From Conexibacter sp. CPCC 205762 (GTDB taxonomy: Bacteria; Actinomycetota; Thermoleophilia; Solirubrobacterales; Solirubrobacteraceae): a DNA stretch of 64,000 bases. Where the stretch lies: positions 1-64,000 of the forward strand of contig NZ_JAUTDN010000009.1 in NCBI RefSeq assembly GCF_030646155.1, read 5' to 3'. Both the position numbers and the translations under genes were made by a program. Shown here one piece after another: positions 1 to 64,000 of the stretch; positions within the stretch are counted from its first letter, which is position 1; each line of letters begins with the position of its first letter. The notes under the pieces are model-generated. The model worked only from the letters and a program-made list of their open reading frames with translations. It did not search any database and was not told the origin of the DNA.

Positions 1-1
1 C

Positions 2-253
2 ACCTTCATGCTGGGCCATGTGATCGTGGAGCTCGCAGGCCACGACTTCGCATCTCCCGAGGCGCCGGAGGACACAGAGCACCGCCAGGCCATCACCGAG
101 TACGTGCGCGCGCAGATCGACGCAGGCGGACTCCCGCACCTCGCGCAGGACAACGTCAGCGGCATGCTGCAGCCCGGCGATCCGGACATCGCCTTCGAGC
201 GGGGGCTCGACTGGCTGCTGGCCGGCGCCGCCGCCGCACTCGAACCGCAGTAG
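2..253 (+). CDS. TetR-family regulator, C-terminal part (5' end outside window)
   Basis: The frame is open from the first complete codon and ends at a TAG at 251-253, so the N-terminal HTH half lies before the window. About 83 residues are visible. The pattern LAGHDF...ITEYV...GGLPHLA...FERGLDWLLAG resembles the TetR C-terminal ligand-binding domain of tetracycline-repressor-like proteins, where the last helix forms the dimer interface. The next gene is on the opposite strand 440 bases away, so this gene is convergent with the phosphonate operon and gives no functional link to it. The assignment rests on a short helical tail and is moderately sure. Confidence 0.55.
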   Translation, partial: TFMLGHVIVELAGHDFASPEAPEDTEHRQAITEYVRAQIDAGGLPHLAQDNVSGMLQPGDPDIAFERGLDWLLAGAAAALEPQ

Positions 254-693
254 CGCCGAACAGTCGTCTCGACCAGCCAAGCGACGATGGCCCACGCGCG
301 ATTTCGCTCAGCGGCCCCCGCCGCCAGAGACGAGCGAAGGCCGGAGCGTGGCCTCGCCCCCAGAGATCTGCCGGCCCGCCCACTGAAGTCCGCCTGGCGC
401 CGCCGCCGGAGGATCGAGCGACGGCTTCCTAGATCGTCAGAGGCTCGCGCGCGAACGTCTACGTCATCGCCGAACGGCCCTCCGATGACGAAGACGCGCT
501 CGCCGAGAACATCCCCGCACATCGCTGCCATCCAAGAAGGCCGCTGCGACGCTCGCCCCACCGGTGCGGCGATGCCGCACCGATACCCGGCCCGCCGTTG
601 TCGACCGCAACGTCCCTCCCAGTCATCACCACGACCAGCTCCTGGGAGAGCGACCGCCGATCTCCGCGCTTGAGCCCGGCGGGCCCGATGACG
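254..693. other. Intergenic stretch between convergent genes
   Basis: These 440 bases separate the TetR-type gene end from the end of the phosphonate operon. Long open frames here are Arg/Pro/Ser-rich shadows. I see no ribosome site with a credible start, no strong perfect hairpin and no RNA gene. Confidence 0.4.
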
Positions 694-1845
694 CTAGCGG
701 CCCACTCCCTCCAGCAGCTCCTCCGCCTCGTGCCGCGTCGCGGCGGCGACGAGGTGGTAGTGGCGGCTCGGGTCGGCCGCGTCGAAGCGCGGGCGCTCGC
801 GCGTGTCGGCGTCGAGAATCGTCGCGCCGGCCGCGTCGAGGATCGCAACCGCCGCGGCGATGTCGTGCGCCTGGCTGATCGCGCGGTGGACATCGAGGAA
901 CGCGGTCGCCGAGCCGTCGGCGACACGGCAGAGGTCGACAGCGGTCGCGCCCGCGATCCGCAGCCGCGCGAGGCCAGCAGCGCCGCCCAGCGCGGGCACC
1001 GCCCCGGGCGCGGTGCTCGGCAGCACGAGCAGACCGCCCGCGCAGGGGCGCGCGGGGCGCCCGTCGACGTGCGCGCCGGCGCCCGGCGCCGTCCACCAGC
1101 GCCGTCCGCTCGAGAGGTCGACGACGAGGCCGGCGACCGCCCGACCGTCGTCGATCAGCCCCGCCGACAGCGCCCACGGCGCGTAGCCGCGCAGGCAGTT
1201 GCGCGTCCCGTCGATCGGGTCGAGCGAGATCCACGCCTCGCGCGGCGCGCGCGGCGCCGCGCCGAGCCAGCCGCTCTCCTCGCTGAAGATCGGCACGCCG
1301 AGCGGCGCGAGGATGCCGCCGGCGACCTGCTCGGCCAGCAGGTCGAGGCCCTTGTCGGCCGGGTCGAGCAGGCCGCTGGTCGGCCGGCCGCGCGCGATCG
1401 TCGCGCTGACGGCGTTGGCGGCGCGGGCGGCGGCGCGCAGGAAGCGCTGCGGCAGCGAGCCGTCCGCGCCGAAGCGCACGGGCCGCTCACCGCCGACGTC
1501 GAAGGCGGCGCCGGCCGTGGTGCGGTCGACCAGCGCGGCCGCCCCCAGCAGCGCCGCCTCCACGTCGGCGGCGGCCAGCAGCGCGGACACCGCCGCCTCG
1601 TCGGCGTGCAGCTCGACGATCTCCGCCTGCCAGCGGGCGGCGGTCGGGCGGGCGAGCATCTGCAGGTGGCCGCGGTGCGCGCGCCCGCGCTCGGCGACGA
1701 GCGTCCGCTGCCACGGGATCCCCATGTCGACGTGGACGCGTTCGACGCCGCTCGCGTCCGCGCCGAGCGCGTCCAGCAGCAGCTCGGCGTCGTCGGGTCC
1801 CGCCGCGCGCACGGTCACCGTCTCCTCGCTCGGTGCAGCGCTCAT
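694..1845 (-). CDS. Inositol-monophosphatase-family protein with extended N-terminus, last gene of C-P lyase operon
   Basis: Residues about 135-383 carry the Li+/Mg2+-dependent phosphatase signature: EESG at 189-192, the metal-binding DPIDGT at 209-214, and a C-terminal HDIAAAVAILDAAGA metal/catalytic motif. The first 130 residues are an extra region I do not recognise. The ATG overlaps the phnM stop (ATGA), so it is co-translated with the C-P lyase genes. The likely role is removal of phosphate from a sugar or polyol phosphate made during phosphonate breakdown, or from the imported substrate; the substrate is inference. The family is secure, the role is not. C-P lyase operons commonly have PhnN and PhnP instead, and both are missing here. 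Confidence 0.8.
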   Translation of the reverse strand: MSAAPSEETVTVRAAGPDDAELLLDALGADASGVERVHVDMGIPWQRTLVAERGRAHRGHLQMLARPTAARWQAEIVELHADEAAVSALLAAADVEAALLGAAALVDRTTAGAAFDVGGERPVRFGADGSLPQRFLRAAARAANAVSATIARGRPTSGLLDPADKGLDLLAEQVAGGILAPLGVPIFSEESGWLGAAPRAPREAWISLDPIDGTRNCLRGYAPWALSAGLIDDGRAVAGLVVDLSSGRRWWTAPGAGAHVDGRPARPCAGGLLVLPSTAPGAVPALGGAAGLARLRIAGATAVDLCRVADGSATAFLDVHRAISQAHDIAAAVAILDAAGATILDADTRERPRFDAADPSRHYHLVAAATRHEAEELLEGVGR

Positions 1846-3032
1846 GCCGGCACCCCCGCCGTCTCGCGGACCGCCGGCGGCGGCGCCTGGAAGCTGGCCG
1901 TGAGGCGACCGCCGACGACCGTAGCGATCGCCGACGGCAGGATGCCGCGGTGCTCGACGACGACGAGGTCTGCGAGCCCGCCCTCGGCCAGCGTTCCGCG
2001 GTCGGCGAGGCCGGCCGCGCGCGCCGGGTTGCCGGTCGCGAGCGCGACCGCGTCCGGCAGCGGGAGGACGTCGTCGGCCGCCAGCGCGAAGACCGCCCGC
2101 AGCATGCTCGCCGGGTGGTAGTCGGAGACGAGCGCATCGACGACGCCGAGCGCGATCGCCTCGCGCGCCGACAGATGGCCGCCGGTCGAGACGCCGCGGA
2201 CGACGTTCGGCGCGCCCATGCAGACGTGCATGCCCAGCTCGCGCGCCGCGCGCGCCGCCGCGACGGTGATCGGGAACTCGCTCACGCGCGCGCCGCTGGC
2301 GTGCACGAGCCGCACGCGCTCGGGCTCGTCGTCGTCGTGGGACAGCAGCAGCGCGTCGTGCTCCCGCGCCGCCGCCCCGAGCCGGCGCAGCCGCTCGCGC
2401 GCCTCCTCGCCGAGCAGCAGCGCCGCCGCCTCGTCGGCGCGCGCGACCGCCTGGTCGACCTCCTGCTCGGACAGGTGCCCGGTGCCGAGCTGGTGGCGGC
2501 GGTACCAGTCGGCGTCGCGGAACTGGCCCTGGCCGGGCGTGTGGTCCATCGCGGAGACGGCGCGGGTGCCGCCCAGCGCCAGCAGCCGCAGCACCGCCTC
2601 CAGCGACTCCTGCTGCGGCAGCTCGCAGCGCAGGTGCAGCTCGTGCCGCACCAGCGCCCGCGCGCGCTCGGCCAGCACGACGTCGTGCGTCTCCTCGGCC
2701 CAGGCGACGGTGCGGGCTCTGCCGAGCATCAGCGAGATCGCGTGGAAACAGGTCGTGATCGCGCTGCCGGCCAGCAGCCGGTCGACCTCGGCGAACGCCA
2801 GCGGCGGCGGGAAGCGGACGTTCAGCCGCGGCATCAGCTGCTGCTCGATCGCGTCGGAGTGGAGGTCGACCATGCCGGGCATGACGACCGCGCCGCGCGC
2901 GTCGAGCGCGTCGGGCTCCGGCCCGCTGCGGTCGCGGATGCCGGCGATGCGGCCGTCCTCGATCGCGATCGTCGCGTCCTCCACGACGGCCGCGGGCGTG
3001 ACCGCGGTGGCGTGGACGATCGTGCTCAGCAT
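1842..3032 (-). CDS. phnM: Alpha-D-ribose 1-methylphosphonate 5-triphosphate diphosphatase
   Basis: This 396-residue amidohydrolase-family protein matches PhnM in length and motifs: a metal-binding VDLHSDAIE block at 55-63, HDDDEP in the middle and SDYHPASM near residue 305. PhnM removes pyrophosphate from ribose 1-alkylphosphonate 5-triphosphate, giving the 5-phosphate that PhnJ cleaves. It starts 1 base after the phnL stop and overlaps the following phosphatase gene by ATGA. Cytoplasmic. The assignment is sure. Confidence 0.95.
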   Translation of the reverse strand: MLSTIVHATAVTPAAVVEDATIAIEDGRIAGIRDRSGPEPDALDARGAVVMPGMVDLHSDAIEQQLMPRLNVRFPPPLAFAEVDRLLAGSAITTCFHAISLMLGRARTVAWAEETHDVVLAERARALVRHELHLRCELPQQESLEAVLRLLALGGTRAVSAMDHTPGQGQFRDADWYRRHQLGTGHLSEQEVDQAVARADEAAALLLGEEARERLRRLGAAAREHDALLLSHDDDEPERVRLVHASGARVSEFPITVAAARAARELGMHVCMGAPNVVRGVSTGGHLSAREAIALGVVDALVSDYHPASMLRAVFALAADDVLPLPDAVALATGNPARAAGLADRGTLAEGGLADLVVVEHRGILPSAIATVVGGRLTASFQAPPPAVRETAGVPA

Positions 3033-3033
3033 C

Positions 3034-3771
3034 TCAGGCCTCCAATGCCGTCGTCGCGTAGTCGGCGACCGGTCCGTGCCAGCTGACGGCGCCGTCCTCG
3101 AGCACGAGCACGTCGTCGGCGAGCGCCTCGACCGCCTCGCGGTCGTGGAAGATGCCGACGGCGGTCGCGCCGTCGCGCTTGAGCGCGAGGATCGCGGCGA
3201 GCGCCAGGCGGCGCGTCTCCGGGTCCAGCGCGCTGGTCGGCTCGTCGAGCAGCAGCAGCCGCGGCGCCGCGCAGAGCGCCCGCGCGACGTTCACGCGTTG
3301 GCGCTCGCCGCCGCTCATCGTCGCTGGGAAGGTGCCGCGCAGCGCCGCCGACATGCCGAGCCGCTCGAGCATCTCGTCGGCCGCGGCGCGCGCCTGCGCC
3401 GGCTCGGCGCCGGCGCGCAGCAGCGGCGCGGCGACGATGTCGCGCGACGGCACGCGCGGGATCGCCTGCAGGAACTGCGACACGTAGCCGATCTCGCTGC
3501 GCCGCAGCCGCAGCACCTCGCGGTCGGGCGCGCTGAGGAGGTCGACCGTCCCGCCGGCGGTGGCGTAGCGGATCGCGCCGGTCGAGGGCAGGTAGCGGCG
3601 GTACAGGCAGCGCAGCAGCGACGACTTGCCCGAGCCGGAGCGGCCGACGATCGCCAGGAAGCGACCGCGCGGCACCGTGAAGCTGACGTCGGCGAAGGCC
3701 GTCAGCGTCGTGCCGCCGAGCAGGTGCATCGTGAACGTCTTCGAGAGCGCGCGCACGTCGAGATGGGGCAT
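3034..3771 (-). CDS. phnL: C-P lyase ABC-type ATPase subunit PhnL
   Basis: This is a 245-residue ABC ATPase: Walker A GRSGSGKSS at 43-51, signature MSGGERQR, Walker B LLLLDEPTSALD. It starts with MPHLDVRALSKTF, matching PhnL rather than PhnK. The ATG at 3771 is chosen over the longer open frame because the upstream extension overlaps phnK and is Arg-rich shadow. It lies 11 bases after phnK. PhnL joins the PhnGHIJ core complex through PhnK and is needed for C-P lyase turnover in vivo; it is not a transporter ATPase. Confidence 0.93.
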   Translation of the reverse strand: MPHLDVRALSKTFTMHLLGGTTLTAFADVSFTVPRGRFLAIVGRSGSGKSSLLRCLYRRYLPSTGAIRYATAGGTVDLLSAPDREVLRLRRSEIGYVSQFLQAIPRVPSRDIVAAPLLRAGAEPAQARAAADEMLERLGMSAALRGTFPATMSGGERQRVNVARALCAAPRLLLLDEPTSALDPETRRLALAAILALKRDGATAVGIFHDREAVEALADDVLVLEDGAVSWHGPVADYATTALEA

Positions 3772-3782
3772 CGGGTCGGTCC

Positions 3783-4607
3783 TCACAGCGCGGAGTTGAC
3801 GAGCAGTTGGGTGTAGGCGTCCTGCGGGTCCTCGAGCACCTGGTCGGTCAGCCCCTCCTCGACGACGCGGCCGAGCTTCATCACGAGCGTGCGCTCGGTC
3901 AGCAGGCGGATCACGCCGAGGTCGTGGGAGATGACGACCATCGCGACGCCGGCCTCGCGCTGGATCCCCTGGATCAGGTCGAGGATGCGCGCCTGCACGG
4001 AGACGTCGAGGCCGGTCGTCGGCTCGTCGAGGATCAGCAGCGACGGTCTGCTCGCGAGCGCCTTGGCGAGCTGGACGCGCTGGCGCATCCCGCCCGAGAA
4101 GGCGCGCGGCTCCTCGTCGATCCGCGCGATCGGGATCTCGGTGCGCTCCAGCAGGTCGCTGGCGCGGGCGCGGATCCGGCCGACGTGGCGCCAGTCGGCG
4201 GCGAGCAGCCGCTCGCCGACGTTGCCGCCGGTCGTGACGTCGAGCGCGAGGCCCTGCTGCGGGGTCTGGTAGACGATCCCGATGCGCGTGTTGCGCAAGC
4301 GCCGGCGCGCGGCCGCGTCGGCGCTCAGCATGTCGCCGTCGAAGCCCTCCAGGAACGCCTGTCCGCTCGTCGGCGGCTGGTCGAAGGCGAGGCACGCGGC
4401 GACGGTGCTCTTGCCGCTGCCGGACTCGCCGACGATGCCGAGCACCTCGCCGTCCTCGACGTCGAAGCTGACGTCGGCGCAGGCGACGACGGTGCCGCAG
4501 TGGGGGCAGCTGTTGGTGCCGTGGGCGGGGCCGGTCGACGCCAGGCAGCGGTCGCAGCCGGGACCGTAGCGGCGCGTCAGCCGCTCGACGCTCAGCATCG
4601 CGCTCAT
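3783..4607 (-). CDS. phnK: C-P lyase ABC-type ATPase subunit PhnK with a Cys4 insertion
   Basis: This is a 274-residue ABC ATPase: Walker A GESGSGKST at 60-68, signature FSGGMRQR, Walker B LLILDEPTTGLD, H-loop VISHDLG. The end VLEDPQDAYTQLLVNSAL is typical of PhnK, which docks on PhnJ in the C-P lyase core. Compared with E. coli PhnK (about 252 residues), an insertion after residue 15 carries CxxC (C18, C21) and CxxC (C34, C37), a small zinc-ribbon-like element placed before the first beta-strand of the ATPase. The start ATG overlaps the phnJ stop (ATGA). Confidence 0.94.
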   Translation of the reverse strand: MSAMLSVERLTRRYGPGCDRCLASTGPAHGTNSCPHCGTVVACADVSFDVEDGEVLGIVGESGSGKSTVAACLAFDQPPTSGQAFLEGFDGDMLSADAAARRRLRNTRIGIVYQTPQQGLALDVTTGGNVGERLLAADWRHVGRIRARASDLLERTEIPIARIDEEPRAFSGGMRQRVQLAKALASRPSLLILDEPTTGLDVSVQARILDLIQGIQREAGVAMVVISHDLGVIRLLTERTLVMKLGRVVEEGLTDQVLEDPQDAYTQLLVNSAL

Positions 4608-5485
4608 CGCTGCGCCTCCGTCCGCCGCAGCTCGCAGTGGGCGGTGTCCGAGCAGGTGAAGCAGACGGTCTCGCCGCTGCGCGGGTCGAGCACCTCGTCG
4701 AGGTAGGCGTCGGTCGCGCCGCAGCGCGCGCACGGCTGCGCGAAGCGCTCGACCTGGAAGCGATAGTCCTCGAACTCCAGCGGCACCACCGACGTGTGCG
4801 GCGGGACCGCGTAGATGCGCTTCTCGCGGCCGGCGCCGAGCAGTGTCAGGAACGGCGCGCGGTCGAGCTTGGGCACGTCCCAGCGCGGGATCGGGGTCGG
4901 GCTCATCAGGTAGTGGCCGTCGACGATCACCGGGTAGTTCGCGCCGACGGCGATCTCGCCGTGGCGGGCGATGCTCTCGTACAGGTAGAGCCACATCGGC
5001 GAGTAGTCGCGCTCGGCGTGCATCCGCTGCGTCTGCGCGTAGCGCGGCTCGATCCACGACAGCGGCTCCGGCGCCGGCACCTGCAGCACGAGCGTCTGGT
5101 CGGGTCGCAGCCGCTCCTCCGGGATCCGGTGGCGGCTCTGCACGAGCGTCGCCGCGCGTGTGTCGGTGACCGGCTCGGCGTCGGTCATCGCGGCGACGAG
5201 GCGGCGCATGTTGACGGCGTTGACGGAGTCGTCGGCGCCCTGGTCGATCGCCTTGAAGCACTCGCCCTCGCCGAGCAGCGACAGCGACAGCTGCAGCCCG
5301 CCGGTGCCCCAGCCGCGTCCGAGCGGCATCTCGCGGCTGCCGAACGGCACCTGATGGCCGGGGATCGCGACCGCCTTGAGGACCGCGCGGCGGATCTCGC
5401 GCTTGGTGCCCTCGTCGAGGAACGCGTAGTTGTACGCCGGCCCCGGCTCCGGGACGGGCGTGTCGAGCAGGGTACGGACGTTCAT
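4604..5485 (-). CDS. phnJ: Alpha-D-ribose 1-methylphosphonate 5-phosphate C-P lyase
   Basis: This 293-residue protein is the radical-SAM enzyme that breaks the carbon-phosphorus bond, giving a hydrocarbon and 5-phosphoribosyl 1,2-cyclic phosphate. The C-terminus has C252-x2-C255, C278 and C284 in the CSDTAHC motif. By the spacing known for E. coli PhnJ (C241, C244, C266, C272), the first three bind the 4Fe-4S cluster and C284 is the thiyl radical position. C275 is an additional cysteine. The glycine-rich GRGWGTGG block near 57-63 is also typical. The start overlaps the phnI stop by ATGA. Confidence 0.96.
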   Translation of the reverse strand: MNVRTLLDTPVPEPGPAYNYAFLDEGTKREIRRAVLKAVAIPGHQVPFGSREMPLGRGWGTGGLQLSLSLLGEGECFKAIDQGADDSVNAVNMRRLVAAMTDAEPVTDTRAATLVQSRHRIPEERLRPDQTLVLQVPAPEPLSWIEPRYAQTQRMHAERDYSPMWLYLYESIARHGEIAVGANYPVIVDGHYLMSPTPIPRWDVPKLDRAPFLTLLGAGREKRIYAVPPHTSVVPLEFEDYRFQVERFAQPCARCGATDAYLDEVLDPRSGETVCFTCSDTAHCELRRTEAQR

Positions 5486-6540
5486 CGATCCTCTTCTTGG
5501 TCGGTGTGCGCGCGCAGCCGGTCCAGCGAGGACTGGAAGGACACGTAGTGCGGCAGCTTGAGGTGCTCCACGTAGCCGGTCGCCTCGATCCCGTCGACGT
5601 GGAAGAGGACGAACTCCTCGTCCTCGGCGGGCGCAGCAGGCCCTTCGGCGCGGGCGTTGCCGGCCTCGATCGCGGCGTCGAGGATCGCCATCGCGATCGC
5701 CTTGCGCTCGTTGCGCCCGAGCGTGAAGCCGTAGCCGAGCTCGAGCTGGTCGCCGCCGCCGTGGTCGTGCTGGACGGTCTCGACCTCGGTGCAGACGATC
5801 TCGCCGATCTCGACCGCGACGCCGGCGTGCGGGTGCTCGACCAGCACGGGCAGGTGGCCGACGCGGAACTCGGCGAGCGTCGGGTGGGTCGCGCCGTAGC
5901 CGCGCAGCGAGCTGTACGCCAGCGCCGTCAGCGCGCCGGCCTCGCCGCGCGCGAGCCCCTGCAGCCGTCCGGAGCGCGGCGGCGGCACGCGCAGCGCGTG
6001 GCGGGTGATGTCGTACGGCTCGGCCTCCTCGGTCGCGGCGGGCGCGCTGACGAGGCCGCTCTCGCGCAGCAGGTCGGTGACCTTCGGCAGCCCGCCGCCG
6101 TCGTGCTCGGGCGCCGCGCCGAGCTCCATGTCGGGCGCGACCTCGGCGTCGGCCAGCTCGCTCCCGAGCAGCCGCCGCGTGTAGTCGCGCGTGGCGCCGA
6201 GCACCTGCCCGCCGGGCACGTCCTTGTAGGTCGACGAGATCCGCCGCACGACCCGCACCGTGCCCGTGTCCAGCGCCGGCGTCTGGTGGACGCGCGGCAG
6301 CGTGGAGCGGTAGGCCCGCAGCAGGAAGGCGGCCTCCGGCAGGTCGCCGCGCGCCTGCGCGAGCGCCAGCGCCGCGAGCTCGGGCGCGTACAGCCCGGCC
6401 TCGGCGATGACGGTGTCGACGGCGTAGGGCAGCGCCGCGACGAGCTGCGCCGGCGAGAGCCGCTCGCCGGCGTCGGCGCGCTCCAGTCGCTCGGCGGCGA
6501 CGATCGCCTGCTCGCCGCCGCGCACCGCTGTGTACGCCAT
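5482..6540 (-). CDS. phnI: C-P lyase core subunit PhnI
   Basis: This is a 352-residue protein starting MAYTAVRGGEQAI, the usual PhnI start, with the conserved block YGFTLGRNERKAIAMAILD. With PhnG, PhnH and PhnL it attaches the phosphonate to C1 of ribose from ATP, releasing adenine; PhnI alone acts as a nucleosidase. ATG at 6540 is chosen because it overlaps the phnH stop (TGATG) and the longer frame is shadow of phnH. The ATGA overlap with phnJ suggests translational coupling and fixed stoichiometry. Confidence 0.95.
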   Translation of the reverse strand: MAYTAVRGGEQAIVAAERLERADAGERLSPAQLVAALPYAVDTVIAEAGLYAPELAALALAQARGDLPEAAFLLRAYRSTLPRVHQTPALDTGTVRVVRRISSTYKDVPGGQVLGATRDYTRRLLGSELADAEVAPDMELGAAPEHDGGGLPKVTDLLRESGLVSAPAATEEAEPYDITRHALRVPPPRSGRLQGLARGEAGALTALAYSSLRGYGATHPTLAEFRVGHLPVLVEHPHAGVAVEIGEIVCTEVETVQHDHGGGDQLELGYGFTLGRNERKAIAMAILDAAIEAGNARAEGPAAPAEDEEFVLFHVDGIEATGYVEHLKLPHYVSFQSSLDRLRAHTDQEEDR

Positions 6541-7118
6541 CAGCGCACCTCCATCCTGGTCGAGCGCGGCAGTGCCGTCACCTGTCGCCCTCCGGCGACG
6601 AGGAAGACGTCGACGCCGCGCGGGTAGCCCGCGCGCGTGGCGAGGATCGCCTCGGCCGTCGTCGCGCCGAGGCCGGCGAGGCGCAGCTCGCGCGGCGCTT
6701 CGATGCCGGGGCCGCTCAGCGTCGCGCGCGGCGCGGCGGCGCTGTCGTCCTGCTCGTCGAGCAGGTAGACGGCGGTCGCCCCCTCCGACGGGGCGACGAG
6801 CGTGCCGCGCGGCAGGCGGGCGAGCGCCTCGCCGCCGTCGTCGGCGGTCAGGAACGCGAAGCGCGCCTGCTCCAGCTCGCTCGGCCGGCCGCCGCAGCGC
6901 AGGCGGACCCGATCGGTCAGCGTGACCGCCTCCGGGCCGTGCACGGCGAAGGTCGTCTCGTCGTCCACGAGCGTCGTCGCGAGCGCGAGCAGCGGGTCGG
7001 CCGTCGCCGTCGCGGGCAGCGCGACGGCGACGCCGGGGGCGGCGCTCGCCTGCAGCAGCGCGCGGAAGGTGCTCTGCGCCAGGCGCGTCTGCGGCTGGAT
7101 CTGCGGTATCGGGCTCAT
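6540..7118 (-). CDS. phnH: C-P lyase core subunit PhnH
   Basis: This is a 192-residue protein, close to E. coli PhnH (194). Features are an N-terminal QTRLAQSTFRALLQASAAPG block and a C-terminal GYPRGVDVFLVAGGRQVTALPRST, the usual PhnH ending. PhnH sits on the outside of the G2H2I2J2 complex and is structurally related to PLP-dependent folds without the cofactor. ATG at 7118 overlaps the phnG stop by ATGA; the longer open frame is rejected for that reason. Confidence 0.93.
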   Translation of the reverse strand: MSPIPQIQPQTRLAQSTFRALLQASAAPGVAVALPATATADPLLALATTLVDDETTFAVHGPEAVTLTDRVRLRCGGRPSELEQARFAFLTADDGGEALARLPRGTLVAPSEGATAVYLLDEQDDSAAAPRATLSGPGIEAPRELRLAGLGATTAEAILATRAGYPRGVDVFLVAGGRQVTALPRSTRMEVR

Positions 7119-7540
7119 TGGGCCATCTCCTCGAACTCGACGCGGGTCGGCTGCACCGCCGCCCACCGCTGCGCGCGGGCGGCGCGGCAGCGCAGCAGCT
7201 CGGCGGCAAGGTCGGCCTCGACGCCGGCGAGCGCGCCGCGCCGCGCGGCGGCGTCGAGCAGCGCGCCGCAGAGCGCGCGGCGGCGCTCGTCGCCGACGAC
7301 GGTCGACCAGCCGGGGACGCCCTCCAGCTCGAGCTCGCAGCGGGTGACGAGCACCTCGCCGGCGTTGAAGGCCGCGCCGGCGACCGCGTCTCTCACGCGC
7401 AGCAGCGTCAGCGCCGGCTCGGCCGGTGCGGTCACGCTCACGTCGAGCTCGCCGACGGCGGCCTGCGTGGCCGCCTCCAGCCGCTCGATCCGCCCGTGGG
7501 CGATCAGCTCGTGCAGCTCCTCGATCGTCAATCCGCTCAC
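7115..7540 (-). CDS. phnG: C-P lyase core subunit PhnG
   Basis: This is a 141-residue protein (E. coli PhnG is about 150) with the family block RVRDAVAGAAFNAGEVLVTR and a following VVGDERRRALCGALLDAA. GTG at 7540 is the preferred start because it forms a GTGA overlap with the stop of the preceding PHP-family gene; the open frame upstream is Arg-rich shadow. PhnG supports the PhnI-dependent transfer of phosphonate to ribose. Confidence 0.92.
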   Translation of the reverse strand: MSGLTIEELHELIAHGRIERLEAATQAAVGELDVSVTAPAEPALTLLRVRDAVAGAAFNAGEVLVTRCELELEGVPGWSTVVGDERRRALCGALLDAAARRGALAGVEADLAAELLRCRAARAQRWAAVQPTRVEFEEMAQ

Positions 7541-8436
7541 CGTGCCCACAGCGGGTTCGTCCACGCGCGCTTGCCGTCGGCGTCGACGACGGTGACGCGC
7601 AGCGGTCTGTCGCCGAACTGCTCGAGCTCGACCTCGTGCTCGGTCAGGCCGGGGCCGGGCGCGGGCGCGCAGACGCCGTTGGCGCCGTTGACGTAGATCC
7701 ACTCGGCCGGCGAGCAGGAGATCCGCAGCGAGTCGCCGTCGATCGCGACGTCGTGCAGCTCGGGGCCCTGCGACGCGTAGCTGTGGCCGGCGCGCAGCGC
7801 CGCCACCAGCGCTTCGGGCTCGAGCGACTCAGCCCGCACCATCGTCCACGCCTCGCCCTTGCTCCCGCGGTCGCCGAAGTGGGCGTCGTCGCTGGCGACG
7901 ACGCTGATGCGGCGGCCGCGCACCATCAGCGCGTCGAGCAGGTAGCCGCCGCTGTGGCGGCCGTCCCAGCCGGGGCCGCCGGACCAGATCTCGAGCGCGT
8001 GCGCGGCGGGGATCGACTCCGCGTCCTCGACCGTCAGCACGCTCGCCTCCGGGTGGGCGAGCACGACGAAGGCGCCAGCGGCGGCGGCGCGCGCGGCCAG
8101 CTCGGGCGCGCCCTCGTCCGCGACGTGCGCGAAGTCGCCCGGCAGGCCGGAGGCGACGATGTGCCAGAGGATCCCCTGCGAGGTGGCGGGCGCGTGCAGC
8201 TCGGCGCCGAGTAGCGTCGTGAAGTCCTCGCGGCGCAGCGAGCGCGTGTCGGTCACCGTGTTGGTGAACCTGCCCGGCCAGCCCCAGTGGTCGGTGATCG
8301 CGACGAAGTCGAAGCCGCGCTCGCGATAGAAGGCGGCGGTGTCGGCCGGCGACAGGAGGCCGTCGGAGCCGGTCGAGTGACAATGCAGGTTGCCTCTGAA
8401 GAAGCGCCCCGGCTTGTCGAACGGGAGCATGCTCAT
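7537..8436 (-). CDS. PHP-family phosphoesterase, probable cyclic phosphate dihydrolase (PhnPP-like)
   Basis: This 299-residue protein has the PHP metal-site motifs in order: HCH at 18-20, TDH at 48-50, GAELHA around 77-82, LAHPE at 126-130 and ASDDAHF at 181-187. PHP proteins encoded beside C-P lyase genes include the characterised cPDH/PhnPP, which turns 5-phosphoribosyl 1,2-cyclic phosphate into ribose 5-phosphate and phosphate, replacing PhnP and PhnN. Those two are absent here, which supports this role by context. It is coupled to the permease upstream (ATGA at 8436) and to phnG downstream (GTGA). The substrate is inferred, the fold is clear. Confidence 0.85.
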   Translation of the reverse strand: MSMLPFDKPGRFFRGNLHCHSTGSDGLLSPADTAAFYRERGFDFVAITDHWGWPGRFTNTVTDTRSLRREDFTTLLGAELHAPATSQGILWHIVASGLPGDFAHVADEGAPELAARAAAAGAFVVLAHPEASVLTVEDAESIPAAHALEIWSGGPGWDGRHSGGYLLDALMVRGRRISVVASDDAHFGDRGSKGEAWTMVRAESLEPEALVAALRAGHSYASQGPELHDVAIDGDSLRISCSPAEWIYVNGANGVCAPAPGPGLTEHEVELEQFGDRPLRVTVVDADGKRAWTNPLWAR

Positions 8437-9257
8437 CCTTTCACTGCTCCTTCGAGCAGCACGTTGAAGATCTGACGTCGCAGCGCGAGGAAGGCGGCGA
8501 CGGTGGGGAGGCAGGCGATCGTCGCGGCGGCCATGATCGAGCCCCATTGCGTGCCGGCCTCCTCGCTGGCGAACGCGGCCACGCCGACCGACAGCGTCTG
8601 CATCCCGGGCGCGCCGGCGACCAGCTGCGGCCAGACGTACTCGTTCCAGGTCGAGATGAAGACGAAGATCGCCAGCGCCGAGATCGCCGAGCGGCTGGCC
8701 GGCACGACCACCCGCCAGAGCACCATCCACTCCGACGCCCCGTCGATCCGGGCGGCTTCGACGATCGCGCGCGGGAACGCCTGGAAGTGCTGGCGCAGCA
8801 GGAAGATCCCGTACGCGCTGGCGACCTGCGGGAGGATCATGCCGGCGTGGCTGTCGAGCAGGCCGACCTCGGACAGGAGGATGTAGTTCGGCAGGTAGAC
8901 GACGACGAACGGCACCGACATCGTCAGCAGCAGCACCGCGAACGCCCAGCGCGACCAGCGTCCGCGCGACTGGCTGAAGGCGTACGCCGCGGGGATCCCG
9001 ATCGCCAGCTGCCCGAGCGTCACGCCGCCGGCGAAGATCACGCTGTTGAGCAGCTGCCGGCCGATGTCGACCGAGTGCAGGACGGCGCTGAAGTTGTCGA
9101 ACGTCAGCGCCGACGGCAGCGCGCCGTCGAAGACGTCCTGCTTGGGCCGCAGGCTCGTCACGAGCATCCACAGCAGCGGCGCCAGCGTCGTGGCGACCGC
9201 CGCCAGCAGCACGGCGTTGCCGATCAGGCGGCCGAGCCGGTGCCTGCTAGCGCTCAT
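8433..9257 (-). CDS. CUT1-type ABC transporter permease (MalG/UgpE-like)
   Basis: This is a 274-residue inner-membrane protein with about six hydrophobic segments and the EAA loop EAARIDGASEWMVLWRVVVP that contacts the ATPase. ATG at 9257 has GGGG eight bases upstream; a GTG at 9266 is the alternative. It overlaps the other permease upstream by 11 bases and the PHP gene downstream by ATGA. Carbohydrate-type permeases in place of PhnE suggest the imported phosphonate looks like a sugar or glycerol derivative. No ATPase gene is in the operon, so a shared MsiK/UgpC-type ATPase encoded elsewhere is likely. Confidence 0.9.
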   Translation of the reverse strand: MSASRHRLGRLIGNAVLLAAVATTLAPLLWMLVTSLRPKQDVFDGALPSALTFDNFSAVLHSVDIGRQLLNSVIFAGGVTLGQLAIGIPAAYAFSQSRGRWSRWAFAVLLLTMSVPFVVVYLPNYILLSEVGLLDSHAGMILPQVASAYGIFLLRQHFQAFPRAIVEAARIDGASEWMVLWRVVVPASRSAISALAIFVFISTWNEYVWPQLVAGAPGMQTLSVGVAAFASEEAGTQWGSIMAAATIACLPTVAAFLALRRQIFNVLLEGAVKG

Positions 9258-10161
9258 AGGTGACACCCCGCTCGATCAGCCGCATCTGCCACACGGCCGC
9301 GCCGCCGATCAGCGCCATCAGCACGACCGCCTCGGCGCTCGCCTCACCGACTCTGAAGAAGCGCAGCCCGTTGCTGTAGACGTCGTAGAGCAGGTTGCTC
9401 GAGCTGCCGGCCGGTCCGCCCGAGGTGAGGATCTCGATCGCGACGAAGACGTTCGGCAGCGCGTGCAGCACGGCCGTCGTCGCGAGGAACAGCAGCGTCG
9501 GCATCAGCAGCGGCAGCACGACGTGGCGCAGCAGCTGCCAGCCGCTGGCGCCGTCCAGCTCGGCCGCTTCGAGCAGCGTCGGCGAGACGGCGCTGAGCCC
9601 GGCGAGCGCGATCATGTAGCTGAAGCCGAGGTTCTGCCAGGCGCCGACGACGCCGACCGCCGGCAGCGCGGTCGACGGGTCCTTGAGCCAGTTGACGGGC
9701 GAGATCCCGACCGTGTCGAGCAGCTCGTTGACGGGGCCGCCGGAGGGCAGGTACATGAACTGCCAGACGAGCGCGCCGACCGCGGTCGTGATGACCGTCG
9801 GCACGAACAGCAGCGTCTGGTAGACGCCCGTCGCGCGGCCGGCGTGGCGCAGCGTCAGCATCGCCAGCCCGACCGGCAGCAGGAAGCCGCCGACCAGGCC
9901 GATCGCGACGTACATCAGCGTGCGCCCGAGCAGCCGGTGGAAGTCCGGGTCGCCGAGCAGCTCGCTGTAGTTGTCGAGCCCGACGAACTCGCGGTCGGGG
10001 CTGACGAGGTTCCAGTCGTGCAGGCTCAGCCAGCCGGTCCGCGCGATCGGCCACAGCACGAACGCGCCGAACAGCAGCAGCGCGGGCGCCATGAACGCGA
10101 GCGGCCAGGCGCGCCGCCACCGGGGACGGTGGCGGCGGCGGATGTGATCCGCTACTGGCAA
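9247..10161 (-). CDS. CUT1-type ABC transporter permease (MalF/UgpA-like)
   Basis: This is a 304-residue permease: a basic N-terminus, a first membrane segment near 21-43, a periplasmic loop with DWNLVSP and LDNYSELL, five more hydrophobic segments, and the EAA loop EAAELDGASGWQLLRHVVLP. TTG at 10161 is the only start giving a complete N-terminus, with GGAG just upstream; it overlaps the binding-protein stop by 10 bases. It should form a heterodimeric channel with the next permease. Confidence 0.9.
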   Translation of the reverse strand: MPVADHIRRRHRPRWRRAWPLAFMAPALLLFGAFVLWPIARTGWLSLHDWNLVSPDREFVGLDNYSELLGDPDFHRLLGRTLMYVAIGLVGGFLLPVGLAMLTLRHAGRATGVYQTLLFVPTVITTAVGALVWQFMYLPSGGPVNELLDTVGISPVNWLKDPSTALPAVGVVGAWQNLGFSYMIALAGLSAVSPTLLEAAELDGASGWQLLRHVVLPLLMPTLLFLATTAVLHALPNVFVAIEILTSGGPAGSSSNLLYDVYSNGLRFFRVGEASAEAVVLMALIGGAAVWQMRLIERGVTYER

Positions 10162-11471
10162 GACGCTCCGGCGATGGTGTCGTCGATCTCCTCCGCGGCC
10201 GGCGTGAGCGCGTCAGCCGCGCTCTTCTGGCCGCCGAGGATCGTGTCGGTCGCGTCCGAGACCACCTGCGTCGCCGCGAGGCCGTCTCTGCCCGGCCACG
10301 AGGTCCACGGGATCGCCGCCGGCAGCTCGGCGTCGGCGACCGCCTGCATCGGGTTTCTCGCCGTGAAGTCGCGTGCGACGCCCGGGATCGGCGACAGGTA
10401 GCCCTTCTCGTGCACCCACGTCTCCAGCGACGGTCTCGAGTCGAGGAACTGGGCGAACTTCCAGGCCGCCTCCTGCTTGGCGTCCTCCTGCGAGAAGACC
10501 ATCAGCGTGTTGCCGCCGGCCGGCAGCTGCTGCGGCTTGCCGCCGAAGGTCGGGAACGGCGCGGCCTGCACGTCGAATCTCGCCTGCTGCTCGAGCGTCT
10601 CGCGGCTGGCGATCGACGTGATCAGCGTCGCGGCGCGCCCGGCCAGGAACGACTGCATGCTCTGGTCGGCGGTGACGTTGAGCGCCAGTCTGTCTCTGAT
10701 CAGGCCGGCCCACCAGCTCATCGCCTCGACGGCCGGCGGCTGCGCGAAGGCGGCCTTCGTCTCGCCGGAGACGCACTGCGTCATCGCGCCGCCGTTGCCG
10801 GCGATCAGCGCCTGGCTGATGAAGTTGTCGCCGGGGTACTGCTGGAAGTTGATCGCCGGGTCGCCGCCGCTTCTGGCGATCGTGCGCGCGGCGGCCTCCC
10901 AGCCGGCCCAGTCTCTCGGCGCCTCGCTGACGCCGGCTCTTCTGAGCAGGTCGGCGTTGTAGAAGACGACGAGCAGCGAGAGGCCGTACGGCAGGCCGAT
11001 CTGTCTGCCGTCCTGCTGACCGAGCGCGGCGATGTTCTCCGGCATCGCTCTCAGCGGGCCCTCGTCGCCGTATCTCTCCACCAGCTCGCTGACGGGCACG
11101 ACGGGGAAGTTGCCGGCGACGTAGTTGAGGCTGTTGTAGCCGACGGTGGCGACGTCCGGCGGGCGTCTGGAGGCGATCCCGGTCTGGACGTTCTCCAGCA
11201 GCGCGGCGTAGCCGTCGTAGGTGCGCTCGGTGACGTGGATGCCGGGGTTGGCGGCGTTGAATCTTCTGACCAGCGCCTGGACCGCGGGACGCCCGTTGGC
11301 GTCGCTGTTGGTGTGCCAGTACTGGATCTCGACCGGCGTGCCGTCGGCGCCGGAGGCGCTGCTGGTGTCGGCGTCGTCGCTGCCGCACGCGGCCAGCGAG
11401 GTGATGCCCACGGCGGATGCTGCCGCGACAGCGATCGCTCGTCGCAGACGAGTCGTGGGGCGAAGTCTCAT
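10152..11471 (-). CDS. Extracellular solute-binding lipoprotein, family 1
   Basis: This 439-residue lipoprotein has a basic start, a hydrophobic core and a lipobox SLAAC with C29 as the lipidated residue. The mature part begins with PVEIQYWHTNSD and continues as a family 1 carbohydrate/glycerol-3-phosphate-type binding protein (FNAANPGI, DVATVGYN, WAGWEAAARTIA). It feeds the two permeases encoded downstream. The ribosome site GAGGAA precedes the ATG. Arginine is often encoded by AGA here, unlike the CGC-dominated phn genes that follow. Its place in a C-P lyase operon suggests a phosphonate or organophosphate ligand; that is inference. Confidence 0.9.
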   Translation of the reverse strand: MRLRPTTRLRRAIAVAAASAVGITSLAACGSDDADTSSASGADGTPVEIQYWHTNSDANGRPAVQALVRRFNAANPGIHVTERTYDGYAALLENVQTGIASRRPPDVATVGYNSLNYVAGNFPVVPVSELVERYGDEGPLRAMPENIAALGQQDGRQIGLPYGLSLLVVFYNADLLRRAGVSEAPRDWAGWEAAARTIARSGGDPAINFQQYPGDNFISQALIAGNGGAMTQCVSGETKAAFAQPPAVEAMSWWAGLIRDRLALNVTADQSMQSFLAGRAATLITSIASRETLEQQARFDVQAAPFPTFGGKPQQLPAGGNTLMVFSQEDAKQEAAWKFAQFLDSRPSLETWVHEKGYLSPIPGVARDFTARNPMQAVADAELPAAIPWTSWPGRDGLAATQVVSDATDTILGGQKSAADALTPAAEEIDDTIAGASCQ

Positions 11472-11587
11472 GGTGGTGGGAGTTCCTCAGGTGGTCGTGG
11501 TGTCGAGCGCCGCGCGCCCGGAACGACGGCCACCTTGCGGCCCCGCGGCGCAGGCGAGGTGAATGAGATGTGACGGCCTGCGCGACG

Positions 11588-11613
11588 GCGCCGCTTCCCT
11601 AGACAAGCGGCGC
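11588..11613. promoter_or_regulatory. 9-bp perfect inverted repeat between phnF-type gene and operon
   Basis: GCGCCGCTT at 11588-11596 pairs with AAGCGGCGC at 11605-11613 around an 8-base centre (CCCTAGAC). It begins 13 bases after the regulator stop and lies about 115 bases upstream of the binding-protein gene. It could be a terminator of the regulator transcript (no T-run follows) or an operator for the operon. I cannot decide between them from sequence. Confidence 0.45.
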
Positions 11614-11626
11614 TGCCGGCGACCGC

Positions 11627-12376
11627 TCAGGCGCCAACGGTGATGATCGGCCGCGTCTGCACGTCGAAGCGGACGGCGTCGCTGCGGAAGTAGCTGAGCC
11701 CCCAGACCGCAGGCGTGCCGTCGCTCAGCGTGTCGAGCTTCTCGACCTTGAACAGCGGGAAGCCGATCGCGACGCGCAGCTGCGCCGCCGCCTCGGGTTC
11801 GGCCGGCTGCACCTCGAACCGGGTCTGCGCGCGGAACAGCTCGATCCCGTAGACGCTGCGGAACAGCTCGCTGGTGGACCCGCGGAAGCCGGCGAGCAGG
11901 TCGGCGACGCCCGGCAGCACCGCCTCGCGGAAGTATCCGACGCCCCACGACAGCGGTGAGCCGCCGACCGCGCTGCCGTTGCGGACGCCGACCAGCTCCT
12001 CCCCCACGGGGATCCGCATCAGGGTCGCGAGCGTCGCGTCGGCGCGCGCCGCGTGGATCGTCGGCGGCTGCTTGCGCACCCGCGCGCCGACGGCCTCGAA
12101 CATCGCCGTGAAGCTGACCTGGTCGGCGATGCGGTAGTCCAGCCGCGGCGGCCGCACGTGGGTGCCGTGCCCCTTCACGCGGGCGACCAGCCCCATCTGC
12201 TGCAGGTGGTTGAGCGCCCGGCCGACCGTGTGCCGGTTGACGCTCCAGCGCTTGGCGAGCTCCAGCTCGCCCGGCAGCAGCTCGCCCTCGCCGAGGTCAC
12301 CGCGCCGGATCGACGCCTCCAGCTCCTCGGCGATCTCCAGATAGCGCGGCAGGTGGGATTCCCGAGCACGACTCAT
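11627..12376 (-). CDS. GntR-family (HutC subfamily) transcriptional regulator, PhnF-like
   Basis: This 249-residue protein has an N-terminal winged helix (residues about 10-75; helix-turn-helix LAKRWSVNRHTVGRALNHL) and a C-terminal UTRA ligand domain (about 90-245). This is the architecture of PhnF, the repressor found with phosphonate genes. The gene points the same way as the operon and ends 155 bases before it. A TTGACA -35-like element lies at 12414-12419 on the minus strand, but no good -10 follows at normal spacing. Two direct repeats, GTGTTACC at 12424-12431 and GTGTGACC at 12435-12442, could be operators. The ligand is unknown. Confidence 0.88.
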   Translation of the reverse strand: MSRARESHLPRYLEIAEELEASIRRGDLGEGELLPGELELAKRWSVNRHTVGRALNHLQQMGLVARVKGHGTHVRPPRLDYRIADQVSFTAMFEAVGARVRKQPPTIHAARADATLATLMRIPVGEELVGVRNGSAVGGSPLSWGVGYFREAVLPGVADLLAGFRGSTSELFRSVYGIELFRAQTRFEVQPAEPEAAAQLRVAIGFPLFKVEKLDTLSDGTPAVWGLSYFRSDAVRFDVQTRPIITVGA

Positions 12377-12581
12377 GCGACCGCTTCAGCATCGCGCTCC
12401 ACTCCGCCGAGACTGTCAACGAAGTGTTACCGAGGTGTGACCTGACACAAAGCAAGTCGATGTCGGTTGGGGGCACCGACGCGACGATTGCTGCCATCGA
12501 GCGCGTCGTCGCCGCCTCCAGGGCCCCGCGGGCTCTAGAGAAGCCGGCGGCAGGCGCCAACCGCGCACTTGCAAGCCGCCG

Positions 12582-12613
12582 CTGTGCGACCTCGGAAAAC
12601 CGAGGTCGCACAG
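12582..12613 (-). terminator. Perfect 14-bp hairpin terminator after truncated gene
   Basis: CTGTGCGACCTCGG at 12582-12595 pairs perfectly with 12600-12613 around an AAAA loop. It starts 14 bases beyond the stop of the minus-strand fragment at 12628, which fits a transcription terminator, although no long T-run follows as is common in high-GC actinobacteria. Confidence 0.7.
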
Positions 12614-12627
12614 TCTCCCGCGGCGAG

Positions 12628-12850
12628 TCAGCGCACGCGCGCGCGCAGCGTCGTGACGACCCGCTGGCCGTCGCGCACGCCGCCGTCGACGCGCAGCTGG
12701 TAGCTGCCGCGCGGCAGCGTGCGCGCCGTGGTCATCTTCGTGATCGTGCCGGTCGCGAAGGTGCGCTTGCCGCGCACCAGGCGCGCCTTGGCGTCGCGCT
12801 TGAGGCGCTTGGTCGCGCCCGCCGCCGATCTCCCCGACGGGGAGCTGTAG
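12628..12850 (-). pseudogene. 3' remnant of a secreted-protein gene
   Basis: The last 70 or so residues on the minus strand read as the end of an actinobacterial secreted or surface protein: RLKRDAKARLVRGKRTFATG, then ITKMTTARTLPRGSYQLRV and a basic finish. Upstream of about 12850 the frame turns into shadow of a plus-strand gene, so the N-terminal part and start are gone. A strong hairpin terminator still follows it. I read this as a deletion scar; the exact breakpoint cannot be fixed by eye. Confidence 0.45.
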
Positions 12851-13305
12851 AGGACGGAGCAGCTGACGCTTCTCGCTACCGCGTCTACGTCGGCGAGACG
12901 GCGCGCGAGGGCCTCGTGCACATCGCGATCGGTTACGCAGAGCGCCCGAGAGCCTTCGGCCGCAAGCGGAAGTACCGGATCCTCTTCCTTGGCCCCTCCT
13001 CGCCGGTCCGGCCGCTCGTCGAGTTCCTCGAGGTTGACGATCACGACAGAACCGGCGACCTGATCGCGGTCATCCGCGGCAGCGACGGCGCCAAGAAGAT
13101 GTACGACCCCAGCGCCGCCCTCCCGCCCGCCTACGACCAGGTCGGCGGCTCGATCGTCGTGTTCCGCGACCGCGTGCCGCAGAGATACGCCTGGACCAAG
13201 CTCGCGCTTGTCGCCCACGAGGGCGACGTCGCGACCCAGCTCAACCACGCGCTGCTGCAGGCCCGCCGCCGCGGCGACCTCCCGCCCTCAGGGCGCCGCG
13301 AGTAG
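12851..13305 (+). pseudogene. 3' remnant of an unrecognised plus-strand gene
   Basis: From about 12870 the plus strand encodes a coherent protein-like sequence (RYRVYVGETAREGLVHIAIG, then a KYRILFLGP and a YDPSAALPPAYDQVGG region) ending at the TAG at 13303-13305. No ATG or GTG with a ribosome site precedes it; upstream, the frame runs into the antisense of another remnant. It therefore looks 5'-truncated, about 145 residues long. I do not recognise the family. A TTG start further upstream cannot be fully excluded. Confidence 0.4.
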
Positions 13306-13390
13306 GCATGCCGCCGCCGGCCGGCGCGTCGACAAGACGCCGACGCGGACAGCACCGCCGCGACGCGGGTCACGGGCTCGCCCGCGCTGC

Positions 13391-13834
13391 TCAGCCGCGG
13401 GGCGGCGGCGGAGCGGGCGTGGCGGGTGGTCTGTGCGGCGAAGCGACGCCCTCCCAGGCGCCGTAGACGGTGCGGTCGCCGTCGCGGGCGACCAAGCGCG
13501 CCACGAGCTGCTGCTTGATCGAGAGGTCGTGAATGGTGCGGCGGACGGTGCGGCGCGGTGCGGGCGCGGCCGTGCGTCTGCGCGTCGAGTGGACCCCCGG
13601 GCCGGTTCTGTACTCGAACCAGATCGTGACCGGCCGGCTGTTGCGCAGCGTGCCGAGGAACGTGATGTCCATCCGCTCGTGCGGGCGCAGCTTCGTCTGC
13701 GCCAGCTCGGTCCGCACGAGCGGATCGACGGCCGCGGCCGCCGCCGGCGCGGCGGTCGCGGCGAGCGCTGCGGCGAGCAGGATCGCGGTCGGGAGCTTAG
13801 GAGCAGCCGGGGTCACGTGGTCCACCGCCCTCAA
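13391..13834 (-). CDS. Small secreted protein, function unknown
   Basis: This 147-residue protein has a clear signal peptide (PTAILLAAALAATAAPAAAAA) and a mature part of about 110 residues ending in a proline-rich tail (PPATPAPPPPRG). Starts are ambiguous: TTG 13834 as given, or GTG 13816 with GGTGGA upstream. The mature part contains RPVTIWFEYRTGPG, beta-strand-like. It is the third gene downstream of a secreted protease and its partner on the same strand and may share their transcript. No family recognised. Confidence 0.6.
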   Translation of the reverse strand: MRAVDHVTPAAPKLPTAILLAAALAATAAPAAAAAVDPLVRTELAQTKLRPHERMDITFLGTLRNSRPVTIWFEYRTGPGVHSTRRRTAAPAPRRTVRRTIHDLSIKQQLVARLVARDGDRTVYGAWEGVASPHRPPATPAPPPPRG

Positions 13835-13909
13835 GGTCGTGCGGTGCCGCTTCGGTCGCCGGCGTCGAGCAGCCGGCCTGCGAGGTGCGGCGGTATCGCG
13901 AGCGGCCCC

Positions 13910-14443
13910 TTACAGCGGGATGGGATCATCGGGTCCGAGGAGTCTGAGGGCGACGCGGTCGCTGCCGAAACGGCGCTGCTGGGCGGCGGCCCAGGCGGCG
14001 TTGGCGTCGGTGAAGAGGATCGTGGCCGAGCCGCAGGTGTTCGGCCGGGTCGTGGCCTCGTCACGGACTATCGCGACGAGCTTGCGTCCCTCGGCGGCCT
14101 TTCTCAGGCCCCGGTAGACCGGTGCCATCCCGCGCAGGCCGTAGCGTCTGGGTATCAGGCGCACGGTCACCGAGAACCGCATGCTGGCGGCGATTCTGCG
14201 GGCGGCGGGCAGTGCGGCCTTGTCGGTCACCTTGAGCTGCACCGGGCTCGTCTCGTCCGTGGCGTAGGCGCAGCCGAGCGCGTCCGGGCCGAGCCGGTTG
14301 TAGGCGATGCGCTCGAGGCGAGCGATCGCCGCACTGTCGGCCGCGCGCGCCGCCGGCGCGGCGGCGCCGACGGCGACGACGGCCGCGACCAACGCGAGCG
14401 CGGGCGCTGGACTGAGGTGGAAGGTGGTACGTGCTGTCGGCAT
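13910..14443 (-). CDS. Secreted partner of the trypsin-like protease (copy A)
   Basis: This 177-residue exported protein has a signal peptide ending near AARA at about residue 35. The mature part has the pattern seen in two other proteins of this window: ALER/ARLER start, LG.D.LGC with the first cysteine, VTDKAAL, a second cysteine in NTCGSATILF, and the end RRFGSDRVALRLL. Two conserved cysteines suggest a disulfide. It always follows a secreted S1-like protease gene. Possible roles are inhibitor, folding helper or delivery partner; none is shown by sequence. It is separated from the protease gene by a long hairpin. Confidence 0.75.
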   Translation of the reverse strand: MPTARTTFHLSPAPALALVAAVVAVGAAAPAARAADSAAIARLERIAYNRLGPDALGCAYATDETSPVQLKVTDKAALPAARRIAASMRFSVTVRLIPRRYGLRGMAPVYRGLRKAAEGRKLVAIVRDEATTRPNTCGSATILFTDANAAWAAAQQRRFGSDRVALRLLGPDDPIPL

Positions 14444-14480
14444 GCCGCTCCTGGGACTGGTCGGTGCTCTGCAGGTAAGC

Positions 14481-14514
14481 GCTGGCCGCGTCGCTGCGGA
14501 GCGACGCGGCCAGC
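14481..14514. promoter_or_regulatory. Perfect 15-bp hairpin between protease and partner genes
   Basis: The arms 14481-14495 and 14500-14514 pair without mismatch around a 4-base loop (GCGG). The hairpin lies 12 bases after the protease stop and 37 bases before the partner start on the minus strand. It lacks a T-run, so it may be a partial terminator or mRNA-stabilising stem that sets the ratio of protease to partner. Confidence 0.6.
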
Positions 14515-14526
14515 TGGTCGGTGGCT

Positions 14527-15804
14527 TTAGAGCAGGTGGACGTTCATCAGGCTGTTGGCCCAGTTCTGCTGCTGGTAGTAGGTGTAGAACGTCGGCCCGC
14601 AGGCGATCGGCGTCGCGAAGGCGGCGACGCCGCCGGCGAGGTTGCCGTTTATGAACGGGCCGCCGCTGTCGCCATGGTCCCCGCAGGTCTGGACCGCGAC
14701 GATCCCGGATGAATTGGCCGGCCCCGCGGTGTAGCCGCACTGGATGTTGGTGTGGATGCCGCTGTGGCAGATCCAGACGCCGGGGGTGGCTTCGTAGGTG
14801 CCGGTGATCACGCGGTTCTCGTCGATCGTCCACGCGACGACCGAGTTGGTGATGATCGGCCAGCCGGTGTTGGTCCAGCGGACGATCCCTGCGTCGGTCC
14901 CGGTCGCCTCGTTGTAGACGAAGTTGTGCACCACGCCAAACGCGGCGGCCGAACCGTTGTAGGTGTATGCGCTGACCGCCGCGCCTCTCCCGGCGCTGTT
15001 GAGGCAGTGCCCCGCCGTCAGGAGAAAGTAGTTGGCGCCGCCGTTGCCCTGCGTCATGAACCCGCCGGTGCATGTCGCGCCGGCGTTGCTGATCTTGATG
15101 CCGCCGCGCATCGGCAGATCGCAGCCGTGGGTGCCGATGTTGCACGCCAGCGGCTCGACCTTCAGCTGCTCGGCCGCAACCGTCTCGATCCGCACCGTCC
15201 CCGGCGCCCCGCGTCGGGCTTCGGCCTGAAGGCCCCCGAGCGCCTCGGTTGACGTGTCGTCGCCCACCCTGGCCACGACCGTGTTGCGCTCATAGTCGAT
15301 GTTGACGTTGATCGCCGCTCTTGCGAGGAGATCGGGATGTGCCGCCGACCAGCGGGCAGCGACACCGGTCAGCTGCGCAGCGGTGTACCGCACCGGCACC
15401 AGCCGCGCCGGGACCTGCTTGGCGGCCGCGACGCGACGCGCGGCGTCCTCGCCCTTGCCGTCGACGACGCCGATCTGGAACGTCGCCGCCTCGCGGTCGT
15501 ACCAGACGCCGGCGAAGTCCTCGCCGAGAGCCGCTCTCAACTCGGTCGTGATGTCGCCCGCTCGATGCTGAACCTCCAGCGAGCGCGTCGCCTGCTCGAC
15601 CGAGATCCCATCATGCTCGGCGAGCGACTCGACCTCTGCCGCCGCCGGCGGCGACTGCTGGCCCAACGTCTGGATCAAGACCTCCTGTGCGGAGCCCATC
15701 GCGCCGGGCTCGCTCGCTCCGGCAGCCGCAGACCCCAGCGCCGACCAGGCCAGACATACGGCAGCTGTGCCCACAACGGCACGCACACAACCGTTCATTC
15801 TCAT
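14527..15804 (-). CDS. Secreted trypsin-like serine protease with pro-region (copy A)
   Basis: This 425-residue preproprotein has a signal peptide of about 28 residues, a pro-region of about 190 residues (VESLAEHDGISVEQATRSLE onward) and a chymotrypsin-fold catalytic domain. The triad is H266 in LLTAGHC, D304 in TDAGIVRW and S380 in GDSGGPF; several cysteines could form disulfides. The pattern resembles the alpha-lytic/streptogrisin type with a folding pro-domain. AAAGGA directly precedes ATG 15804 and sits 6 bases before ATG 15798, which may be the true start. The promoter region holds an 8-bp inverted repeat. Confidence 0.88.
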   Translation of the reverse strand: MRMNGCVRAVVGTAAVCLAWSALGSAAAGASEPGAMGSAQEVLIQTLGQQSPPAAAEVESLAEHDGISVEQATRSLEVQHRAGDITTELRAALGEDFAGVWYDREAATFQIGVVDGKGEDAARRVAAAKQVPARLVPVRYTAAQLTGVAARWSAAHPDLLARAAINVNIDYERNTVVARVGDDTSTEALGGLQAEARRGAPGTVRIETVAAEQLKVEPLACNIGTHGCDLPMRGGIKISNAGATCTGGFMTQGNGGANYFLLTAGHCLNSAGRGAAVSAYTYNGSAAAFGVVHNFVYNEATGTDAGIVRWTNTGWPIITNSVVAWTIDENRVITGTYEATPGVWICHSGIHTNIQCGYTAGPANSSGIVAVQTCGDHGDSGGPFINGNLAGGVAAFATPIACGPTFYTYYQQQNWANSLMNVHLL

Positions 15805-16116
15805 TCCTTTCCGCCGCGGAAGGCGGCGGTACTTGGCCCCCCCCGGTGACCCCTGCGCGAGAATCTACACCGCGTTCTCGCGTGTTGACGCACCAATTAC
15901 AAAGTGTTCACAGCTCGGCCAGCATCGGATCCCGGGCGCGGGCGCAGGTACCTCTCCAGAGGCTGTCGGGGATCAGAACGATCAGTCCCACCTGCACGCG
16001 CCACTCCTGCGCGCCCGACTGCGATCGTCTACGCGCCCCGCTGGGCGTGTCGATGGCGTTCCGGGCGCTTGAGCGCCTGCGGCGCTTCCGGAAGCCGCCC
16101 GCCGGCGTCGATCTGA
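15805..16116. other. Promoter region of protease copy A; no gene
   Basis: These 312 bases have no credible gene. On the minus strand a TAGATT -10-like element (plus coordinates 15862-15867) lies about 60 bases upstream of the protease start; no clear -35 is seen. The rest toward 16116 is the non-coding end beyond the frameshifted PASTA gene. Confidence 0.4.
15856..15882. promoter_or_regulatory. Inverted repeat over the protease promoter
   Basis: CGCGAGAA at 15856-15863 is mirrored by TTCTCGCG at 15875-15882 with an 11-base spacer that contains part of the -10-like element. The size and position fit a dimeric repressor operator. No regulator in the window can be assigned to it. Confidence 0.45.
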
Positions 16117-16670
16117 TCACCGACGCTTCGGCGCGTGTCGACCGCTTGCGGCTGGCGGTCTGCGGCCGGCCGCCGATCCCCCCCGGAGATACGCGCAGAC
16201 GCGCGGCTGGCCGAGGAGGTACGCGACGGTTTCGGCGACCTGGGTGCTGCTCGTGGAGGTGGCGGTGACCTCGATCCGCTGGACGGCGGTCGCGGCGTGA
16301 GCGGGGACCGCGGCCGGCGCGATCATCGTCAGTCGTGCGTTGCCCCGTGTATTCGCGCGGCCGCGGGCGACGGACGTCTCGGAGTCGCGGGCGACGGCGC
16401 TGATCGTGGTGCGCGGTGCGGCTCCTCTGATGTAGATCGGGATCCTGCCGTTCGGCGGGTAGCAGCCGGAGGGGTCGATCCCGACCGCCACCGCCAGCTC
16501 GTGCGGCGCGACGCCGGCAGCCCGCGCGCGCCCGGAGCGGCGGGCTCTCGCTCTGATCGTGGGCTTGCCGGCGCTGACGATCACGCGTACGCGCCGGCCG
16601 GACGGGTAGAGGCCTCGGCCGGGCTGGGTCGAGATCACAGCCCCCTCGGGATCCTCGTCCGGGACGGCGG
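16117..16670 (-). pseudogene. Frameshifted 3' continuation of the PASTA/DUF11-type protein
   Basis: This frame continues the gene that stops at 16635. It supplies the second half of a PASTA repeat (GAVISTQPGRGLYPSGRRVRV, then IVSAGK) that the first frame begins with VPRLRG and RDVLSRLGC. One base gained or lost near 16640-16670 would join them. After the PASTA unit come about 150 further residues (PPNGRIPIYIRG, then a Thr/Ala region) to the stop at 16117. It is either a real frameshift mutation or a sequencing error. Confidence 0.55.
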
Positions 16671-17759
16671 CCGGCGCACGACGACCGGTCTGCAGCCCAG
16701 CCGCGAGAGCACGTCGCGGGCGACCGCGACGGGCGCGCCCCTGAGTCGCGGCACGACGCATCTGCGGCCTGCCGCGCGCACGCCCGGCTCGACGACCCTG
16801 ATCCCTCCGCCCTGCACCGGAAGCTCGGCGTCTGCGACCGTGAGCGTCGCGCTCGCGGTGTTGTCGATCGGCGTGGCCTCCAGCGGCGGCATCGCCGTCA
16901 CCGTGTTGACGAACCCGCCCGCGCTGGACGGCGTGACGACGACGACGATCGGGTCGCTGGCGCCTGGCGCCAGCGACGGGATCGCACACGTCACCTGCTG
17001 GCCCAGGACGCTGCAGCTGCCGCCGCCGGCGACAGCCGTCTCGATCCGCAGCCCCGCGGGAACGGCGTCGGTGACGCTGACCGGCGCCGGCGCAGCCCCG
17101 GCGTTGGTGATCGTCGCGGTCAGCTGCGCGAGCGTGCCGCTGGCGACGAGTCTGGGGCCGGCTGCGGCGGTGACGCGCACGTCGGTCTGCTCGACCAGGT
17201 CCGCGCTGATGTTCAGCTGCGCGGCCGGCTCGGGCGCGATCGTCTCTCTGACGGTCGCGCCGGCAGCGAGCGCCGGGACGGCCTCGCCGACGGCCGCCTG
17301 CTGCTCGACCGGGATCGAGCCGTGCTGCCATCCGCAGGTCGCGCCGTCGCCGCCGGCGACAGCCAGTCTGTCGCCGGGCTCCATCACGATCGGCACGTCC
17401 GGTTTGACCGTCGCGATCCCGTCGGCGGGCATCTGCGCGGGCACGGTCGCGGTGTCGACGGCGGCGATCGTCATCGCGTCGCCGGCGGCGCGCAGCACGA
17501 CCAGCGACATGCTCGCGCCCGCCGCCGCCTCGCTCACGTTCGTCGACCACGACCCCACCACCGCACGCGCCGGCGCTGTCCAGCTGATGTCGCCCTCGGC
17601 CGCCGGGATCCCGACGAGGTTCGGTATCGACGGACAGCGGACCTCGTCGGCGCCGGCCGGGCGCTGCGTGCTGCCGAGCGTGCGCCCCTCAGCGGAGGCG
17701 CTGAGCACCACTAGCGCCGTCGCCGTCACGACCGTCGTGGCCGTCCACCGTGCCCGCAT
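16635..17759 (-). CDS. Secreted DUF11/CARDB-like surface protein, frameshifted before its PASTA end
   Basis: ATG 17759 is preceded by GAGGAGG at ideal distance. A signal peptide (TVVTATALVVLSASAEG) leads into an exported region with a beta-rich first domain and then a DUF11-type repeat around residues 215-330 (ATITNAGAAPAPVSVTD, DNTASATLTVADAE). It ends inside a PASTA repeat with RRPPSRTRIPRGL and a premature TGA; the rest lies in the other frame down to 16117. PASTA and DUF11 units are common on actinobacterial surface proteins. The intact product would be about 545 residues. Confidence 0.7.
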   Translation of the reverse strand: MRARWTATTVVTATALVVLSASAEGRTLGSTQRPAGADEVRCPSIPNLVGIPAAEGDISWTAPARAVVGSWSTNVSEAAAGASMSLVVLRAAGDAMTIAAVDTATVPAQMPADGIATVKPDVPIVMEPGDRLAVAGGDGATCGWQHGSIPVEQQAAVGEAVPALAAGATVRETIAPEPAAQLNISADLVEQTDVRVTAAAGPRLVASGTLAQLTATITNAGAAPAPVSVTDAVPAGLRIETAVAGGGSCSVLGQQVTCAIPSLAPGASDPIVVVVTPSSAGGFVNTVTAMPPLEATPIDNTASATLTVADAELPVQGGGIRVVEPGVRAAGRRCVVPRLRGAPVAVARDVLSRLGCRPVVVRRPPSRTRIPRGL

Positions 17760-17882
17760 TTGGTTCCTCCTCGTTGTTGTACGCGTAGGGGCCGTCGACG
17801 TCGTCGACGGCCGGCGTTGAGCTGCGCTACCGCGTCCGCGTCCGTCGCAGGCGCCTAGCACCGCGACGGCAACGACAACGAC

Positions 17883-18224
17883 CTATCGCTCGCTCGCGCT
17901 CGCCTGCGCAGCGCGTCGCAGTCGGTAGAGCTGCGCGCGCGCTGCGTCGGGCGTTCGATCAGGGAGCAGGCGCCGTAGCTCCTGCTCCTCTGCTGGCGCG
18001 GTCTTGAACGGGTGCAGCTTTGCGAGTTCCGCGTCCGTCCACTTCTGGCTTCTCGCTGCTTCCAGTCGGCCGGCGCGACGGAGGCGGCGTCGCTTCTGCT
18101 TGACGGCGCCGACCGTCTTTCTGGTTCTGTCAGCGATCGTCGCAGCGGACTCGCCCGCGACGGTGCCGCGAATGACGCGCTCTTCGTCGAAAGAGGTCCA
18201 GGACCCGGGAATCGGGGTCGCCAC
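17883..18224 (-). CDS. Small DNA-binding protein with two SANT/Myb-like repeats
   Basis: This 113-residue basic protein starts at GTG 18224. Two repeats can be read: SWTSFDEERVIRGTVAGESA followed by a KTVGAVKQKRRRLRR recognition-helix-like stretch, and KWTDAELAKLHPF followed by TPDAARAQLYRLRRA. Each has the Trp plus acidic start and helical end of SANT/Myb-like domains used by small phage and actinobacterial regulators. It probably binds DNA; the target is unknown. It is flanked by secreted proteins and has no obvious operon partner. Confidence 0.6.
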   Translation of the reverse strand: MATPIPGSWTSFDEERVIRGTVAGESAATIADRTRKTVGAVKQKRRRLRRAGRLEAARSQKWTDAELAKLHPFKTAPAEEQELRRLLPDRTPDAARAQLYRLRRAAQASASER

Positions 18225-18497
18225 GACGCGAGCCTAGCGGCCGGGGCCGCTTCGCCGTCGCAGGAGTCTGGGAGGCGTGGCCGCCGCGCCGCAGGCTGTT
18301 GCGTCTTCATCTCGCTTCTCCGTCTCGCCCTGCTCCCCCTGCAACCCCTAGCGACAGATCCTCTCACATCTCGGCTTCACGATCTTCGGCTTCTTGGCGT
18401 TTCGTTTTGATGCTGACCCAACCTGTCACAGATTCGCGCAGCCGGCGGGCGTGGCGCGCCGCGGTCGACGAGCCGCGACCGCTGCCCGCCGAAGCCG

Positions 18498-19361
18498 CTA
18501 GCGTGACGCGGCGCGCGGCTCCGCCCCGTCGCCCGGAGTGCGGGGCCGCGCGCGAGGCGGGCAGGTCGCTCGTGCCGTCGCCGTGATCGTGGCGCCGTCG
18601 GAGAGCAGGACCTCGGCGCGGAACGGCAGCCCGCCCCTGGGGCAGCGGGCGGGGAGGATCGGCCCGTCCGGATGCCAGCGGCGAACGCGGCCGCGACGAT
18701 CGCGGCGCTGGTAGACGATCGCCTTGGAGCCGATCGTCGCGTCGACGTCCAGCAGCGCGACGTCGGAGGTGTCGTCGGGGAAGACGTCGGGGATCCGCGG
18801 GAGCGCGACGTCGATGCGGCCGCCGAACGGGCCGCGGTCGGCCGTCACCATCCCGGCGTAGACAAGGTTCGCGCCGAAGGGATTGATGCCCGTGACGAGG
18901 CCGACGACCTTGAGGCCGGTCGGGTCGAGCGGTCCGGCGAGGAGCGTGAACGTCGCTGTCTGGGTGATCGTTGGCGGGTGCAGCCGGATCTGTCCGCGAG
19001 CGCGACCGATCGCGATGACGGCGTTGGCGGGACAGCCCGCGCGTACCGGGAGCGGGTCGATCGCGACGGCGGCGAACGTCGCCGGCGACGGTCGGCAGGT
19101 GGCCAAGCCCAGGCCGCTGCCGATGATGTCGATCCCCGCGGCGTAGCGCAGCGTCAGGCGACGCGCGACCGCCCCTCGGCGGCGATCGAGATGCAGCTGC
19201 AGACGCAGCGCCGTCGGCTCGCCCAACCGCGCGTCGGCCGCGACGGACGCCTTCAGCCGCATCGCCGCCGGCGAAGCGGCGCTCACCGCGGGCACCGCGC
19301 CGGCGAGCACCAGGCCGGCGACGGCGGCGCCGAGCGCGCGGGGGCAGCGCGGGGCGGTCAA
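18498..19361 (-). CDS. Secreted protein of unknown function
   Basis: This 287-residue protein starts at TTG 19361, overlapping the previous stop as TTGA. The signal peptide spans about residues 1-28 (ALGAAVAGLVLAGAVPAVSA). The mature part is beta-rich with LTLRYAAGIDIIGSGLGLA, a C..C pair (ATCRPS, RAGCPAN) and a late DGATITATARATCPP. Proteins of this style (lipid-binding or Ig-like exported proteins) are frequent in Thermoleophilia, but I cannot name a family. It is co-transcribed with the small secreted protein before it. Confidence 0.65.
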   Translation of the reverse strand: MTAPRCPRALGAAVAGLVLAGAVPAVSAASPAAMRLKASVAADARLGEPTALRLQLHLDRRRGAVARRLTLRYAAGIDIIGSGLGLATCRPSPATFAAVAIDPLPVRAGCPANAVIAIGRARGQIRLHPPTITQTATFTLLAGPLDPTGLKVVGLVTGINPFGANLVYAGMVTADRGPFGGRIDVALPRIPDVFPDDTSDVALLDVDATIGSKAIVYQRRDRRGRVRRWHPDGPILPARCPRGGLPFRAEVLLSDGATITATARATCPPRARPRTPGDGAEPRAASR

Positions 19362-19777
19362 TAGTGGAGTCGGCCCTTGGCCGAGACGGTCGCGATCCAG
19401 GTCCGGCGGTTGAGCGTGCCCGACCAGGACGCAGAGCCACGCGCGCCGGCGAACTTGCCGGTGCCGCCGGAGACGGTCATGCGGCCCTTGAGCGTGACGG
19501 GCGAGCCGCTGACCCGGACCGAAATCGACCCGCCGCGCGGGTAGAAGGTGACCGAGCCGCGGATCGACGTCAGGCCGAACCGCAACGCTGCGGTCACGTT
19601 GCCGGGCAGCGTGCCCGTCGCGCTGCCTCCGAAGCGGTAGAGGCCGCCGGCCGTACTGATGCGGTGCAGTCTCGCGTTCTCGTTGAGCGCGATCGTCCGC
19701 GCTGGTGCCGTCGCGGGCGTCAGCAGCACGACCGCGACGATCGCGGCCGCAAGTGCAGTTCGGGTTTTCGCCAGCAC
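19358..19777 (-). CDS. Small secreted protein of unknown function
   Basis: This 139-residue exported protein starts at GTG 19777, with AGGACG just upstream. The signal peptide is LAAAIVAVVLLTPATAPA. The mature domain is a compact beta-rich sequence (FGGSATGTLPG, GSVTFYPRGGSISVRVSG, MTVSGGTGKFAGARG), a style seen in exported actinobacterial proteins that often occur in tandem with similar genes. It forms a TTGA-coupled pair with the next gene. Confidence 0.65.
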   Translation of the reverse strand: MLAKTRTALAAAIVAVVLLTPATAPARTIALNENARLHRISTAGGLYRFGGSATGTLPGNVTAALRFGLTSIRGSVTFYPRGGSISVRVSGSPVTLKGRMTVSGGTGKFAGARGSASWSGTLNRRTWIATVSAKGRLHY

Positions 19778-19895
19778 CGTCCTGTCCCCTTCCCCTCCGT
19801 CGAGCTGCGCCAGCTCTACGGCGCCGGCGCGTCAGCTCTGGACGGTAGCGCGGGTCGCGCGCGGCGCGCGGCAGCTCGATGCCGCCACGGTCGGG

Positions 19896-20411
19896 TCAGC
19901 CGTTGACGATCTGCGGCACGATCGTCTGCAACAGGGTTGGAGCGGCGGCGGCGTTGATCTGCTCCACGAGGTCGGAGACGCGGTGTGACGCCCACGTCAG
20001 TGGCAGCTCGCCGAATCTGATGCGGTCCGGTAGCGGTCTGAACGTGAGCTGCGTCTCGATTCGCGTCGTCGTGTGGGCCCGGTCCTTGAGCGGGCGGAGG
20101 TGGCCGACGACCGCGTCGTAGCGCCACGCGGCCGGCTCCAGCGCTGACCGGCGGCCGCGGATCCGCGGCAGGGTCGCCAGCACCACGGACGCGCGCAGCG
20201 TCCCGGCCGGCCCCTCGACTTTGACGCCGAACTCGAGCACGCGCGGCTCGCCCCGCGCGATCGGCGCGAGATCGAAGAGCACCGCCAGCAGCGCCCCCGC
20301 GCCGACCGCGCGCGCGGTCGCGATCCGGTCCGCTGCCGCCTGCAGGTCCGCAGCGAACGAGCTGGCGGTCGCGGCCCAGTCCAGCAGCAGAGCGGGACGC
20401 AGCTCGTTCAC
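19896..20411 (-). CDS. Unrecognised protein, cluster of four small genes (fourth)
   Basis: This is a 171-residue soluble protein starting MNELRPALLLDWA. It shares a pattern with the gene before it: an Ala-rich helix, then AVLFDLAP and a charged beta segment, and an ending DLVEQINAAAAPTLLQ that mirrors DLHEQINERGAEVLAT in its neighbour. The two may be diverged paralogues that form a complex. No family recognised. It lies 4 bases after the 20416 gene, so it is clearly in the same operon. Confidence 0.6.
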   Translation of the reverse strand: MNELRPALLLDWAATASSFAADLQAAADRIATARAVGAGALLAVLFDLAPIARGEPRVLEFGVKVEGPAGTLRASVVLATLPRIRGRRSALEPAAWRYDAVVGHLRPLKDRAHTTTRIETQLTFRPLPDRIRFGELPLTWASHRVSDLVEQINAAAAPTLLQTIVPQIVNG

Positions 20412-20415
20412 GGCG

Positions 20416-20979
20416 TCAGCTCCGTCGCTGGGCGAGAATTGGCCGGCTCAGCGTGGCCAGCACTTCGGCCCCTCGCTCGTTGATCTGCTCGTGGAGGTCG
20501 AGGATCGCCTCGCGCGCCCGGTCCTCTATCTCGCCGAAGGACTCCGGCGGCGTCGCGTTCAGCGTGATCGCGGGCGTGAGATCGATCGCGTCGAGTTCGA
20601 CCAGCGCGGTGGCGACGATCGACGGGCTTCCGGTCGGCGGTCGCTTGACGCGCCCGCCGGCGTCGGCCTGCCAGCCCGCGTAGCGCGGCAGGCGCTTGGC
20701 GCCGGCCGCCTCGACGGCGATCGTCACCCAGGGCACGAGCTGCCGATCGTCGGTGATGATCAAGCTGAACGTCTTCACCCGCGAAGACGACAGCTCCAGC
20801 GCGGAGCGCCGGCCGACGAACGCGAGGTCAAACAGCATGTTCAGCCAGCGCTCAGCGCCTGACGCGGCCGCGGCGTCCAGGTCGGCGTACGCCTCCGCAA
20901 GCGCCTGAAGGAAGCGTCCGCGGCTCACGTCGAGCCGCAGGACGTTGCGCTCGGCGGCAGGCAGCCGGCGGCCCATCAC
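20416..20979 (-). CDS. Unrecognised protein, cluster of four small genes (third)
   Basis: This is a 187-residue protein with an N-terminal helical half (RGRFLQALAEAYADLDAA, then WLNMLFDLAFVG) and a beta-rich second half, ending in a helix DLHEQINERGAEVLATL. Its start overlaps the previous gene by ATGA. The similarity of its LFDLA and DL.EQIN motifs to the next gene is the only visible relationship. There is no signal peptide or membrane segment. Function unknown. Confidence 0.6.
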   Translation of the reverse strand: MMGRRLPAAERNVLRLDVSRGRFLQALAEAYADLDAAAASGAERWLNMLFDLAFVGRRSALELSSSRVKTFSLIITDDRQLVPWVTIAVEAAGAKRLPRYAGWQADAGGRVKRPPTGSPSIVATALVELDAIDLTPAITLNATPPESFGEIEDRAREAILDLHEQINERGAEVLATLSRPILAQRRS

Positions 20980-21230
20980 GCAGTTGCCCGCCGGTCGGAG
21001 GTCCAGATGACCAGCGCGTCGACGGCGAACAGCTCGGACCGTTCGCCGGCCCGTTGACGGGCTGCGGCGCGGGCCAGCGCCTCAGCCTCCAGCTCGCAGA
21101 GGCGACGCTCGAAGTCCAGCAGCTCGCGCATGATGCGCCGCTGCGCTCGGCGACGGAGCGGCGGGGTTGCGTGGACCCGCTCCAGCCACCGGGAGGCCGC
21201 TTCAGCGGTCGTCGACGGGTTGGCGCTCAC
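20976..21230 (-). CDS. Small helical protein, cluster of four small genes (second)
   Basis: This is an 84-residue, almost entirely helical, Arg/Glu/Ala-rich protein (RIMRELLDFERRLCELEAEA), possibly coiled coil, ending VDALVIWTSDRRATA. GTG 21230 is chosen because it overlaps the previous stop as GTGA; the longer frame is shadow. Function unknown. Confidence 0.55.
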   Translation of the reverse strand: MSANPSTTAEAASRWLERVHATPPLRRRAQRRIMRELLDFERRLCELEAEALARAAARQRAGERSELFAVDALVIWTSDRRATA

Positions 21231-21520
21231 GTCAGGCTCCAGTTGACCCGCGGCCGTACGAACGGCCGCCGAAGCGCGCACGCGATCGGCAGCTCGCGGC
21301 CGTCGTCGAGCGTCGCGATCGCCCACCACTGAGCACCGGGCTCGGGAAGGTCACCGAGCCTGATCCGCACCTGCCCGACCGGCAGCCCGCGCCGCTGCAG
21401 CGCGACCCGCAACCGGCCGGCGATCAGCGCCTCGAACGCGCGCCGCTGTTCGAGGTAGGCACCATCGGCGCGGAGGTCGCGCGGTCGCAGCCGGATGACG
21501 CCGCGATCGCTATACCGCAT
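21227..21520 (-). CDS. Small protein, cluster of four small genes (first)
   Basis: This is a 97-residue protein starting MRYSDRGVIRLRPRDL. It contains a helix (AYLEQRRAFEALIAGRLRVA) and a beta segment (WWAIATLDDGRELPIACALR). It begins an operon of four genes that runs to 19896 and faces away from the first ABC/terpene cassette across a 460-base divergent region. Function unknown. Confidence 0.55.
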   Translation of the reverse strand: MRYSDRGVIRLRPRDLRADGAYLEQRRAFEALIAGRLRVALQRRGLPVGQVRIRLGDLPEPGAQWWAIATLDDGRELPIACALRRPFVRPRVNWSLT

Positions 21521-21980
21521 GCGCCGCCTCGCCGAGCCGGCCGCCGCGGCGGCCCCGCGCAGGCCCGGCCGACCAGGGGACGGGTCGACCGGGCGTCCTG
21601 CGCTCCAGGCCCCGGGCCGACGCCATCGCAAGGACCGGTCCGGGGTGGTGCAGCCCTTCGACCGCGCGATCGCAACGCGCTCTCGGGCTCTTGCTCGCAC
21701 CAGCCTGATCATCGGGGCTGGCGTCGAGCACGCGTCGCGTCCGCTGCCATGCGATCGGAGGGGGAATCTGATCGCTGTGCGGCGGGCGCGTCACGCTGAA
21801 AACCGTCCCACCGGCCAGGGCCGTTTACTAGTTCATCTCGATGGGTGCACTTTGACCTATCGCCACGATTTCGCTGCTGTGGCGGGCGATCAGCGGTTGC
21901 GCAACAGCCAGGAACAGGCTAGTTTTCGAGTTCGTCAGACCGGATCTGGGCGTGGTGGCAATGGGGAGATAGGGGACGCA
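21521..21980. other. Divergent intergenic region upstream of cassette 1
   Basis: These 460 bases lie between the minus-strand four-gene cluster and the plus-strand PadR-type gene and must hold both promoters. Around 21825-21960 the composition is lower in GC (ACTTTGACC, CTAGTTTTCGAG). No gene or clear palindrome was found. Confidence 0.4.
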
Positions 21981-22577
21981 GTGGGGGCAAGCGAGCACAA
22001 CAGCACCGCCGAGCCGCGGATGACGCGAATGCGTGCGGCCGCGTTGGCGGCCGCGTACAGCATGCCGGACATCGGCTACGCGATCCGCGGGGACGTCGAC
22101 GAGCGCTTCGGCGGTTTCGGGATCAGAATCGGCTCTCGCGTCTACGCGGTTCTCGATGAGCTGGCGGCGCTGGGCCTGGTCGAGGTGTTCGACAGCTCCG
22201 AGCTGTGGCCCGCCCGGCCGAAGAACCGGCGAGGCAGCAGACGTGCGTTTCGGATCACGGCACGCGGCGTGCAGGCGCTGACCGAGTATCTGCGCACGCC
22301 GCTGGACGATTCCAGCGCCGTCAGCCTGACCGCCGACGTGCAGCTGCGCCTGACGGCCGTGCCACCCTCTGACACCAGCACGCTGCGCCACATACTGGAG
22401 ATGTGCGACGACGCGCTTCGTCGCCTCATCGCTGCGGAGGAACACGCCGCGCGCGCTGACGCCTCGCTGCCGGAACGGATGCACGCCGATCTCGTGGGCG
22501 ATACGTTGGATGCGCTGCGTGAGTGGCTGCGCGGCGCGCGCAAGCGGCTGGCAGAGATGGAGGACGGTCGAGGGTGA
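21981..22577 (+). CDS. PadR-like winged-helix regulator, cassette 1
   Basis: This 198-residue protein starts at GTG 21981 with GGGGA just upstream. Residues about 25-100 form a winged helix of PadR type: MPDIGYAIRGDVDERFGG, then RVYAVLDELAALGLVEV and an FRITARGVQALTEYL wing/helix. The C-terminal half is helical, as in PadR dimerisation domains. It ends with a GTGA overlap onto the first ATPase gene. PadR regulators often repress neighbouring exporter genes, so it probably controls this cassette. It is the counterpart of 30476-31027. Confidence 0.75.
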   Translation: MGASEHNSTAEPRMTRMRAAALAAAYSMPDIGYAIRGDVDERFGGFGIRIGSRVYAVLDELAALGLVEVFDSSELWPARPKNRRGSRRAFRITARGVQALTEYLRTPLDDSSAVSLTADVQLRLTAVPPSDTSTLRHILEMCDDALRRLIAAEEHAARADASLPERMHADLVGDTLDALREWLRGARKRLAEMEDGRG

Positions 22578-23275
22578 CGCCGTTGCTGGAGCTGGAGACG
22601 ATCGCGTGGCGCCAGGGGGCGCGCGAGGTTCTGCGCTCGGTCACCTTCAGCGTGCAGGCCGGCGAGCTGTTGGCGATCGGTGCCGGCGCCGACGCGGGCA
22701 AGTCGACGCTTGCGCAGATCATCATCGGCGCGCGCGAGCCCAGCGCCGGCACGGTCCGCTTCGACGGCGAGCCACCCCGCAGCCAGCTCGGCCAGCCCGG
22801 CGGGCTGCAGCTCGCGCGGATCACGTTCCTGCCGGCGCTTGGCCGCACCTCGCTTGAGCAGGTCGCCGCGCCGCGCAGCGGCGTTGTGAGCGCGCGCCGT
22901 GCTCGTGACGAGGCGGGGGAGGCGCTGCGGCTGACCAACGCCACCCGGCTGGCCGACCAACGGCCCGTCGACCTGCATCACGACGACCGCGTCCGCGTTG
23001 GGATCGCGCAGGCCGTGATGACCAGACCGCGCCTGCTCGTCCTCGATGAGCCGCTGCGCGGCGCCGAGCCGTCCAACCGCGACGAGCTGCTGATGCTCCT
23101 GCGCCTGCTGCGCGACAGACACGCCATGACGATCGTGATGACGACCAGCAGCATCAAGGGCCTGGGCGGTTGGCGGATCGAGGATCTCGCCGACGGCGTC
23201 CTTGAGGCGCGCGCCGCAGCGGCGCGCGCCGGGGGCGAGGTGGTCCACCTGCCGCGTCGAGGCACCGGCTCGTGA
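22574..23275 (+). CDS. ABC ATPase with degenerate catalytic motifs, cassette 1
   Basis: This is a 233-residue ABC-type ATPase-fold protein whose key motifs are eroded. Walker A reads AGADAGKST (36-45 region) instead of GPSGSGKST. The signature is LHHDD (134-138) instead of LSGGQ. The Q-loop Gln is missing (TFLPALG) and the H-loop His is replaced (MTTSS). Walker B LLVLDEP (154-160) is intact. It probably binds nucleotide but hydrolyses it poorly, pairing with the intact ATPase encoded next. GTG start overlaps the regulator stop; the end overlaps the next gene, also by GTGA. Confidence 0.82.
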   Translation: MTPLLELETIAWRQGAREVLRSVTFSVQAGELLAIGAGADAGKSTLAQIIIGAREPSAGTVRFDGEPPRSQLGQPGGLQLARITFLPALGRTSLEQVAAPRSGVVSARRARDEAGEALRLTNATRLADQRPVDLHHDDRVRVGIAQAVMTRPRLLVLDEPLRGAEPSNRDELLMLLRLLRDRHAMTIVMTTSSIKGLGGWRIEDLADGVLEARAAAARAGGEVVHLPRRGTGS

Positions 23276-23994
23276 CGCTGCTGCTGGAGGCCGTCGGACA
23301 CGACCATCGCGACGGCGACCAGCTCCTGCACGCCCTCAACGACATCAGCCTGACCGTCGACCGCGGCCAGCTGATCGCGCTCGTCGGTCCCAGCGGCGCC
23401 GGCAAGAGCACGCTGCTGTCGATCGCCGCCGGGATCCTCGTGCCGACTCGCGGGACGGTGACGTGGATCGAGCGAGACGGCGCGCCTATCGACATCAGCG
23501 CGCTGCAGGGGCGCGAGCAGCGGTGGTGGCGGCGGGAGCGGTTGGGGATGCTCGTGCAGGAGACGCGGCTCATCAGCGGCGTCGACGCGGTCGCCAACGT
23601 CGAGAGTCGCCTGCTGGGCAGCGGGATCCGCCCCTCAGCAGCCCGCCGGCGCGCTGAGCTGCTGCTCGGTGACGTCGGCCTGGGTAAACGGATGCGCGTC
23701 CACGTGCAGCGACTCTCCGGCGGCGAGCGCCGTCGCGTCGCGCTCGCGCAAGCGCTCGCTGCCGACCCCGTCCTGCTGCTCGCTGATGAGCCGACCGTCT
23801 CGCTCGACGGCGACGCCGGCCGGCTCGTGCTCGACGTGCTGCGCGCGCAGGCGCGCGACCACGGGCGGGCCGTGCTGATGGTCACCCACGATCCCGCTGC
23901 CGCCGCGGCCGCCGACCATACGCTGACCCTGCGAGATGGCCGCCTGCAGGCCGAGGCGCCGCCGCGCGCGGCGCAGGGATCGCTGCGGTCGTGA
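23272..23994 (+). CDS. MacB/LolD-type ABC ATPase, cassette 1
   Basis: This 240-residue ATPase has all motifs: Walker A GPSGAGKST, Q-loop VQE, signature LSGGERRR, Walker B LLLADEP, H-loop VTHD. Sequence style (LNDISLTVDRGQLIALVGPS) matches the LolD/MacB/FtsE group that powers FtsX-type permeases. It is coupled by GTGA overlaps to the degenerate ATPase before and the permease after, arguing for a complex of one permease with two unlike ATPases. Confidence 0.9.
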   Translation: MTLLLEAVGHDHRDGDQLLHALNDISLTVDRGQLIALVGPSGAGKSTLLSIAAGILVPTRGTVTWIERDGAPIDISALQGREQRWWRRERLGMLVQETRLISGVDAVANVESRLLGSGIRPSAARRRAELLLGDVGLGKRMRVHVQRLSGGERRRVALAQALAADPVLLLADEPTVSLDGDAGRLVLDVLRAQARDHGRAVLMVTHDPAAAAAADHTLTLRDGRLQAEAPPRAAQGSLRS

Positions 23995-26528
23995 TCCCGC
24001 TCTCCTCTCTGCTGCGCTTCGCCGTCATCGAGTGGTCCAGCGCGCGGTTGCGGACCGTCTTCACGCTCCTGGCCGGCGTGATGGGCGTCGGGATCATCTG
24101 CGCGATGCTGATCTCGATGACGTCGATCAGCGCCGGCGCCCGCGAGATCATGACCAGCATCGCCGGCACCGCGCAGCTGCAGCTCACGGCCCGCTCCGCC
24201 GACGGCGTCGACGAGCGTCTCGTCACGCGCATCCGGGCCGTGCCCGGCGTCGTGACGGCCGCGCCACTGCTGGAGCAGCGCGCGACGATCCGCTACGGCG
24301 ACCGCCGCGTCGGCGTGCAGCTCGTCGGCGTCACCGCCGCCGTCGGCGACCTCGACGGCATCACCTCCGGACCTTTGCTGACCGGCCTGCTCTCCGTCCC
24401 GCAGCTCTTCCTCCCCCGGGCCGTCGCCGACGCCGCCGGGGTGCCCGATCGCGGCGAGCCGGTCGTGCGCGTGGAGACGCGCGGGCTGACGCACGCCGTG
24501 GCCGTCAGCGACGTGCTCGACGAGCCCGTGCTCGGCCCGCTCGCCGCCGCGCACATCGCCGGCACGCCGCTGGCCCGCGCCCAGGCATGGGCCGGCCTCC
24601 CCCACCGCGTCAGCCGCATCCTCGTCCGCGCCGCGCCCGGCCAGGAAGCCGCCGTCAGGACGCACCTGGAGCGCCTCGCCGGCGACGCGCTGCAGGTCGG
24701 CACCGTCGATGACGAACTGGCGCTGCTGCGACGCGCCAGCGCACCCAACGACCAGGCGACCGGCCTCTTCGCCGCGATCGGCCTGCTCGTCGGCCTGCTG
24801 CTCTCCTGGATGGCGGCGGCCCTCACGCTGCCCGAACGCCGGCGCGCGATCATCGCCCACGCCGAGCACGGCCTGCCCCGCAGCAGGATCGCGCAGACGA
24901 TCCTGTTCCCCGCGCTCCTGCTCGGCCTCATCTCCGGCGCGCTCGGCGTCGGTGCCGGCGTGCTGCTCACGCACGCGGCCGCGCACGACGCCCCCGGCTA
25001 CCTCGCGTTCGCGTGGCCGCTGTCCTCGAGCCAGCCGCTGACCCCGGCGATCGTCGCCGCCTCGATCGCCGCCGGCGTCCTGATCAGCGTCCTCGCCGCG
25101 GCGCTGCCGCTGCTGGAGCTGCGCGGCGATCCCGTCCGACGTGCGCTTGAGGCCGACCACGACCCCGGGGAGACGATCGCGCCGACCCTCCAGAAGCGCT
25201 TCAGCGGCCTCAGCGTCGTCGCGATCGCCGCCGCGGCGATCATCGCGATCGCCGCGCCCTCGCTCACCGTCCTCGCCGTCGTGCTGCTGGCGCTCGGCAC
25301 CCTCGCGCTCATCCCCGCCCTCTTCTGCGCGATGCTGGCGATCGTCGCGGCGTGGCCGCGACGCGATCGCGAAGGCGTCTCGCTGGAGGCCGTCCGCGAG
25401 CTGCGCAGCACCGGCGTGCGGGCGGTCGCGCTGTGCGCGACCGCCGCCATCGCCGTCTTCGGCGCCGTCGCCGTCGACGGCGCGCGCATGAACCTGCTCA
25501 ACGGCCTCTACGAAGACTACGAGCAGTACACCGCCAGCGGCGACATCTGGATCACCGGCCACGGCGACGACCTCGCGCTCCAGCCGCTGCTCCTGCGCTC
25601 CGACCAGCTCGCAGACCTGCCCGGCGTCGCGACCGCGCGCGCCTACGGCGGCGGCTTCACCGACATCGGCGACCGCCGCGTCTGGATCCAAGCGCGCGAC
25701 GCAGCCGATAGCCCGATCATCCCGCCCAGCCAGCTGCAGCGCGGCGACCTCGCCCACGCCAGCGCGCAACTGCGCGCCGGCGGCGCGATCACGCTCTCCC
25801 GCCAGCTCGCCGACAGCGCTGGCGTCACCGTCGGCGACCCCTACCCGCTGCAGACACCGACCGGCCGCCGCGTCTACACCGTCGCCGCGCTCACCACCAA
25901 CCTCGGCTGGGGGCCCGGCGCGATCATCATGCCCCGCCGCGACTACGCCGAGGCGTGGCAGACGGCCTCGCCGACCGCGATCGAGATCCTCACCAGACCC
26001 GGCACCGCGCCCCAGCACGTCATCGCCGAGATCCGCGACACGCTGGGCCCCGAACTCGCAGCCGGCGTCCGCATCCAGACCGCCGCCCAGCGCAACGCGG
26101 CCGCCAACGACGTCGCTCGCGCCGGCCTGGCGCGGCTGCGTCAAATCGCGATCATCCTCGTCGCCGGCGCCGGCCTCGCGCTCGGCGCCGCGCTGGCGAC
26201 CACCATCTGGCAGCGCCGCCCCACCTGGGCCGCCCGCGCCTTCCACGCCTTCCCCCGCCGCCTCGCGGCCCGCCTCATCCTGCTCGAAGGCCTCCTGATC
26301 CTCGGCACCGGCTGCCTCGTCGGCGCGCTCGCCGGCCTCGCCGGACACTGGATGCTCGGCCGCTGGCTGGAAGCCACCACCGGCTACCCAGCCCCCTTCT
26401 CCATCGCGCCCGTGTCAGCCGCCGTCCCCTGCGCCATCCTGCTCCTGATCGCGCTGATCGTCACAGCGATCCCAGCCGATCGCGCCATCCGAGCCCCGCT
26501 GAAACTGGCGCTCGAACCCGACAACTGA
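23991..26528 (+). CDS. FtsX/MacB-type ABC permease, 845 residues, cassette 1
   Basis: This is a large membrane protein with a first membrane segment at about 22-44, a long extracytoplasmic domain (about 50-255), membrane segments near 257-279, 303-327, 352-376, 406-453 and 475-496, a second extracytoplasmic domain (about 500-720) and three final segments. This is the duplicated FtsX-domain layout of actinobacterial MacB-like exporters acting on lipids, peptides or envelope components. The C-terminal DVARAGLARLRQIAIILVAG block recurs in the cassette 2 protein, which has exactly the same length. GTG start overlaps the ATPase stop. Confidence 0.9.
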   Translation: MIPLSSLLRFAVIEWSSARLRTVFTLLAGVMGVGIICAMLISMTSISAGAREIMTSIAGTAQLQLTARSADGVDERLVTRIRAVPGVVTAAPLLEQRATIRYGDRRVGVQLVGVTAAVGDLDGITSGPLLTGLLSVPQLFLPRAVADAAGVPDRGEPVVRVETRGLTHAVAVSDVLDEPVLGPLAAAHIAGTPLARAQAWAGLPHRVSRILVRAAPGQEAAVRTHLERLAGDALQVGTVDDELALLRRASAPNDQATGLFAAIGLLVGLLLSWMAAALTLPERRRAIIAHAEHGLPRSRIAQTILFPALLLGLISGALGVGAGVLLTHAAAHDAPGYLAFAWPLSSSQPLTPAIVAASIAAGVLISVLAAALPLLELRGDPVRRALEADHDPGETIAPTLQKRFSGLSVVAIAAAAIIAIAAPSLTVLAVVLLALGTLALIPALFCAMLAIVAAWPRRDREGVSLEAVRELRSTGVRAVALCATAAIAVFGAVAVDGARMNLLNGLYEDYEQYTASGDIWITGHGDDLALQPLLLRSDQLADLPGVATARAYGGGFTDIGDRRVWIQARDAADSPIIPPSQLQRGDLAHASAQLRAGGAITLSRQLADSAGVTVGDPYPLQTPTGRRVYTVAALTTNLGWGPGAIIMPRRDYAEAWQTASPTAIEILTRPGTAPQHVIAEIRDTLGPELAAGVRIQTAAQRNAAANDVARAGLARLRQIAIILVAGAGLALGAALATTIWQRRPTWAARAFHAFPRRLAARLILLEGLLILGTGCLVGALAGLAGHWMLGRWLEATTGYPAPFSIAPVSAAVPCAILLLIALIVTAIPADRAIRAPLKLALEPDN

Positions 26529-26533
26529 ACACA

Positions 26534-26561
26534 CGCGCGCGGCACTGGGGCGCCGCGCGCG
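26534..26561. promoter_or_regulatory. 10-bp hairpin between permease and terpene synthase genes, cassette 1
   Basis: CGCGCGCGGC at 26534-26543 pairs perfectly with 26552-26561, with an 8-base loop. It begins 6 bases after the permease stop and 25 bases before the synthase ATG. It may reduce read-through into the synthase gene or protect the mRNA. No T-run follows. Confidence 0.45.
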
Positions 26562-26585
26562 GCAAGGCCGGGGGGATCCTTGCCC

Positions 26586-27683
26586 ATGACCCAGCACCAC
26601 CGCCGAGCCATCACCGCAACCGCGGCGATGCTCACCGCGCTCGCCCGCTACCAGCTCGCGATCGTCCCGGTCGCCGACGCCGAGATAGCCCGCTGGCGCA
26701 ACCGCGCCCGCGCCATCCCCGACCCGCACCTGCGGCGCCTCACGCTCGCGACCCTCACCGAGGAGGACAGCAACGCCTCGGCCGCCGCTGTCTTCGCGCT
26801 CCTGGCGCCCCGCAGCGCTCGCCGCGAGGCTGTCGAGCTGCTGACGGCCTGGCAGCTCATGTACGACCTGCTGGACACCCTCACCGAGCAACCCTCGCCT
26901 GACCCGCTCGCCGCCGGCCTGCGCGCCCACCGCGCCCTGGTCGCCTCGATCGACCCCGCGATGCCGCTGGACGAGATCCCCGCCGAAGACGGCGGCTACC
27001 TGCGCGAGCTGGCCGCGACCTGCAGGCGGCGGCTCTGGCGCCTGCCCGCAGCGCCCGCGATCGCGTCCGCCGCCGCCGCCGAAGCCGACCGCTGCGCGCA
27101 TGCGCAGAGCCACACGCACGCAGCCGTGCTCCACGGCGACCAGACCGCGCTGCGCGCCTGGGCCGAGCGCGACACCCGCTGGCACAGCAGCGCGTGGTGG
27201 GAGACAGCAGCCGCAGGGATCTCCAGCCTCGCCGTCCTCGCGCTGCTCGCGCTCGCCGCGAGCCCGAGGACGACCCCGACCGAGGCGGCCACGGTCGCCA
27301 ACGTCTACGGCGCCGTCTGCGCGCTCAGCACGCTGCTCGACAGCCTCGTCGACGTCACCGAGGACGAGACCTCCGGCAACACCTCCTACTTCGCCCACTA
27401 CCCGACCGCATCCGACGCAGCCGCCGGCATGGGCCAGATGGCCCGCGCGAGCATGGCAGCCGCCGACCTCCTCCCCGCCGCAGCGGTGCACAGGACGATC
27501 GTCAGCGGCCTCGTCGCCTTCTACCTCGCCAAGCTCCCACGGTCCCCGCGGGCCGACCAAGCGCAGGCCGCTGACAGCGTCCGCGCGCAACTCGGCCCGA
27601 GCGTCGATCCGGCGCTCGTTCTGCTTTCGCTGAGACGTCACGGCCCGCGGCCGCTGTCGCAGCGGCGTGCTCGATTGCTCTGA
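26586..27683 (+). CDS. DUF2600 (YtpB-type) terpene synthase, cassette 1
   Basis: This 365-residue all-helical protein belongs to DUF2600, the family of Bacillus YtpB (tetraprenyl-beta-curcumene synthase), a class I-type prenyl diphosphate cyclase without the usual DDxxD. Visible family motifs are YDLLD at 93-97 (DYLD in YtpB) and LLDSLVDVTEDETSG at 250-264, both acidic metal-binding candidates, then SYFAHYP. ATG 26586 is chosen, with GGGGGG 10 bases upstream; TTG 26580 is the alternative. It probably acts at the membrane face on a long isoprenoid diphosphate. The link to the exporter genes is by position. Confidence 0.8.
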   Translation: MTQHHRRAITATAAMLTALARYQLAIVPVADAEIARWRNRARAIPDPHLRRLTLATLTEEDSNASAAAVFALLAPRSARREAVELLTAWQLMYDLLDTLTEQPSPDPLAAGLRAHRALVASIDPAMPLDEIPAEDGGYLRELAATCRRRLWRLPAAPAIASAAAAEADRCAHAQSHTHAAVLHGDQTALRAWAERDTRWHSSAWWETAAAGISSLAVLALLALAASPRTTPTEAATVANVYGAVCALSTLLDSLVDVTEDETSGNTSYFAHYPTASDAAAGMGQMARASMAAADLLPAAAVHRTIVSGLVAFYLAKLPRSPRADQAQAADSVRAQLGPSVDPALVLLSLRRHGPRPLSQRRARLL

Positions 27684-27992
27684 TCGCTCGCTTTTGGATC
27701 GGGTCGCTTGGGCACAGACGTATCGAGCCGACTATCCGATAGGCCGGGCGTCCCGCCCGACCTGATCGCTGGGCTTGTGACCAGGTCGCCGGGTGACGCG
27801 CGGGCCGACGGGGCGCAGACGCGCGCATCTCACGTGAGCCGAGGCTGCTCGCGCCAGGTCGCGCACTACCACCGCCCGCGTCGGGGTCTGTCCCGCGACT
27901 TGAATAGATGCGCGTGAGGGGTTCGTCCCCAGCCGCGGAGGACGTGGCTGCGTTCAGGGCTCCCAGCTTCCCAGTTCGCCGGGTCTGTCAGG
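27684..27992. other. Convergent intergenic region after cassette 1
   Basis: These 309 bases lie between the terpene synthase and the decayed partner gene on the other strand. An imperfect hairpin is visible around 27745-27764 (GGCCGGGCG, TCC, CGCCCGACC with one mismatch) and may terminate both strands. I see no gene. Confidence 0.35.
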
Positions 27993-28555
27993 TCAGAGCG
28001 GCGGCAAGCAGGTGCCCAAACCCGGACGCTGTCCGGGCTCGAACGAGCGGACGGTGACGCGGTCACCCCAGCTCGGTTGGTTGGAGGCGAGGTAGTCGGT
28101 GACCCACTTTGCCGCGGCGGTGCTCACGTAGAGCGCGACGTCGAGGCAGCGTCTTGCTGAGGCGACGCGCAGTGGAGCGGTGTCGGTGTATATGTCCGGG
28201 TTGTAGAGCCCGAGCGACTGGATGATCGTCGTGTTCAGGCGAGCGAGCGCGTTGTTGGTGTAGGCGGGGTTGACGAGCCGAACTTGGACATAGCGCTGGT
28301 AGCGCTGGCTGCGGACGATCTCGTCGCTTTGCGGAGGCTTGCTCTGGTCGTCACGAGCACCTGCGTGCGACCATCCGTCGTTTGGACAAAGCAGCCGAAA
28401 CGCACTCCGAGGGTCGTCTCAAACGCAGGCTGGAGCGAGTCGACAATGTCGTCGCTGATGTTGTCTCTCGTGGCCGCCAGTGTCGCACTGCTGCCGACAC
28501 CGAGCGTGACCGTGATCAGCGCTGTCGCGATCCCCAATTTCGTGTTCATGGACAT
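27993..28555 (-). pseudogene. Secreted protease partner, copy C, frameshifted
   Basis: The ATG at 28555 opens a signal peptide (KLGIATALITVTLGVGSSATLA) and a mature start with FGCFVQTTDGRTQVLVTTRA and then SLRKA, matching copies A and B. At about 28330 one base is missing; the frame then should read DEIVRSQRYQRYVQVRLV, the second-cysteine segment RCLDVALYVS, and near the end WGDRVTVRSFEPGQ, to the TGA at 27993. Restoring one base gives a full-length protein of the family. Either a mutation or a sequencing error. It sits downstream of a decayed protease gene. Confidence 0.65.
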
Positions 28556-28684
28556 GCCCCTGCGAACTGGATGGTGAATGTTTTGTGAACGAGATGAGCG
28601 GACGTCGCCGTTGGCTCTCGGCGACGTCCCGGTCGGTCCGCTCCAGCAGCGCGGCCCGACCGTGTGTACGGCGTGGGCCGGAGA

Positions 28685-29190
28685 CTAGTACGTCACGACC
28701 TGGAAGGCGGTCCGTGCGTCATCGACCTGGCCGTAGGCCGAGTCGCAGCCTGAGCCGGAGCTGAGTATTCCCTGCGGCTGGTGCCGACGATGAACGGTCC
28801 TCCGCTGTCGCCGTCTACGGAGCAGGTCCCCGGAACGTTGAAGAGGTTCCGAACGGAGCTCGTCGAGGTGTTGAGGGCCGTGCGATCGACCAGAATCTGT
28901 CTGCTGTCGAGGCCGACGTATTGGACGGTCCCGCAGGCGTAGTTGCTGCTGCGCCCGCTGCGGCACCCGAATCTTCCCGGCAATGCGAGGTCGGTTGCGG
29001 TCGCGATGTCCATCGTGACGAGGCCGATGTCGTGCTGGGTGCCCGGCTGACCAGCGCCGTCACGCTCAGCACCAACGCGGTTCAGACCCCAATGGGAACA
29101 GACAGACAGCCCACATGGACGGAGTGCCATGGACGCCACGCCTCCGGCAGCGGCAAACGACGCACGGCGCGTCGAGAGCAACGACCTCAA
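28685..29190 (-). pseudogene. Trypsin-like secreted protease, copy C, truncated and frameshifted
   Basis: The minus strand encodes the C-terminal half of an S1-type protease: TQHDIGLVTMD with the catalytic Asp, CSVDGDSGGPFIVG with the catalytic Ser, then, after a one-base shift near 28775, QGILSSGSGCDSAYGQ and the end TAFQVVTY at 28685. The His-containing TAGHC region and the pro-region are absent; the preceding sequence after MRSLLSTRRASFAAAGG does not resemble the intact copies. The gene is therefore dead or at best inactive. Confidence 0.65.
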
Positions 29191-29505
29191 AATTCAGCAC
29201 TAAAAAATAGGCTGGTGGTCGGGGGGAGGGCGCCGTACGGTGCCTCTTGTCGATGACCGCAGAGACGTTCCTCACCACCAACCGCCGTGACGTTCCTCCC
29301 CCTCCAGGCCACGGCAACGGGAGCAGAGACAGGCTCCGCGTGTCGCAGGCGCAGGCTTCCCCCTTGAGCCAGCGCCTGCCGCGACACGACGAGCCGCGCC
29401 ACAGCCGCGACCTGGGACACGAGTGGTCCCGGCGCCGTCGCGTTCCCCTTGACGCGGCGGTCGCCGGGGCCGCTCAACTCTTGCCAGCAGCGACCCGAAG
29501 TCCGC
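29191..29505. other. Divergent intergenic region
   Basis: These 315 bases lie between the decayed protease (minus) and a plus-strand gene pair. There is a lower-GC patch at about 29188-29215 (AAAATTCAGCACTAAAAAAT). No gene or clear hairpin found; it may include remnants of the missing protease 5' part, but I could not read any. Confidence 0.35.
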
Positions 29506-30141
29506 ATGGCGCTGGTCTCTGAGCAGCTCCCGGGCAGCGACCAACTGCGATGGGTCGAGACAGCCGAGTTGCTTCGCACAGGCGAGGCGCTCCTGCTTCA
29601 CATGCTCAGCCTGCTACGCGGCGTCGATCCTGAGATCCCGGCGACCACGTCGTTCACGCTCTCGCTGCTGGACGCGACCGACGCGCTCACTCTGCGCGAC
29701 GAGTTCTTGGACATCGCCGACCAGCTTCGGCTGACGGCGGAGCGACTTCCTGCCGACGAGGTCCAGTTCCGCTGGCGCGACCTCCAGCGGCAAGCTGCGC
29801 GGGCGCTCGCCGCCGGCACGGTCGACGCCCGTCGAGCGCTGGTGCTGGCGCGGTGCATGGCGGTCCCGACGGGCTTTGCAGCACTCGCCGAGATGCTGCG
29901 CTGCACTGACGCGCACGAGTCGTGGGACCGCATGGATGTCGGGCAACTGCTCGCGTCGTTTCGCGACGTTGACGGCCCACTTGCCGCGTCGCTGACAGCG
30001 ATGGCGCGGCTCTCGCCCGAGGCGCCGATCGCGACCCTGTCGCGCCCGCAGATCGTGAGACTCGCAGCCGTGCTCGAAACGTACGCCGCGAAGGCGCCAC
30101 GGCATCCGCACGACCGAGGTTCAGACGATGGCGAGCGGTGA
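29506..30141 (+). CDS. Unrecognised helical protein upstream of cassette 2
   Basis: This 211-residue soluble, mostly helical protein starts at ATG 29506 (MALVSEQLPGSD). Segments such as LLRTGEALLLHMLSLLRGVD and the AARALAAGTVDARRALVLAR region suggest an all-helical scaffold; no catalytic motif is evident. It overlaps the following winged-helix gene by 14 bases and is read in the same direction as cassette 2. Function unknown. Confidence 0.6.
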   Translation: MALVSEQLPGSDQLRWVETAELLRTGEALLLHMLSLLRGVDPEIPATTSFTLSLLDATDALTLRDEFLDIADQLRLTAERLPADEVQFRWRDLQRQAARALAAGTVDARRALVLARCMAVPTGFAALAEMLRCTDAHESWDRMDVGQLLASFRDVDGPLAASLTAMARLSPEAPIATLSRPQIVRLAAVLETYAAKAPRHPHDRGSDDGER

Positions 30142-30400
30142 TCTTCAGACGGTCGACCGCGAGGAGCTGCGGGTCCAGAGCGACCTGCTCGTGTTCCTGC
30201 TGCTGCGCGGCCGTACCGGACCCACGTCGTTCCAGGAGGTCGAGCGCGAGATGGCGCACGAGTTCCACGGCCCGTACGAGGTCGACGACGTTCGCCGGGC
30301 GCTCCGCGATCTCACGCACGCCGGCCTGCTGCATCATCTGCCGGGCAACTTCGTCGTGCCTACCGTCGCCGCCTTCCACATGTCGATGCTGTCTGTCTGA
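30128..30400 (+). CDS. Small winged-helix-like protein upstream of cassette 2
   Basis: This 90-residue protein has the shape of a single winged helix: a first helix DLLVFLLLRGRTGPTSF, a middle EVDDVRRALRDLTHAGLLHH and a wing LPGNFVVPT. It probably binds DNA or partners with the 211-residue protein it overlaps. It ends 75 bases before the PadR-type gene of cassette 2 and may contribute to its control; that is inference. Confidence 0.55.
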   Translation: MASGDLQTVDREELRVQSDLLVFLLLRGRTGPTSFQEVEREMAHEFHGPYEVDDVRRALRDLTHAGLLHHLPGNFVVPTVAAFHMSMLSV

Positions 30401-30475
30401 CGCCTGGCTAACAGGCGCGTTGCGCTGTCTGCTGGTGTAGCGTTGGCTCGACGGCGATCGGGGAGCGGTTAGGGG

Positions 30476-31027
30476 ATGTCGGTCAGGCAGGCGGTGCTGG
30501 GGCTGGTGATCGAGCGGCCGGGCTACGGCTACGAGCTGGACGCGCGCCTCACCGAGCGGATAGGGAGTTGGCGCCACTCCGAGACGGCGGTCTACCCAGC
30601 GCTGCTGAAGCTGGCGAGAGACGGGATGGTGCGCGAGACGCTACGGCGTCCGGCCCACGACAGAGTTGTCTGGTACGAAGCCACCGACGCGGGGCGCGAC
30701 GACTTCAAGAGATGGTTGAGGAAGCCGCCGTCGCTGCTGCCGCTGCGCGATGACCTCCATCTCAAGATCTCGCTTGCAGATGAAGAGGATCTCGCGTTCT
30801 TGATCGAGCAGACGCGAGCACAGGAGCAGCTCTGCCTCGACCGGCTCGACAGACTCAGCGACGCTGGCGCCGAGCCGGAGCGGTTGATGGATCCCAACGT
30901 CGAGTGGCGCGCGATCGGCCATCTGTGGATGCGACGGACCGAGGTCGCGCACGTGACAGCCGCGATCGAGTCGTTGCAGGAGGCGCGTTCGCTGATGAGA
31001 GCCCACCTGCGCCGGAGAGCGCGTTGA
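30476..31027 (+). CDS. PadR-family regulator, cassette 2
   Basis: This 183-residue protein has a classic PadR winged helix: AVLGLVIERPGYGYELDARL, then TAVYPALLKLARDGMV and VVWYEATDAGRDDFKRWL, and a helical PadR C-terminal domain. ATG 30476 has GGGGAG 9 bases upstream. It ends with a TTGA overlap on the first ATPase gene, exactly the position of the cassette 1 regulator, so it is the likely repressor of cassette 2. Confidence 0.85.
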   Translation: MSVRQAVLGLVIERPGYGYELDARLTERIGSWRHSETAVYPALLKLARDGMVRETLRRPAHDRVVWYEATDAGRDDFKRWLRKPPSLLPLRDDLHLKISLADEEDLAFLIEQTRAQEQLCLDRLDRLSDAGAEPERLMDPNVEWRAIGHLWMRRTEVAHVTAAIESLQEARSLMRAHLRRRAR

Positions 31028-31764
31028 CGAAGCCGCCGCTCCTGTCGGTCGAAAGCGTCGGGCGCACCTTCTGGCGCGGGATCGTGGAGGTGCCGGTCCT
31101 CGACGGTGTCAGCTTCGAGGTCAACGAGGGCGAGTTTGCCGCCGTCGCCGGCCGGCAGGCGTCGGGCAAGACGACGCTCGTCCGCATCGCCGCCGGCCTT
31201 GACGCTCCCGACACCGGAGTTGTCCGCTTCCAAGGTCGCGATCTCCACGCGGAGATGCGCAAGTCCCGGTTTCGTGGGCTGCCGCCGTCGATCGGCTGGA
31301 TGTCGCGGTCTGGGCCGCAGATACCGTCGCAGCGCATGCGCGAGTACGTCGCTGTGCCGGTTCTCGAGGACGTGTCGCACCGCGCCGCGAGCCAGCGCGC
31401 GATGCGGGCGCTTGACAGCTTCGGCGCGACCCAACTCGCAGACGCCGTGTGGAGCGAGATGTCCGACGCGCAGCGCACGCAAGCCGCGTTGGCGCGCGCG
31501 ATCGTCCGCGAGCCCGCGCTGCTCGTGGCTGACGATCCGACGGCCGGCCTCGACGTGCACGATCGAGAGATCCTGCTCGGCCTGTTGCGCCGGGTGGCCG
31601 AGACGACCGGCATGGCGACGTTGATCGCCGTGCCCGAGATCGCCGACATGCTGCGCTCGCACAAGGTGATGACGCTCAGCGACGGAGAGCTGATGCAAGC
31701 GAGCCGGCACAAGCCGGGCCAGGTCGTGGAGTTCCCGCCGAGACGCCGTCCGGGGTCGGCCTGA
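31024..31764 (+). CDS. ABC ATPase with degenerate catalytic motifs, cassette 2
   Basis: This is a 246-residue ABC fold protein starting at TTG 31024. Walker A GRQASGKTT (43-51) is near normal, but the signature is MSDAQ (146-150), the Q-loop Gln is replaced (GWMSRSG), the Walker B catalytic Glu is Asp (LLVADDPT, 166-173) and the H-loop His is replaced (AVPE). The set of losses parallels that in cassette 1, so degeneration is a conserved trait rather than decay. It probably forms an asymmetric dimer with the next gene product. Confidence 0.82.
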   Translation: MTKPPLLSVESVGRTFWRGIVEVPVLDGVSFEVNEGEFAAVAGRQASGKTTLVRIAAGLDAPDTGVVRFQGRDLHAEMRKSRFRGLPPSIGWMSRSGPQIPSQRMREYVAVPVLEDVSHRAASQRAMRALDSFGATQLADAVWSEMSDAQRTQAALARAIVREPALLVADDPTAGLDVHDREILLGLLRRVAETTGMATLIAVPEIADMLRSHKVMTLSDGELMQASRHKPGQVVEFPPRRRPGSA

Positions 31765-32483
31765 TGCTCGAAGTCCGCGACCTCGTCAAGCACTACCCGA
31801 CGCCGGGCGGCGAGACGGTCCGCGCGCTCGATGGCGTCTCGCTGAACGTCGCCGCTGGCGAGTTCGTCGCGCTGTACGGCCCCAGCGGCTCAGGCAAGAC
31901 GACGCTGTTGACGATCGTCGCCGCCGCGCTGGTGCCAGACGCGGGCGACGTGCGCGTAGACAGCCGCTCGGTGATCGGGCTGCCCGAGCGAGAGGTGTCC
32001 CTGTATCGGCAGCGCGAGCTGGGCCTGATGCTGCCGACCCACAACGTTATCGCGGGCCTGACGGCGATCGACAACGCGTCGCTCAAGCTGCTGGCCGGCA
32101 GCGTCAGCAAACGCGCCGAAGCCCGCAGACGCGTGGAACCGCTGTTGAGACGGTTGGGTCTCGCGGCGCGTGCACAGCACCGCGCGACAGACCTCTCCCT
32201 CGGCGAGCGTCAGCGGCTGATGCTCGCAGCGGCGCTGTCGACCGATCCGCCGCTGCTCGTCGCCGACGAGCCGACCGGCAGCCTCGACACAGCCCGCAGC
32301 CGCGACGTGCTCGCGTTCCTGCGTGAGCGCAGCCACGAGCGCGGGACGGCCGTCCTCGTTGCCACCCACGATCCGCAGGCGACGGCGTTCGCCGACACCG
32401 TCTACACGCTCCGCGACGGCCTGGTCGGGGCGTTCGACCGCGAGCGCGACGCCGATCTCACCACCACGCTGCACCGCTCGTGA
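31764..32483 (+). CDS. MacB/LolD-type ABC ATPase, cassette 2
   Basis: This 239-residue ATPase has intact motifs: Walker A GPSGSGKTT, signature LSLGERQR, Walker B LLVADEPTGSLD, H-loop VATHD. LolD/MacB style. ATG 31764 shares its A with the previous stop (TGATG), and the end overlaps the permease start by GTGA. It energises the 845-residue permease. Confidence 0.9.
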   Translation: MLEVRDLVKHYPTPGGETVRALDGVSLNVAAGEFVALYGPSGSGKTTLLTIVAAALVPDAGDVRVDSRSVIGLPEREVSLYRQRELGLMLPTHNVIAGLTAIDNASLKLLAGSVSKRAEARRRVEPLLRRLGLAARAQHRATDLSLGERQRLMLAAALSTDPPLLVADEPTGSLDTARSRDVLAFLRERSHERGTAVLVATHDPQATAFADTVYTLRDGLVGAFDRERDADLTTTLHRS

Positions 32484-35017
32484 GCCTGCGCAACCTGTGG
32501 TGGTTCTATCGCGAGCGGCTCCGCGCACGCCGCGTGCAGGAGCTGTTCGCGCTCGTCGGCATCGCGGTCGGGGTTGCGCTGCTGTTCGCAGTCCAGACCG
32601 CCAACCAGAGTCTCAGCGCGTCCGCCTCGCAGTTGACCGAGGGGCTGACCGGCAGCGCCCAGCTCCAGCTCAAGGCACGCGACCCGCGCGGCTTTCCCGG
32701 GACGCTGCTGAGAGAGGTCGAGGCGATCGACGGCGTCGACGCCGCCGCTCCGGTCCTTGAGTTCCCCGCCAACGCGGTCAACGGCCAGCGGGAGCAGTCG
32801 GTGACGGTGCTGGCTGCCGACCCGCGCCTGGCCCGGATGGGCGGGCGGCTCGTGCGCGACTACACCGACGACCGCTTCTCGGATCTCGAAGCCGTGGTGC
32901 TCCCATCCGGCGTCGCGCAGTCGCTCGACGTCGGCTTCGGCGGCTGGGTCACGCTCCAAGCAGCCGGCCGCGCCGAACGCGTGCCCGTCGCGACGGTCGC
33001 CGGTCAGGAGCTTCTCGGCGCCGTCGCCGAGAGCCCGCTGCTGATCACGTCGCTGCCGTACGCGCAGAAGATCACCGGCCTGAGAGGGCGTGTCACCCGC
33101 ATCTACGTCACCGCGGATCCGTCCCGCATCAGTGAGGTCACGGGAGCGCTTGAGAAGATCGCGGGCGATCAGATCGATGTGCGCGGCGCCGACTTCGACG
33201 CGGCCGTCTTCGCCAATCTGGCGATGCCCAACGATAACTCGACCTCGCTGTTCGCCGGGATCAGCGCCCTCGTCGGCTTCCTCTTCGCCTTCAACGCCAT
33301 GCTCGTCATGGCGCGCGAGCGACGCAGAACAATCGCCGAGATGCGCCTCGCCGGCTATCGCTCGCGCACGGTCGTGCAGGTGATGCTGTTCGACGCCGTG
33401 GTCCTTGGGACCGCTGCCTCCGTGCTCGGCGTCGTGCTCGGCGCCGCGCTCTCTCGCTTCGCCTTCCAGCCCGACCCCGGATACCTCGCCATCGCATTCC
33501 CCGTCGGCGCCGGCCGCGTGATCGAGCCGCTGACCGTCGCACTCGCCTTCGGCTGCGGCCTCCTCGCCGCCGTCGCCGCCGCGATGGTGCCGTTGATCGG
33601 CGCCTATCGCTCCGTCGGCCCGATGGACGCGATCCGCGACGACGCACTCGATCGCGGCGGTAGAAACGCTCAGCGGTCTTTCTGGGCGCCTGCCGCCGGC
33701 GCCGCTGTCTGTCTCGCTGCGACGACGGCGGTCCTCGTACTGGCGCCGGAGGCCGCGCTGGCAGGCATGGCGACGTTGATCGCAGCAATGCTCCTGATCC
33801 TCCGGCCGGCGCTCGGCATCGTCGTCGCGAGCCTGAATCAGATACGCAGCCGTGTGCGCAGCGTCGTGCCGACGATCGCGGTCGGCGAGCTGATGTCCGC
33901 CAGCACCCGCTCGCTCGCGATCGTCGCCATCGCCGCCATCGCCGTCTTCGGCACGACCGCGATCGAGGGCGCCCGAGGCGACCTGCAACGCGGCCTCGAT
34001 CCCAACGCGCGCGAACTGGCCGACACCACCGACCTGTGGGTCAGCGCGCGAGGTGCCTCAAACCTGCTGGCCACGACGCCGTTCGACGCCGAAGGCGTCG
34101 CCCGTCGCGTCGAGTCGGCGCCTGGCGTCAGCTCGGTGTCGCTCTATCGCGGGTCGTTCCTCGACACAGGCGATCGGCGCATGCTGGTGATCGCGCCGCC
34201 GCGAGACAGCAGAACGCCGATCCCGCCGACGCAGCTCCTCCACGGCGACCTCGCACAAGCGACGGCGCGCGTGCGCGCCGGAGGATGGGCGGTCGCGTCG
34301 GAGGCGATCGTCAGAGAACAGGGCTGGAAGCTCGGCGAGCCGTTCCGACTCGAATCACCGCACCCGTTGACGCTCCGGCTCGCCGGCATCTCGACCAACT
34401 TCGGGTGGTCGCCGGGCGCGCTCGTCATCAACGCCGACGACTACCGCGCCGGCTGGGGTAGCGACGCCGTCAGCGCCGTGCAGGTCGCGCTCGCGCCGAG
34501 CGCTGCTGCTGCGGTCGCTCAACGAGCGGTCGTGATGGCGCTCGGCGACAGCGCGCCGTTCCAAGTCCAGACCGCCGCCCAGCGCGAGCAATCATTCCGC
34601 ACCACGACACGCGCCGGCCTGGCGCGGCTCCAGCAGATCGCCGCGCTGTTGATCGGCGCCGCCGCGCTCGCCGTCGCGGCAGCGACCGCCGCGATGATCT
34701 GGCAGCGACGACGGCAGCTCGCCGACCACAAGCTCAGCAACGGCATCAGCGCCAAGAGCCTGTGGAAGGCACTGCTGCTGGAGTGCACCGTCCTGCTCGG
34801 CGTCGGCGCCACCGTCGGCGCCGCCTTCGGCCTCTACGGACAACAGCTCCTCGACCGCGCGCTCGGCACGGTCACCGGCTTCCCAGTCGAGCACACGATC
34901 GGCATCCCCGCCGCGCTGGCGAGCCTCGTTCTCGTGACCGTCATCACCCTGCTCATCGCCGCCGTGCCCGGCTGGCTCGCCGCGCGCGTGCCGGCAGCCG
35001 CAGCATTCGACCAATGA
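32480..35017 (+). CDS. FtsX/MacB-type ABC permease, 845 residues, cassette 2
   Basis: This permease has the same length and layout as in cassette 1: a first membrane segment at about 24-42 (LFALVGIAVGVALLFAVQTA), a first extracytoplasmic domain to about 255, a middle bundle of membrane segments, a second extracytoplasmic domain (about 505-715) and three terminal segments. The RTTTRAGLARLQQIAALLIG block corresponds to that of cassette 1. Homology over the full length is evident although the sequences have diverged, implying an old duplication. Confidence 0.9.
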   Translation: MSLRNLWWFYRERLRARRVQELFALVGIAVGVALLFAVQTANQSLSASASQLTEGLTGSAQLQLKARDPRGFPGTLLREVEAIDGVDAAAPVLEFPANAVNGQREQSVTVLAADPRLARMGGRLVRDYTDDRFSDLEAVVLPSGVAQSLDVGFGGWVTLQAAGRAERVPVATVAGQELLGAVAESPLLITSLPYAQKITGLRGRVTRIYVTADPSRISEVTGALEKIAGDQIDVRGADFDAAVFANLAMPNDNSTSLFAGISALVGFLFAFNAMLVMARERRRTIAEMRLAGYRSRTVVQVMLFDAVVLGTAASVLGVVLGAALSRFAFQPDPGYLAIAFPVGAGRVIEPLTVALAFGCGLLAAVAAAMVPLIGAYRSVGPMDAIRDDALDRGGRNAQRSFWAPAAGAAVCLAATTAVLVLAPEAALAGMATLIAAMLLILRPALGIVVASLNQIRSRVRSVVPTIAVGELMSASTRSLAIVAIAAIAVFGTTAIEGARGDLQRGLDPNARELADTTDLWVSARGASNLLATTPFDAEGVARRVESAPGVSSVSLYRGSFLDTGDRRMLVIAPPRDSRTPIPPTQLLHGDLAQATARVRAGGWAVASEAIVREQGWKLGEPFRLESPHPLTLRLAGISTNFGWSPGALVINADDYRAGWGSDAVSAVQVALAPSAAAAVAQRAVVMALGDSAPFQVQTAAQREQSFRTTTRAGLARLQQIAALLIGAAALAVAAATAAMIWQRRRQLADHKLSNGISAKSLWKALLLECTVLLGVGATVGAAFGLYGQQLLDRALGTVTGFPVEHTIGIPAALASLVLVTVITLLIAAVPGWLAARVPAAAAFDQ

Positions 35018-35057
35018 GCTGAGAAGCGCGCCCAATTCGGCGGGTCATGCTTGCCGG

Positions 35058-36146
35058 ATGAGCCCAACGACACTGACGCCCGCCCAGCTCGGCGCGTTCT
35101 GCGCCGTCGCCTGGCGGGAGCTGACATGGACGCTGCCGCGCGTGCGCAGAGAGGTCGCCCGCTGGCGCACCCGTGCGCTCGCGATCCCCGATCCGTCACT
35201 GCGCTTCGACGCAGTGGAGAGCCTGCGCAGCGAGCGACTCAATCTCGAAGGCGCCGCGCTGTTCACCTGTCTGCCGCGCTGGCGCGACCTCCGGCTCCTG
35301 CGCCTGACCGTCGCCTACCAAGTCGCGCTCGACTACCTCGACCGCATCAGCGAACGCCACACGCCGGACCCGATCGCCAACGGCCGGCAGCTCAACCGGG
35401 CGCTCCTGCACGCGCTCGATCCCGATGCCGCGCTGACGGACTACTACCGCCACCATCCATGGCACGACGACGGCGGCTACCTCGCCGCGATCGTCGCGTA
35501 CTGCCAACACGAATGTCAGCGATTGCCGACCTACCCGAGGATCAAACCGCACATCCTCGCCGCCGCGCGCCGCATAGACGTACAGATCTTCAACCACGAC
35601 CCGAACCCGGCCCGCCGAGACGCGGCGCTCGCCGCCTTTGCCGCGCAGACCTACCCCGATCTCCACGAGCCGGCTTGGTTCGAGCTGACCGCCGCCGCCA
35701 GCTCGACCGTCGGCGTGCACGCCCTGCTCGCGCTCGCCGCTGATCCCGAGACGACCGAAGCGGACGTGATTGCGACCGACCGCGCCTACGCCTTTTCCAT
35801 CTGCGCGGCCAGCACGCTCCTCGACAGCCTGGTCGATGAGCGCGAAGACGCTACAACCGGCGACCACAGCTACATCGGCCACTACCCGAGCGCCGCGGAG
35901 GCGATCGATCGGATCTGCGCGATCGTCACGCAGTCTCGCGACGAAGCGGCAGCGCTCAGACAGGGCCGCCGCCACGCCTTGATCGCAGGCGGCATCGTCG
36001 CGATGTACCTCTCCAAGGACGACGCCTATCGACCCGATATACGGGATCGCGTTGGGCGCATTCTACGAGCGGCTGGACCGCTCCCAACGCTTCAGCGACC
36101 GATCATGCGAACGCTGCGTTTAGCGCGGGGGCTGAGCAACGCGTAA
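35058..36146 (+). CDS. DUF2600 (YtpB-type) terpene synthase, cassette 2
   Basis: This is a 362-residue helical protein, paralogue of 26586-27683. Motifs: RWRTRALAIPDPSLR at 36-50, DYLD at 92-95, DDGGYL near 137-142, and LLDSLVDEREDATTGDHSY at 254-272 followed by IGHYP. The DYLD and second acidic motifs are the presumed diphosphate/metal sites of DUF2600 cyclases. ATG 35058 lies 40 bases after the permease stop. Product unknown; long-chain prenyl diphosphates are the expected substrates from the family. Confidence 0.82.
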   Translation: MSPTTLTPAQLGAFCAVAWRELTWTLPRVRREVARWRTRALAIPDPSLRFDAVESLRSERLNLEGAALFTCLPRWRDLRLLRLTVAYQVALDYLDRISERHTPDPIANGRQLNRALLHALDPDAALTDYYRHHPWHDDGGYLAAIVAYCQHECQRLPTYPRIKPHILAAARRIDVQIFNHDPNPARRDAALAAFAAQTYPDLHEPAWFELTAAASSTVGVHALLALAADPETTEADVIATDRAYAFSICAASTLLDSLVDEREDATTGDHSYIGHYPSAAEAIDRICAIVTQSRDEAAALRQGRRHALIAGGIVAMYLSKDDAYRPDIRDRVGRILRAAGPLPTLQRPIMRTLRLARGLSNA

Positions 36147-36666
36147 TGAAAGGTCCAACGTTTACACACAAAGCCGAAGATTGCCTAACAAGTTAGTAGT
36201 TTCCGACTCAGGCCCTGACGTATAGTCCCCAACGGCCGCCACGGGCTCGGCGGTCCAGCTCGGCAACGTCACCGGCACTTCGAGCCGCGGGCGCTCCCAA
36301 GCTGGAATAAAAGCGTAACCATCGGCTTCCAAGGAGGCCTGCGCCAATTCAGGGGGCATCGATGATCGATGATTGTCGCTGCACGCGTCAGCTCATCCTC
36401 ACGAGCAGCGTTGTGCTTGTCGTCTCAGGAGCCGTTCTGCTCGTCTGTCGCTGGCGCGGGCTGGCGCCAACGTCAGGAGCGGTGGGGACCGTCCTCGACC
36501 GGATCGCAGCAGAGCACGTCGCCAAGGTGATGAGACGGATCGACCCGATGCCGGGTCGCAGATACCCGTAGGCACGCACGCGCTCGATGCCGAGCGGCCT
36601 ACACCAGTCGCCAACCCGGAACACGCTGGTTCCTGGGACTGGACAATTCGAATGGGAGTGTGAGTT
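36147..36666. other. Intergenic region between cassette 2 and protease copy B
   Basis: These 520 bases are notably lower in GC around 36150-36220. A small palindrome CTAACAAGTTAG lies at 36186-36197. An open frame at 36362-36571 (69 residues with one hydrophobic stretch TSSVVLVVSGAVLLV, GGGGGC upstream of its ATG) could be a small membrane peptide, but I do not list it as a gene. The protease promoter must be here. Confidence 0.35.
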
Positions 36667-37920
36667 GTGATTGGATGTTCACAGTTGCGAGGCGGCCTTC
36701 TGGCTGCCCTCGTCGCGTGCCTGATGTTCTGCGCCTCGGGCGCATCGGCAGCCACCGTCGCACCCTCGTTCCAGGCCCCGCTGCCCGGGGTTATGCCGAC
36801 GGAGCCTGACGCGGCGACCGTCAAGCAGCTCGCCGAGCACGATCGCGTTTCGGTCGCGCATGCCGAGCAGGTCCTCAAGGTCCAAGCGAAGGGCGGAAAT
36901 CTCGGAACCGACGTGAAAGAGCGACTCGGCAGCGAGTTCGCGGGCGTCTGGCTCGACCGCAAGGAAGGGCGCTGGAAAGTCGGTGTCATCAGTGACGATG
37001 CCGGATCCAAGATCCAAGATCTTCTGTCACAGCGCGGCATTGCCGAGGAGACCAGCCTGGTCAGGGTCGACCGAACTGACGATCAGCTTCGGGAACTGGC
37101 AGCGAAGTGGGAAGCGACCCACCCCGTCAAGAGCAACGATCAGCAATGGGTTCTCATCGACCACGAGAACAACGCCGTGCGGGTGAAGGTGCCAAACGAC
37201 CTCGATCCCAAAGCGCTCGCCGCGCTTCGCTCTGACGCGGGTCCCGGGGTGGAGATCGAGAGCGTCCCGCCAGTGCAGCTGATGACCGAGGACGACGCCT
37301 GCAACATCGCCGTGAAGGGCTGCGACGCCCCCGCCCGTGGCGGCGTGAAGTTCGGAACCAACAGCGTCACGTGCACCGCCGGCTTCATGACCATCGGCAC
37401 GGGCGGCAGAAACTACTTCATGCTCACGGCCGGCCACTGCCTTGAAAACGACCCCATCGGCGCCCAAGTCGACTTGGTCAGCATCGGCAACGTGTGGCGC
37501 TACTTCGGCGTGACCCACAACTTCCTGCACATCCCTGGCGGCGTCGACACTGGCATCGTCCGCTACGCGGGGGCGAACTCGTGGTGGTCCTCGGTGGCAG
37601 ACGCGGTCGTCGCTTGGACGGTCGACGAATATCGGCTCATCTGGGGCTGGTACGCCGTTTCTCAGGGCGAATGGGTCTGCCACTCGGGCATCACCAGCGG
37701 CATCCAATGCGGGAACGTCGTCGCGCCGGTCGACGCGACCGGTCGCGTGGCTGTCGCGGCATGCTCAAAGGGCGGCGACAGCGGCGGTCCGTGGATAGTC
37801 GGCTACGGCGCCGCGGGAATTCACAGCAGCTCCACCCCCGGCGACTGCGTCGTTCCGGAAACATCGTGGTATACACAGATTGACTTCGCGTCCAATCCCA
37901 TGCACGTGGTGCCATTTTGA
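36667..37920 (+). CDS. Secreted trypsin-like serine protease with pro-region (copy B)
   Basis: This is a 417-residue preproprotease homologous to 14527-15804 over its whole length. It starts at GTG 36667 with GGGAG upstream. The signal peptide is LLAALVACLMFCASGASA, the pro-region about 30-205 (KQLAEHDRVSVAHAEQVLKV), and the catalytic domain has H257 in LTAGHC, D294 in VDTGIVRY and S372 in GDSGGPW. Cysteines at C212, C219, C236, C258, C338 and C348 suggest disulfides. Its stop overlaps the partner start as TTGA, so the two are translationally coupled. Confidence 0.88.
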   Translation: MIGCSQLRGGLLAALVACLMFCASGASAATVAPSFQAPLPGVMPTEPDAATVKQLAEHDRVSVAHAEQVLKVQAKGGNLGTDVKERLGSEFAGVWLDRKEGRWKVGVISDDAGSKIQDLLSQRGIAEETSLVRVDRTDDQLRELAAKWEATHPVKSNDQQWVLIDHENNAVRVKVPNDLDPKALAALRSDAGPGVEIESVPPVQLMTEDDACNIAVKGCDAPARGGVKFGTNSVTCTAGFMTIGTGGRNYFMLTAGHCLENDPIGAQVDLVSIGNVWRYFGVTHNFLHIPGGVDTGIVRYAGANSWWSSVADAVVAWTVDEYRLIWGWYAVSQGEWVCHSGITSGIQCGNVVAPVDATGRVAVAACSKGGDSGGPWIVGYGAAGIHSSSTPGDCVVPETSWYTQIDFASNPMHVVPF

Positions 37921-38441
37921 GATCAACCAAGATCAAGAGCAGCAGGACTCAGATCGCCTCCGCGCTCGGCGTGGCGTGCCTCGCCAGCGGCGGCCTCAGC
38001 GCACAGCTTGCGCAGGCAGCCCCTGGCGCCGCCGCAGCACTTGAGCGGCAGGCAGCGAAGGCGCTCGGTACGGACGGCCTCGCTTGTGTCGTCCCGGGCA
38101 GACCGATCCGTCTCAACGTGACGACCAAAGCCGCAGTCAGAAAGGCCGACAAGCTGGCGGCGGCGAGCCCTCAACCGGTCGTGGTCCGCGTCGTCGGAAA
38201 GCGCTTCAGCGCCGCCGCGATGTCGGACATCGCCAGACGAATTCGACAACCGGCCGGGCGGTCAATCCAACAGGTGTCGCGCTCCTACGCCAACGGATCC
38301 TGCGGCCCGTTCAACATCCACGTGTCCGACGGCATCACGTCGCCGCAAGACATCGCCTGGGCGCACGCACAAGAACGCCGATACGGCAGCGACCGCGTGC
38401 GCGTCAGACGCGTTCCACGCGACGGGACCGCGCCGGACTAG
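37917..38441 (+). CDS. Secreted partner of the trypsin-like protease (copy B)
   Basis: This is a 174-residue exported protein starting at TTG 37917, inside the protease stop. The signal peptide is ASALGVACLASGGLSAQLAQA. The mature part carries ALERQAAKALG, DGLACVV with the first cysteine, LNVTTKAAVRKADKL, the second cysteine in GSCGPFNIHV, and the end ERRYGSDRVRVR, matching copy A at 13910 and decayed copy C at 27993. Tight coupling to a protease suggests it binds the protease or its pro-form. No known inhibitor family is recognised. Confidence 0.75.
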   Translation: MRSTKIKSSRTQIASALGVACLASGGLSAQLAQAAPGAAAALERQAAKALGTDGLACVVPGRPIRLNVTTKAAVRKADKLAAASPQPVVVRVVGKRFSAAAMSDIARRIRQPAGRSIQQVSRSYANGSCGPFNIHVSDGITSPQDIAWAHAQERRYGSDRVRVRRVPRDGTAPD

Positions 38442-38501
38442 CTAGCTCTGACCAGCTAGGACAATTGCGTCGCCGCTAGGCGACGAGTTCGAAGAAGACC
38501 C

Positions 38502-38535
38502 AGAGCGGCCCCGCTACCAAGAGCGGGGCCGCTCT
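38502..38535 (+). terminator. Perfect 14-bp hairpin terminator after protease module B
   Basis: AGAGCGGCCCCGCT at 38502-38515 pairs with 38522-38535 around a 6-base loop (ACCAAG), 61 bases after the partner stop. It lies between convergent genes and may terminate both strands; only a weak T-containing tail follows. Confidence 0.75.
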
Positions 38536-38610
38536 CGGTTCGGCCCGACAATCATCGACCCAACTCCCACAGGAGGACGACTCGGCGACGCAGCCATTCC
38601 GGCCGTGGGG

Positions 38611-38817
38611 TCATCGCGCGCCGATCAAGCCCCGCCCGTGAAGACTGATGAGGATCGCTTCGATCGATCCCACGCTCAGTTCGAGCGAACCGCCGAAGCG
38701 CTCGTCAAGAAGCGGTTTGAGCTGAGCAGCGGACAGCCCTTGGTGCGCGATCAACAAGCTCATCACCGCGCCTTCCGCACTCGTCAACCCAGTTGGGCCC
38801 TGCTCGTCAGCCGGCAT
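38611..38817 (-). CDS. Small PadR/winged-helix-like protein
   Basis: This 68-residue protein starts at ATG 38817 with GGGAG five bases upstream. The sequence LTSAEGAVMSLLIAHQGLSA followed by QLKPLLDERFGG and VGSIEAILISLHGRGLI resembles the first three helices of a PadR-type winged helix without the wing. It may be a truncated regulator or a stand-alone small protein. The family assignment is tentative. Confidence 0.45.
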   Translation of the reverse strand: MPADEQGPTGLTSAEGAVMSLLIAHQGLSAAQLKPLLDERFGGSLELSVGSIEAILISLHGRGLIGAR

Positions 38818-39016
38818 TCTCACTCCCGTATCTCTCCCCATCGGGGGCCAACGGTACGGATTCGAGGGCGCCGTCGCCACCCGTGCAATACGTGCCCCTC
38901 CAGGCCGACGACCGGGCACCGTACCTCCAATCCTCAGCGCCTGACAGCCGCGCCGCTTCCATACGCGCTTCGATGGCGGTGTGCGGCACCGACCGGCAGG
39001 TTCAGCCCCCGCAGCA

Positions 39017-39040
39017 GGAAGCCCGCCATAGCGGGCTTCC
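39017..39040 (-). terminator. Perfect 10-bp hairpin following the tRNA-like sequence
   Basis: GGAAGCCCGC at 39017-39026 pairs with 39031-39040 with a 4-base loop (CATA). On the minus strand it lies 8 bases beyond the 3' end of the tRNA-Val-like sequence, where a tRNA terminator is expected. Confidence 0.6.
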
Positions 39041-39048
39041 CTTGCTCA

Positions 39049-39127
39049 TGGGCAATGCCAGGCTCGAACCAGCGACCTCTTGCTTGTAAGGCAGCGAGCC
39101 GCCGGCTTGCCTCACAGCATTGAGCCC
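39049..39127 (-). other. tRNA-Val(TAC)-like sequence, only the 3' half convincing; possible attachment site
   Basis: On the minus strand the sequence CTTACAAGCAAGAGGTC supplies an anticodon loop with TAC (valine), and GGTTCGAGCC supplies the T-loop, followed by TTGCCCA as a 3' acceptor end. The 5' side pairs only at GGGC; the D-arm and much of the anticodon stem do not form. So this looks like the 3' end of a tRNA gene joined to foreign sequence, as left by integrases, rather than a functional tRNA. A true but divergent tRNA cannot be excluded by eye. Confidence 0.4.
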
Positions 39128-39209
39128 ATTGACCCGCGCTACCAGGTCTCAAGCCGCCGCACGCGATCCTGACGCTGCGGCAGCGGCTCGAGGTGCGGGC
39201 TCGGTGGTC

Positions 39210-41798
39210 TTAGGGTCCCGACGGCCGAACGGTCACGGTCGTCCGCCGGCTGGAGCCTGTGACGAAGGGATAGAGACCCTGGCGGGAGACCTCGGCGACG
39301 AACTCGTATCGGGTCGTGACGGTCGTCGACGTGAACCGGTAGGTCGCGGTGTAGTGGCCGGTTCGGTCGGTGCGCACGACGTTGAACTTCTTCCACTGCC
39401 CGCCGGGGTAGCGGGCTCTGAGCGTGACGAGCACGCCGCTCTTCGGGAGGCCTTGGCGGCCGACGGTGCCGGTGAAGCGGACCTTGTTGCCGTTGCGGGC
39501 CGCTCGCGGCGCAACCCGCAGCGACACGACGGCCCGTGTGTTGGCCGTGATCGTGTTGCTTGAGCTGTAGGTCCGCGAGTCCGCAAACGCGAAGTAGACG
39601 AATCTAATCCGCCGACTGGGGCCCTTGGGCAGGATGTAGACGAACATGCCGGCCTTCGTCGTCACGACGCCTGTCTTCGCGACCCACCGGCCACCGGGCA
39701 GTTGCCAGGCAGTGACCAGCTTGGCGCCGCCGATCGCCTTTCCGGACGCGTTCACAAGCCGGCCGCGGACGACCTGCCGTTGGGCGAACCGTCCCGTCAC
39801 CGTCGCCACCTGACGCCTCGCCTTGCCTGTGCCGATCTCGAACAACGCTCGGCCGCGGGCGTTCTCCGACGCGCCCGTCCCGTTGGACGCATGACCAGGT
39901 CCAGCGATCGGATTCGTCAACCCGAGGATGTCGAACGAGGGCGTTGAGGGAGACCGTCCGCTTGGGCCCAACGGGTTGGCGGTGTCGGGGTTCCTGGTGC
40001 CGTCGTCGCCGACGGGTCGTCTCTCGGTTCCGGTGTCTCTCCCGGTCGCGTCGTTGGCGGCCGCGATCGCGCCGGTGGCAGGTGTCCGGGCCGACGCGGT
40101 GCCGAAGGCGTTGGCGGCTGACACCTCGGCGATGAGGTGCTTGCCGACGTCGGCAGCCGTCACGGTGTAGGTGGCGGACGCGCCGCTGGCGATCGGCTCG
40201 CAGCCTCCGCCGGCAGTTGCGCATCGCAGGAACCGGGTCGACGTGTTGACGGCTGGCCCCACCCAGGTGCCGGGGAGGGCGGTCAGGCGGTCACCGGGTC
40301 TGGGTGCTGCGATCGGCGAGTCGGTGGTCCAATCGGGCGAGCGCGTGCTCCGTGGGGTCGGATCGGTGATGCCGTCCTGGTCGGCGACGATCTTCGTCGG
40401 GGTGCTGAAAGCCGCCAGCGTCCCCTGGCTGTTCGTTCCTGTCACCTTCAGCGTGAGACGGTGGTAGGCATCTGCGGCGATCGGCGTGTAGGTCGATGTC
40501 GTCGCGCCTTGGATCGGGACACAGGTGGCGAGGTCGCTCTCCTCGGTGGCCGTCGCGGGGCACCGCAGCCACTGCAGGGTGAGGCTTGGGGTCGGAGCGC
40601 CCGCCCAGGTCCCGGAGCTGCTCGTCAGCTCGGCCCCCACCGTCGGCGTGCCGGCGGTTGTCGGCCGGGCCGAGTGCGTCGGCGGCTGGAGGTTGTCGAT
40701 CTCGGCTCTGCGGTTGAGCGCCGTGGTCTGGTTGCCGCTTGCGTCCTCGACGAGCACGCGAATCGCGTGGATGCCTTCCGGCGCTTTGGTGGTGTCGAAC
40801 GTGACGTTGCCGCTGCCGACGCTGAGCTTGCACGGCACGGCGCTGCTGAAGACGTAGTCGTCGGTGGAGGAGAGCGTGGCGCAGCGGCCGGCGTTGGTGT
40901 CGATGACCTTGCGCTCGATGACGTTGCCGTCGACCTCGAGCACGGCCCGGTAGATGCCGCTGCCGACGTCTGTCGCGGTGAAGGCGACCCCTTCGGTGCC
41001 TCTGAGCACCGTCTCGGTGGCGAGCGAGCCGCTGACGTTGGTGACGGTCGCGTCAGAGGTGTCGAAGAGCGACATGCGCCCGCCGTAGATCCGGTACTCC
41101 CAGGCTCGGTTGGTGCCCCAGTCGCAGGTCGTTGCGTTGGCGACGCATGCGGCTGTGATCGTCCAGCCCGCCTTCGGCGCGACCTTGAGGTCGACGCGGT
41201 TCTCGGCGGGGAACGAGCTTGTCGTCACTCCGCGTCTGGTGACGTTGCCGGCGAACCAGTCGCCGCGCTCGGTCAGGTGCGCGGGCTCCGCCCAGATGTT
41301 GCTGGGTTCGCTGCCGGCGTTCTGGTTGATCGCGAGGTAGCCGTTGTTCGGTGCGTAGTTCCAGAGGGCGCGATAGATCGTGCCGGCTCTGAGCTCCAAT
41401 CCTGCCGGCACGGCGTAGTGGATGGTGGTGTAGGTCCCGACGGCGTAGCTGCCGGCCGAGGCGCTGATGCCGATGCCCTCGTTCGAGAGGGGGTAGCGCT
41501 GCGGGCACGACGAGATGCTGTTGGCGAGGTTCCAGCGGGAGTTGTTGTGCGCGATCTCGATCTCGACGGGAAGTCCGCCGCCGACGCCTCTCGTCGTCAC
41601 GGGGTCCGAGCAGAGGACCTGTGTAAACGCGCCGCCGGCAGCCGAGGCGCTCGGCGCCGCGCCGGCAGACGCGATCAGCGCGACCGCGACGCCTCCCGTC
41701 AGCCTCCGCAGGAAGCCGTTGCTGCGGCGCTTGGGCGGGCGCGTGTCCGCTCCTGGCTTGTTGTGGTCGTGCTGGCCCGCGTGGTTGCGACGTTGCAT
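39210..41798 (-). CDS. Large secreted Ig-like repeat protein
   Basis: This protein is about 862 residues from ATG 41798 (GAAAGGGA upstream); an ATG at 41963 overlapping the previous stop (ATGA) would add 55 residues. The signal peptide is FLRRLTGGVAVALIASAGAA. Then follow a domain with LPVEIEIAHNNS, a region like bacterial Ig/stalk repeats (TFDTTKAPEGIHAIRVLVED), two repeats of the PTVGAELTSSSGTWAGAP / RPGDRLTALPGTWVGP type, and C-terminal beta-sandwich repeats (GKVRFTGTVG-like, GQWKKFNVVRTDRTGHYTAT). No sortase motif. Probably surface-exposed or secreted; function unknown. Confidence 0.75.
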   Translation of the reverse strand: MQRRNHAGQHDHNKPGADTRPPKRRSNGFLRRLTGGVAVALIASAGAAPSASAAGGAFTQVLCSDPVTTRGVGGGLPVEIEIAHNNSRWNLANSISSCPQRYPLSNEGIGISASAGSYAVGTYTTIHYAVPAGLELRAGTIYRALWNYAPNNGYLAINQNAGSEPSNIWAEPAHLTERGDWFAGNVTRRGVTTSSFPAENRVDLKVAPKAGWTITAACVANATTCDWGTNRAWEYRIYGGRMSLFDTSDATVTNVSGSLATETVLRGTEGVAFTATDVGSGIYRAVLEVDGNVIERKVIDTNAGRCATLSSTDDYVFSSAVPCKLSVGSGNVTFDTTKAPEGIHAIRVLVEDASGNQTTALNRRAEIDNLQPPTHSARPTTAGTPTVGAELTSSSGTWAGAPTPSLTLQWLRCPATATEESDLATCVPIQGATTSTYTPIAADAYHRLTLKVTGTNSQGTLAAFSTPTKIVADQDGITDPTPRSTRSPDWTTDSPIAAPRPGDRLTALPGTWVGPAVNTSTRFLRCATAGGGCEPIASGASATYTVTAADVGKHLIAEVSAANAFGTASARTPATGAIAAANDATGRDTGTERRPVGDDGTRNPDTANPLGPSGRSPSTPSFDILGLTNPIAGPGHASNGTGASENARGRALFEIGTGKARRQVATVTGRFAQRQVVRGRLVNASGKAIGGAKLVTAWQLPGGRWVAKTGVVTTKAGMFVYILPKGPSRRIRFVYFAFADSRTYSSSNTITANTRAVVSLRVAPRAARNGNKVRFTGTVGRQGLPKSGVLVTLRARYPGGQWKKFNVVRTDRTGHYTATYRFTSTTVTTRYEFVAEVSRQGLYPFVTGSSRRTTVTVRPSGP

Positions 41799-41959
41799 CG
41801 GTCCCTTTCGGTCGCGCGCGTCTCTCTGGCGCGTGGGTGTGAAGATGGCCGGCGCGTCCTCGCCAAGGAGACGACCGGTCGTGGGTTGTGCTGTGCCACC
41901 TGCAGCCGTTGAGCCGGCTGCGTCGCGTGCCCGCTGCAGCGCGAGCGTCCAGGGCGTCG

Positions 41960-44854
41960 TCATCGCCGAGCCCCCGGTCTCAGGTCGACACGAACGTCGC
42001 CTCCGGTGCGTGCGGCGAACCTTCCGGCGGCGCCGACGGCGGTTCGGAGGACGAGCTGGGGTCCGCCGGCGTGCCGCCGTGGCGTCGCCGCGCGCACTCG
42101 CCAACGGCCATCGGCTGCGACTCTGGCGGTCGCGAGCCGCACCCACCGCATGTCGGATGCGAGGTAGTCGACCCCGAGGGTCCGTGCGGCGCCGTGCATG
42201 GTGCCGTGGAGTTGGACGCTCGCGTCGGTTGCGTGACCGACGAGCGTTGCGACGCCCTGGATCGTCAGCCGCGCGTCGAGCTTGGCCGGCTCGTGGGACG
42301 CGTTGCCCGCGAACGTCAGCGTCACCACGCGAGTGCCGCGGCGCGCGTTCGACTCGATCCGGACGCGGCCGCGTCGATCTGTCGTGGTCGTAGTGAATCG
42401 GGTGCCGTCGCGGACGGTGATCGGGGCGTTGGGGAGTGCTGCGCCAGCGTCGTCGACGAGCCACGCCGACCACCGGGCCGATCTGTCTGCCCGCGCGACG
42501 ACGTGTGCCGTCGGCGCTGCGCTGAAGCGGCAGGTCCGGCCCTTCACGATCGCTCGTCCGCGGCCGCTGTCGAGCCCGAGCACGACCAGTGCGCTCCCGT
42601 CTGCGGCGCGAGCGGTGACCCGTCGCGGCGACTGCCCGAGCCAAGTGACGGGCGCTCTGCTGCGTGCGATCCCGAGCAGCGCGCCGCGACCATCGCGGAC
42701 GGCCACACCGTCGGGCCGTGTCTGGAGCTGGAGCACCACGCGCCGGCCGGCGAGCACGCGAGCGCCGCCGGGGAGCGTCCCGTCGACGCCCAAGTGACCG
42801 TGTGCGGGCAAGTGCACCCGCAGCTCTCTGACGCAACGAGCACGTGGCGCGGTACTGCTGAGGATGCTGGCGACCGCAGGCCGCTTGCCGGCGGCGAGCG
42901 GCCCGACGGGAGCGGCACCTTCCGGCGGAAGGGCAGCCAGCGCCACGATCTCCTCGCCGGTGGGCGGGTCCTCCGAATCGGCGGGCTCTCTGGCCTGCGG
43001 GTCGTCGATGATGAGGACCGGGTCCGTGACGGCCGTCGCATTTCCGCCGGAGTTGCTGGCGACGATCTCGGCGCGGACGGCGCTTCCGATGTCCGATCGA
43101 TTTGAGATGTAGGTGCGGTCGTCGGCGCCGTCGATCGCGACGCAACCGGTTCCGCGGTCGTTGCATCGCTGCCATTGGACGCCGACGGTCAGGTTCGGGG
43201 TGCCGTCCCAGGCGTCGCCGCCGACGTCGAGCGTCTCCCCTGCCGCGACCGCCGCTCTCAGGGCGGCACCGGGCGGCGGCGGCAGCGTTCTGCCCGCCGG
43301 CGCCGTCGTGCGCGGCGGAGCGATCAGCACGGGTGGCCGGGCCTGCACGACGTCGCTGGGAGCTGACCGCTCTGCACGCTCGCCACCCGCGTTGCGGGCA
43401 ACGACGGTGACGCGGAACGTCGCGCCAACGTGCTCGGGTCTCAGCTGGACCGTGTCGCCGACGGCGTCGCTGAGCGGCGTGCAGCCCGTGCCGGCTCGGT
43501 CGCAGATCCACCATTGGCGCTCGACGATGGCCGGCGCTGGAACACCGGTCCAGCTGCCCTCGTCGCTGGTGAGCCGCTCACCTTCGAGCGCGGATCCCGT
43601 GACGCCGGGCGCGAGCGTCGCCACGGGCGGGGACGCGAGCCGGCTGCTCCCAGCTGCGACCGGAGGGCCGATGTTGCCCGCCTCGTCCTCCAGCGCGATC
43701 GCGGTGGGCCACTCACCGGGCGCCGGCACAGCGCGACCGAGGACCGCCGTGATGTCGCCGCCGGCGACGCGGTCCGTCTCGCAGGTGGTGGTGTTCGCGT
43801 CGCAGCGCGTGATGTGCGCGGCGACGATGGGTGATCCGTCGCCTGGATTGGTCCAGCGGAGGTCGAAGGCGTTCGTCGTCGTCCAGGCGTTGGGGCTCAG
43901 GCTGGGGGTCGTCGGCGTGTCGCCGTGGTTGTCGGTGCGGAACGTCGTTCTCTTTTGAGTTGCGTTGCCGCTGGCGTCGACGGCCTCGATCGTCAGCTCG
44001 TGCTCACCACCGGCCAGCAGGCCGGTGTCGATCGTCGCGGTCGTCACGGCTCTCTCGCCACACCAACGACCCGCCTGCCACTGGTGATCGCACGTCGCGT
44101 CGCTGGTCGACGGGATCGTTCTGCCGTCGACCACCACCGCCGTGTGCTCGATGCCAAGGCCGCCGACGTCCTCGGCGCGGATGCTGATCGCCTGTCTTCC
44201 GCGCAGCCATCTCGTCGGGGCGGTCAGTGGGCTCCCGGTAGCCGAGCTCTCCACGAGGACCGGCGCTCTCGGATCGTTGACCGTCACCGTCATGCGGCTC
44301 GCTCTCCACAACCATTGCGAGCTCGTGACCGTGCAGGGAGATCCGTAGCAGTGCGCCTCCCACGCGACGCGTCGCGTATCGGCGGGGATCGAGACCGACT
44401 TGTCGGTCGCAGAGAACGCTCTGCATTCGGTCTGCGTGTTGCAGCCGGCAACGATCGGCTGAACGTTGCTGTCGTTGAACGCGATCGCACGCAGATGCCA
44501 ACCGGGCCCGATCGCCGGATTGGTGGTCCACGTGCCGACCACACCGCTGAGCGTCGCTGCGGGAAACGGGCTGACGATTTCGAGGCGGGCTGAACCGTCC
44601 CACGCGATATCGCCGATGCCGCTGGTCTTCAGCTGCACCCCGTCGACGGCTTCCGCGCACGTCGCGGGGATGTCGAACGCGAAGTACGGCTCCAGATACC
44701 AGTTCAACCCTCCCGTCCACATGTCGGCGGGGTTGAGGACCGCCGAGGCCATCTCGCAGGCGCCAACGTCGATGGTGCCGGCCCTCGCCGCAGGCGCGGT
44801 CATCGCGCCGCTGGCCGCCAGTGCCACGATCGCCAGGAGCAAGCCGAGCAGCAT
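41960..44854 (-). CDS. Large secreted Ig-like repeat protein, coupled to the next
   Basis: This protein is 964 residues from ATG 44854, which begins directly with a signal peptide (MLLGLLLAIVALAASGAMTA). It contains the same repeat types as the gene downstream: VTGSALEGERLTSDEGSWTG, LDVGGDAWDGTPNLTVGVQW and a TVNDPRAPVLVESSATG stalk; the C-terminus has carboxypeptidase-regulatory-like ITVRDGTRFTTTTTDRRGR and YLASDMRWVRLA beta domains. The ribosome site at 44854 is poor; a very good one (GAGGAGG) serves ATG 45229, but the extra 125 residues are Arg-rich and low in GC at third positions. Function unknown. Confidence 0.7.
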   Translation of the reverse strand: MLLGLLLAIVALAASGAMTAPAARAGTIDVGACEMASAVLNPADMWTGGLNWYLEPYFAFDIPATCAEAVDGVQLKTSGIGDIAWDGSARLEIVSPFPAATLSGVVGTWTTNPAIGPGWHLRAIAFNDSNVQPIVAGCNTQTECRAFSATDKSVSIPADTRRVAWEAHCYGSPCTVTSSQWLWRASRMTVTVNDPRAPVLVESSATGSPLTAPTRWLRGRQAISIRAEDVGGLGIEHTAVVVDGRTIPSTSDATCDHQWQAGRWCGERAVTTATIDTGLLAGGEHELTIEAVDASGNATQKRTTFRTDNHGDTPTTPSLSPNAWTTTNAFDLRWTNPGDGSPIVAAHITRCDANTTTCETDRVAGGDITAVLGRAVPAPGEWPTAIALEDEAGNIGPPVAAGSSRLASPPVATLAPGVTGSALEGERLTSDEGSWTGVPAPAIVERQWWICDRAGTGCTPLSDAVGDTVQLRPEHVGATFRVTVVARNAGGERAERSAPSDVVQARPPVLIAPPRTTAPAGRTLPPPPGAALRAAVAAGETLDVGGDAWDGTPNLTVGVQWQRCNDRGTGCVAIDGADDRTYISNRSDIGSAVRAEIVASNSGGNATAVTDPVLIIDDPQAREPADSEDPPTGEEIVALAALPPEGAAPVGPLAAGKRPAVASILSSTAPRARCVRELRVHLPAHGHLGVDGTLPGGARVLAGRRVVLQLQTRPDGVAVRDGRGALLGIARSRAPVTWLGQSPRRVTARAADGSALVVLGLDSGRGRAIVKGRTCRFSAAPTAHVVARADRSARWSAWLVDDAGAALPNAPITVRDGTRFTTTTTDRRGRVRIESNARRGTRVVTLTFAGNASHEPAKLDARLTIQGVATLVGHATDASVQLHGTMHGAARTLGVDYLASDMRWVRLATARVAADGRWRVRAATPRRHAGGPQLVLRTAVGAAGRFAARTGGDVRVDLRPGARR

Positions 44855-45702
44855 GCTGGTCGGCCGGTGGCGCGATCGAGCGGCCGCAGGAAATGGGTCC
44901 GCCGAGCCGTTGTTCAGCGCAGTGCGCTTGAGCCGTCCGCGGCTGTCTCGCGACGCCCGCACTGCGGTTCGTGTGCGTCTGCGTGGGATCGCGCTCGGTC
45001 GCTGAAGCCGCTCCTCAACTCCGAGCCGGCTCACGGACGGCGCGACTCGACCAATCGCGGGGCCTGCCGCCCGCAACCACATGCGCAAGCGGGCCGCGCC
45101 AGGTCCGTCGGCGGCCGGCCGTCGCGTGCGCGCATCGCCACCGCGTTCGTCGGGAAGGCGCAGGCGCCAAGTTCGCCCGTCGCAAGTCCGGTTCCAGGTA
45201 TCGTCTGCTGTTCCGCTGGCTTCGGCCATCGGAACCTCCTCAATTGAGCGCACGAAAGCGCGTTTGGTTGACGTGACGACCGCCTCGCCCTCAGAAAGCC
45301 ACGGCGGTCGTCGCACGGGATGACTCGCAGCACCCGCCACGAGTCCAGTCATCTCTGTTCACTTAACCGACCGCAGAAGCGGCAGCGACCGACGCGTCCG
45401 ACGCGTCGCTTGATAGCGCGCACGTGCAGAGGCAGAGGCAGGCTTCACGCCTCCCTGCGGACGATCTAAGTGCCTGCTGTGGGCCTACCTCCCTCGGACT
45501 GGTGCAGTCGATCAGCGAACGCGACTTCGCGAACGACGAGACCTACGCGCCCCTTCCAACCAACTCGGCAGTCAAGCAGCCTTGAGCAAAGTTGCCAATC
45601 CCTGCGTGTAGGTATTGGACACATGTTTGTCGTTCTCACCAAGACGCTGTTGTTTACAGTGAATGTGCCGAGTAGACACTGAGCTGCGTCACCGTTGCGC
45701 TC
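44855..45702. other. Upstream region of the Ig-like genes; possible N-terminal extension
   Basis: From 45229 down to 44855 the frame of the large secreted protein stays open behind a strong GAGGAGG site, but the sequence reads as Arg-rich and non-native; another frame contains a PACACGCGRQAPRL zinc-ribbon-like stretch. From 45230 to 45702 no gene is supported; the composition is lower in GC and a promoter is likely. Confidence 0.35.
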
Positions 45703-45996
45703 TCATGATCGGACGTCGTGCGCCGTCGGCAATTCGACCCGAGTGAGAGTTCCTGCGCTCGCTGACGCGCCCGCCACTGGCGCGACGTCCCGGCGCTCCA
45801 GCGATCCAGCGCCGCACGCCCCGACAGCGAGGAGAGCACCGGCGACGACGAGGCCCGGCAACGGGGCGTGGGCCGCCACCCACGCGCTGATGCGCCGCCA
45901 CCCGCGTCGGCGAGCGCGACGAGTCCGCGGAGGGATCGGCGTGGGTTGGACCGCCGCGCGTGAGATGCGTCCGAGTCGGCTGGCGCGAAGGGGCAT
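45703..45996 (-). CDS. Small probable lipoprotein with basic N-terminus
   Basis: This 97-residue protein starts at ATG 45996 with AAAGGAA six bases upstream. A long Arg-rich cytoplasmic part (RRARRRGWRRISAWV) precedes a hydrophobic segment LPGLVVAGALLAVGAC whose VGAC end resembles a lipobox, and about 35 outside residues follow. It could be a lipoprotein or a single-pass membrane protein. Function unknown. Confidence 0.5.
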   Translation of the reverse strand: MPLRASRLGRISRAAVQPTPIPPRTRRARRRGWRRISAWVAAHAPLPGLVVAGALLAVGACGAGSLERRDVAPVAGASASAGTLTRVELPTAHDVRS

Positions 45997-46145
45997 CGGA
46001 CGTTCCTTTCGATGGGCCGCCGCACCGTCGCGCCCGCCGTGACCTGCTGCGGGCCACGCCCACAACCAGACGCCGAGCACCTCACCGACGAGCGGTAGGC
46101 GTCGCGAAGTCCGGGGAGGGAGCGGCGCTGAGCGAGAGACACGGA

Positions 46146-46508
46146 GTGATCCGGAACAGAGCGGAAGTCGAGGACTGGATGGCGAATGTCGTCAGAAGTC
46201 GCCTGGTTCTACCCCCCCAATCGCTGTCCGGGCCGCCGCCTGCTTCCTGGCTTCCCGCCCGCGCCGCCGCTTCAGCCCCCGAGGACGGTCAGCTGCTGAT
46301 CGCCAGGGTCTTGACGCTTGACCTGGTCCATTCGATCGACACACGCACTCTGCTCCAACGACTCCGTGCCTTGGACCGCGTCGAGCGCGAGCTCGTGCTC
46401 GACGGAATCGCTTCGTGGCAGACGAACACGAGCCGCGACGAGCGCGCCCGATGGAAGGAGCGCGAGCACGCCGCGCGAGTGCAGCGCGTCAGGACCGCTC
46501 TCGCCTAA
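46146..46508 (+). CDS. Small helical protein of unknown function
   Basis: This 120-residue reading frame starts at GTG 46146 (ATG 46179 is the alternative). The second half is helical and coherent: LLIARVLTLDLVHSIDTRTL, then LRALDRVERELVLDGIASWQ and an Arg/Glu-rich end. No family recognised. It is divergent from the small lipoprotein, sharing a 150-base promoter region. Confidence 0.45.
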   Translation: MIRNRAEVEDWMANVVRSRLVLPPQSLSGPPPASWLPARAAASAPEDGQLLIARVLTLDLVHSIDTRTLLQRLRALDRVERELVLDGIASWQTNTSRDERARWKEREHAARVQRVRTALA

Positions 46509-46663
46509 CGTCCCCGTGGCGGCGAGTTACCTCGTCGGTTCCGGTGCGTGTCGCGGCCGACCCGCACCGATCCAGCTATCCAGACCTGTTCCATCCCGGC
46601 CCCCCCGGAGGAGGACGAGCGTCCCGACCGAGGACCGGGCTCTCGGATCGTGGGCCATTCTCG

Positions 46664-47053
46664 TCAGTATTCCGGGTAGCAGGCGTTCGAGCCGCCGACG
46701 AAGCCCATTGTGATGCGTGCTGAGCCACGGGTCAGCAGCACCTGGGCCGTGTTCGACGGCCGAACCAGTCGGCCGGTTCGCGTGACGCTCCAGCCCGGGT
46801 GGGCGCCGGCGTTGACGCAACGGGCTGCGAGACGTCGCGCAGTGCGGCAGCTTGCGTTGGTCGCCCGGATGCCGACCGCGGCACCGGTCCCAGCGTGGTT
46901 GGCGACCTGCTTGCACGGGTGGCTGCGAGCCGCCGTGGCGTCGCTCGCGTCAAGCAGCGCGGCGGGGCACGCGAGCGAGGCGACCAGACACAGCAGGGTG
47001 CGGATTCGTCTCACCGTCGGGCTCCTTGGTGCGGGTGTCGAGGTGGCGCTCAT
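46664..47053 (-). CDS. Small secreted cysteine-containing protein
   Basis: This 129-residue exported protein starts at ATG 47053, overlapping the previous stop (ATGA). The signal peptide region is IRTLLCLVASLACPAALLDA. The mature part has four or five cysteines (HPCKQ, NASCR, ARCVN, NACYPEY), suggesting disulfides, and a GIRATNASCRTARRLAARC stretch. It forms an operon with the next secreted protein. Function unknown. Confidence 0.6.
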   Translation of the reverse strand: MSATSTPAPRSPTVRRIRTLLCLVASLACPAALLDASDATAARSHPCKQVANHAGTGAAVGIRATNASCRTARRLAARCVNAGAHPGWSVTRTGRLVRPSNTAQVLLTRGSARITMGFVGGSNACYPEY

Positions 47054-47586
47054 TCGCACCAGCGCTTCCAGATGATCAGGCGACTCACTCGGCCGCCGGA
47101 CGTCTGTGCGATCACAGCTGGGAAGCGGCCGACCGAGCAGTCGCTGCGGTGGAACGCGAAGCCGTAGCCGGTCACGCCGCCGCAGAGCTGCCGGGTGCAG
47201 CGATGCGGCGACGACCGAGCGGCGCGCCGGTCGCTCACGCCTGGGCCAACACCGTCTGGCGTGCGCCAGCGCCGGGTCGTCACGACCGCGCGGTTGAAGA
47301 GGCCGGTGCGGCACGGGTTGCCGGCATCATCGTCGAAGACGACGAAGTCTGCCGTGAGACCGAGGCCCCGCCACCGTTTTGTGCAGTTCCACTCGCTCTC
47401 GCGGACGGTGCGCGTTGGCGCGCCGAAGGCGGTCTCGATGCGCGCTGCGTCGCCGGCGCCGTCATCGACGAAGACGCCCAGGCGGGCGTGTTCGAGCCCG
47501 AGCCCTACGGTCAACGGCTCAGCGGCGCTCGCCGTCGCAGGCGCGGACGCGAACAGAGCGAACAAAAACAACGAAAACAGGCGCAT
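47050..47586 (-). CDS. Small secreted protein of unknown function
   Basis: This 178-residue protein starts at ATG 47586 with a signal peptide (LFSLFLFALFASAPATASA). The mature part includes GLGLEHARLGVFVDD, WNCTKRWRGLGLTADFVVFD, CRTGLF, RCTRQLCGG and SDCSVGRFPAV, with six or so cysteines. The WRGLGLTADFVVFD segment recurs in exported actinobacterial proteins of unknown role. Operon with the cysteine-containing protein downstream. Confidence 0.6.
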   Translation of the reverse strand: MRLFSLFLFALFASAPATASAAEPLTVGLGLEHARLGVFVDDGAGDAARIETAFGAPTRTVRESEWNCTKRWRGLGLTADFVVFDDDAGNPCRTGLFNRAVVTTRRWRTPDGVGPGVSDRRAARSSPHRCTRQLCGGVTGYGFAFHRSDCSVGRFPAVIAQTSGGRVSRLIIWKRWCE

Positions 47587-47778
47587 CGGGGTGATGCTAC
47601 GTCGCCGTCGTGTGCCGCGCGCCGGTACGAGCCTCCGGGGCGAATCCTCAGGAACTCGTTGCCTGTACGAGCCGACGCGGACCCCGAAGCTGCGCGTCCG
47701 AACCGAAGGCACGCCGGTGGAGTCCGCCGCTGTCCGCCGGGGCGCCACGTCGGCGATCGCGCGTTCCGCGCCGTTCGC

Positions 47779-49650
47779 CTAGGTCAGTGGTGGCCGCTGT
47801 GGTCGGCCGAGCCGTTGCGCCAGCCGCTTCTTGATTGCCACGTCCATCAGTTGCCGTGAGAAGACGGCGATCGTGAGCGCCTGCGGGGTCAGGATTCGGC
47901 TCTCAGGTCCGTCGCCACGTCCTGGCGCAGGCCATGCCTGTGAGGTTCCTTCGAGTGCGCGTGCTGTGAGAACCGCCTCGATCAAGGCCTGTTCGAAGGA
48001 CTCCTGGACGGCCAGGAGCACGAGCTGGCGTTCAGCAGACCCGCGCGCGAAGGTGGCTTGCCAGCGTCTGACCATGTCGGTGATGAGCCGGAAGTCGCCG
48101 TTGATGGTCAGCAGGTCCGCGCGCTGGTCGTAGCGGGCCGCGAGGTCTTCCAACTCGCCTGCCGCGCGGGTTCCCTCGGCGATTGCCACCCACCGCACCG
48201 TCGGGAGCTCGATCGCTGGCGGGGAGCGGCGCGCCCCCGCTTCCCGCGGTGTCGGCGGCTGCCGCGTTTGCGCACGACAGGTCGGCGCAGGCTGCCGGGC
48301 GGACCGTCTGCCAGGCATGGGGAGCGACCTGTCGGCCATGACGTCGTAGCCGAGGGCAGGGGCATCGTGCGCAATCTCGCTGGCGACGCGATCGCCGCGC
48401 GCTCGCCGATCGTGGTCTGTGCCGCCGACGGGTCCGCGGGGGCGGCGGTAGGCGCTCACCTGGAAGATTGCTGCGTGCTGTTCAAGCCGGCTCCGGATCG
48501 ACTTCCTCGACTCCGGAGCGTGGGAGAGGTCTGCCTGCAGGCCGCGCAGCGCGTCGGGGAGGCTCGCCTGAAACTCGCGTCCCCAGCGATCCCACGCCGG
48601 CTCGGCGCCGTCGACCAGCAGGTGGGTGCGTTTGATGTCGACCTCGACCGCGTCCTGGCGAGGCTCGAGATAGATGACGACGCGCTCGTAGCCAAGCCGC
48701 AAGCCGAAGCTGTTCTGCAGCGTGGCGTACCCGCCTTCGGTGGAGTCGAGCATCGCGAACAGCTCGCCGCGGTAGAGGACAGCGAGGTGCCCGCTCGAGG
48801 CCCAGAGCGGGCTCTGCCGCCCTCGCTTTGGCTGAGCGCGCAGCAGCCACCAGTGGGCGCGGGCAGCGTCCAGCTCAACCGTCCCAGCCTTCTCAGCTTG
48901 CTCATCGAGGTAGCTCCGCTGACCGCGGATAGCCGACCGTGCCTCAGACGACGGCGCGCCCTCGCAGACCACGACCGTCACCTCGCGTGGCAGCTCGAAG
49001 TAGCGGGTGTTGAGGTAGTAGCGGATCCAGCCGCGGCGGCCCACAGTGCGAGCGAGCGGTGGTCGGGTGGTGTCGTGCGCTGTGTCCCGTCCGAGGAGGA
49101 TCACCTGCGTCCCGTTGCGCCCGTCCGCGAGCAGCTGAGGTCGAAGCTCGTCGCCGATCGCGCGCCATGCCGCCCCGTCGCCGTCCGGATGCCGGTGCTG
49201 CACGAGGCCGTAGACCGGGACGCCGCCGGCGTCGCCGGGCATACGGCGCACCTGGACCTCGGCGCCCTGGCGTCCGCGCCAGGAGCGCCAGATGATGCCC
49301 TCGGGGTTGTGGAAGTAGAGCGCGATCTTGGCTCCCATCCCGAAGTTCGCGTCGCGTGCCTGGTTGCGGCCGCTGGCCGCGAGGTTGCCGAAGTAGTGGA
49401 CCATCTCGGCGCCCGTCAACCCGGTGCCGTCGTCGACGACCGAGAGCTTGCGTGCCCCAGTGTTGCCGGGCGGGGTGTGCGCGCACCACGCGACGCTGCC
49501 GGCGCCTCCGCGTGCCAGAACGGCCTCGATCCCGTTTTGCGTCAGCTCGCGCAACTGCTGCAGGGGCCCGCAGCTCGCTCCTTCCTTCTCGAGCAAGAAC
49601 CCGGTGTTGAGCGCGCCGATCGCACGAACGCTGCTCAGGTCGTCCGTCAT
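47779..49650 (-). CDS. GHKL-family (Hsp90-like) ATPase
   Basis: This 623-residue protein has an N-terminal GHKL ATP-binding domain: ELTQNGIEAV at 35-44 (N-box E and N), VVDDGTGLT at 71-79, a flexible lid with GRNQARD, and FGMGAK at 103-108. The middle (about 215-370) resembles the transducer region of Hsp90/MutL-like proteins; about 385-490 is disordered and Pro/Arg-rich; the last 110 residues are helical. ATP binding is clear, the partner is unknown. The start has GGAGG upstream and overlaps the small gene before it by ATGA. Related ATPases occur in defence and mobile-element loci. Confidence 0.82.
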   Translation of the reverse strand: MTDDLSSVRAIGALNTGFLLEKEGASCGPLQQLRELTQNGIEAVLARGGAGSVAWCAHTPPGNTGARKLSVVDDGTGLTGAEMVHYFGNLAASGRNQARDANFGMGAKIALYFHNPEGIIWRSWRGRQGAEVQVRRMPGDAGGVPVYGLVQHRHPDGDGAAWRAIGDELRPQLLADGRNGTQVILLGRDTAHDTTRPPLARTVGRRGWIRYYLNTRYFELPREVTVVVCEGAPSSEARSAIRGQRSYLDEQAEKAGTVELDAARAHWWLLRAQPKRGRQSPLWASSGHLAVLYRGELFAMLDSTEGGYATLQNSFGLRLGYERVVIYLEPRQDAVEVDIKRTHLLVDGAEPAWDRWGREFQASLPDALRGLQADLSHAPESRKSIRSRLEQHAAIFQVSAYRRPRGPVGGTDHDRRARGDRVASEIAHDAPALGYDVMADRSLPMPGRRSARQPAPTCRAQTRQPPTPREAGARRSPPAIELPTVRWVAIAEGTRAAGELEDLAARYDQRADLLTINGDFRLITDMVRRWQATFARGSAERQLVLLAVQESFEQALIEAVLTARALEGTSQAWPAPGRGDGPESRILTPQALTIAVFSRQLMDVAIKKRLAQRLGRPQRPPLT

Positions 49651-49859
49651 ATCTCGTCCTCCTTGTCAGCTTCGTCGACCAGGTCACCGAGCCGTTCGGC
49701 GGCTGCGCTGAGTTCGGCTGCGCAGCGACGGGCGCAGGGCCGCTCGGCTGGGTCTTCAACGGTCGTCGGCAGTCGCCCGCCGACGAGGTCGGCGATCCAC
49801 CCCGCGAGCCACTCGTACGTCTCGGCCGCGCCCGATGACCGTCTGTCGTCGGTTTCCAT
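49647..49859 (-). CDS. Small acidic protein coupled to the GHKL ATPase gene
   Basis: This is a 70-residue protein from ATG 49859 (or GTG 49874): an acidic, helical sequence with TYEWLAGWIADLVGG, a CARRC pair and a tail GDLVDEADKEDEI. Its stop overlaps the ATPase start by ATGA, so the two are made together and may interact. The start is uncertain because the best ribosome site (AGAGG) sits too close to the GTG and too far from the ATG. Function unknown. Confidence 0.5.
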   Translation of the reverse strand: METDDRRSSGAAETYEWLAGWIADLVGGRLPTTVEDPAERPCARRCAAELSAAAERLGDLVDEADKEDEI

Positions 49860-49998
49860 GCGCGGGACGTTCACGACCTCTGGAGAGGAGACCCTGCGGT
49901 TTGCATCTTGCCGTCGGGCTCTCGGCGTTTGACGGGTGCGAGCCGCCCGCAAGCGGCTGGGCGTCGCTCGCTGCGTGCGGGGCGGTAGAAGCCCCCGG

Positions 49999-50580
49999 CT
50001 AGTCGACGTCGCGGGGCGTCAGGCCCATCGCGACCGCCAGCCGGCCCGCTGCCGCGGGCGTGACGTGGGTCAAGAACCGGCCTCTGTAGACCACGCCTCT
50101 GATCGTTCGATCCGACGTCGCGACGACACCGAGCAGGCGCAGCGAGTCGATCGGCGAGGCCCACCCCCCCGCCTCGGCCAGCACGGTCGGATAGTTCTCA
50201 TGCGCCTCATAATGATGCCAGAACGCTTTGCGCAGCCGGTCATTGGCGACGGGCGTCACGGAGGTCTCTTCCATCGCGCGCCGGTCGTGATCCTCGTCTA
50301 CCAGCTCGGCCGCCATCGTCGGCGTGACGTGTTCGGCCTCGGCCGCCGCCTCCAGCGTACGTCCCGCGTCGATCGCCTCGACGATCCGCCGCGCGCGGCG
50401 ACGGCATCGAAGGCACGGCCCCGAAGTGCTCTGTTCGCACTTCTCGCAGCTGTCAAGCGGCTCGCGCCGGCTCCGACATTCAACACGGGTTCGCGTCGAG
50501 CTCCTGCCGGCAAATGCTGCTCGTCCCTCAGGCGTGCGCGATCGAGCGCTTGGCGTCCAAAACAATGACGTGCTGCTCAC
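49999..50580 (-). CDS. HTH-type protein with a cysteine cluster
   Basis: This is about 193 residues from GTG 50580, with an uncertain start. A CEKCEQSTSGPCLRC cluster (CxxC...CxxC, zinc-binding candidate) is followed by RRRARRIVEAIDAGRTLEAA and a helix-turn-helix-like EHVTPTMAAELVDED. The second half (AFWHHYEAHENYPTVLAEAG, VTPAAAGRLAVAMGL) contains another helical DNA-binding-like unit. Likely a regulator or replication-associated protein of the island; no family named. Confidence 0.5.
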   Translation of the reverse strand: MSSTSLFWTPSARSRTPEGRAAFAGRSSTRTRVECRSRREPLDSCEKCEQSTSGPCLRCRRRARRIVEAIDAGRTLEAAAEAEHVTPTMAAELVDEDHDRRAMEETSVTPVANDRLRKAFWHHYEAHENYPTVLAEAGGWASPIDSLRLLGVVATSDRTIRGVVYRGRFLTHVTPAAAGRLAVAMGLTPRDVD

Positions 50581-50934
50581 GCCGACGAATTTAGCTGAAC
50601 GCGATGTCGCTCTCCACCAACGTCGCCGCATTGGAGCTGCAGGATGCGACGTTGGAGCGGCCGCCGCCAACCAGCCGCCGGGCGCCGACGGCACCGCAGA
50701 TACGGCGAGACCAGTCGTTAACGACAAATAGCGCGGCGCCACCGTTCGGCAGGGAACGCGCTGAGAATCCGGTCGTCACACGACGCGCTTAAACGCGAAA
50801 AGCCACCGGCTCCAGGAGACGGCGGGGTACGGGCCGGCGTCGTACGTCCTGACTACATGTCGAGTTCGGCGTCTCGCTCTGCGCTGGGTTGCGACCCTCG
50901 GTATCGTGGCGCCTTCTCGGACCAGGAGAGCAGT

Positions 50935-51279
50935 GTGGCCAACGACATCTCGGCGATGAAGCGCGACATCGAGCGGCGCCTGCGGGACCTCCCGCAGTTG
51001 ATCGAGGAACACGACCGACTCACGGCAGCGCACCGGATCCTGAGCAGCAACGATCGCCACGACGACGATCCCGTGGCGGTCCCGAGAAGACGCGCAGCAC
51101 GAGGCGCCAACCGCGGCGCGATCCTCGCTGTCGTGAAGGAGCGGCCCGGGATCGCCTCGTCTCAGATCGCGGTCGCGACAGGAATCGCGAAGACGGTGGT
51201 CTACTCCACGGTCGCCCATCTCAAGCGCGACGGCGAGATCCAGCCCGAGAAGGGCGGCTACAAGATCGCACGGCGCTAA
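50935..51279 (+). CDS. Winged-helix DNA-binding protein
   Basis: This 114-residue protein starts at GTG 50935 with AGGAGA five bases upstream. The N-terminal 45 residues are coiled-coil-like (MKRDIERRLRDLPQLIEEHD); residues about 60-114 form a winged helix: GAILAVVKERPGIASSQIAV, then TVVYSTVAHLKRDGEI and the wing QPEKGGYKI. This is the only plus-strand gene in the terminal island, followed by two strong hairpins. It probably regulates neighbouring genes. Confidence 0.7.
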   Translation: MANDISAMKRDIERRLRDLPQLIEEHDRLTAAHRILSSNDRHDDDPVAVPRRRAARGANRGAILAVVKERPGIASSQIAVATGIAKTVVYSTVAHLKRDGEIQPEKGGYKIARR

Positions 51280-51338
51280 GCCCGCCACTCCGAGCCGAAC
51301 GACCCAAGGAGCCGAAACGACCCGCAGGCTGGACGACC

Positions 51339-51402
51339 GCGAACGCGGCGCTTGCGCCGCGTTCGCCGGGCGACGCGGCCGGAGCAGCGTCGCTCCGGCC
51401 GC
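51339..51402. terminator. Two adjacent perfect hairpins between convergent genes
   Basis: The first stem is 12 bp (51339-51350 with 51355-51366, loop CTTG); the second is 11 bp (51375-51385 with 51392-51402, loop AGCGTC). They lie between the plus-strand winged-helix gene (stop 51279) and the minus-strand gene ending at 51452, fitting a bidirectional terminator. Confidence 0.75.
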
Positions 51403-51451
51403 GAAAGGCCACACTGGTCACGTCGCGTTCGCGACGACGTCGGCCACTTCC

Positions 51452-51646
51452 TCAGGTGGGCCGAGTACGGGCGATCCGCGCGCGGATGTCTCTCGCGCGG
51501 TCATGGAGCCAGACGCGGTCGACGTTCGCGGGGTTCGAAGGCGCGACCTTGATTGCGGCGCGGTCCAGCTCGAGCGCTGCTTCAGCCAGCGCGTGCCGCA
51601 ACTCCGCGACCTCGATCGCGTCAGACGGTGGATCGATAGGCGTCAT
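51452..51646 (-). CDS. Small helical protein of unknown function
   Basis: This 64-residue protein starts at ATG 51646 with GAGGG four bases upstream. A single helical stretch (EVAELRHALAEAALELDRAA) is followed by a VDRVWLHDRARDIRARIAR basic helix. It is 8 bases after the DUF6283-like gene and clearly the last of that operon. Function unknown. Confidence 0.5.
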   Translation of the reverse strand: MTPIDPPSDAIEVAELRHALAEAALELDRAAIKVAPSNPANVDRVWLHDRARDIRARIARTRPT

Positions 51647-51654
51647 CGCGCCCT

Positions 51655-52299
51655 CTAGGATCTCGGACGCGGGTTCGGATGATCCAAGCGACGCCGTACG
51701 TGCCCGAGCGGACCGTTCTTGAGCTTGGTTAGCACCTCGGCCCAGGTGTCGTGAAGCCTTGGCCAGTCCGATCTTCTGCGCAGATATCTGGTGTCAAGCT
51801 GACCCCATGCGATCATGATCCGCAGTCGGATGCTCGTCGCGGGTCCGACCTGGGTGAGCCAGCTGGCGCAGACGAGCGGCCGGTGCTCCGGGGACATGTG
51901 GCAGGCGAAGAGCCGGGCGTTGAGATCGTGCGTGCTCGCCTCGCCGAGTGCCTCTGCCAGCTCCATCGAGAAGCCGGGGATCCTCGTCCCGTCCTGGTCA
52001 ACGCGCCAAGGGCAGGACGGACATGGTCCCGGCATCACGCGCACTCTGCCGTCCGCGTCGAACGACTCCGCCCGTGGAGTGCCGGGCGCACGGCCGACGC
52101 CGAGTTCCCCCGATCCCACGCTGCAGCCTGAGCGATCCGGCGCCTGCGCCGCCCCGGCGGCCTGCGCTTGGCCTGCGTCGTCGAGTCGAGCCGCCCCTCC
52201 GAGCTTCGGGGCGCTGCCTTCGATCTGTCGTGCGTCGCGTTGCGCCGGCGACCTCATGCGACGATTGTGCCGGGCCGCGACTACCAAAGCGCCGTTCAT
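51655..52299 (-). CDS. DUF6283-like cysteine-motif protein
   Basis: This 214-residue protein starts at ATG 52299, overlapping the methyltransferase stop (ATGA). The first 85 residues are low-complexity. The rest carries the CPSCPWR motif, IPGFSMELAEAL, FACHMS and VCASWLTQVG, the pattern of DUF6283 proteins common in phages and integrative elements of actinobacteria; the cysteines and His suggest metal binding. Function unknown, but its company with a DNA methyltransferase is typical of mobile DNA. Confidence 0.65.
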   Translation of the reverse strand: MNGALVVAARHNRRMRSPAQRDARQIEGSAPKLGGAARLDDAGQAQAAGAAQAPDRSGCSVGSGELGVGRAPGTPRAESFDADGRVRVMPGPCPSCPWRVDQDGTRIPGFSMELAEALGEASTHDLNARLFACHMSPEHRPLVCASWLTQVGPATSIRLRIMIAWGQLDTRYLRRRSDWPRLHDTWAEVLTKLKNGPLGHVRRRLDHPNPRPRS

Positions 52300-53324
52300 G
52301 CAGCCCGGTTGTGCTCTGCCGCCCTACCCCGCAGGGGCTCGACGGACGGCAGTGCGGTTGCGTGCCCGTTGCTCGTTCGCCTTCCCACCGCGGAGGTCGG
52401 GCACGAGCCGCCCGCACCGAAGGGACGGCGTCGACGAGGCGGGTCGGTCGCGCGATCCCAGAGCGCTTGCTGCTGCTCGATCGGCCGGTTGGACCAGATG
52501 ACCTCGATGGCGCGCGACGACGCCTGCCCGTGCGTGTTGGCAGAGGACTTGCGCGTGGCGATCTCGCGACGGTCCCAGTCTCCGTACAGCTGGGAGTAGA
52601 GCGGCGAGTTGTAGCCGGAGAGCACGACCGCTCCCGAGAAGGCGAGCAGGCGTTCGGCCAGCGCCTCATGCTCGCCGTCGGTCATGAACTCGTGCGCGTA
52701 GGCGCCCGCGGTGCGCGTGCTGCGCAGGTAGGGCGGATCGACGTAGATGGCAGCGTCGGGCAGGTCGCATGCATCGATGACGTCGAGCGCGTCGGTGTTC
52801 TCGATGGTCACCGATCGCAACCGTTCGGCGAAGGCCTCGAGCGCGTCGGCGCGTCGTGCCGCAGCGTGTGCTCTGGAGGTGTGCTGGCGTTGGCCGGCGG
52901 ACCAGGCGCTCCGGCGGAATGCCGCGGTTGCGTTGACGCTCTGGCAGGTCAGCACGAAGAAGCGGCGGGCGCGTTCAAGCGGCTCGTCTAATGGGCCGAA
53001 CCGGTCGCGACGACAGTCCTCGAACTCGTCGCGAGCGTACGGAGTGAGGCGCAGCGCGTAGGCAAGCTGCGGTGCTAGGGCGCGCATCACTCGAAAGAAG
53101 TTCACGACCTCGCCAAAGCGGTCGTTGAGGATCTCGTGCGGCGTCGGCGACTTGTGGAACAGCACGGCCGCCGAGCCGCAGAACGGCTCGGCGTAGACCC
53201 GGTGTGGTGGAAGAAGCGAGACGATCTCGGACGCGACACGGGCCTTGCTGCCGTAGTAGAGGAACGGCGTCGCGACGCCGAGCGGCAGAAGTGCGCGTGC
53301 GCCACCGCGCGGCCGAGCCGTCAC
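52296..53324 (-). CDS. Dam-type (D12 class) DNA adenine methyltransferase
   Basis: This 342-residue protein starts at GTG 53324, overlapping the previous stop (GTGA). Motifs: ATPFLYYGSKARVA at 18-31 (AdoMet/N-terminal motif), VYAEPFCGSAAVLF at 43-56 (motif I), ILNDRFGEVVNFFR, and AIYVDPPYLRS at 192-202 with the catalytic DPPY. This is the alpha-class N6-adenine methyltransferase order. No restriction enzyme gene is adjacent, so it may be an orphan methylase of a mobile element or part of a modification-based defence. The C-terminal 45 residues are low-complexity. Confidence 0.85.
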   Translation of the reverse strand: MTARPRGGARALLPLGVATPFLYYGSKARVASEIVSLLPPHRVYAEPFCGSAAVLFHKSPTPHEILNDRFGEVVNFFRVMRALAPQLAYALRLTPYARDEFEDCRRDRFGPLDEPLERARRFFVLTCQSVNATAAFRRSAWSAGQRQHTSRAHAAARRADALEAFAERLRSVTIENTDALDVIDACDLPDAAIYVDPPYLRSTRTAGAYAHEFMTDGEHEALAERLLAFSGAVVLSGYNSPLYSQLYGDWDRREIATRKSSANTHGQASSRAIEVIWSNRPIEQQQALWDRATDPPRRRRPFGAGGSCPTSAVGRRTSNGHATALPSVEPLRGRAAEHNRAA

Positions 53325-53992
53325 GGCCTGGCCCGGCGCACGGGCCCGCCACGACGTTCGGCGACGGCGGGCTCGGGCGACGTCGGACCTCGGTGCTCGT
53401 GCCGATCGCCGACGACGGGCGGGGACGGGTTGGGCGCGGCGTCGCTGCGGAGGACCGGGACGGAGAAGCGGCGGCCCTCGGCGTCGTAGATCTGCACCAT
53501 GGCGTCGTCGACTGGCGCAATCCACCGCAGACGTCCCGCGACGCCGAGGCGCACGCACACCTGGCTGCACGGCAGCTCAGTGAGGTGCGCGCCGGGCGGC
53601 ACTCCCCGGGGGAGGTCGGCGCCGTGCGCGTCCGCCAGATAGACCGCTCGGGCGAGGGTCGTCGGGACCAGCGACGCTGACGCCGCGATCGTGACCGTGA
53701 CGGTCGCTTGTGGCAGGAGACTTCCCAGAAGCGTCCGGACCGATCGTGCGACCTCCTCGCGATGGATCGCGTCAGGCCGCGGGTCCTTCACGGCCGTCTC
53801 AAATTCGGTCGGCCCCGCACGGAGGATCGCCACGGCCGCAGGGCCGGGGCGGATCTCGACCTCGACGCCGTCATGCCGGTGCAGCTTCAGACGACGGTCA
53901 ACCACGATCGGATTGGGTTCGCGCCTGCATTTGCTGTCTCCCTTGGTCGGTGGGTGGTCGGACTCGCGCTCGTGCGGAGTCGACGCGGTCAT
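53321..53992 (-). CDS. Unrecognised island protein
   Basis: This is a 223-residue protein: a charged N-terminus, then a beta-rich VVDRRLKLHRHDGVEVEIRP with AAVAILRAG, helical HREEVARSVRTLLGSLLPQ, then ARAVYLADAHGADLPRGV and a short beta segment; Pro/Arg-rich tail. The start overlaps the DUF4262 gene stop (ATGA) and the end overlaps the methyltransferase start (GTGA). No family recognised. Confidence 0.6.
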   Translation of the reverse strand: MTASTPHERESDHPPTKGDSKCRREPNPIVVDRRLKLHRHDGVEVEIRPGPAAVAILRAGPTEFETAVKDPRPDAIHREEVARSVRTLLGSLLPQATVTVTIAASASLVPTTLARAVYLADAHGADLPRGVPPGAHLTELPCSQVCVRLGVAGRLRWIAPVDDAMVQIYDAEGRRFSVPVLRSDAAPNPSPPVVGDRHEHRGPTSPEPAVAERRGGPVRRARP

Positions 53993-54873
53993 TTCGAATG
54001 GTCCGGGTAGCTCTGGGCCGCCTTCCAGGCCGGGTCGACGTCCGGGTCGCTCGGGAGGCGACCCGCCGGGTCGGGCAGCAGCAGCTGAACCGCGTCGGTC
54101 GGATGGTCGGGGTCCTTGCTGACCAGGGCGAGCAGGTGCTGCGGGCAGTTGGTTACCGCGACCGCGTAGTCGCCTTGGAGCAGGTCAGAGCGCGTCTCGC
54201 CGGCCTGCAGCCTGTGTGAACCAGCGAGGATCTTCGCGCAGAGATTGCTCAGAAGCGGGCCGGCGGACTCTGCTGGGATGCCGACGAGCACGAGCTCTGG
54301 ATGCGTCGCGTTCTCGACGAGGCCGACGGTGTAGGCGAACCCCGGCAGGGCCTGCGGCCCTTCACGGCCGCCGACCACTTGAATGTAGAAGCCGTGCTCC
54401 ACGAGGAGGTGCGTGGCCCTTTGGCGGTAGGCCTCGATGCGTGCGGAGAGCACCGCGGGGCGCGCTGCGGCGAGCGCGGCATCGAGCGCGACCTTGGCAT
54501 CGACGAGGTCGTCGCGGTCCTGGTAAGCGAGGAGACTTCGCATCTCGGCGGCGGCGTTGAAGGAAAGCTGATCCAGCTCGATCCGCCGGGCGAGCGCGTG
54601 ATACAGCAAGATCTCCCGGTACATCGCCAGGATCCAGGAGGCTCTGTCGATCCCCAGTTCCTCGAGCTCTTCGCGAGCGGGCCCGACGCGGACCGCGCGC
54701 TTGAAGTCGGCGATCGTCTCCGCCAGCCACACCGAGACTGCACGGCGAGCCTCGGGGGTCAGCAGGTTGGGCACCAGTGGTTGCTCGATGCCGGTTCTGG
54801 CTTGTTGGGCGGCCTCCTGCGCGCTGGCGTCGGTGTCTGGTTCGTCGTCGGAGTGTCTTCTGATGTCAGCCAT
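53989..54873 (-). CDS. DUF4262-containing protein
   Basis: This is a 294-residue protein. Residues about 40-150 are helical (VSVWLAETIADFKRAVRV, LYHALARRIELDQLSF). Residues about 155-270 match DUF4262: HGFYIQVVGG, FAYTVGLVENATHPELVLVG, then IPAESAGPLLSNLCAKI and a final acidic segment. DUF4262 domains occur in toxin-immunity and mobile-element settings, with no established biochemistry known to me. AGGAG lies 10 bases upstream of the ATG. Confidence 0.7.
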   Translation of the reverse strand: MADIRRHSDDEPDTDASAQEAAQQARTGIEQPLVPNLLTPEARRAVSVWLAETIADFKRAVRVGPAREELEELGIDRASWILAMYREILLYHALARRIELDQLSFNAAAEMRSLLAYQDRDDLVDAKVALDAALAAARPAVLSARIEAYRQRATHLLVEHGFYIQVVGGREGPQALPGFAYTVGLVENATHPELVLVGIPAESAGPLLSNLCAKILAGSHRLQAGETRSDLLQGDYAVAVTNCPQHLLALVSKDPDHPTDAVQLLLPDPAGRLPSDPDVDPAWKAAQSYPDHSK

Positions 54874-54971
54874 CGTTGGGCTGCTCCTGTCGCCTGTGGA
54901 CCGGCCGGTGCGGTAGCACCGTCGGTCGTGTTGGTGGGAGGTGGTCGCGCTGCGAGCGGAAGGCGGGCGAG

Positions 54972-56042
54972 TCAGGCGCCGAAGAGGCGTGGCGCGCGCT
55001 CTGCCGGCCAGAGGACCTCGTCGAGCAGGCGGGCGGCCGTGAACCGGAGTGCCTCGGGATTGAGGTCGCCGCCGAGGAAGCGACGGTCAAGGCGCAGACA
55101 GGCGTCGCCGACGACGCCGGCGCCGCTGAACGCGTCAACAACGAGGTCGGCTTGACGGCTGAAGGCCTCGACGATCCGCAGGACCAGCCGCAGCGGGAGT
55201 TGGTTGTCGTAGCGGAGCAGACCGCGCCGGGCGACGCGTCCGTTCTCGGGCCACCAGTCCAACGGGTAGTCGGCGCCCGACCGGGCCAGAGGGAGGTCGC
55301 TCGGGGGCGTGAAGGTCCGCGCGGGATGACCCAGCGCACCGCGCGCGAGAACGGTGATCGTCCAGTGGGAGATCGCTGCTCGTCGTGTGCTTCGGAGGGC
55401 AAAGGTTCGGAAGGCGGCGATGCTGTTGACCCAGGTCAGGCCGCTGCGCTGCCCGTGGTATTGGACGGCGGCTGCTTGCTGGGGGCCGGTGATGGCGGCG
55501 AGCTGGCCGCCCATGCGAAGAGCGCTCGCGGCGGCGGCGACCCACCGCGCCGTGAACGCGTCGTACGCGCCCGGGTCTACGTCGACGTAGCCGGGGACAG
55601 TGCGGGTGCGGTCGCGCGCGTAACCGCGGGCCGCAGCCGCGGGGTCGTCGCGGCGCAAGCCGTAGGGCGGGTCGGTGACGATCAGATCGACCGGCTCCTC
55701 GACCGAGTTCAGCAGGTCGACGGCGTCGGCGAGCCGCAGCTCGAAGTCGGCAGGCGTCGCGCCGGCGATCAGCAGCGTGAGCCGACGCGGGCGGGTGGGG
55801 GTGCCTTCCAGCAGCCAGGTCGCGCGATCGACGCGGCGGGCTGCGTCCCCGGCGCGCAGCGTCTGCAGCGCGCAGCGAACGCGGTGTCTCCAGCGCGTGT
55901 CGGTCGGATGGGCCGGCCCTGGCGGATCGTGGCCTCGGTCGCGGCTGATGTCGACCGAGGCGCCGCAGAGCCGGTAGAGATCGGTGAGCGTGTAAGTGCC
56001 GTGGCTCAGCGTGCGGAGGACGTCGGCTTCAGTGCGAAGCAC
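54972..56042 (-). CDS. Site-specific DNA methyltransferase (N4/N6, beta-class order)
   Basis: This 356-residue protein has a short helical N-terminus (VLRTLSHGTYTLTDLYRL, winged-helix-like). The catalytic motif LIVTDPPYGL at 120-129 comes before the AdoMet motif VVDAFSGAGVVGDA at 301-314, the beta-class order. It probably methylates adenine N6 or cytosine N4. It is the second methyltransferase of the island and overlaps the preceding gene by 14 bases. No cognate nuclease is visible nearby. Confidence 0.85.
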   Translation of the reverse strand: MLRTEADVLRTLSHGTYTLTDLYRLCGASVDISRDRGHDPPGPAHPTDTRWRHRVRCALQTLRAGDAARRVDRATWLLEGTPTRPRRLTLLIAGATPADFELRLADAVDLLNSVEEPVDLIVTDPPYGLRRDDPAAAARGYARDRTRTVPGYVDVDPGAYDAFTARWVAAAASALRMGGQLAAITGPQQAAAVQYHGQRSGLTWVNSIAAFRTFALRSTRRAAISHWTITVLARGALGHPARTFTPPSDLPLARSGADYPLDWWPENGRVARRGLLRYDNQLPLRLVLRIVEAFSRQADLVVDAFSGAGVVGDACLRLDRRFLGGDLNPEALRFTAARLLDEVLWPAERAPRLFGA

Positions 56043-56961
56043 GGGTCGGCAGAGCCGGGAGCGGGCTGCGGTCGCGTGCGGCGATGGTCACGCGCCAGTC
56101 GGAATCGGGCTCGTGGGCCGAGACCGATCCGGTTCCGTCGTAGTCCACCAGTCGCTGGACGACGGTTCTCATGAAGACGGGGCTTCGCGGATGGCCCCCG
56201 ACCGCCTCGTCCACCAGGGCGCGGGTCCAGTCGGCCTGCAGCACCGCGAACCGCTGCGCGCGATCCAGTTCCGCGAAGCAGCGCAGGGTGTGTCGATCCA
56301 GCTGGTCGCCGCCGTCGTCGTCGCCAGCGCCGATGCTGACCAGCCAGTTCCAGTCATCGGTCAGCTCGATCGGATCATGCTCGCCGTACGGCTCGACGAG
56401 CACTGCGGCGAAGTCGCGAGCTGCGTCGGAGTTTGCGTGCCGTATGCCGCAGGCGCCCGCCCACGACTCGGTCAGGACCTTGTAGAGCGGGAACCGATCG
56501 GCTGCGGTGACGAGGAGATCGCCGAGTGCGTCGCGGGCTTGCACCAGATCGCCGCTGGCGAGCGCGTCCGGCACCGACTCGGTCTGGATGGCCCAGACGA
56601 CGGCCGGCATCGCGGCGCCAAGCGCCTGAACGAAGGCGATGACCCGAGGATGCGACTCGTGGCCATCGGGGCTGGCGATCGGCGTGGTGGGCAGCTCGCC
56701 GGGATCGCCTTCCGGCACCGGCAGCACCGTCGCGGCGCCGGCACTGATGACGCCAGCACGCAATCCGTCGAGCGAGTCAAGGCCGTAAAGCGCCTCGATC
56801 AGCTCGATCTCCGACGACTGCGTGAGAGATGTTGCGGTCTGCCCGTCGTCGCGGCCCATGTAGCCGCGAAAGGGCTGCCACGCCCTGGCTGTGAGCCACT
56901 GGGCGTGAGCCAGCACGGGCGCGATCCCGCCGAAGCGAGCGAGTTCTTCTTGCCTGAGCAT
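56029..56961 (-). CDS. Unrecognised island protein
   Basis: This is a 310-residue soluble protein, helical with acidic surface: ELARFGGIAPVLAHAQWLTA, FRGYMGRDDGQTATSL, HPRVIAFVQALGAAMPAV, LTDDWNWLVSIGAGDDDGGD. The ATG has AGGAG four bases upstream. It follows the ParB-like gene by about 70 bases and overlaps the methyltransferase gene by 14. No family recognised. Confidence 0.6.
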   Translation of the reverse strand: MLRQEELARFGGIAPVLAHAQWLTARAWQPFRGYMGRDDGQTATSLTQSSEIELIEALYGLDSLDGLRAGVISAGAATVLPVPEGDPGELPTTPIASPDGHESHPRVIAFVQALGAAMPAVVWAIQTESVPDALASGDLVQARDALGDLLVTAADRFPLYKVLTESWAGACGIRHANSDAARDFAAVLVEPYGEHDPIELTDDWNWLVSIGAGDDDGGDQLDRHTLRCFAELDRAQRFAVLQADWTRALVDEAVGGHPRSPVFMRTVVQRLVDYDGTGSVSAHEPDSDWRVTIAARDRSPLPALPTRASH

Positions 56962-57028
56962 CGTGCTCCTGATCGTGAGGTTTACGCGGGCGGCCGGGCG
57001 CGGCGCCGCCGCTGTTCGGTGCGTCGTG

Positions 57029-58777
57029 TCAGGCCGCGCGGGCGCGGCGCTTCAGACTCGACGGGTTGTGCGAGACCAGCGCGAGGTTCTCGCCGGCAGG
57101 CAGGTCAAGCCGCTCGACCACGGTCGCGGCGAAGTCTTCGGGCGCGTGGTCCCACGCGTGGGCGAGCGCGAGGATTGCGGTGCCGATGCCGCCCGTCAGG
57201 GTCGCGTTGTGCGTGGGGATCTGAAGTCTGCGGTGGCGCTCGCGCGCGCCGACCTCGCGGGTGTCGCACAGGGCGCCCGCCACGACCGCCGAGACGGTCA
57301 TGCGCTTGGCGTCGATCGTTGACCGCTGCGCGATCTCGGCGTCGAAGCGGCGCTGGGCCTCCTCGGCGCCGAGCGGCGGTCGGTCGCGTTCGTCCATGAA
57401 GCCGCCGGTGCCCTCGACGGCCTCCACGCGCCAGTCCGCACGCACGTGTCCTAAGCCCTGGCCGACCAACAGTCGGATGCGGGCGTGGCAGATGCCCAGT
57501 AGGATCGCGTCCAGTGAGTCGGGCAGGTCGCAGCCGTCCGTGCCGCTGGTGATGGCGTCGCAGAATCGGCCGACCGCGCGGTTCCATCTCTTCGCGTCGG
57601 CCTTGATGTCGCTGATGACGTCCTGCTCGATGTCGAGGATGGTCGGCGGCAGATTCTCGGGCGTCGCGGCCTTGTTGCCGTAGCGGGCGGCGAGGGCGTT
57701 GGTCGCTCGGACGGCCCATTCGAGCATCAGGGTTGGGCTGGTGCAGATGACGGCGCGAGCGAGGAGGTCGCCGTCGCGATCGCCTCTGGTGTCGAGCGCG
57801 ACGATCGCGCCGTCGGGCGCGGTCTGCATCGCCTGGTGGACGTCGCTGGGCTCGACGTGCGCCAGCCGCTCATCGGGAGCCAGTTGTGAAATCAGCTCGA
57901 GGGCAGCTCTGACGTCGCGGGCGAGCGCGGTCCTCTCCCGCCACTGTCTCCGCGTCTTGAGCGCCTCGACCGCGCGGTTGATGACGTCGTCGACGGCGAG
58001 GACGTCGAGGCCGCCGGAGAACACCTCGGCGTAGGTGACGTCTTGGACACGCCCATCGCGGACAGCTTCGTAGACCACGAGGTCCGGATTGGCTGCGACC
58101 TGGCTTGCTCCGACGCGTTCCCCGAGGTCGCGAATGACGCCTTCCACGACCGCAGGGGCGCGTTTGGCCAGCGGCACCAGGCGCGTGGCTGCCTCCTTGG
58201 TGAGCTGGCCGGCGTCGAGCTTCTCCAGCGCGATCGGGGGCAGTGACGCTGCGAGTCGAAGGTCGCCTCTGATGGTCGGCACCGAGGTGCCGTAGTTCTC
58301 GGCGATCGCCTGGAGCGTCATTCTCGTGGCGTTGACGCATGCTGCGATCGCTGCGATCCGCTCGCCTGGCCGGAGAGCGCGCCGGTGCTCGTTCTCGATC
58401 GTCGCGATCGCGACGATGGTGGCCGGATCGGTCCCGGGAGGGTGGATCGCGGCGTGCACCTGGCCCGTGCCGGTGCCGTTCTCAAACAGCAGCCGGATCG
58501 ATTCGTAGCGCCGTCTGCCCGCGACCAGTTCGTGAGTGCGGCCTTCAACGTCGGGTCTCTCGTATTCGACGACGTTGATGTTCTGCAGCTGGCCGTTTTG
58601 CCCGAGGCTTCCGGCCAAGCCGTCCACGTCTTGGAGGTCGCGGCGTGGGTTGTTTCTCGCCGGTGCGATCGCGGTGATGTGCAGGACGGCGACTCTGAGG
58701 GGCGCGTGGATGTCGCGAGTGGCGAGGTGCAGCTGGGTGCCGGCGGGCGCGGCCGCGGGCTGGGGCTTTCTGGGCAT
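57029..58777 (-). CDS. Long ParB-like nuclease/CTPase-fold protein
   Basis: This is a 582-residue protein. Residues about 28-130 carry the ParB/Srx fold: NNPRRDLQDVDGLAGSLGQN at 42-61 and HELVAGRRRYESIRLL at 82-97 (GxRR box), followed by an ENEHRRALRPGERIAAI segment and an HTH-like LQAIAENYGTSVPTIRGDLR. The remaining 350 residues are longer than chromosomal ParB and unrecognised. Such enlarged ParB-like proteins are typical of plasmids, phages and integrative elements. AGGAGG precedes the ATG. No parA is visible in the window. Confidence 0.8.
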   Translation of the reverse strand: MPRKPQPAAAPAGTQLHLATRDIHAPLRVAVLHITAIAPARNNPRRDLQDVDGLAGSLGQNGQLQNINVVEYERPDVEGRTHELVAGRRRYESIRLLFENGTGTGQVHAAIHPPGTDPATIVAIATIENEHRRALRPGERIAAIAACVNATRMTLQAIAENYGTSVPTIRGDLRLAASLPPIALEKLDAGQLTKEAATRLVPLAKRAPAVVEGVIRDLGERVGASQVAANPDLVVYEAVRDGRVQDVTYAEVFSGGLDVLAVDDVINRAVEALKTRRQWRERTALARDVRAALELISQLAPDERLAHVEPSDVHQAMQTAPDGAIVALDTRGDRDGDLLARAVICTSPTLMLEWAVRATNALAARYGNKAATPENLPPTILDIEQDVISDIKADAKRWNRAVGRFCDAITSGTDGCDLPDSLDAILLGICHARIRLLVGQGLGHVRADWRVEAVEGTGGFMDERDRPPLGAEEAQRRFDAEIAQRSTIDAKRMTVSAVVAGALCDTREVGARERHRRLQIPTHNATLTGGIGTAILALAHAWDHAPEDFAATVVERLDLPAGENLALVSHNPSSLKRRARAA

Positions 58778-58797
58778 GGGCCTCCTGGTCGTGAGCG

Positions 58798-61700
58798 TTA
58801 GGCACGCTGCTCGATCAGCCGAGCGGCGATGTAGCCGGCGGCGGTCGCGTGCTCGCCGAGCTGGTGGTCGGCGGCCAGCGCAGCGAACTGGCCGGCGAGG
58901 TGGCTGCGGGCATTGGCTCCGTCGAGCATCGCGACGGCTGGGGCTGCACGGACCATGAGCTGCTCCTGGTGAAACCGCATGTAGGAGCCGGCGAGGAGGC
59001 CGATGATGACCTCGATCTCGGGCCAGCAGGATCCGATGCGGGCGGCGCGTCCGTTGCGCTGCGCGAATCTCGGCGGCGTCGGCGGAAGGTCGATGTGAAG
59101 GACGCGCTGGGCGCGTTGAAGGTTCTTGCCGCGTATCGACTTCGGGCCGATGAGCAGCGCGTCGACGTTCGCCTCGCCGGTGCGGAACGCGCGGCAGAGG
59201 CGATGCCGTTCCTCGGCCGGTGTGCTGCCGGTCAGCAGTCCTGCCTTGATCCCGAAGCGCGACTGCAGTTCCTGGTCCAGCAGCGTCAGCGGCGGGATGT
59301 GCTCGCAGAAGCCCAGGATCGGGTGCCCGCCTTCGACTGATCTGGCGATCAGCTCCGCGTGCAGCCGTCGCATCGTCGGCGTCTGCCCGGACTCCTTGAG
59401 ACGCTTGATGTCCTCGTCGAGCGCGAGCAGCTGCGCAGCGTTGGAGGTGCTCGCCAGCGCGGCCTCCCAGTCACATGCCAACCGCGACGCGAGCGGGCCG
59501 AGGTAGCGCAACGACCGCAGCGCGCTGTCGAGCGCCAGCTGATTCTGCCGGCCTCTCTCCGACGTGGGATCCAGCGCACCGGCAGACTCTGCGGCGTCCA
59601 CCAGCGTCTGGAGCGCGGCGATGAGGCGGTTCTCGATCGACTCCATCGCCCGCTGCTCAAGCTCGGTCGGCGGAACCTCGTGGACGAGCGGCGGCGCCAG
59701 CCGTGGCATGACGTGCTCGACCTCTTCTGGGGTCGGCCGTGCGATGACGGGGCTGAAGGACTCGTGCAGCCGCGTGAGCGTCGCGGTGTCGGTGACCCGC
59801 AGCTTGTTGAGCCGTTGACGGCCACGGCGCATCGTCTCCTCCGAGTAGCCGCGCCCGACGCCGATCTGTTTGAAGACGTCGGTGTGGCTGACGTGGTACG
59901 GCGTGGCGTTGGCGACGATGCACCGGTCGGCGTTCTGGCGGATCCGCCGCGCGGCTCGCTCGATCGCGCTCTCGCCGATCAGGAAGTCAGCGTCGTCGAT
60001 GACCATGACGTCCCAGAAGCAGACGACGTCGCCCTCGGCGCCGCCGGGATCGCGGCGGACCGTTTGCGAGAGCGCGGCGACGGCGGTGCGCGCGACGGTC
60101 TGCCCGCACAGGAACACGACCGGTCCGACGCCTGCAGCGGCGTCGAGCTCGCGCATTGCCTTGGTGACGTTGCAGCTCGGGGTCAGGATCCGCACGATCG
60201 CGTCCTTGGTGAGGAACCCGGCTTCCTCGGCCGTGCCGACCAGCACGTCGTCGCGCCACTGCGCGACCAATTCGTCCTCGACCAAGATCAGGTCGCGCGT
60301 GGCCGGCGTGGTTCCGGCCCACCGGTTGAGCGTCTCGACGATCATCGCCGACTTGCCGCTCCCTGTTCCGGAGGCCAGCAGGATGCCCCGGTCGGTTGCT
60401 TCCATCTGCGCCACGAGCCGTTCCTGGAAGCCGTAGAGCTGTTCCCCGTTGGGGAGGCGACCGGTGCCGCGAACGGGCGCGTGCATCATGCGCACGACGT
60501 CGGCGACCTCGCCGTCGATGCTCGCCGCGCGGCCAGATCGCTGGTGGTGCTCGATCGCGTCCAGCGCGACGGCGACCGGGACCTCCTCGGCGCTGATGGG
60601 CGCCCCGGTCGGTTGCCCGACCAGGAGGGTGCCGCGGCCCGGGAGTCCGGCGACGGGGGCGACTGCGAGGGTGCGTCGCCCTCGCGTGATCAGCTCCTCG
60701 GCGACCGGGAGCTGCTGGCGGTCGAGCGCGAGGACCGCGGTCCGGTCGGTCTGGCTGATCTCCCACAGGAGGCAGGCCATCACCGCTGGCGTGAGGAGCT
60801 TGGTGCGCGCATGGTCGCCGTCGAGCACCGACTCGCCGCAGACCGTCGTCGCTTGCGCCAGCGCGATCCGGCACTCGAACGTGTCAAAGCGCGCGTAGAG
60901 CATCGGTGGGGGTCCGGTGCCGATCGCGTCGGTCAGCTGCTCGAGGTAGGCGTCGCGCTGCCCGCGGCCCTTGAGCAGGCTTCCAAGGCTCACCGTGGCG
61001 ACGTGCTGGGCGTGGGCGTGGGACGGCGCGTCTCTTGGGCCTGTTCGCAGCGCTCCGGGGATGCGGCTCGCGAGCTGCGTCAAGCGGCTGGCGGCGTTCT
61101 TGCCGGTGTCGCGGTTGAACGTCAGGGTCTGGCCTCTGGAGCGGTTGAGCGGCCGTCTGCTGGATCGCGAATCGGCGATGTAGCGCAGCTCGATCACCGG
61201 GTCGATCGTCCAGTCCAGCCGCAGCAGCGGCTCGTGCCAGCGGTCATCAGCGAGCCAGTCGAGGCTCTGGACCGGGCTGCCGTCACTGGTGCGCAGGACC
61301 GCGCGCCACAGCGCCATGGTTCCCGGCCTGAGCGTGAAGCGGGCGGTCGCCGTCGCCGCGATGCGACCGTCGGCGAGCATGTCGCCGGCGTCGACGAACA
61401 CGGTCGTGTCGCTCGCGTGCTGGCTCGGACACAATCGCGACCCGTTGACGGTTGCCAGCGGATAGGCGAATTCGTGCCGTGCTGTCTGGGGTGGGGCCTC
61501 GACGAGGTCCGGCAAGGTCCTCGCGAGCGTTCTGCGCACGAGTGCTGCCGCGGCGTGCGCCGTCGTGATCTCCGGGGAGTCGATGCAGGCGAGGCTCGTC
61601 GTCCCGGTCAGCTCCGCAGCCCGCGGTAGCGTCTGGGAGGCCTGCGCGAGCGCGCGCGGGTAGGCCTCGGGCCATGCGCGGCGGGCGAGGTTGACGGCGC

Positions 61701-61878
61701 GGTCGTTGAGGCGGTCGAGACTCAGCAGCTCGCGTGCGGCCTCGACGTCGATCCCCGTCGGCTCCCTCGGCGGGGACCCGGTCGCTCGTCTGGCAGGCGA
61801 CGATGCGGGATCTGGGTGGGCTGCGTGCGCGGGCTCTGGGTCAGGCGGGCGGTCCTGCAGCAGGGCAGGTCCGGTCAT
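58798..61878 (-). CDS. SNF2-like superfamily 2 helicase with large N-terminal region
   Basis: This is a 1026-residue protein. The first 480 residues are unrecognised. The helicase core begins with YGFQERLVAQM (Q-motif region), Walker A ASGTGSGKSA at 502-511, a Walker B variant VMVIDDAD at 624-631 (DDAD rather than DEAH), motif III VANATPYHV near 655-663, motif V GPKSIRGKNLQRAQRV around 911-926 and motif VI AQRNGRAARIG at 939-949. The last motifs match SNF2-type DNA translocases. It probably remodels or moves on DNA together with the methyltransferases or VWA protein. Confidence 0.82.
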   Translation of the reverse strand: MTGPALLQDRPPDPEPAHAAHPDPASSPARRATGSPPREPTGIDVEAARELLSLDRLNDRAVNLARRAWPEAYPRALAQASQTLPRAAELTGTTSLACIDSPEITTAHAAAALVRRTLARTLPDLVEAPPQTARHEFAYPLATVNGSRLCPSQHASDTTVFVDAGDMLADGRIAATATARFTLRPGTMALWRAVLRTSDGSPVQSLDWLADDRWHEPLLRLDWTIDPVIELRYIADSRSSRRPLNRSRGQTLTFNRDTGKNAASRLTQLASRIPGALRTGPRDAPSHAHAQHVATVSLGSLLKGRGQRDAYLEQLTDAIGTGPPPMLYARFDTFECRIALAQATTVCGESVLDGDHARTKLLTPAVMACLLWEISQTDRTAVLALDRQQLPVAEELITRGRRTLAVAPVAGLPGRGTLLVGQPTGAPISAEEVPVAVALDAIEHHQRSGRAASIDGEVADVVRMMHAPVRGTGRLPNGEQLYGFQERLVAQMEATDRGILLASGTGSGKSAMIVETLNRWAGTTPATRDLILVEDELVAQWRDDVLVGTAEEAGFLTKDAIVRILTPSCNVTKAMRELDAAAGVGPVVFLCGQTVARTAVAALSQTVRRDPGGAEGDVVCFWDVMVIDDADFLIGESAIERAARRIRQNADRCIVANATPYHVSHTDVFKQIGVGRGYSEETMRRGRQRLNKLRVTDTATLTRLHESFSPVIARPTPEEVEHVMPRLAPPLVHEVPPTELEQRAMESIENRLIAALQTLVDAAESAGALDPTSERGRQNQLALDSALRSLRYLGPLASRLACDWEAALASTSNAAQLLALDEDIKRLKESGQTPTMRRLHAELIARSVEGGHPILGFCEHIPPLTLLDQELQSRFGIKAGLLTGSTPAEERHRLCRAFRTGEANVDALLIGPKSIRGKNLQRAQRVLHIDLPPTPPRFAQRNGRAARIGSCWPEIEVIIGLLAGSYMRFHQEQLMVRAAPAVAMLDGANARSHLAGQFAALAADHQLGEHATAAGYIAARLIEQRA

Positions 61879-61898
61879 AGGCGTCCTTTCTCAGGCGG

Positions 61899-63803
61899 TT
61901 AGCGCTGTGCGGTGAGGCGGCGGCGAGACGCGCCGCGCCGCTGTCCGCGGTCGGCGAGCACCGCGTCGATCAGCACCGTGGCGAGTGCGTCGCCGAGTTC
62001 TGTCGGCTTGTCGACGCGGACGCCGGTTCCAAGCGCGTTCATCGGCTCGGCTCCGGCGCACACCGTCATGGCGCGCATCCCGGAGCGCAGATACGGGCTC
62101 AGGACCGCGTGGTCGTGGGCGTTGTAGTGCCAGTCGCCGTCGGAGACGACGGCGAGGATGCGGGTGGCAGCGGTGTCGAGCAGGTTGAGCCGGGCTGCGC
62201 CGACGAGAAACGCCTCACTGATGTGGGCGGTTCCGCCGGCGGCGTACATGATCGGGACGCGGCTTGGGGGTCTCGCCGGATCGATGAGGCCGGTGGCCTG
62301 GTTGCCGAAGGAGACGACGGCGACGCGCCCTCTGAGGCTGCGAGCTCCTTGTGCGATCGCCCACCCCATGCCGACGGCCAGATCGATCCAGTGGCCCATG
62401 CTGCCGCTGCTGTCGACGAGGACTACCACCAGCGGGTCTCGCAGCAGGCCACGGACGGGCTCGACGCGCCCGAATGGTTCGGCGTTTGGCGCGAGGCCGC
62501 GGGCCAGTTGTGCGTCGCGTCGGACGAGCTCGGTGAAGTCGATCCGGCCCGGCGGGTAGCGCGTCTGCAGGCGTTCGTCCCGCAGCGCCGGCACGGCCGC
62601 GATGCGGCGGTGCACCTCGCGCGCGACTGCCTGTTCCTCCGCCGTCGGCTGCCGCCAGCCGGCCACAGGGTCAAACGGGACGCCGGGCAGGCCGGCACCG
62701 GCGAGCACGGCCCTCCGGGAGGACCGGGACGGGTCCCCGTCCCCGGCTCTGACGGCACGGCGGATCTCGACGCGAGCGCGCGTGTCCTCGACATGCGCCA
62801 GCGCGTCGCCGATCGGCTCCCACTCGCCGGGCTCAAGCACCGACTGGGCCTCGCCGACCGTCGCCACCAACGCGATGAGATCGATGGTGGGCCCGACGAC
62901 GTCTTGGCGATCGGTGTCGGCCGTCGACGCGCCGGCCTGGGTGCTCGGCTCGGCGTCGGGCGGCGTCGTCTCGGCCGGCGTGCTCGCGGTCGGCATGCCG
63001 ACGGCGTCGTCCTGGTCGTCGCGCCCGGACGCGCCGGCGTCGGTCAGGAGGTCGCGCAGGCGCTCGCAGCAGGCCCGCATGCCGGCCTCGTCGGCGTCCT
63101 TCACGATGACGACGTCACGTGCGAGCTCGTCGAGCGCGGCAAACACTCTGGGTCTCAGAGCCGGTTCAAGGGCGTCCCGGCACGCCCGCACGACGGTGGG
63201 GTGCAGCAGCTGGGCGTGGTCGGCCCCCAGCGCTCGCAATGCGATGTCGACGAGCGGCAGCAGCTCCCCGTCGCCGACGGCTTCGGCCAGAGCCGGGAGT
63301 CGGTGGCCGGCGAAGACGTAGCCAAAACAGCCGCGGTACCACGGCTGCTTGACCGCCATCGATGCCTCCATGCGCGCCTCTTCCAGCAGCCGGTACTCGC
63401 GGTCCAGGCCCGCGGCGGCCAGGGCTCTGAGCATCGTCAGGAGGGAACAGAGGATGTGGCCGAGCTCGTGCATCAGGATCCCGTAGGCCTCCAGCGCGCG
63501 GCCGATCTCCTCCTGCGTCGCTGGCGTGATGAGCGGCTTCTGCTCGGCGACGGGCATCGACGGATCGCAGGCCCACAGGTAGCCCGACATCGTCACCAGC
63601 TCGTGTTCGAGGTCCGCGGCGGCGACTCCCGGGACGACCAGTCCGGGCCGGGTCTTGACAGCTAAGACCTTGCCGTGGGTGGTCTCGCGGGCGACCGCGG
63701 CGAGAAGCGCCAGCAGCCGTCGCCAATCGGGGTCGGCCCGTCGCGTGCTCTCGTTGCGGGCGATCGCCCCCATCACGACGCCCGCGAGGTCCTCAAGAGG
63801 CAT
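61899..63803 (-). CDS. Metallopeptidase-VWA protein (CobT/DUF2201-like layout)
   Basis: This is a 634-residue protein. The N-terminal domain has a zinc-peptidase motif HELGH at 112-116 inside LMHELGHILCSLL and a following LLEEARMEASM with candidate third-ligand Glu. A disordered acidic/Thr-Pro linker spans about 255-305. The C-terminal VWA domain has the MIDAS motif DSSGSM at 464-469, a GGT at 523-525 and SDGDWHY with the third MIDAS Asp near 555. This architecture usually works with a MoxR-type AAA ATPase; the truncated gene beyond 63836 might be it. The stop is 20 bases before the helicase start. Confidence 0.8.
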   Translation of the reverse strand: MPLEDLAGVVMGAIARNESTRRADPDWRRLLALLAAVARETTHGKVLAVKTRPGLVVPGVAAADLEHELVTMSGYLWACDPSMPVAEQKPLITPATQEEIGRALEAYGILMHELGHILCSLLTMLRALAAAGLDREYRLLEEARMEASMAVKQPWYRGCFGYVFAGHRLPALAEAVGDGELLPLVDIALRALGADHAQLLHPTVVRACRDALEPALRPRVFAALDELARDVVIVKDADEAGMRACCERLRDLLTDAGASGRDDQDDAVGMPTASTPAETTPPDAEPSTQAGASTADTDRQDVVGPTIDLIALVATVGEAQSVLEPGEWEPIGDALAHVEDTRARVEIRRAVRAGDGDPSRSSRRAVLAGAGLPGVPFDPVAGWRQPTAEEQAVAREVHRRIAAVPALRDERLQTRYPPGRIDFTELVRRDAQLARGLAPNAEPFGRVEPVRGLLRDPLVVVLVDSSGSMGHWIDLAVGMGWAIAQGARSLRGRVAVVSFGNQATGLIDPARPPSRVPIMYAAGGTAHISEAFLVGAARLNLLDTAATRILAVVSDGDWHYNAHDHAVLSPYLRSGMRAMTVCAGAEPMNALGTGVRVDKPTELGDALATVLIDAVLADRGQRRGASRRRLTAQR

Positions 63804-63835
63804 GACCGCTCCCCCCGTTCGCCAGTGCTGCCGGC

Positions 63836-64000
63836 CTACAGCTCAAGGGGCGTGAGGTCGAGCTGGTCGGCGCCGGGCATGTCGCCCCACAGCGCGTCGA
63901 TCAGCAGCCGAGCGATGCCGTCAGCGCCGGTGAGCTGGCATTTGGTGATGAACGCGCGCAGCGCCAACTCGGTGCCGACGATCCGCTCGGCTTGGGTGAT
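63836..64000 (-). CDS. C-terminal end of a gene running out of the window
   Basis: On the minus strand a frame is open from the window edge to the TAG at 63836-63838, giving 54 residues: TQAERIVGTELALRAFITKC, then a RLLIDALWGDMPGAD segment and LDLTPLEL. It lies 33 bases before the metallopeptidase-VWA gene in the same direction. A MoxR-like AAA ATPase is expected at this place by family habit, but the visible part has no diagnostic motif. Confidence 0.5.
   Translation of the reverse strand: MTQAERIVGTELALRAFITKCQLTGADGIARLLIDALWGDMPGADQLDLTPLEL

What the first reader, a model, noticed from the sequence alone, without database searches (positions are those of the whole stretch)
21981..36146. 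Duplicated five-gene cassette: PadR regulator, crippled ABC ATPase, intact ABC ATPase, FtsX-type permease, DUF2600 terpene synthase
Seen: two units (21981-27683 and 30476-36146) have the same five gene types in the same order, with GTGA/TTGA/TGATG overlaps through the first four genes, and permeases of identical length (845). Known: MacB/FtsX-type systems export peptides, lipids and envelope components; DUF2600/YtpB makes cyclic terpenes from long prenyl diphosphates. Inference: the cassette makes a terpenoid at the membrane and exports it, or flips an isoprenoid-linked envelope compound, under PadR control. I know of no described system with this composition.
Basis: partly seen in the sequence, partly recalled or inferred. 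Interest (0 to 1): 0.85.

Follow-up and report, generated by a model that had tools for sequence, protein, structure and literature searches.

The report
Terpene-making enzyme with its own transporter
Soil bacteria of the genus Conexibacter and its relatives carry up to ten versions of a gene cassette that pairs an enzyme making a long-chain terpene with a membrane pump whose closest solved relative pulls greasy molecules out of the membrane, which points to an undescribed route for putting terpenes on or outside the cell.

Summary
Two five-gene cassettes (PadR, degenerate ABC ATPase, intact ABC ATPase, 845-aa FtsX-type permease, DUF2600 terpene synthase) lie at about 21981-27683 and 30476-36146 in a Conexibacter genome. 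They are not a recent duplication: they are ancient paralogues (32-34% identical) from different subclades. All 31 DUF2600 genes in the seven genomes of the genus sit beside such a cassette, and the permease clade spans six genera of the order. Among 48 loci chosen by permease alone, 30 have the synthase within 3 kb and five others have a different isoprenoid enzyme (polyprenyl synthase, squalene/phytoene synthase, cis-prenyltransferase). All these permeases form one fully supported clade; distant relatives lack the link. The synthase models as a class IB terpene synthase with its aspartates kept. The permease models like E. coli YbbP, whose complex extracts hydrophobic compounds from the membrane. 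The 'crippled' ATPase is a conserved subunit: 70 of 71 lack the H-loop histidine, while all 74 partners are intact. Best reading: a terpene synthesis-and-extraction machine with an unusual heterodimeric ATPase. No description was found in the papers searched. Product, transport direction and PadR control are inferred.

The parts
21981..22577 (+). Cassette A gene 1: PadR-like regulator (alternative start near 22023)
   Evidence: Pfam PadR 25.8 bits, just under cut-off; genus PadR HMM 136 bits
22574..23275 (+). Cassette A gene 2: degenerate ABC ATPase (NBDd): Walker A AGADAGKS, signature LHHDD, no H-loop His
   Evidence: Pfam ABC_tran 1.5e-15; motifs
23272..23994 (+). Cassette A gene 3: intact LolD/FtsE-like ABC ATPase (NBDc)
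   Evidence: Pfam ABC_tran 1.3e-30; motifs intact
23991..26528 (+). Cassette A gene 4: 845-aa FtsX-type permease, 10 predicted TM helices, two extracytoplasmic domains
   Evidence: Pfam MacB_PCD and FtsX; hydropathy
26586..27683 (+). Cassette A gene 5: DUF2600 class IB terpene synthase, aspartate motifs kept
   Evidence: Pfam PF10776 8.4e-54; motif alignment
30476..31027 (+). Cassette B gene 1: PadR regulator
   Evidence: Pfam PadR 1.9e-14
31024..31764 (+). Cassette B gene 2: degenerate ABC ATPase: signature MSDAQ, Walker B DD, no H-loop His
   Evidence: Pfam ABC_tran 1.6e-21; motifs
31764..32483 (+). Cassette B gene 3: intact ABC ATPase
   Evidence: Pfam ABC_tran 2e-26; motifs
32480..35017 (+). 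Cassette B gene 4: 845-aa FtsX-type permease; model closest to E. coli YbbP
   Evidence: Pfam FtsX 6.6e-20; AlphaFold pLDDT 84; Foldseek 9GE6 E 1.7e-21
35058..36146 (+). Cassette B gene 5: DUF2600 class IB terpene synthase
   Evidence: Pfam 4.4e-94; 5YO8 phmmer 8.6e-42; AlphaFold pLDDT 93, 6LOO/5YO8 TM 0.87-0.91
19361..19798 (-). Possible accessory S1: small protein with a hydrophobic N-terminus (likely secreted), recurrent near cassettes
   Evidence: HMM built here from window and cassette-flank copies finds it near about 20 other cassette loci, in operon with TPS-NBDc-PERM in L135, L138, L147
18498..19361 (-). Possible accessory S2: partner of S1, likely secreted
   Evidence: same neighbourhoods; distribution over 32 genomes

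Best explanation
Each cassette is a dedicated terpene synthesis-and-extraction unit. The DUF2600 enzyme, a class IB terpene synthase related to YtpB, cyclises a long polyprenyl diphosphate in the cytoplasm into a membrane-soluble terpene. A YbbAP-like type VII ABC complex, one 10-helix permease with two extracytoplasmic domains driven by an unequal pair of ATPases (one catalytic, one degenerate and probably regulatory), pulls the terpene out of the membrane and presents it on the outside, in some loci perhaps to two secreted proteins (S1, S2). PadR probably controls the unit. Shown by sequence: composition, conservation, co-inheritance, retained synthase aspartates, ATPase asymmetry, folds. 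Inferred: substrate, product, heterodimer, outward delivery, regulation.
For: 31 of 31 DUF2600 genes in the genus are cassette-linked. Of 48 permease-selected loci, 30 have the synthase within 3 kb, 2 more within 6.5 kb, and 5 more have another isoprenoid enzyme: polyprenyl_synt at three loci, SQS_PSY, cis-prenyltransferase. All isoprenoid-linked permeases form one clade (support 1.0), with the other-enzyme loci of G127 and G130 branching deepest and unlinked relatives outside. Permease and synthase distances correlate at r 0.76 (permutation maximum 0.15), as strongly as permease with intact ATPase at 0.68. The synthase is usually directly downstream, median gap about 60 bp. Synthase aspartates conserved and fold class IB. 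[quoted passage not shown] ATPase asymmetry conserved.
Against: No product, transport or expression data. Co-inheritance as one operon would also give correlated trees. Eleven permeases inside the synthase clade have no isoprenoid gene found nearby; some of these are at contig ends. L149, L156 and L158 have a degenerate ATPase but no intact one nearby. A hydrocarbon terpene could stay in the membrane without a transporter. The permease match to YbbP is at fold level (15% identity, TM 0.60), and YbbP's partner TesA is not seen.
Confidence: 0.6

Rival explanations
1. Envelope-stress module: the transporter gives resistance to an antibiotic or peptide at the membrane, and the terpene synthase independently stiffens the membrane or drains polyprenyl diphosphates; they share regulation, not a substrate.
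For: PadR regulators and type VII transporters often serve antibiotic response (general knowledge); in B. subtilis YtpB activity and heptaprenyl diphosphate levels affect bacitracin sensitivity (PMC7038271); multiple diverged cassettes per genome suit a resistance repertoire.
Against: The synthase tracks the permease as closely as the ATPase does, and when it is absent it is sometimes replaced by other isoprenoid enzymes, which points to the isoprenoid itself.
Confidence: 0.2
2. The transporter acts on isoprenoid carrier lipids or polyprenyl diphosphates, such as undecaprenyl or menaquinone precursors, and the adjacent enzymes make or consume that carrier rather than an exported terpene.
For: Neighbouring enzymes include cis- and trans-prenyl diphosphate synthases; a UPP-flipping role was once proposed for BceAB (PMC7038271).
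Against: A cyclising terpene synthase is by far the commonest partner (60 of 78 clade members; this set is partly synthase-selected), and up to ten diverged cassettes per genome do not suit an essential carrier cycle.
Confidence: 0.12
3. The degenerate ATPase does not join the same complex; it is an independent regulator or a subunit of another transporter, and the working transporter is an ordinary homodimer of the intact ATPase.
For: Five loci have the synthase, intact ATPase and permease without the degenerate one; YbbAP uses two identical ATPases (PMC12646458).
Against: It is immediately next to the intact ATPase, usually overlapping, in most cassettes and its tree tracks the permease (r 0.79).
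Confidence: 0.25

Closest known systems
E. coli YbbAP-TesA type VII ABC system
   Same: Permease of similar length, 10 TM helices, two extracytoplasmic domains, top PDB match; a single permease with two ATPases; hydrophobic membrane substrate proposed (PMC12646458)
   Different: Two unequal ATPases here instead of a YbbA pair; a cytoplasmic terpene synthase instead of the periplasmic hydrolase TesA; PadR; monoderm actinobacteria
YtpB / BalTS tetraprenyl-beta-curcumene synthase (class IB, sesquarterpene)
   Same: Family PF10776, fold (TM 0.87-0.91), metal-binding aspartates
   Different: Motifs shifted from DYLDNLxD and DY(F,L,W)IDxxED to DYLDxxxE and DSxxDxxxD; genetically bound to an ABC transporter; up to ten diverged copies per genome
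LolCDE / MacB / BceAB type VII transporters
   Same: FtsX-fold permease, LolD/FtsE-like ATPase, mechanotransmission class
   Different: No LolA, MacA or BceS partner seen; probable heterodimeric ATPase; isoprenoid enzyme partner

Membership tests
DUF2600 / YtpB class IB terpene synthases | PF10776 match and class IB fold | tested here: met
   A 183 bits, B 315 bits, cut-off 25; B model TM 0.87-0.91 to 6LOO/5YO8
[quoted passage not shown]
   Core aspartates D92, D95, D260, D264 kept in nearly all copies, but last D of motif 1 is E and Y of motif 2 is S: a variant form
DUF2600 / YtpB class IB terpene synthases | Cyclises heptaprenyl diphosphate to a C35 terpene | not testable with these tools
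   Needs enzyme assay
Type VII (FtsX-fold) ABC transporters | FtsX-type permease with extracytoplasmic domains and LolD/FtsE-like ATPase | tested here: met
   Pfam FtsX and MacB_PCD, NCBIfam LolD/FtsE/DevA best hits below cut-off, Foldseek YbbAP, LolCDE, MacB
YbbAP-TesA | 10-TM permease with two extracytoplasmic domains | tested here: met
   Model and hydropathy
YbbAP-TesA | Two identical ATPase subunits | tested here: not met
   Two different ATPase genes in most cassettes, one lacking the H-loop His in 70 of 71 copies; actual subunit make-up not testable here
YbbAP-TesA | TesA hydrolase partner in the operon | tested here: inconclusive
   No TesA search was run; no hydrolase gene is part of the conserved cassette, whose partner is an isoprenoid enzyme

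The most novel reading that the evidence does not exclude
A previously undescribed class of type VII ABC system with a conserved heterodimeric ATPase that extracts terpenes from the membrane, in which the partner isoprenoid enzyme has been swapped during evolution and which has expanded to as many as ten terpene-specific copies per genome.
Probability: 0.5. Interest if true: 0.85.

Novelty: new variant of a known kind. Interest (0 to 1): 0.72.

Why it matters
How bacteria move long-chain terpenes out of the membrane is largely unknown; in B. subtilis the YtpB product is proposed to lie at the spore surface, and the passages read name no transporter (PMC11708026). This gives a concrete candidate present in cultured type strains, extends type VII ABC transporters to isoprenoids and to an unequal ATPase pair, and offers dozens of diverged terpene synthases likely to make different products.

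Tried and rejected
Recent tandem duplication: rejected by identities and tree. Pseudogene decay of the first ATPase: rejected, since it is retained in 71 copies with a consistent pattern of loss. Phylum-wide system: DUF2600 only in the own genome among 396 sampled, and distant permease relatives lack isoprenoid genes beside them. SqhC-like cyclase partner: only weak partial PF13243 matches in the own genome, none linked. Substrate-supplying polyprenyl synthase: three in the own genome, none beside the four cassettes. PadR operator: no shared palindrome. S1 as a dirigent-type barrel: only 0.003-level Pfam hits and no convincing PDB relative, left as a lead. A conserved VVxFP tail of the degenerate ATPase, seen in a consensus, was present in only 8 of 34. 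An alignment-based scan with A1 failed for lack of conserved stretches.

Full report
Observation. The two cassettes are present as described, with the stated overlaps and two 845-aa permeases. Pfam supports each gene type; the PadR of cassette A is just under its cut-off. The window is G000:C108:1-64000 of a 6.1 Mb, 116-contig draft. The genus is Conexibacter: one member (G111) contains a contig of C. arvalis DSM 23288, and G153 is a single 6,359,369-base contig, the length I recall for C. woesei (memory).

Not a recent duplication. A and B share only 34% (synthase), 32% (permease) and 33% (degenerate ATPase) identity. In a permease tree of 101 sequences they fall in different subclades, each with members from other genomes.

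Genomic association. PF10776 is rare in the class (4 of 149 genomes) and found only in the own genome among 396 of the phylum, but present in 7 of 7 genomes of the genus with 1-10 copies, 31 in all. All 31 lie beside the PadR/NBDd/NBDc/permease set. Two DUF2600 genes of the class outside the genus, with higher YtpB-like scores, do not. Starting instead from the permease, strong matches occur in 32 of 232 genomes of the order, six genera. Of 48 permease-selected loci, 30 have the synthase within 3 kb and 2 more within 6.5 kb. The synthase lies directly downstream on the same strand in 48 of 63 linked cases, with a median gap near 60 bp; other cases are divergent, convergent, or upstream in a TPS-NBDc-PERM arrangement without NBDd or PadR.

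Enzyme replacement. In two genomes of another family the same permease stands beside other isoprenoid genes: polyprenyl synthetases with DDxxD motifs at three loci, two of them with an FAD-oxidoreductase/polyprenyl-synthase fusion, and a squalene/phytoene synthase. In a further genome it is followed by a cis-prenyltransferase (4e-61). All isoprenoid-linked permeases form one clade with support 1.0; the other-enzyme loci of G127 and G130 are its deepest branches, and the distant relatives outside it are plain ATPase-permease pairs. An ancestral isoprenoid link with partner exchange is the simplest reading.

Synthase. The aspartates of both metal motifs are kept in nearly all copies, with shifts at two positions from the published YtpB motifs (PMC7839719). 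The B model (pLDDT 93) matches class IB synthase structures 6LOO and 5YO8 at TM 0.87-0.91.

Transporter. The B permease model (pLDDT 84) has 10 TM helices and two extracytoplasmic domains; its best PDB match over the full length is E. coli YbbAP (E 1.7e-21, TM 0.60), then LolCDE. [quoted passage not shown] Here two different ATPases are encoded. All 74 NBDc have intact Walker A, Walker B and H-loop; of 71 NBDd only one has the H-loop His, 24 have Walker-A Arg, and signatures vary. The B. subtilis type VII transporters shown in the passages read are listed with two identical ATPases (PMC11466899), so a heterodimeric member would be unusual. Three loci have NBDd and no NBDc nearby, which is unexplained.

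Co-inheritance. Over 53 full cassettes, distance correlations are 0.76 for permease-synthase, 0.79 for permease-NBDd and 0.68 for permease-NBDc, against permutation maxima below 0.2. This shows the synthase has travelled with the transporter through the duplications; it does not by itself prove co-adaptation.

Secreted accessories. A pair of probably secreted proteins, S1 and S2, recurs near about 20 other cassette loci and lies at 18498-19798 in the window; in L135, L138 and L147 the order is S1-S2-TPS-NBDc-PERM on one strand. S2 also occurs away from known cassettes. They are candidates to accept the product, no more.

Limits. Gene calls come from a home-made codon model and HMMs trained on the cassettes themselves; Pfam is the independent check. 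Genus loci were chosen by the synthase, so the unbiased rate is the permease-selected one. Several loci end at contig edges. The literature search covered open-access papers only: DUF2600 appears by name in one, and no paper found describes this composition.

Verdict. A real, conserved and apparently undescribed system: new in combination, built from known families. Function as a terpene synthesis-and-extraction unit is the best-supported inference at about 0.6.

Noticed in passing
window 18498-19798 (-) and L133, L135, L136, L138, L147, L163, L164, L166: S1/S2 pair of probably secreted proteins recurring near terpene cassettes; S1 has a hydrophobic N-terminus and only weak dirigent-like Pfam hits.
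   Followed up: partly
L149, L156, L158: Cassettes with a degenerate ATPase lacking the H-loop His but no intact ATPase nearby; how they would hydrolyse ATP is unexplained.
   Followed up: no
L093:11975-14098 (-) and L095:12731-14935 (+): FAD-dependent, geranylgeranyl-reductase-like oxidoreductase fused to a degenerate polyprenyl-synthase domain without DDxxD, next to the permease.
   Followed up: partly
L098 (Conexibacter arvalis): Complete PadR/NBDd/NBDc/permease set without a terpene gene nearby, followed by genes for another ABC transporter.
   Followed up: no
window 36667-38441 (+) and 14527-15699 (-): Secreted proteins after cassette B that resemble a trypsin-like protease encoded at 14527-15699.
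   Followed up: no
window 3034-7549 (-): Genes that look like a phosphonate C-P lyase cluster (phn), recognised by eye only.
   Followed up: no
window 52296-63803 (-): Two DNA methyltransferases, a weak ParB-like protein, a helicase and a VWA-domain protein, which suggests a mobile element.
   Followed up: partly
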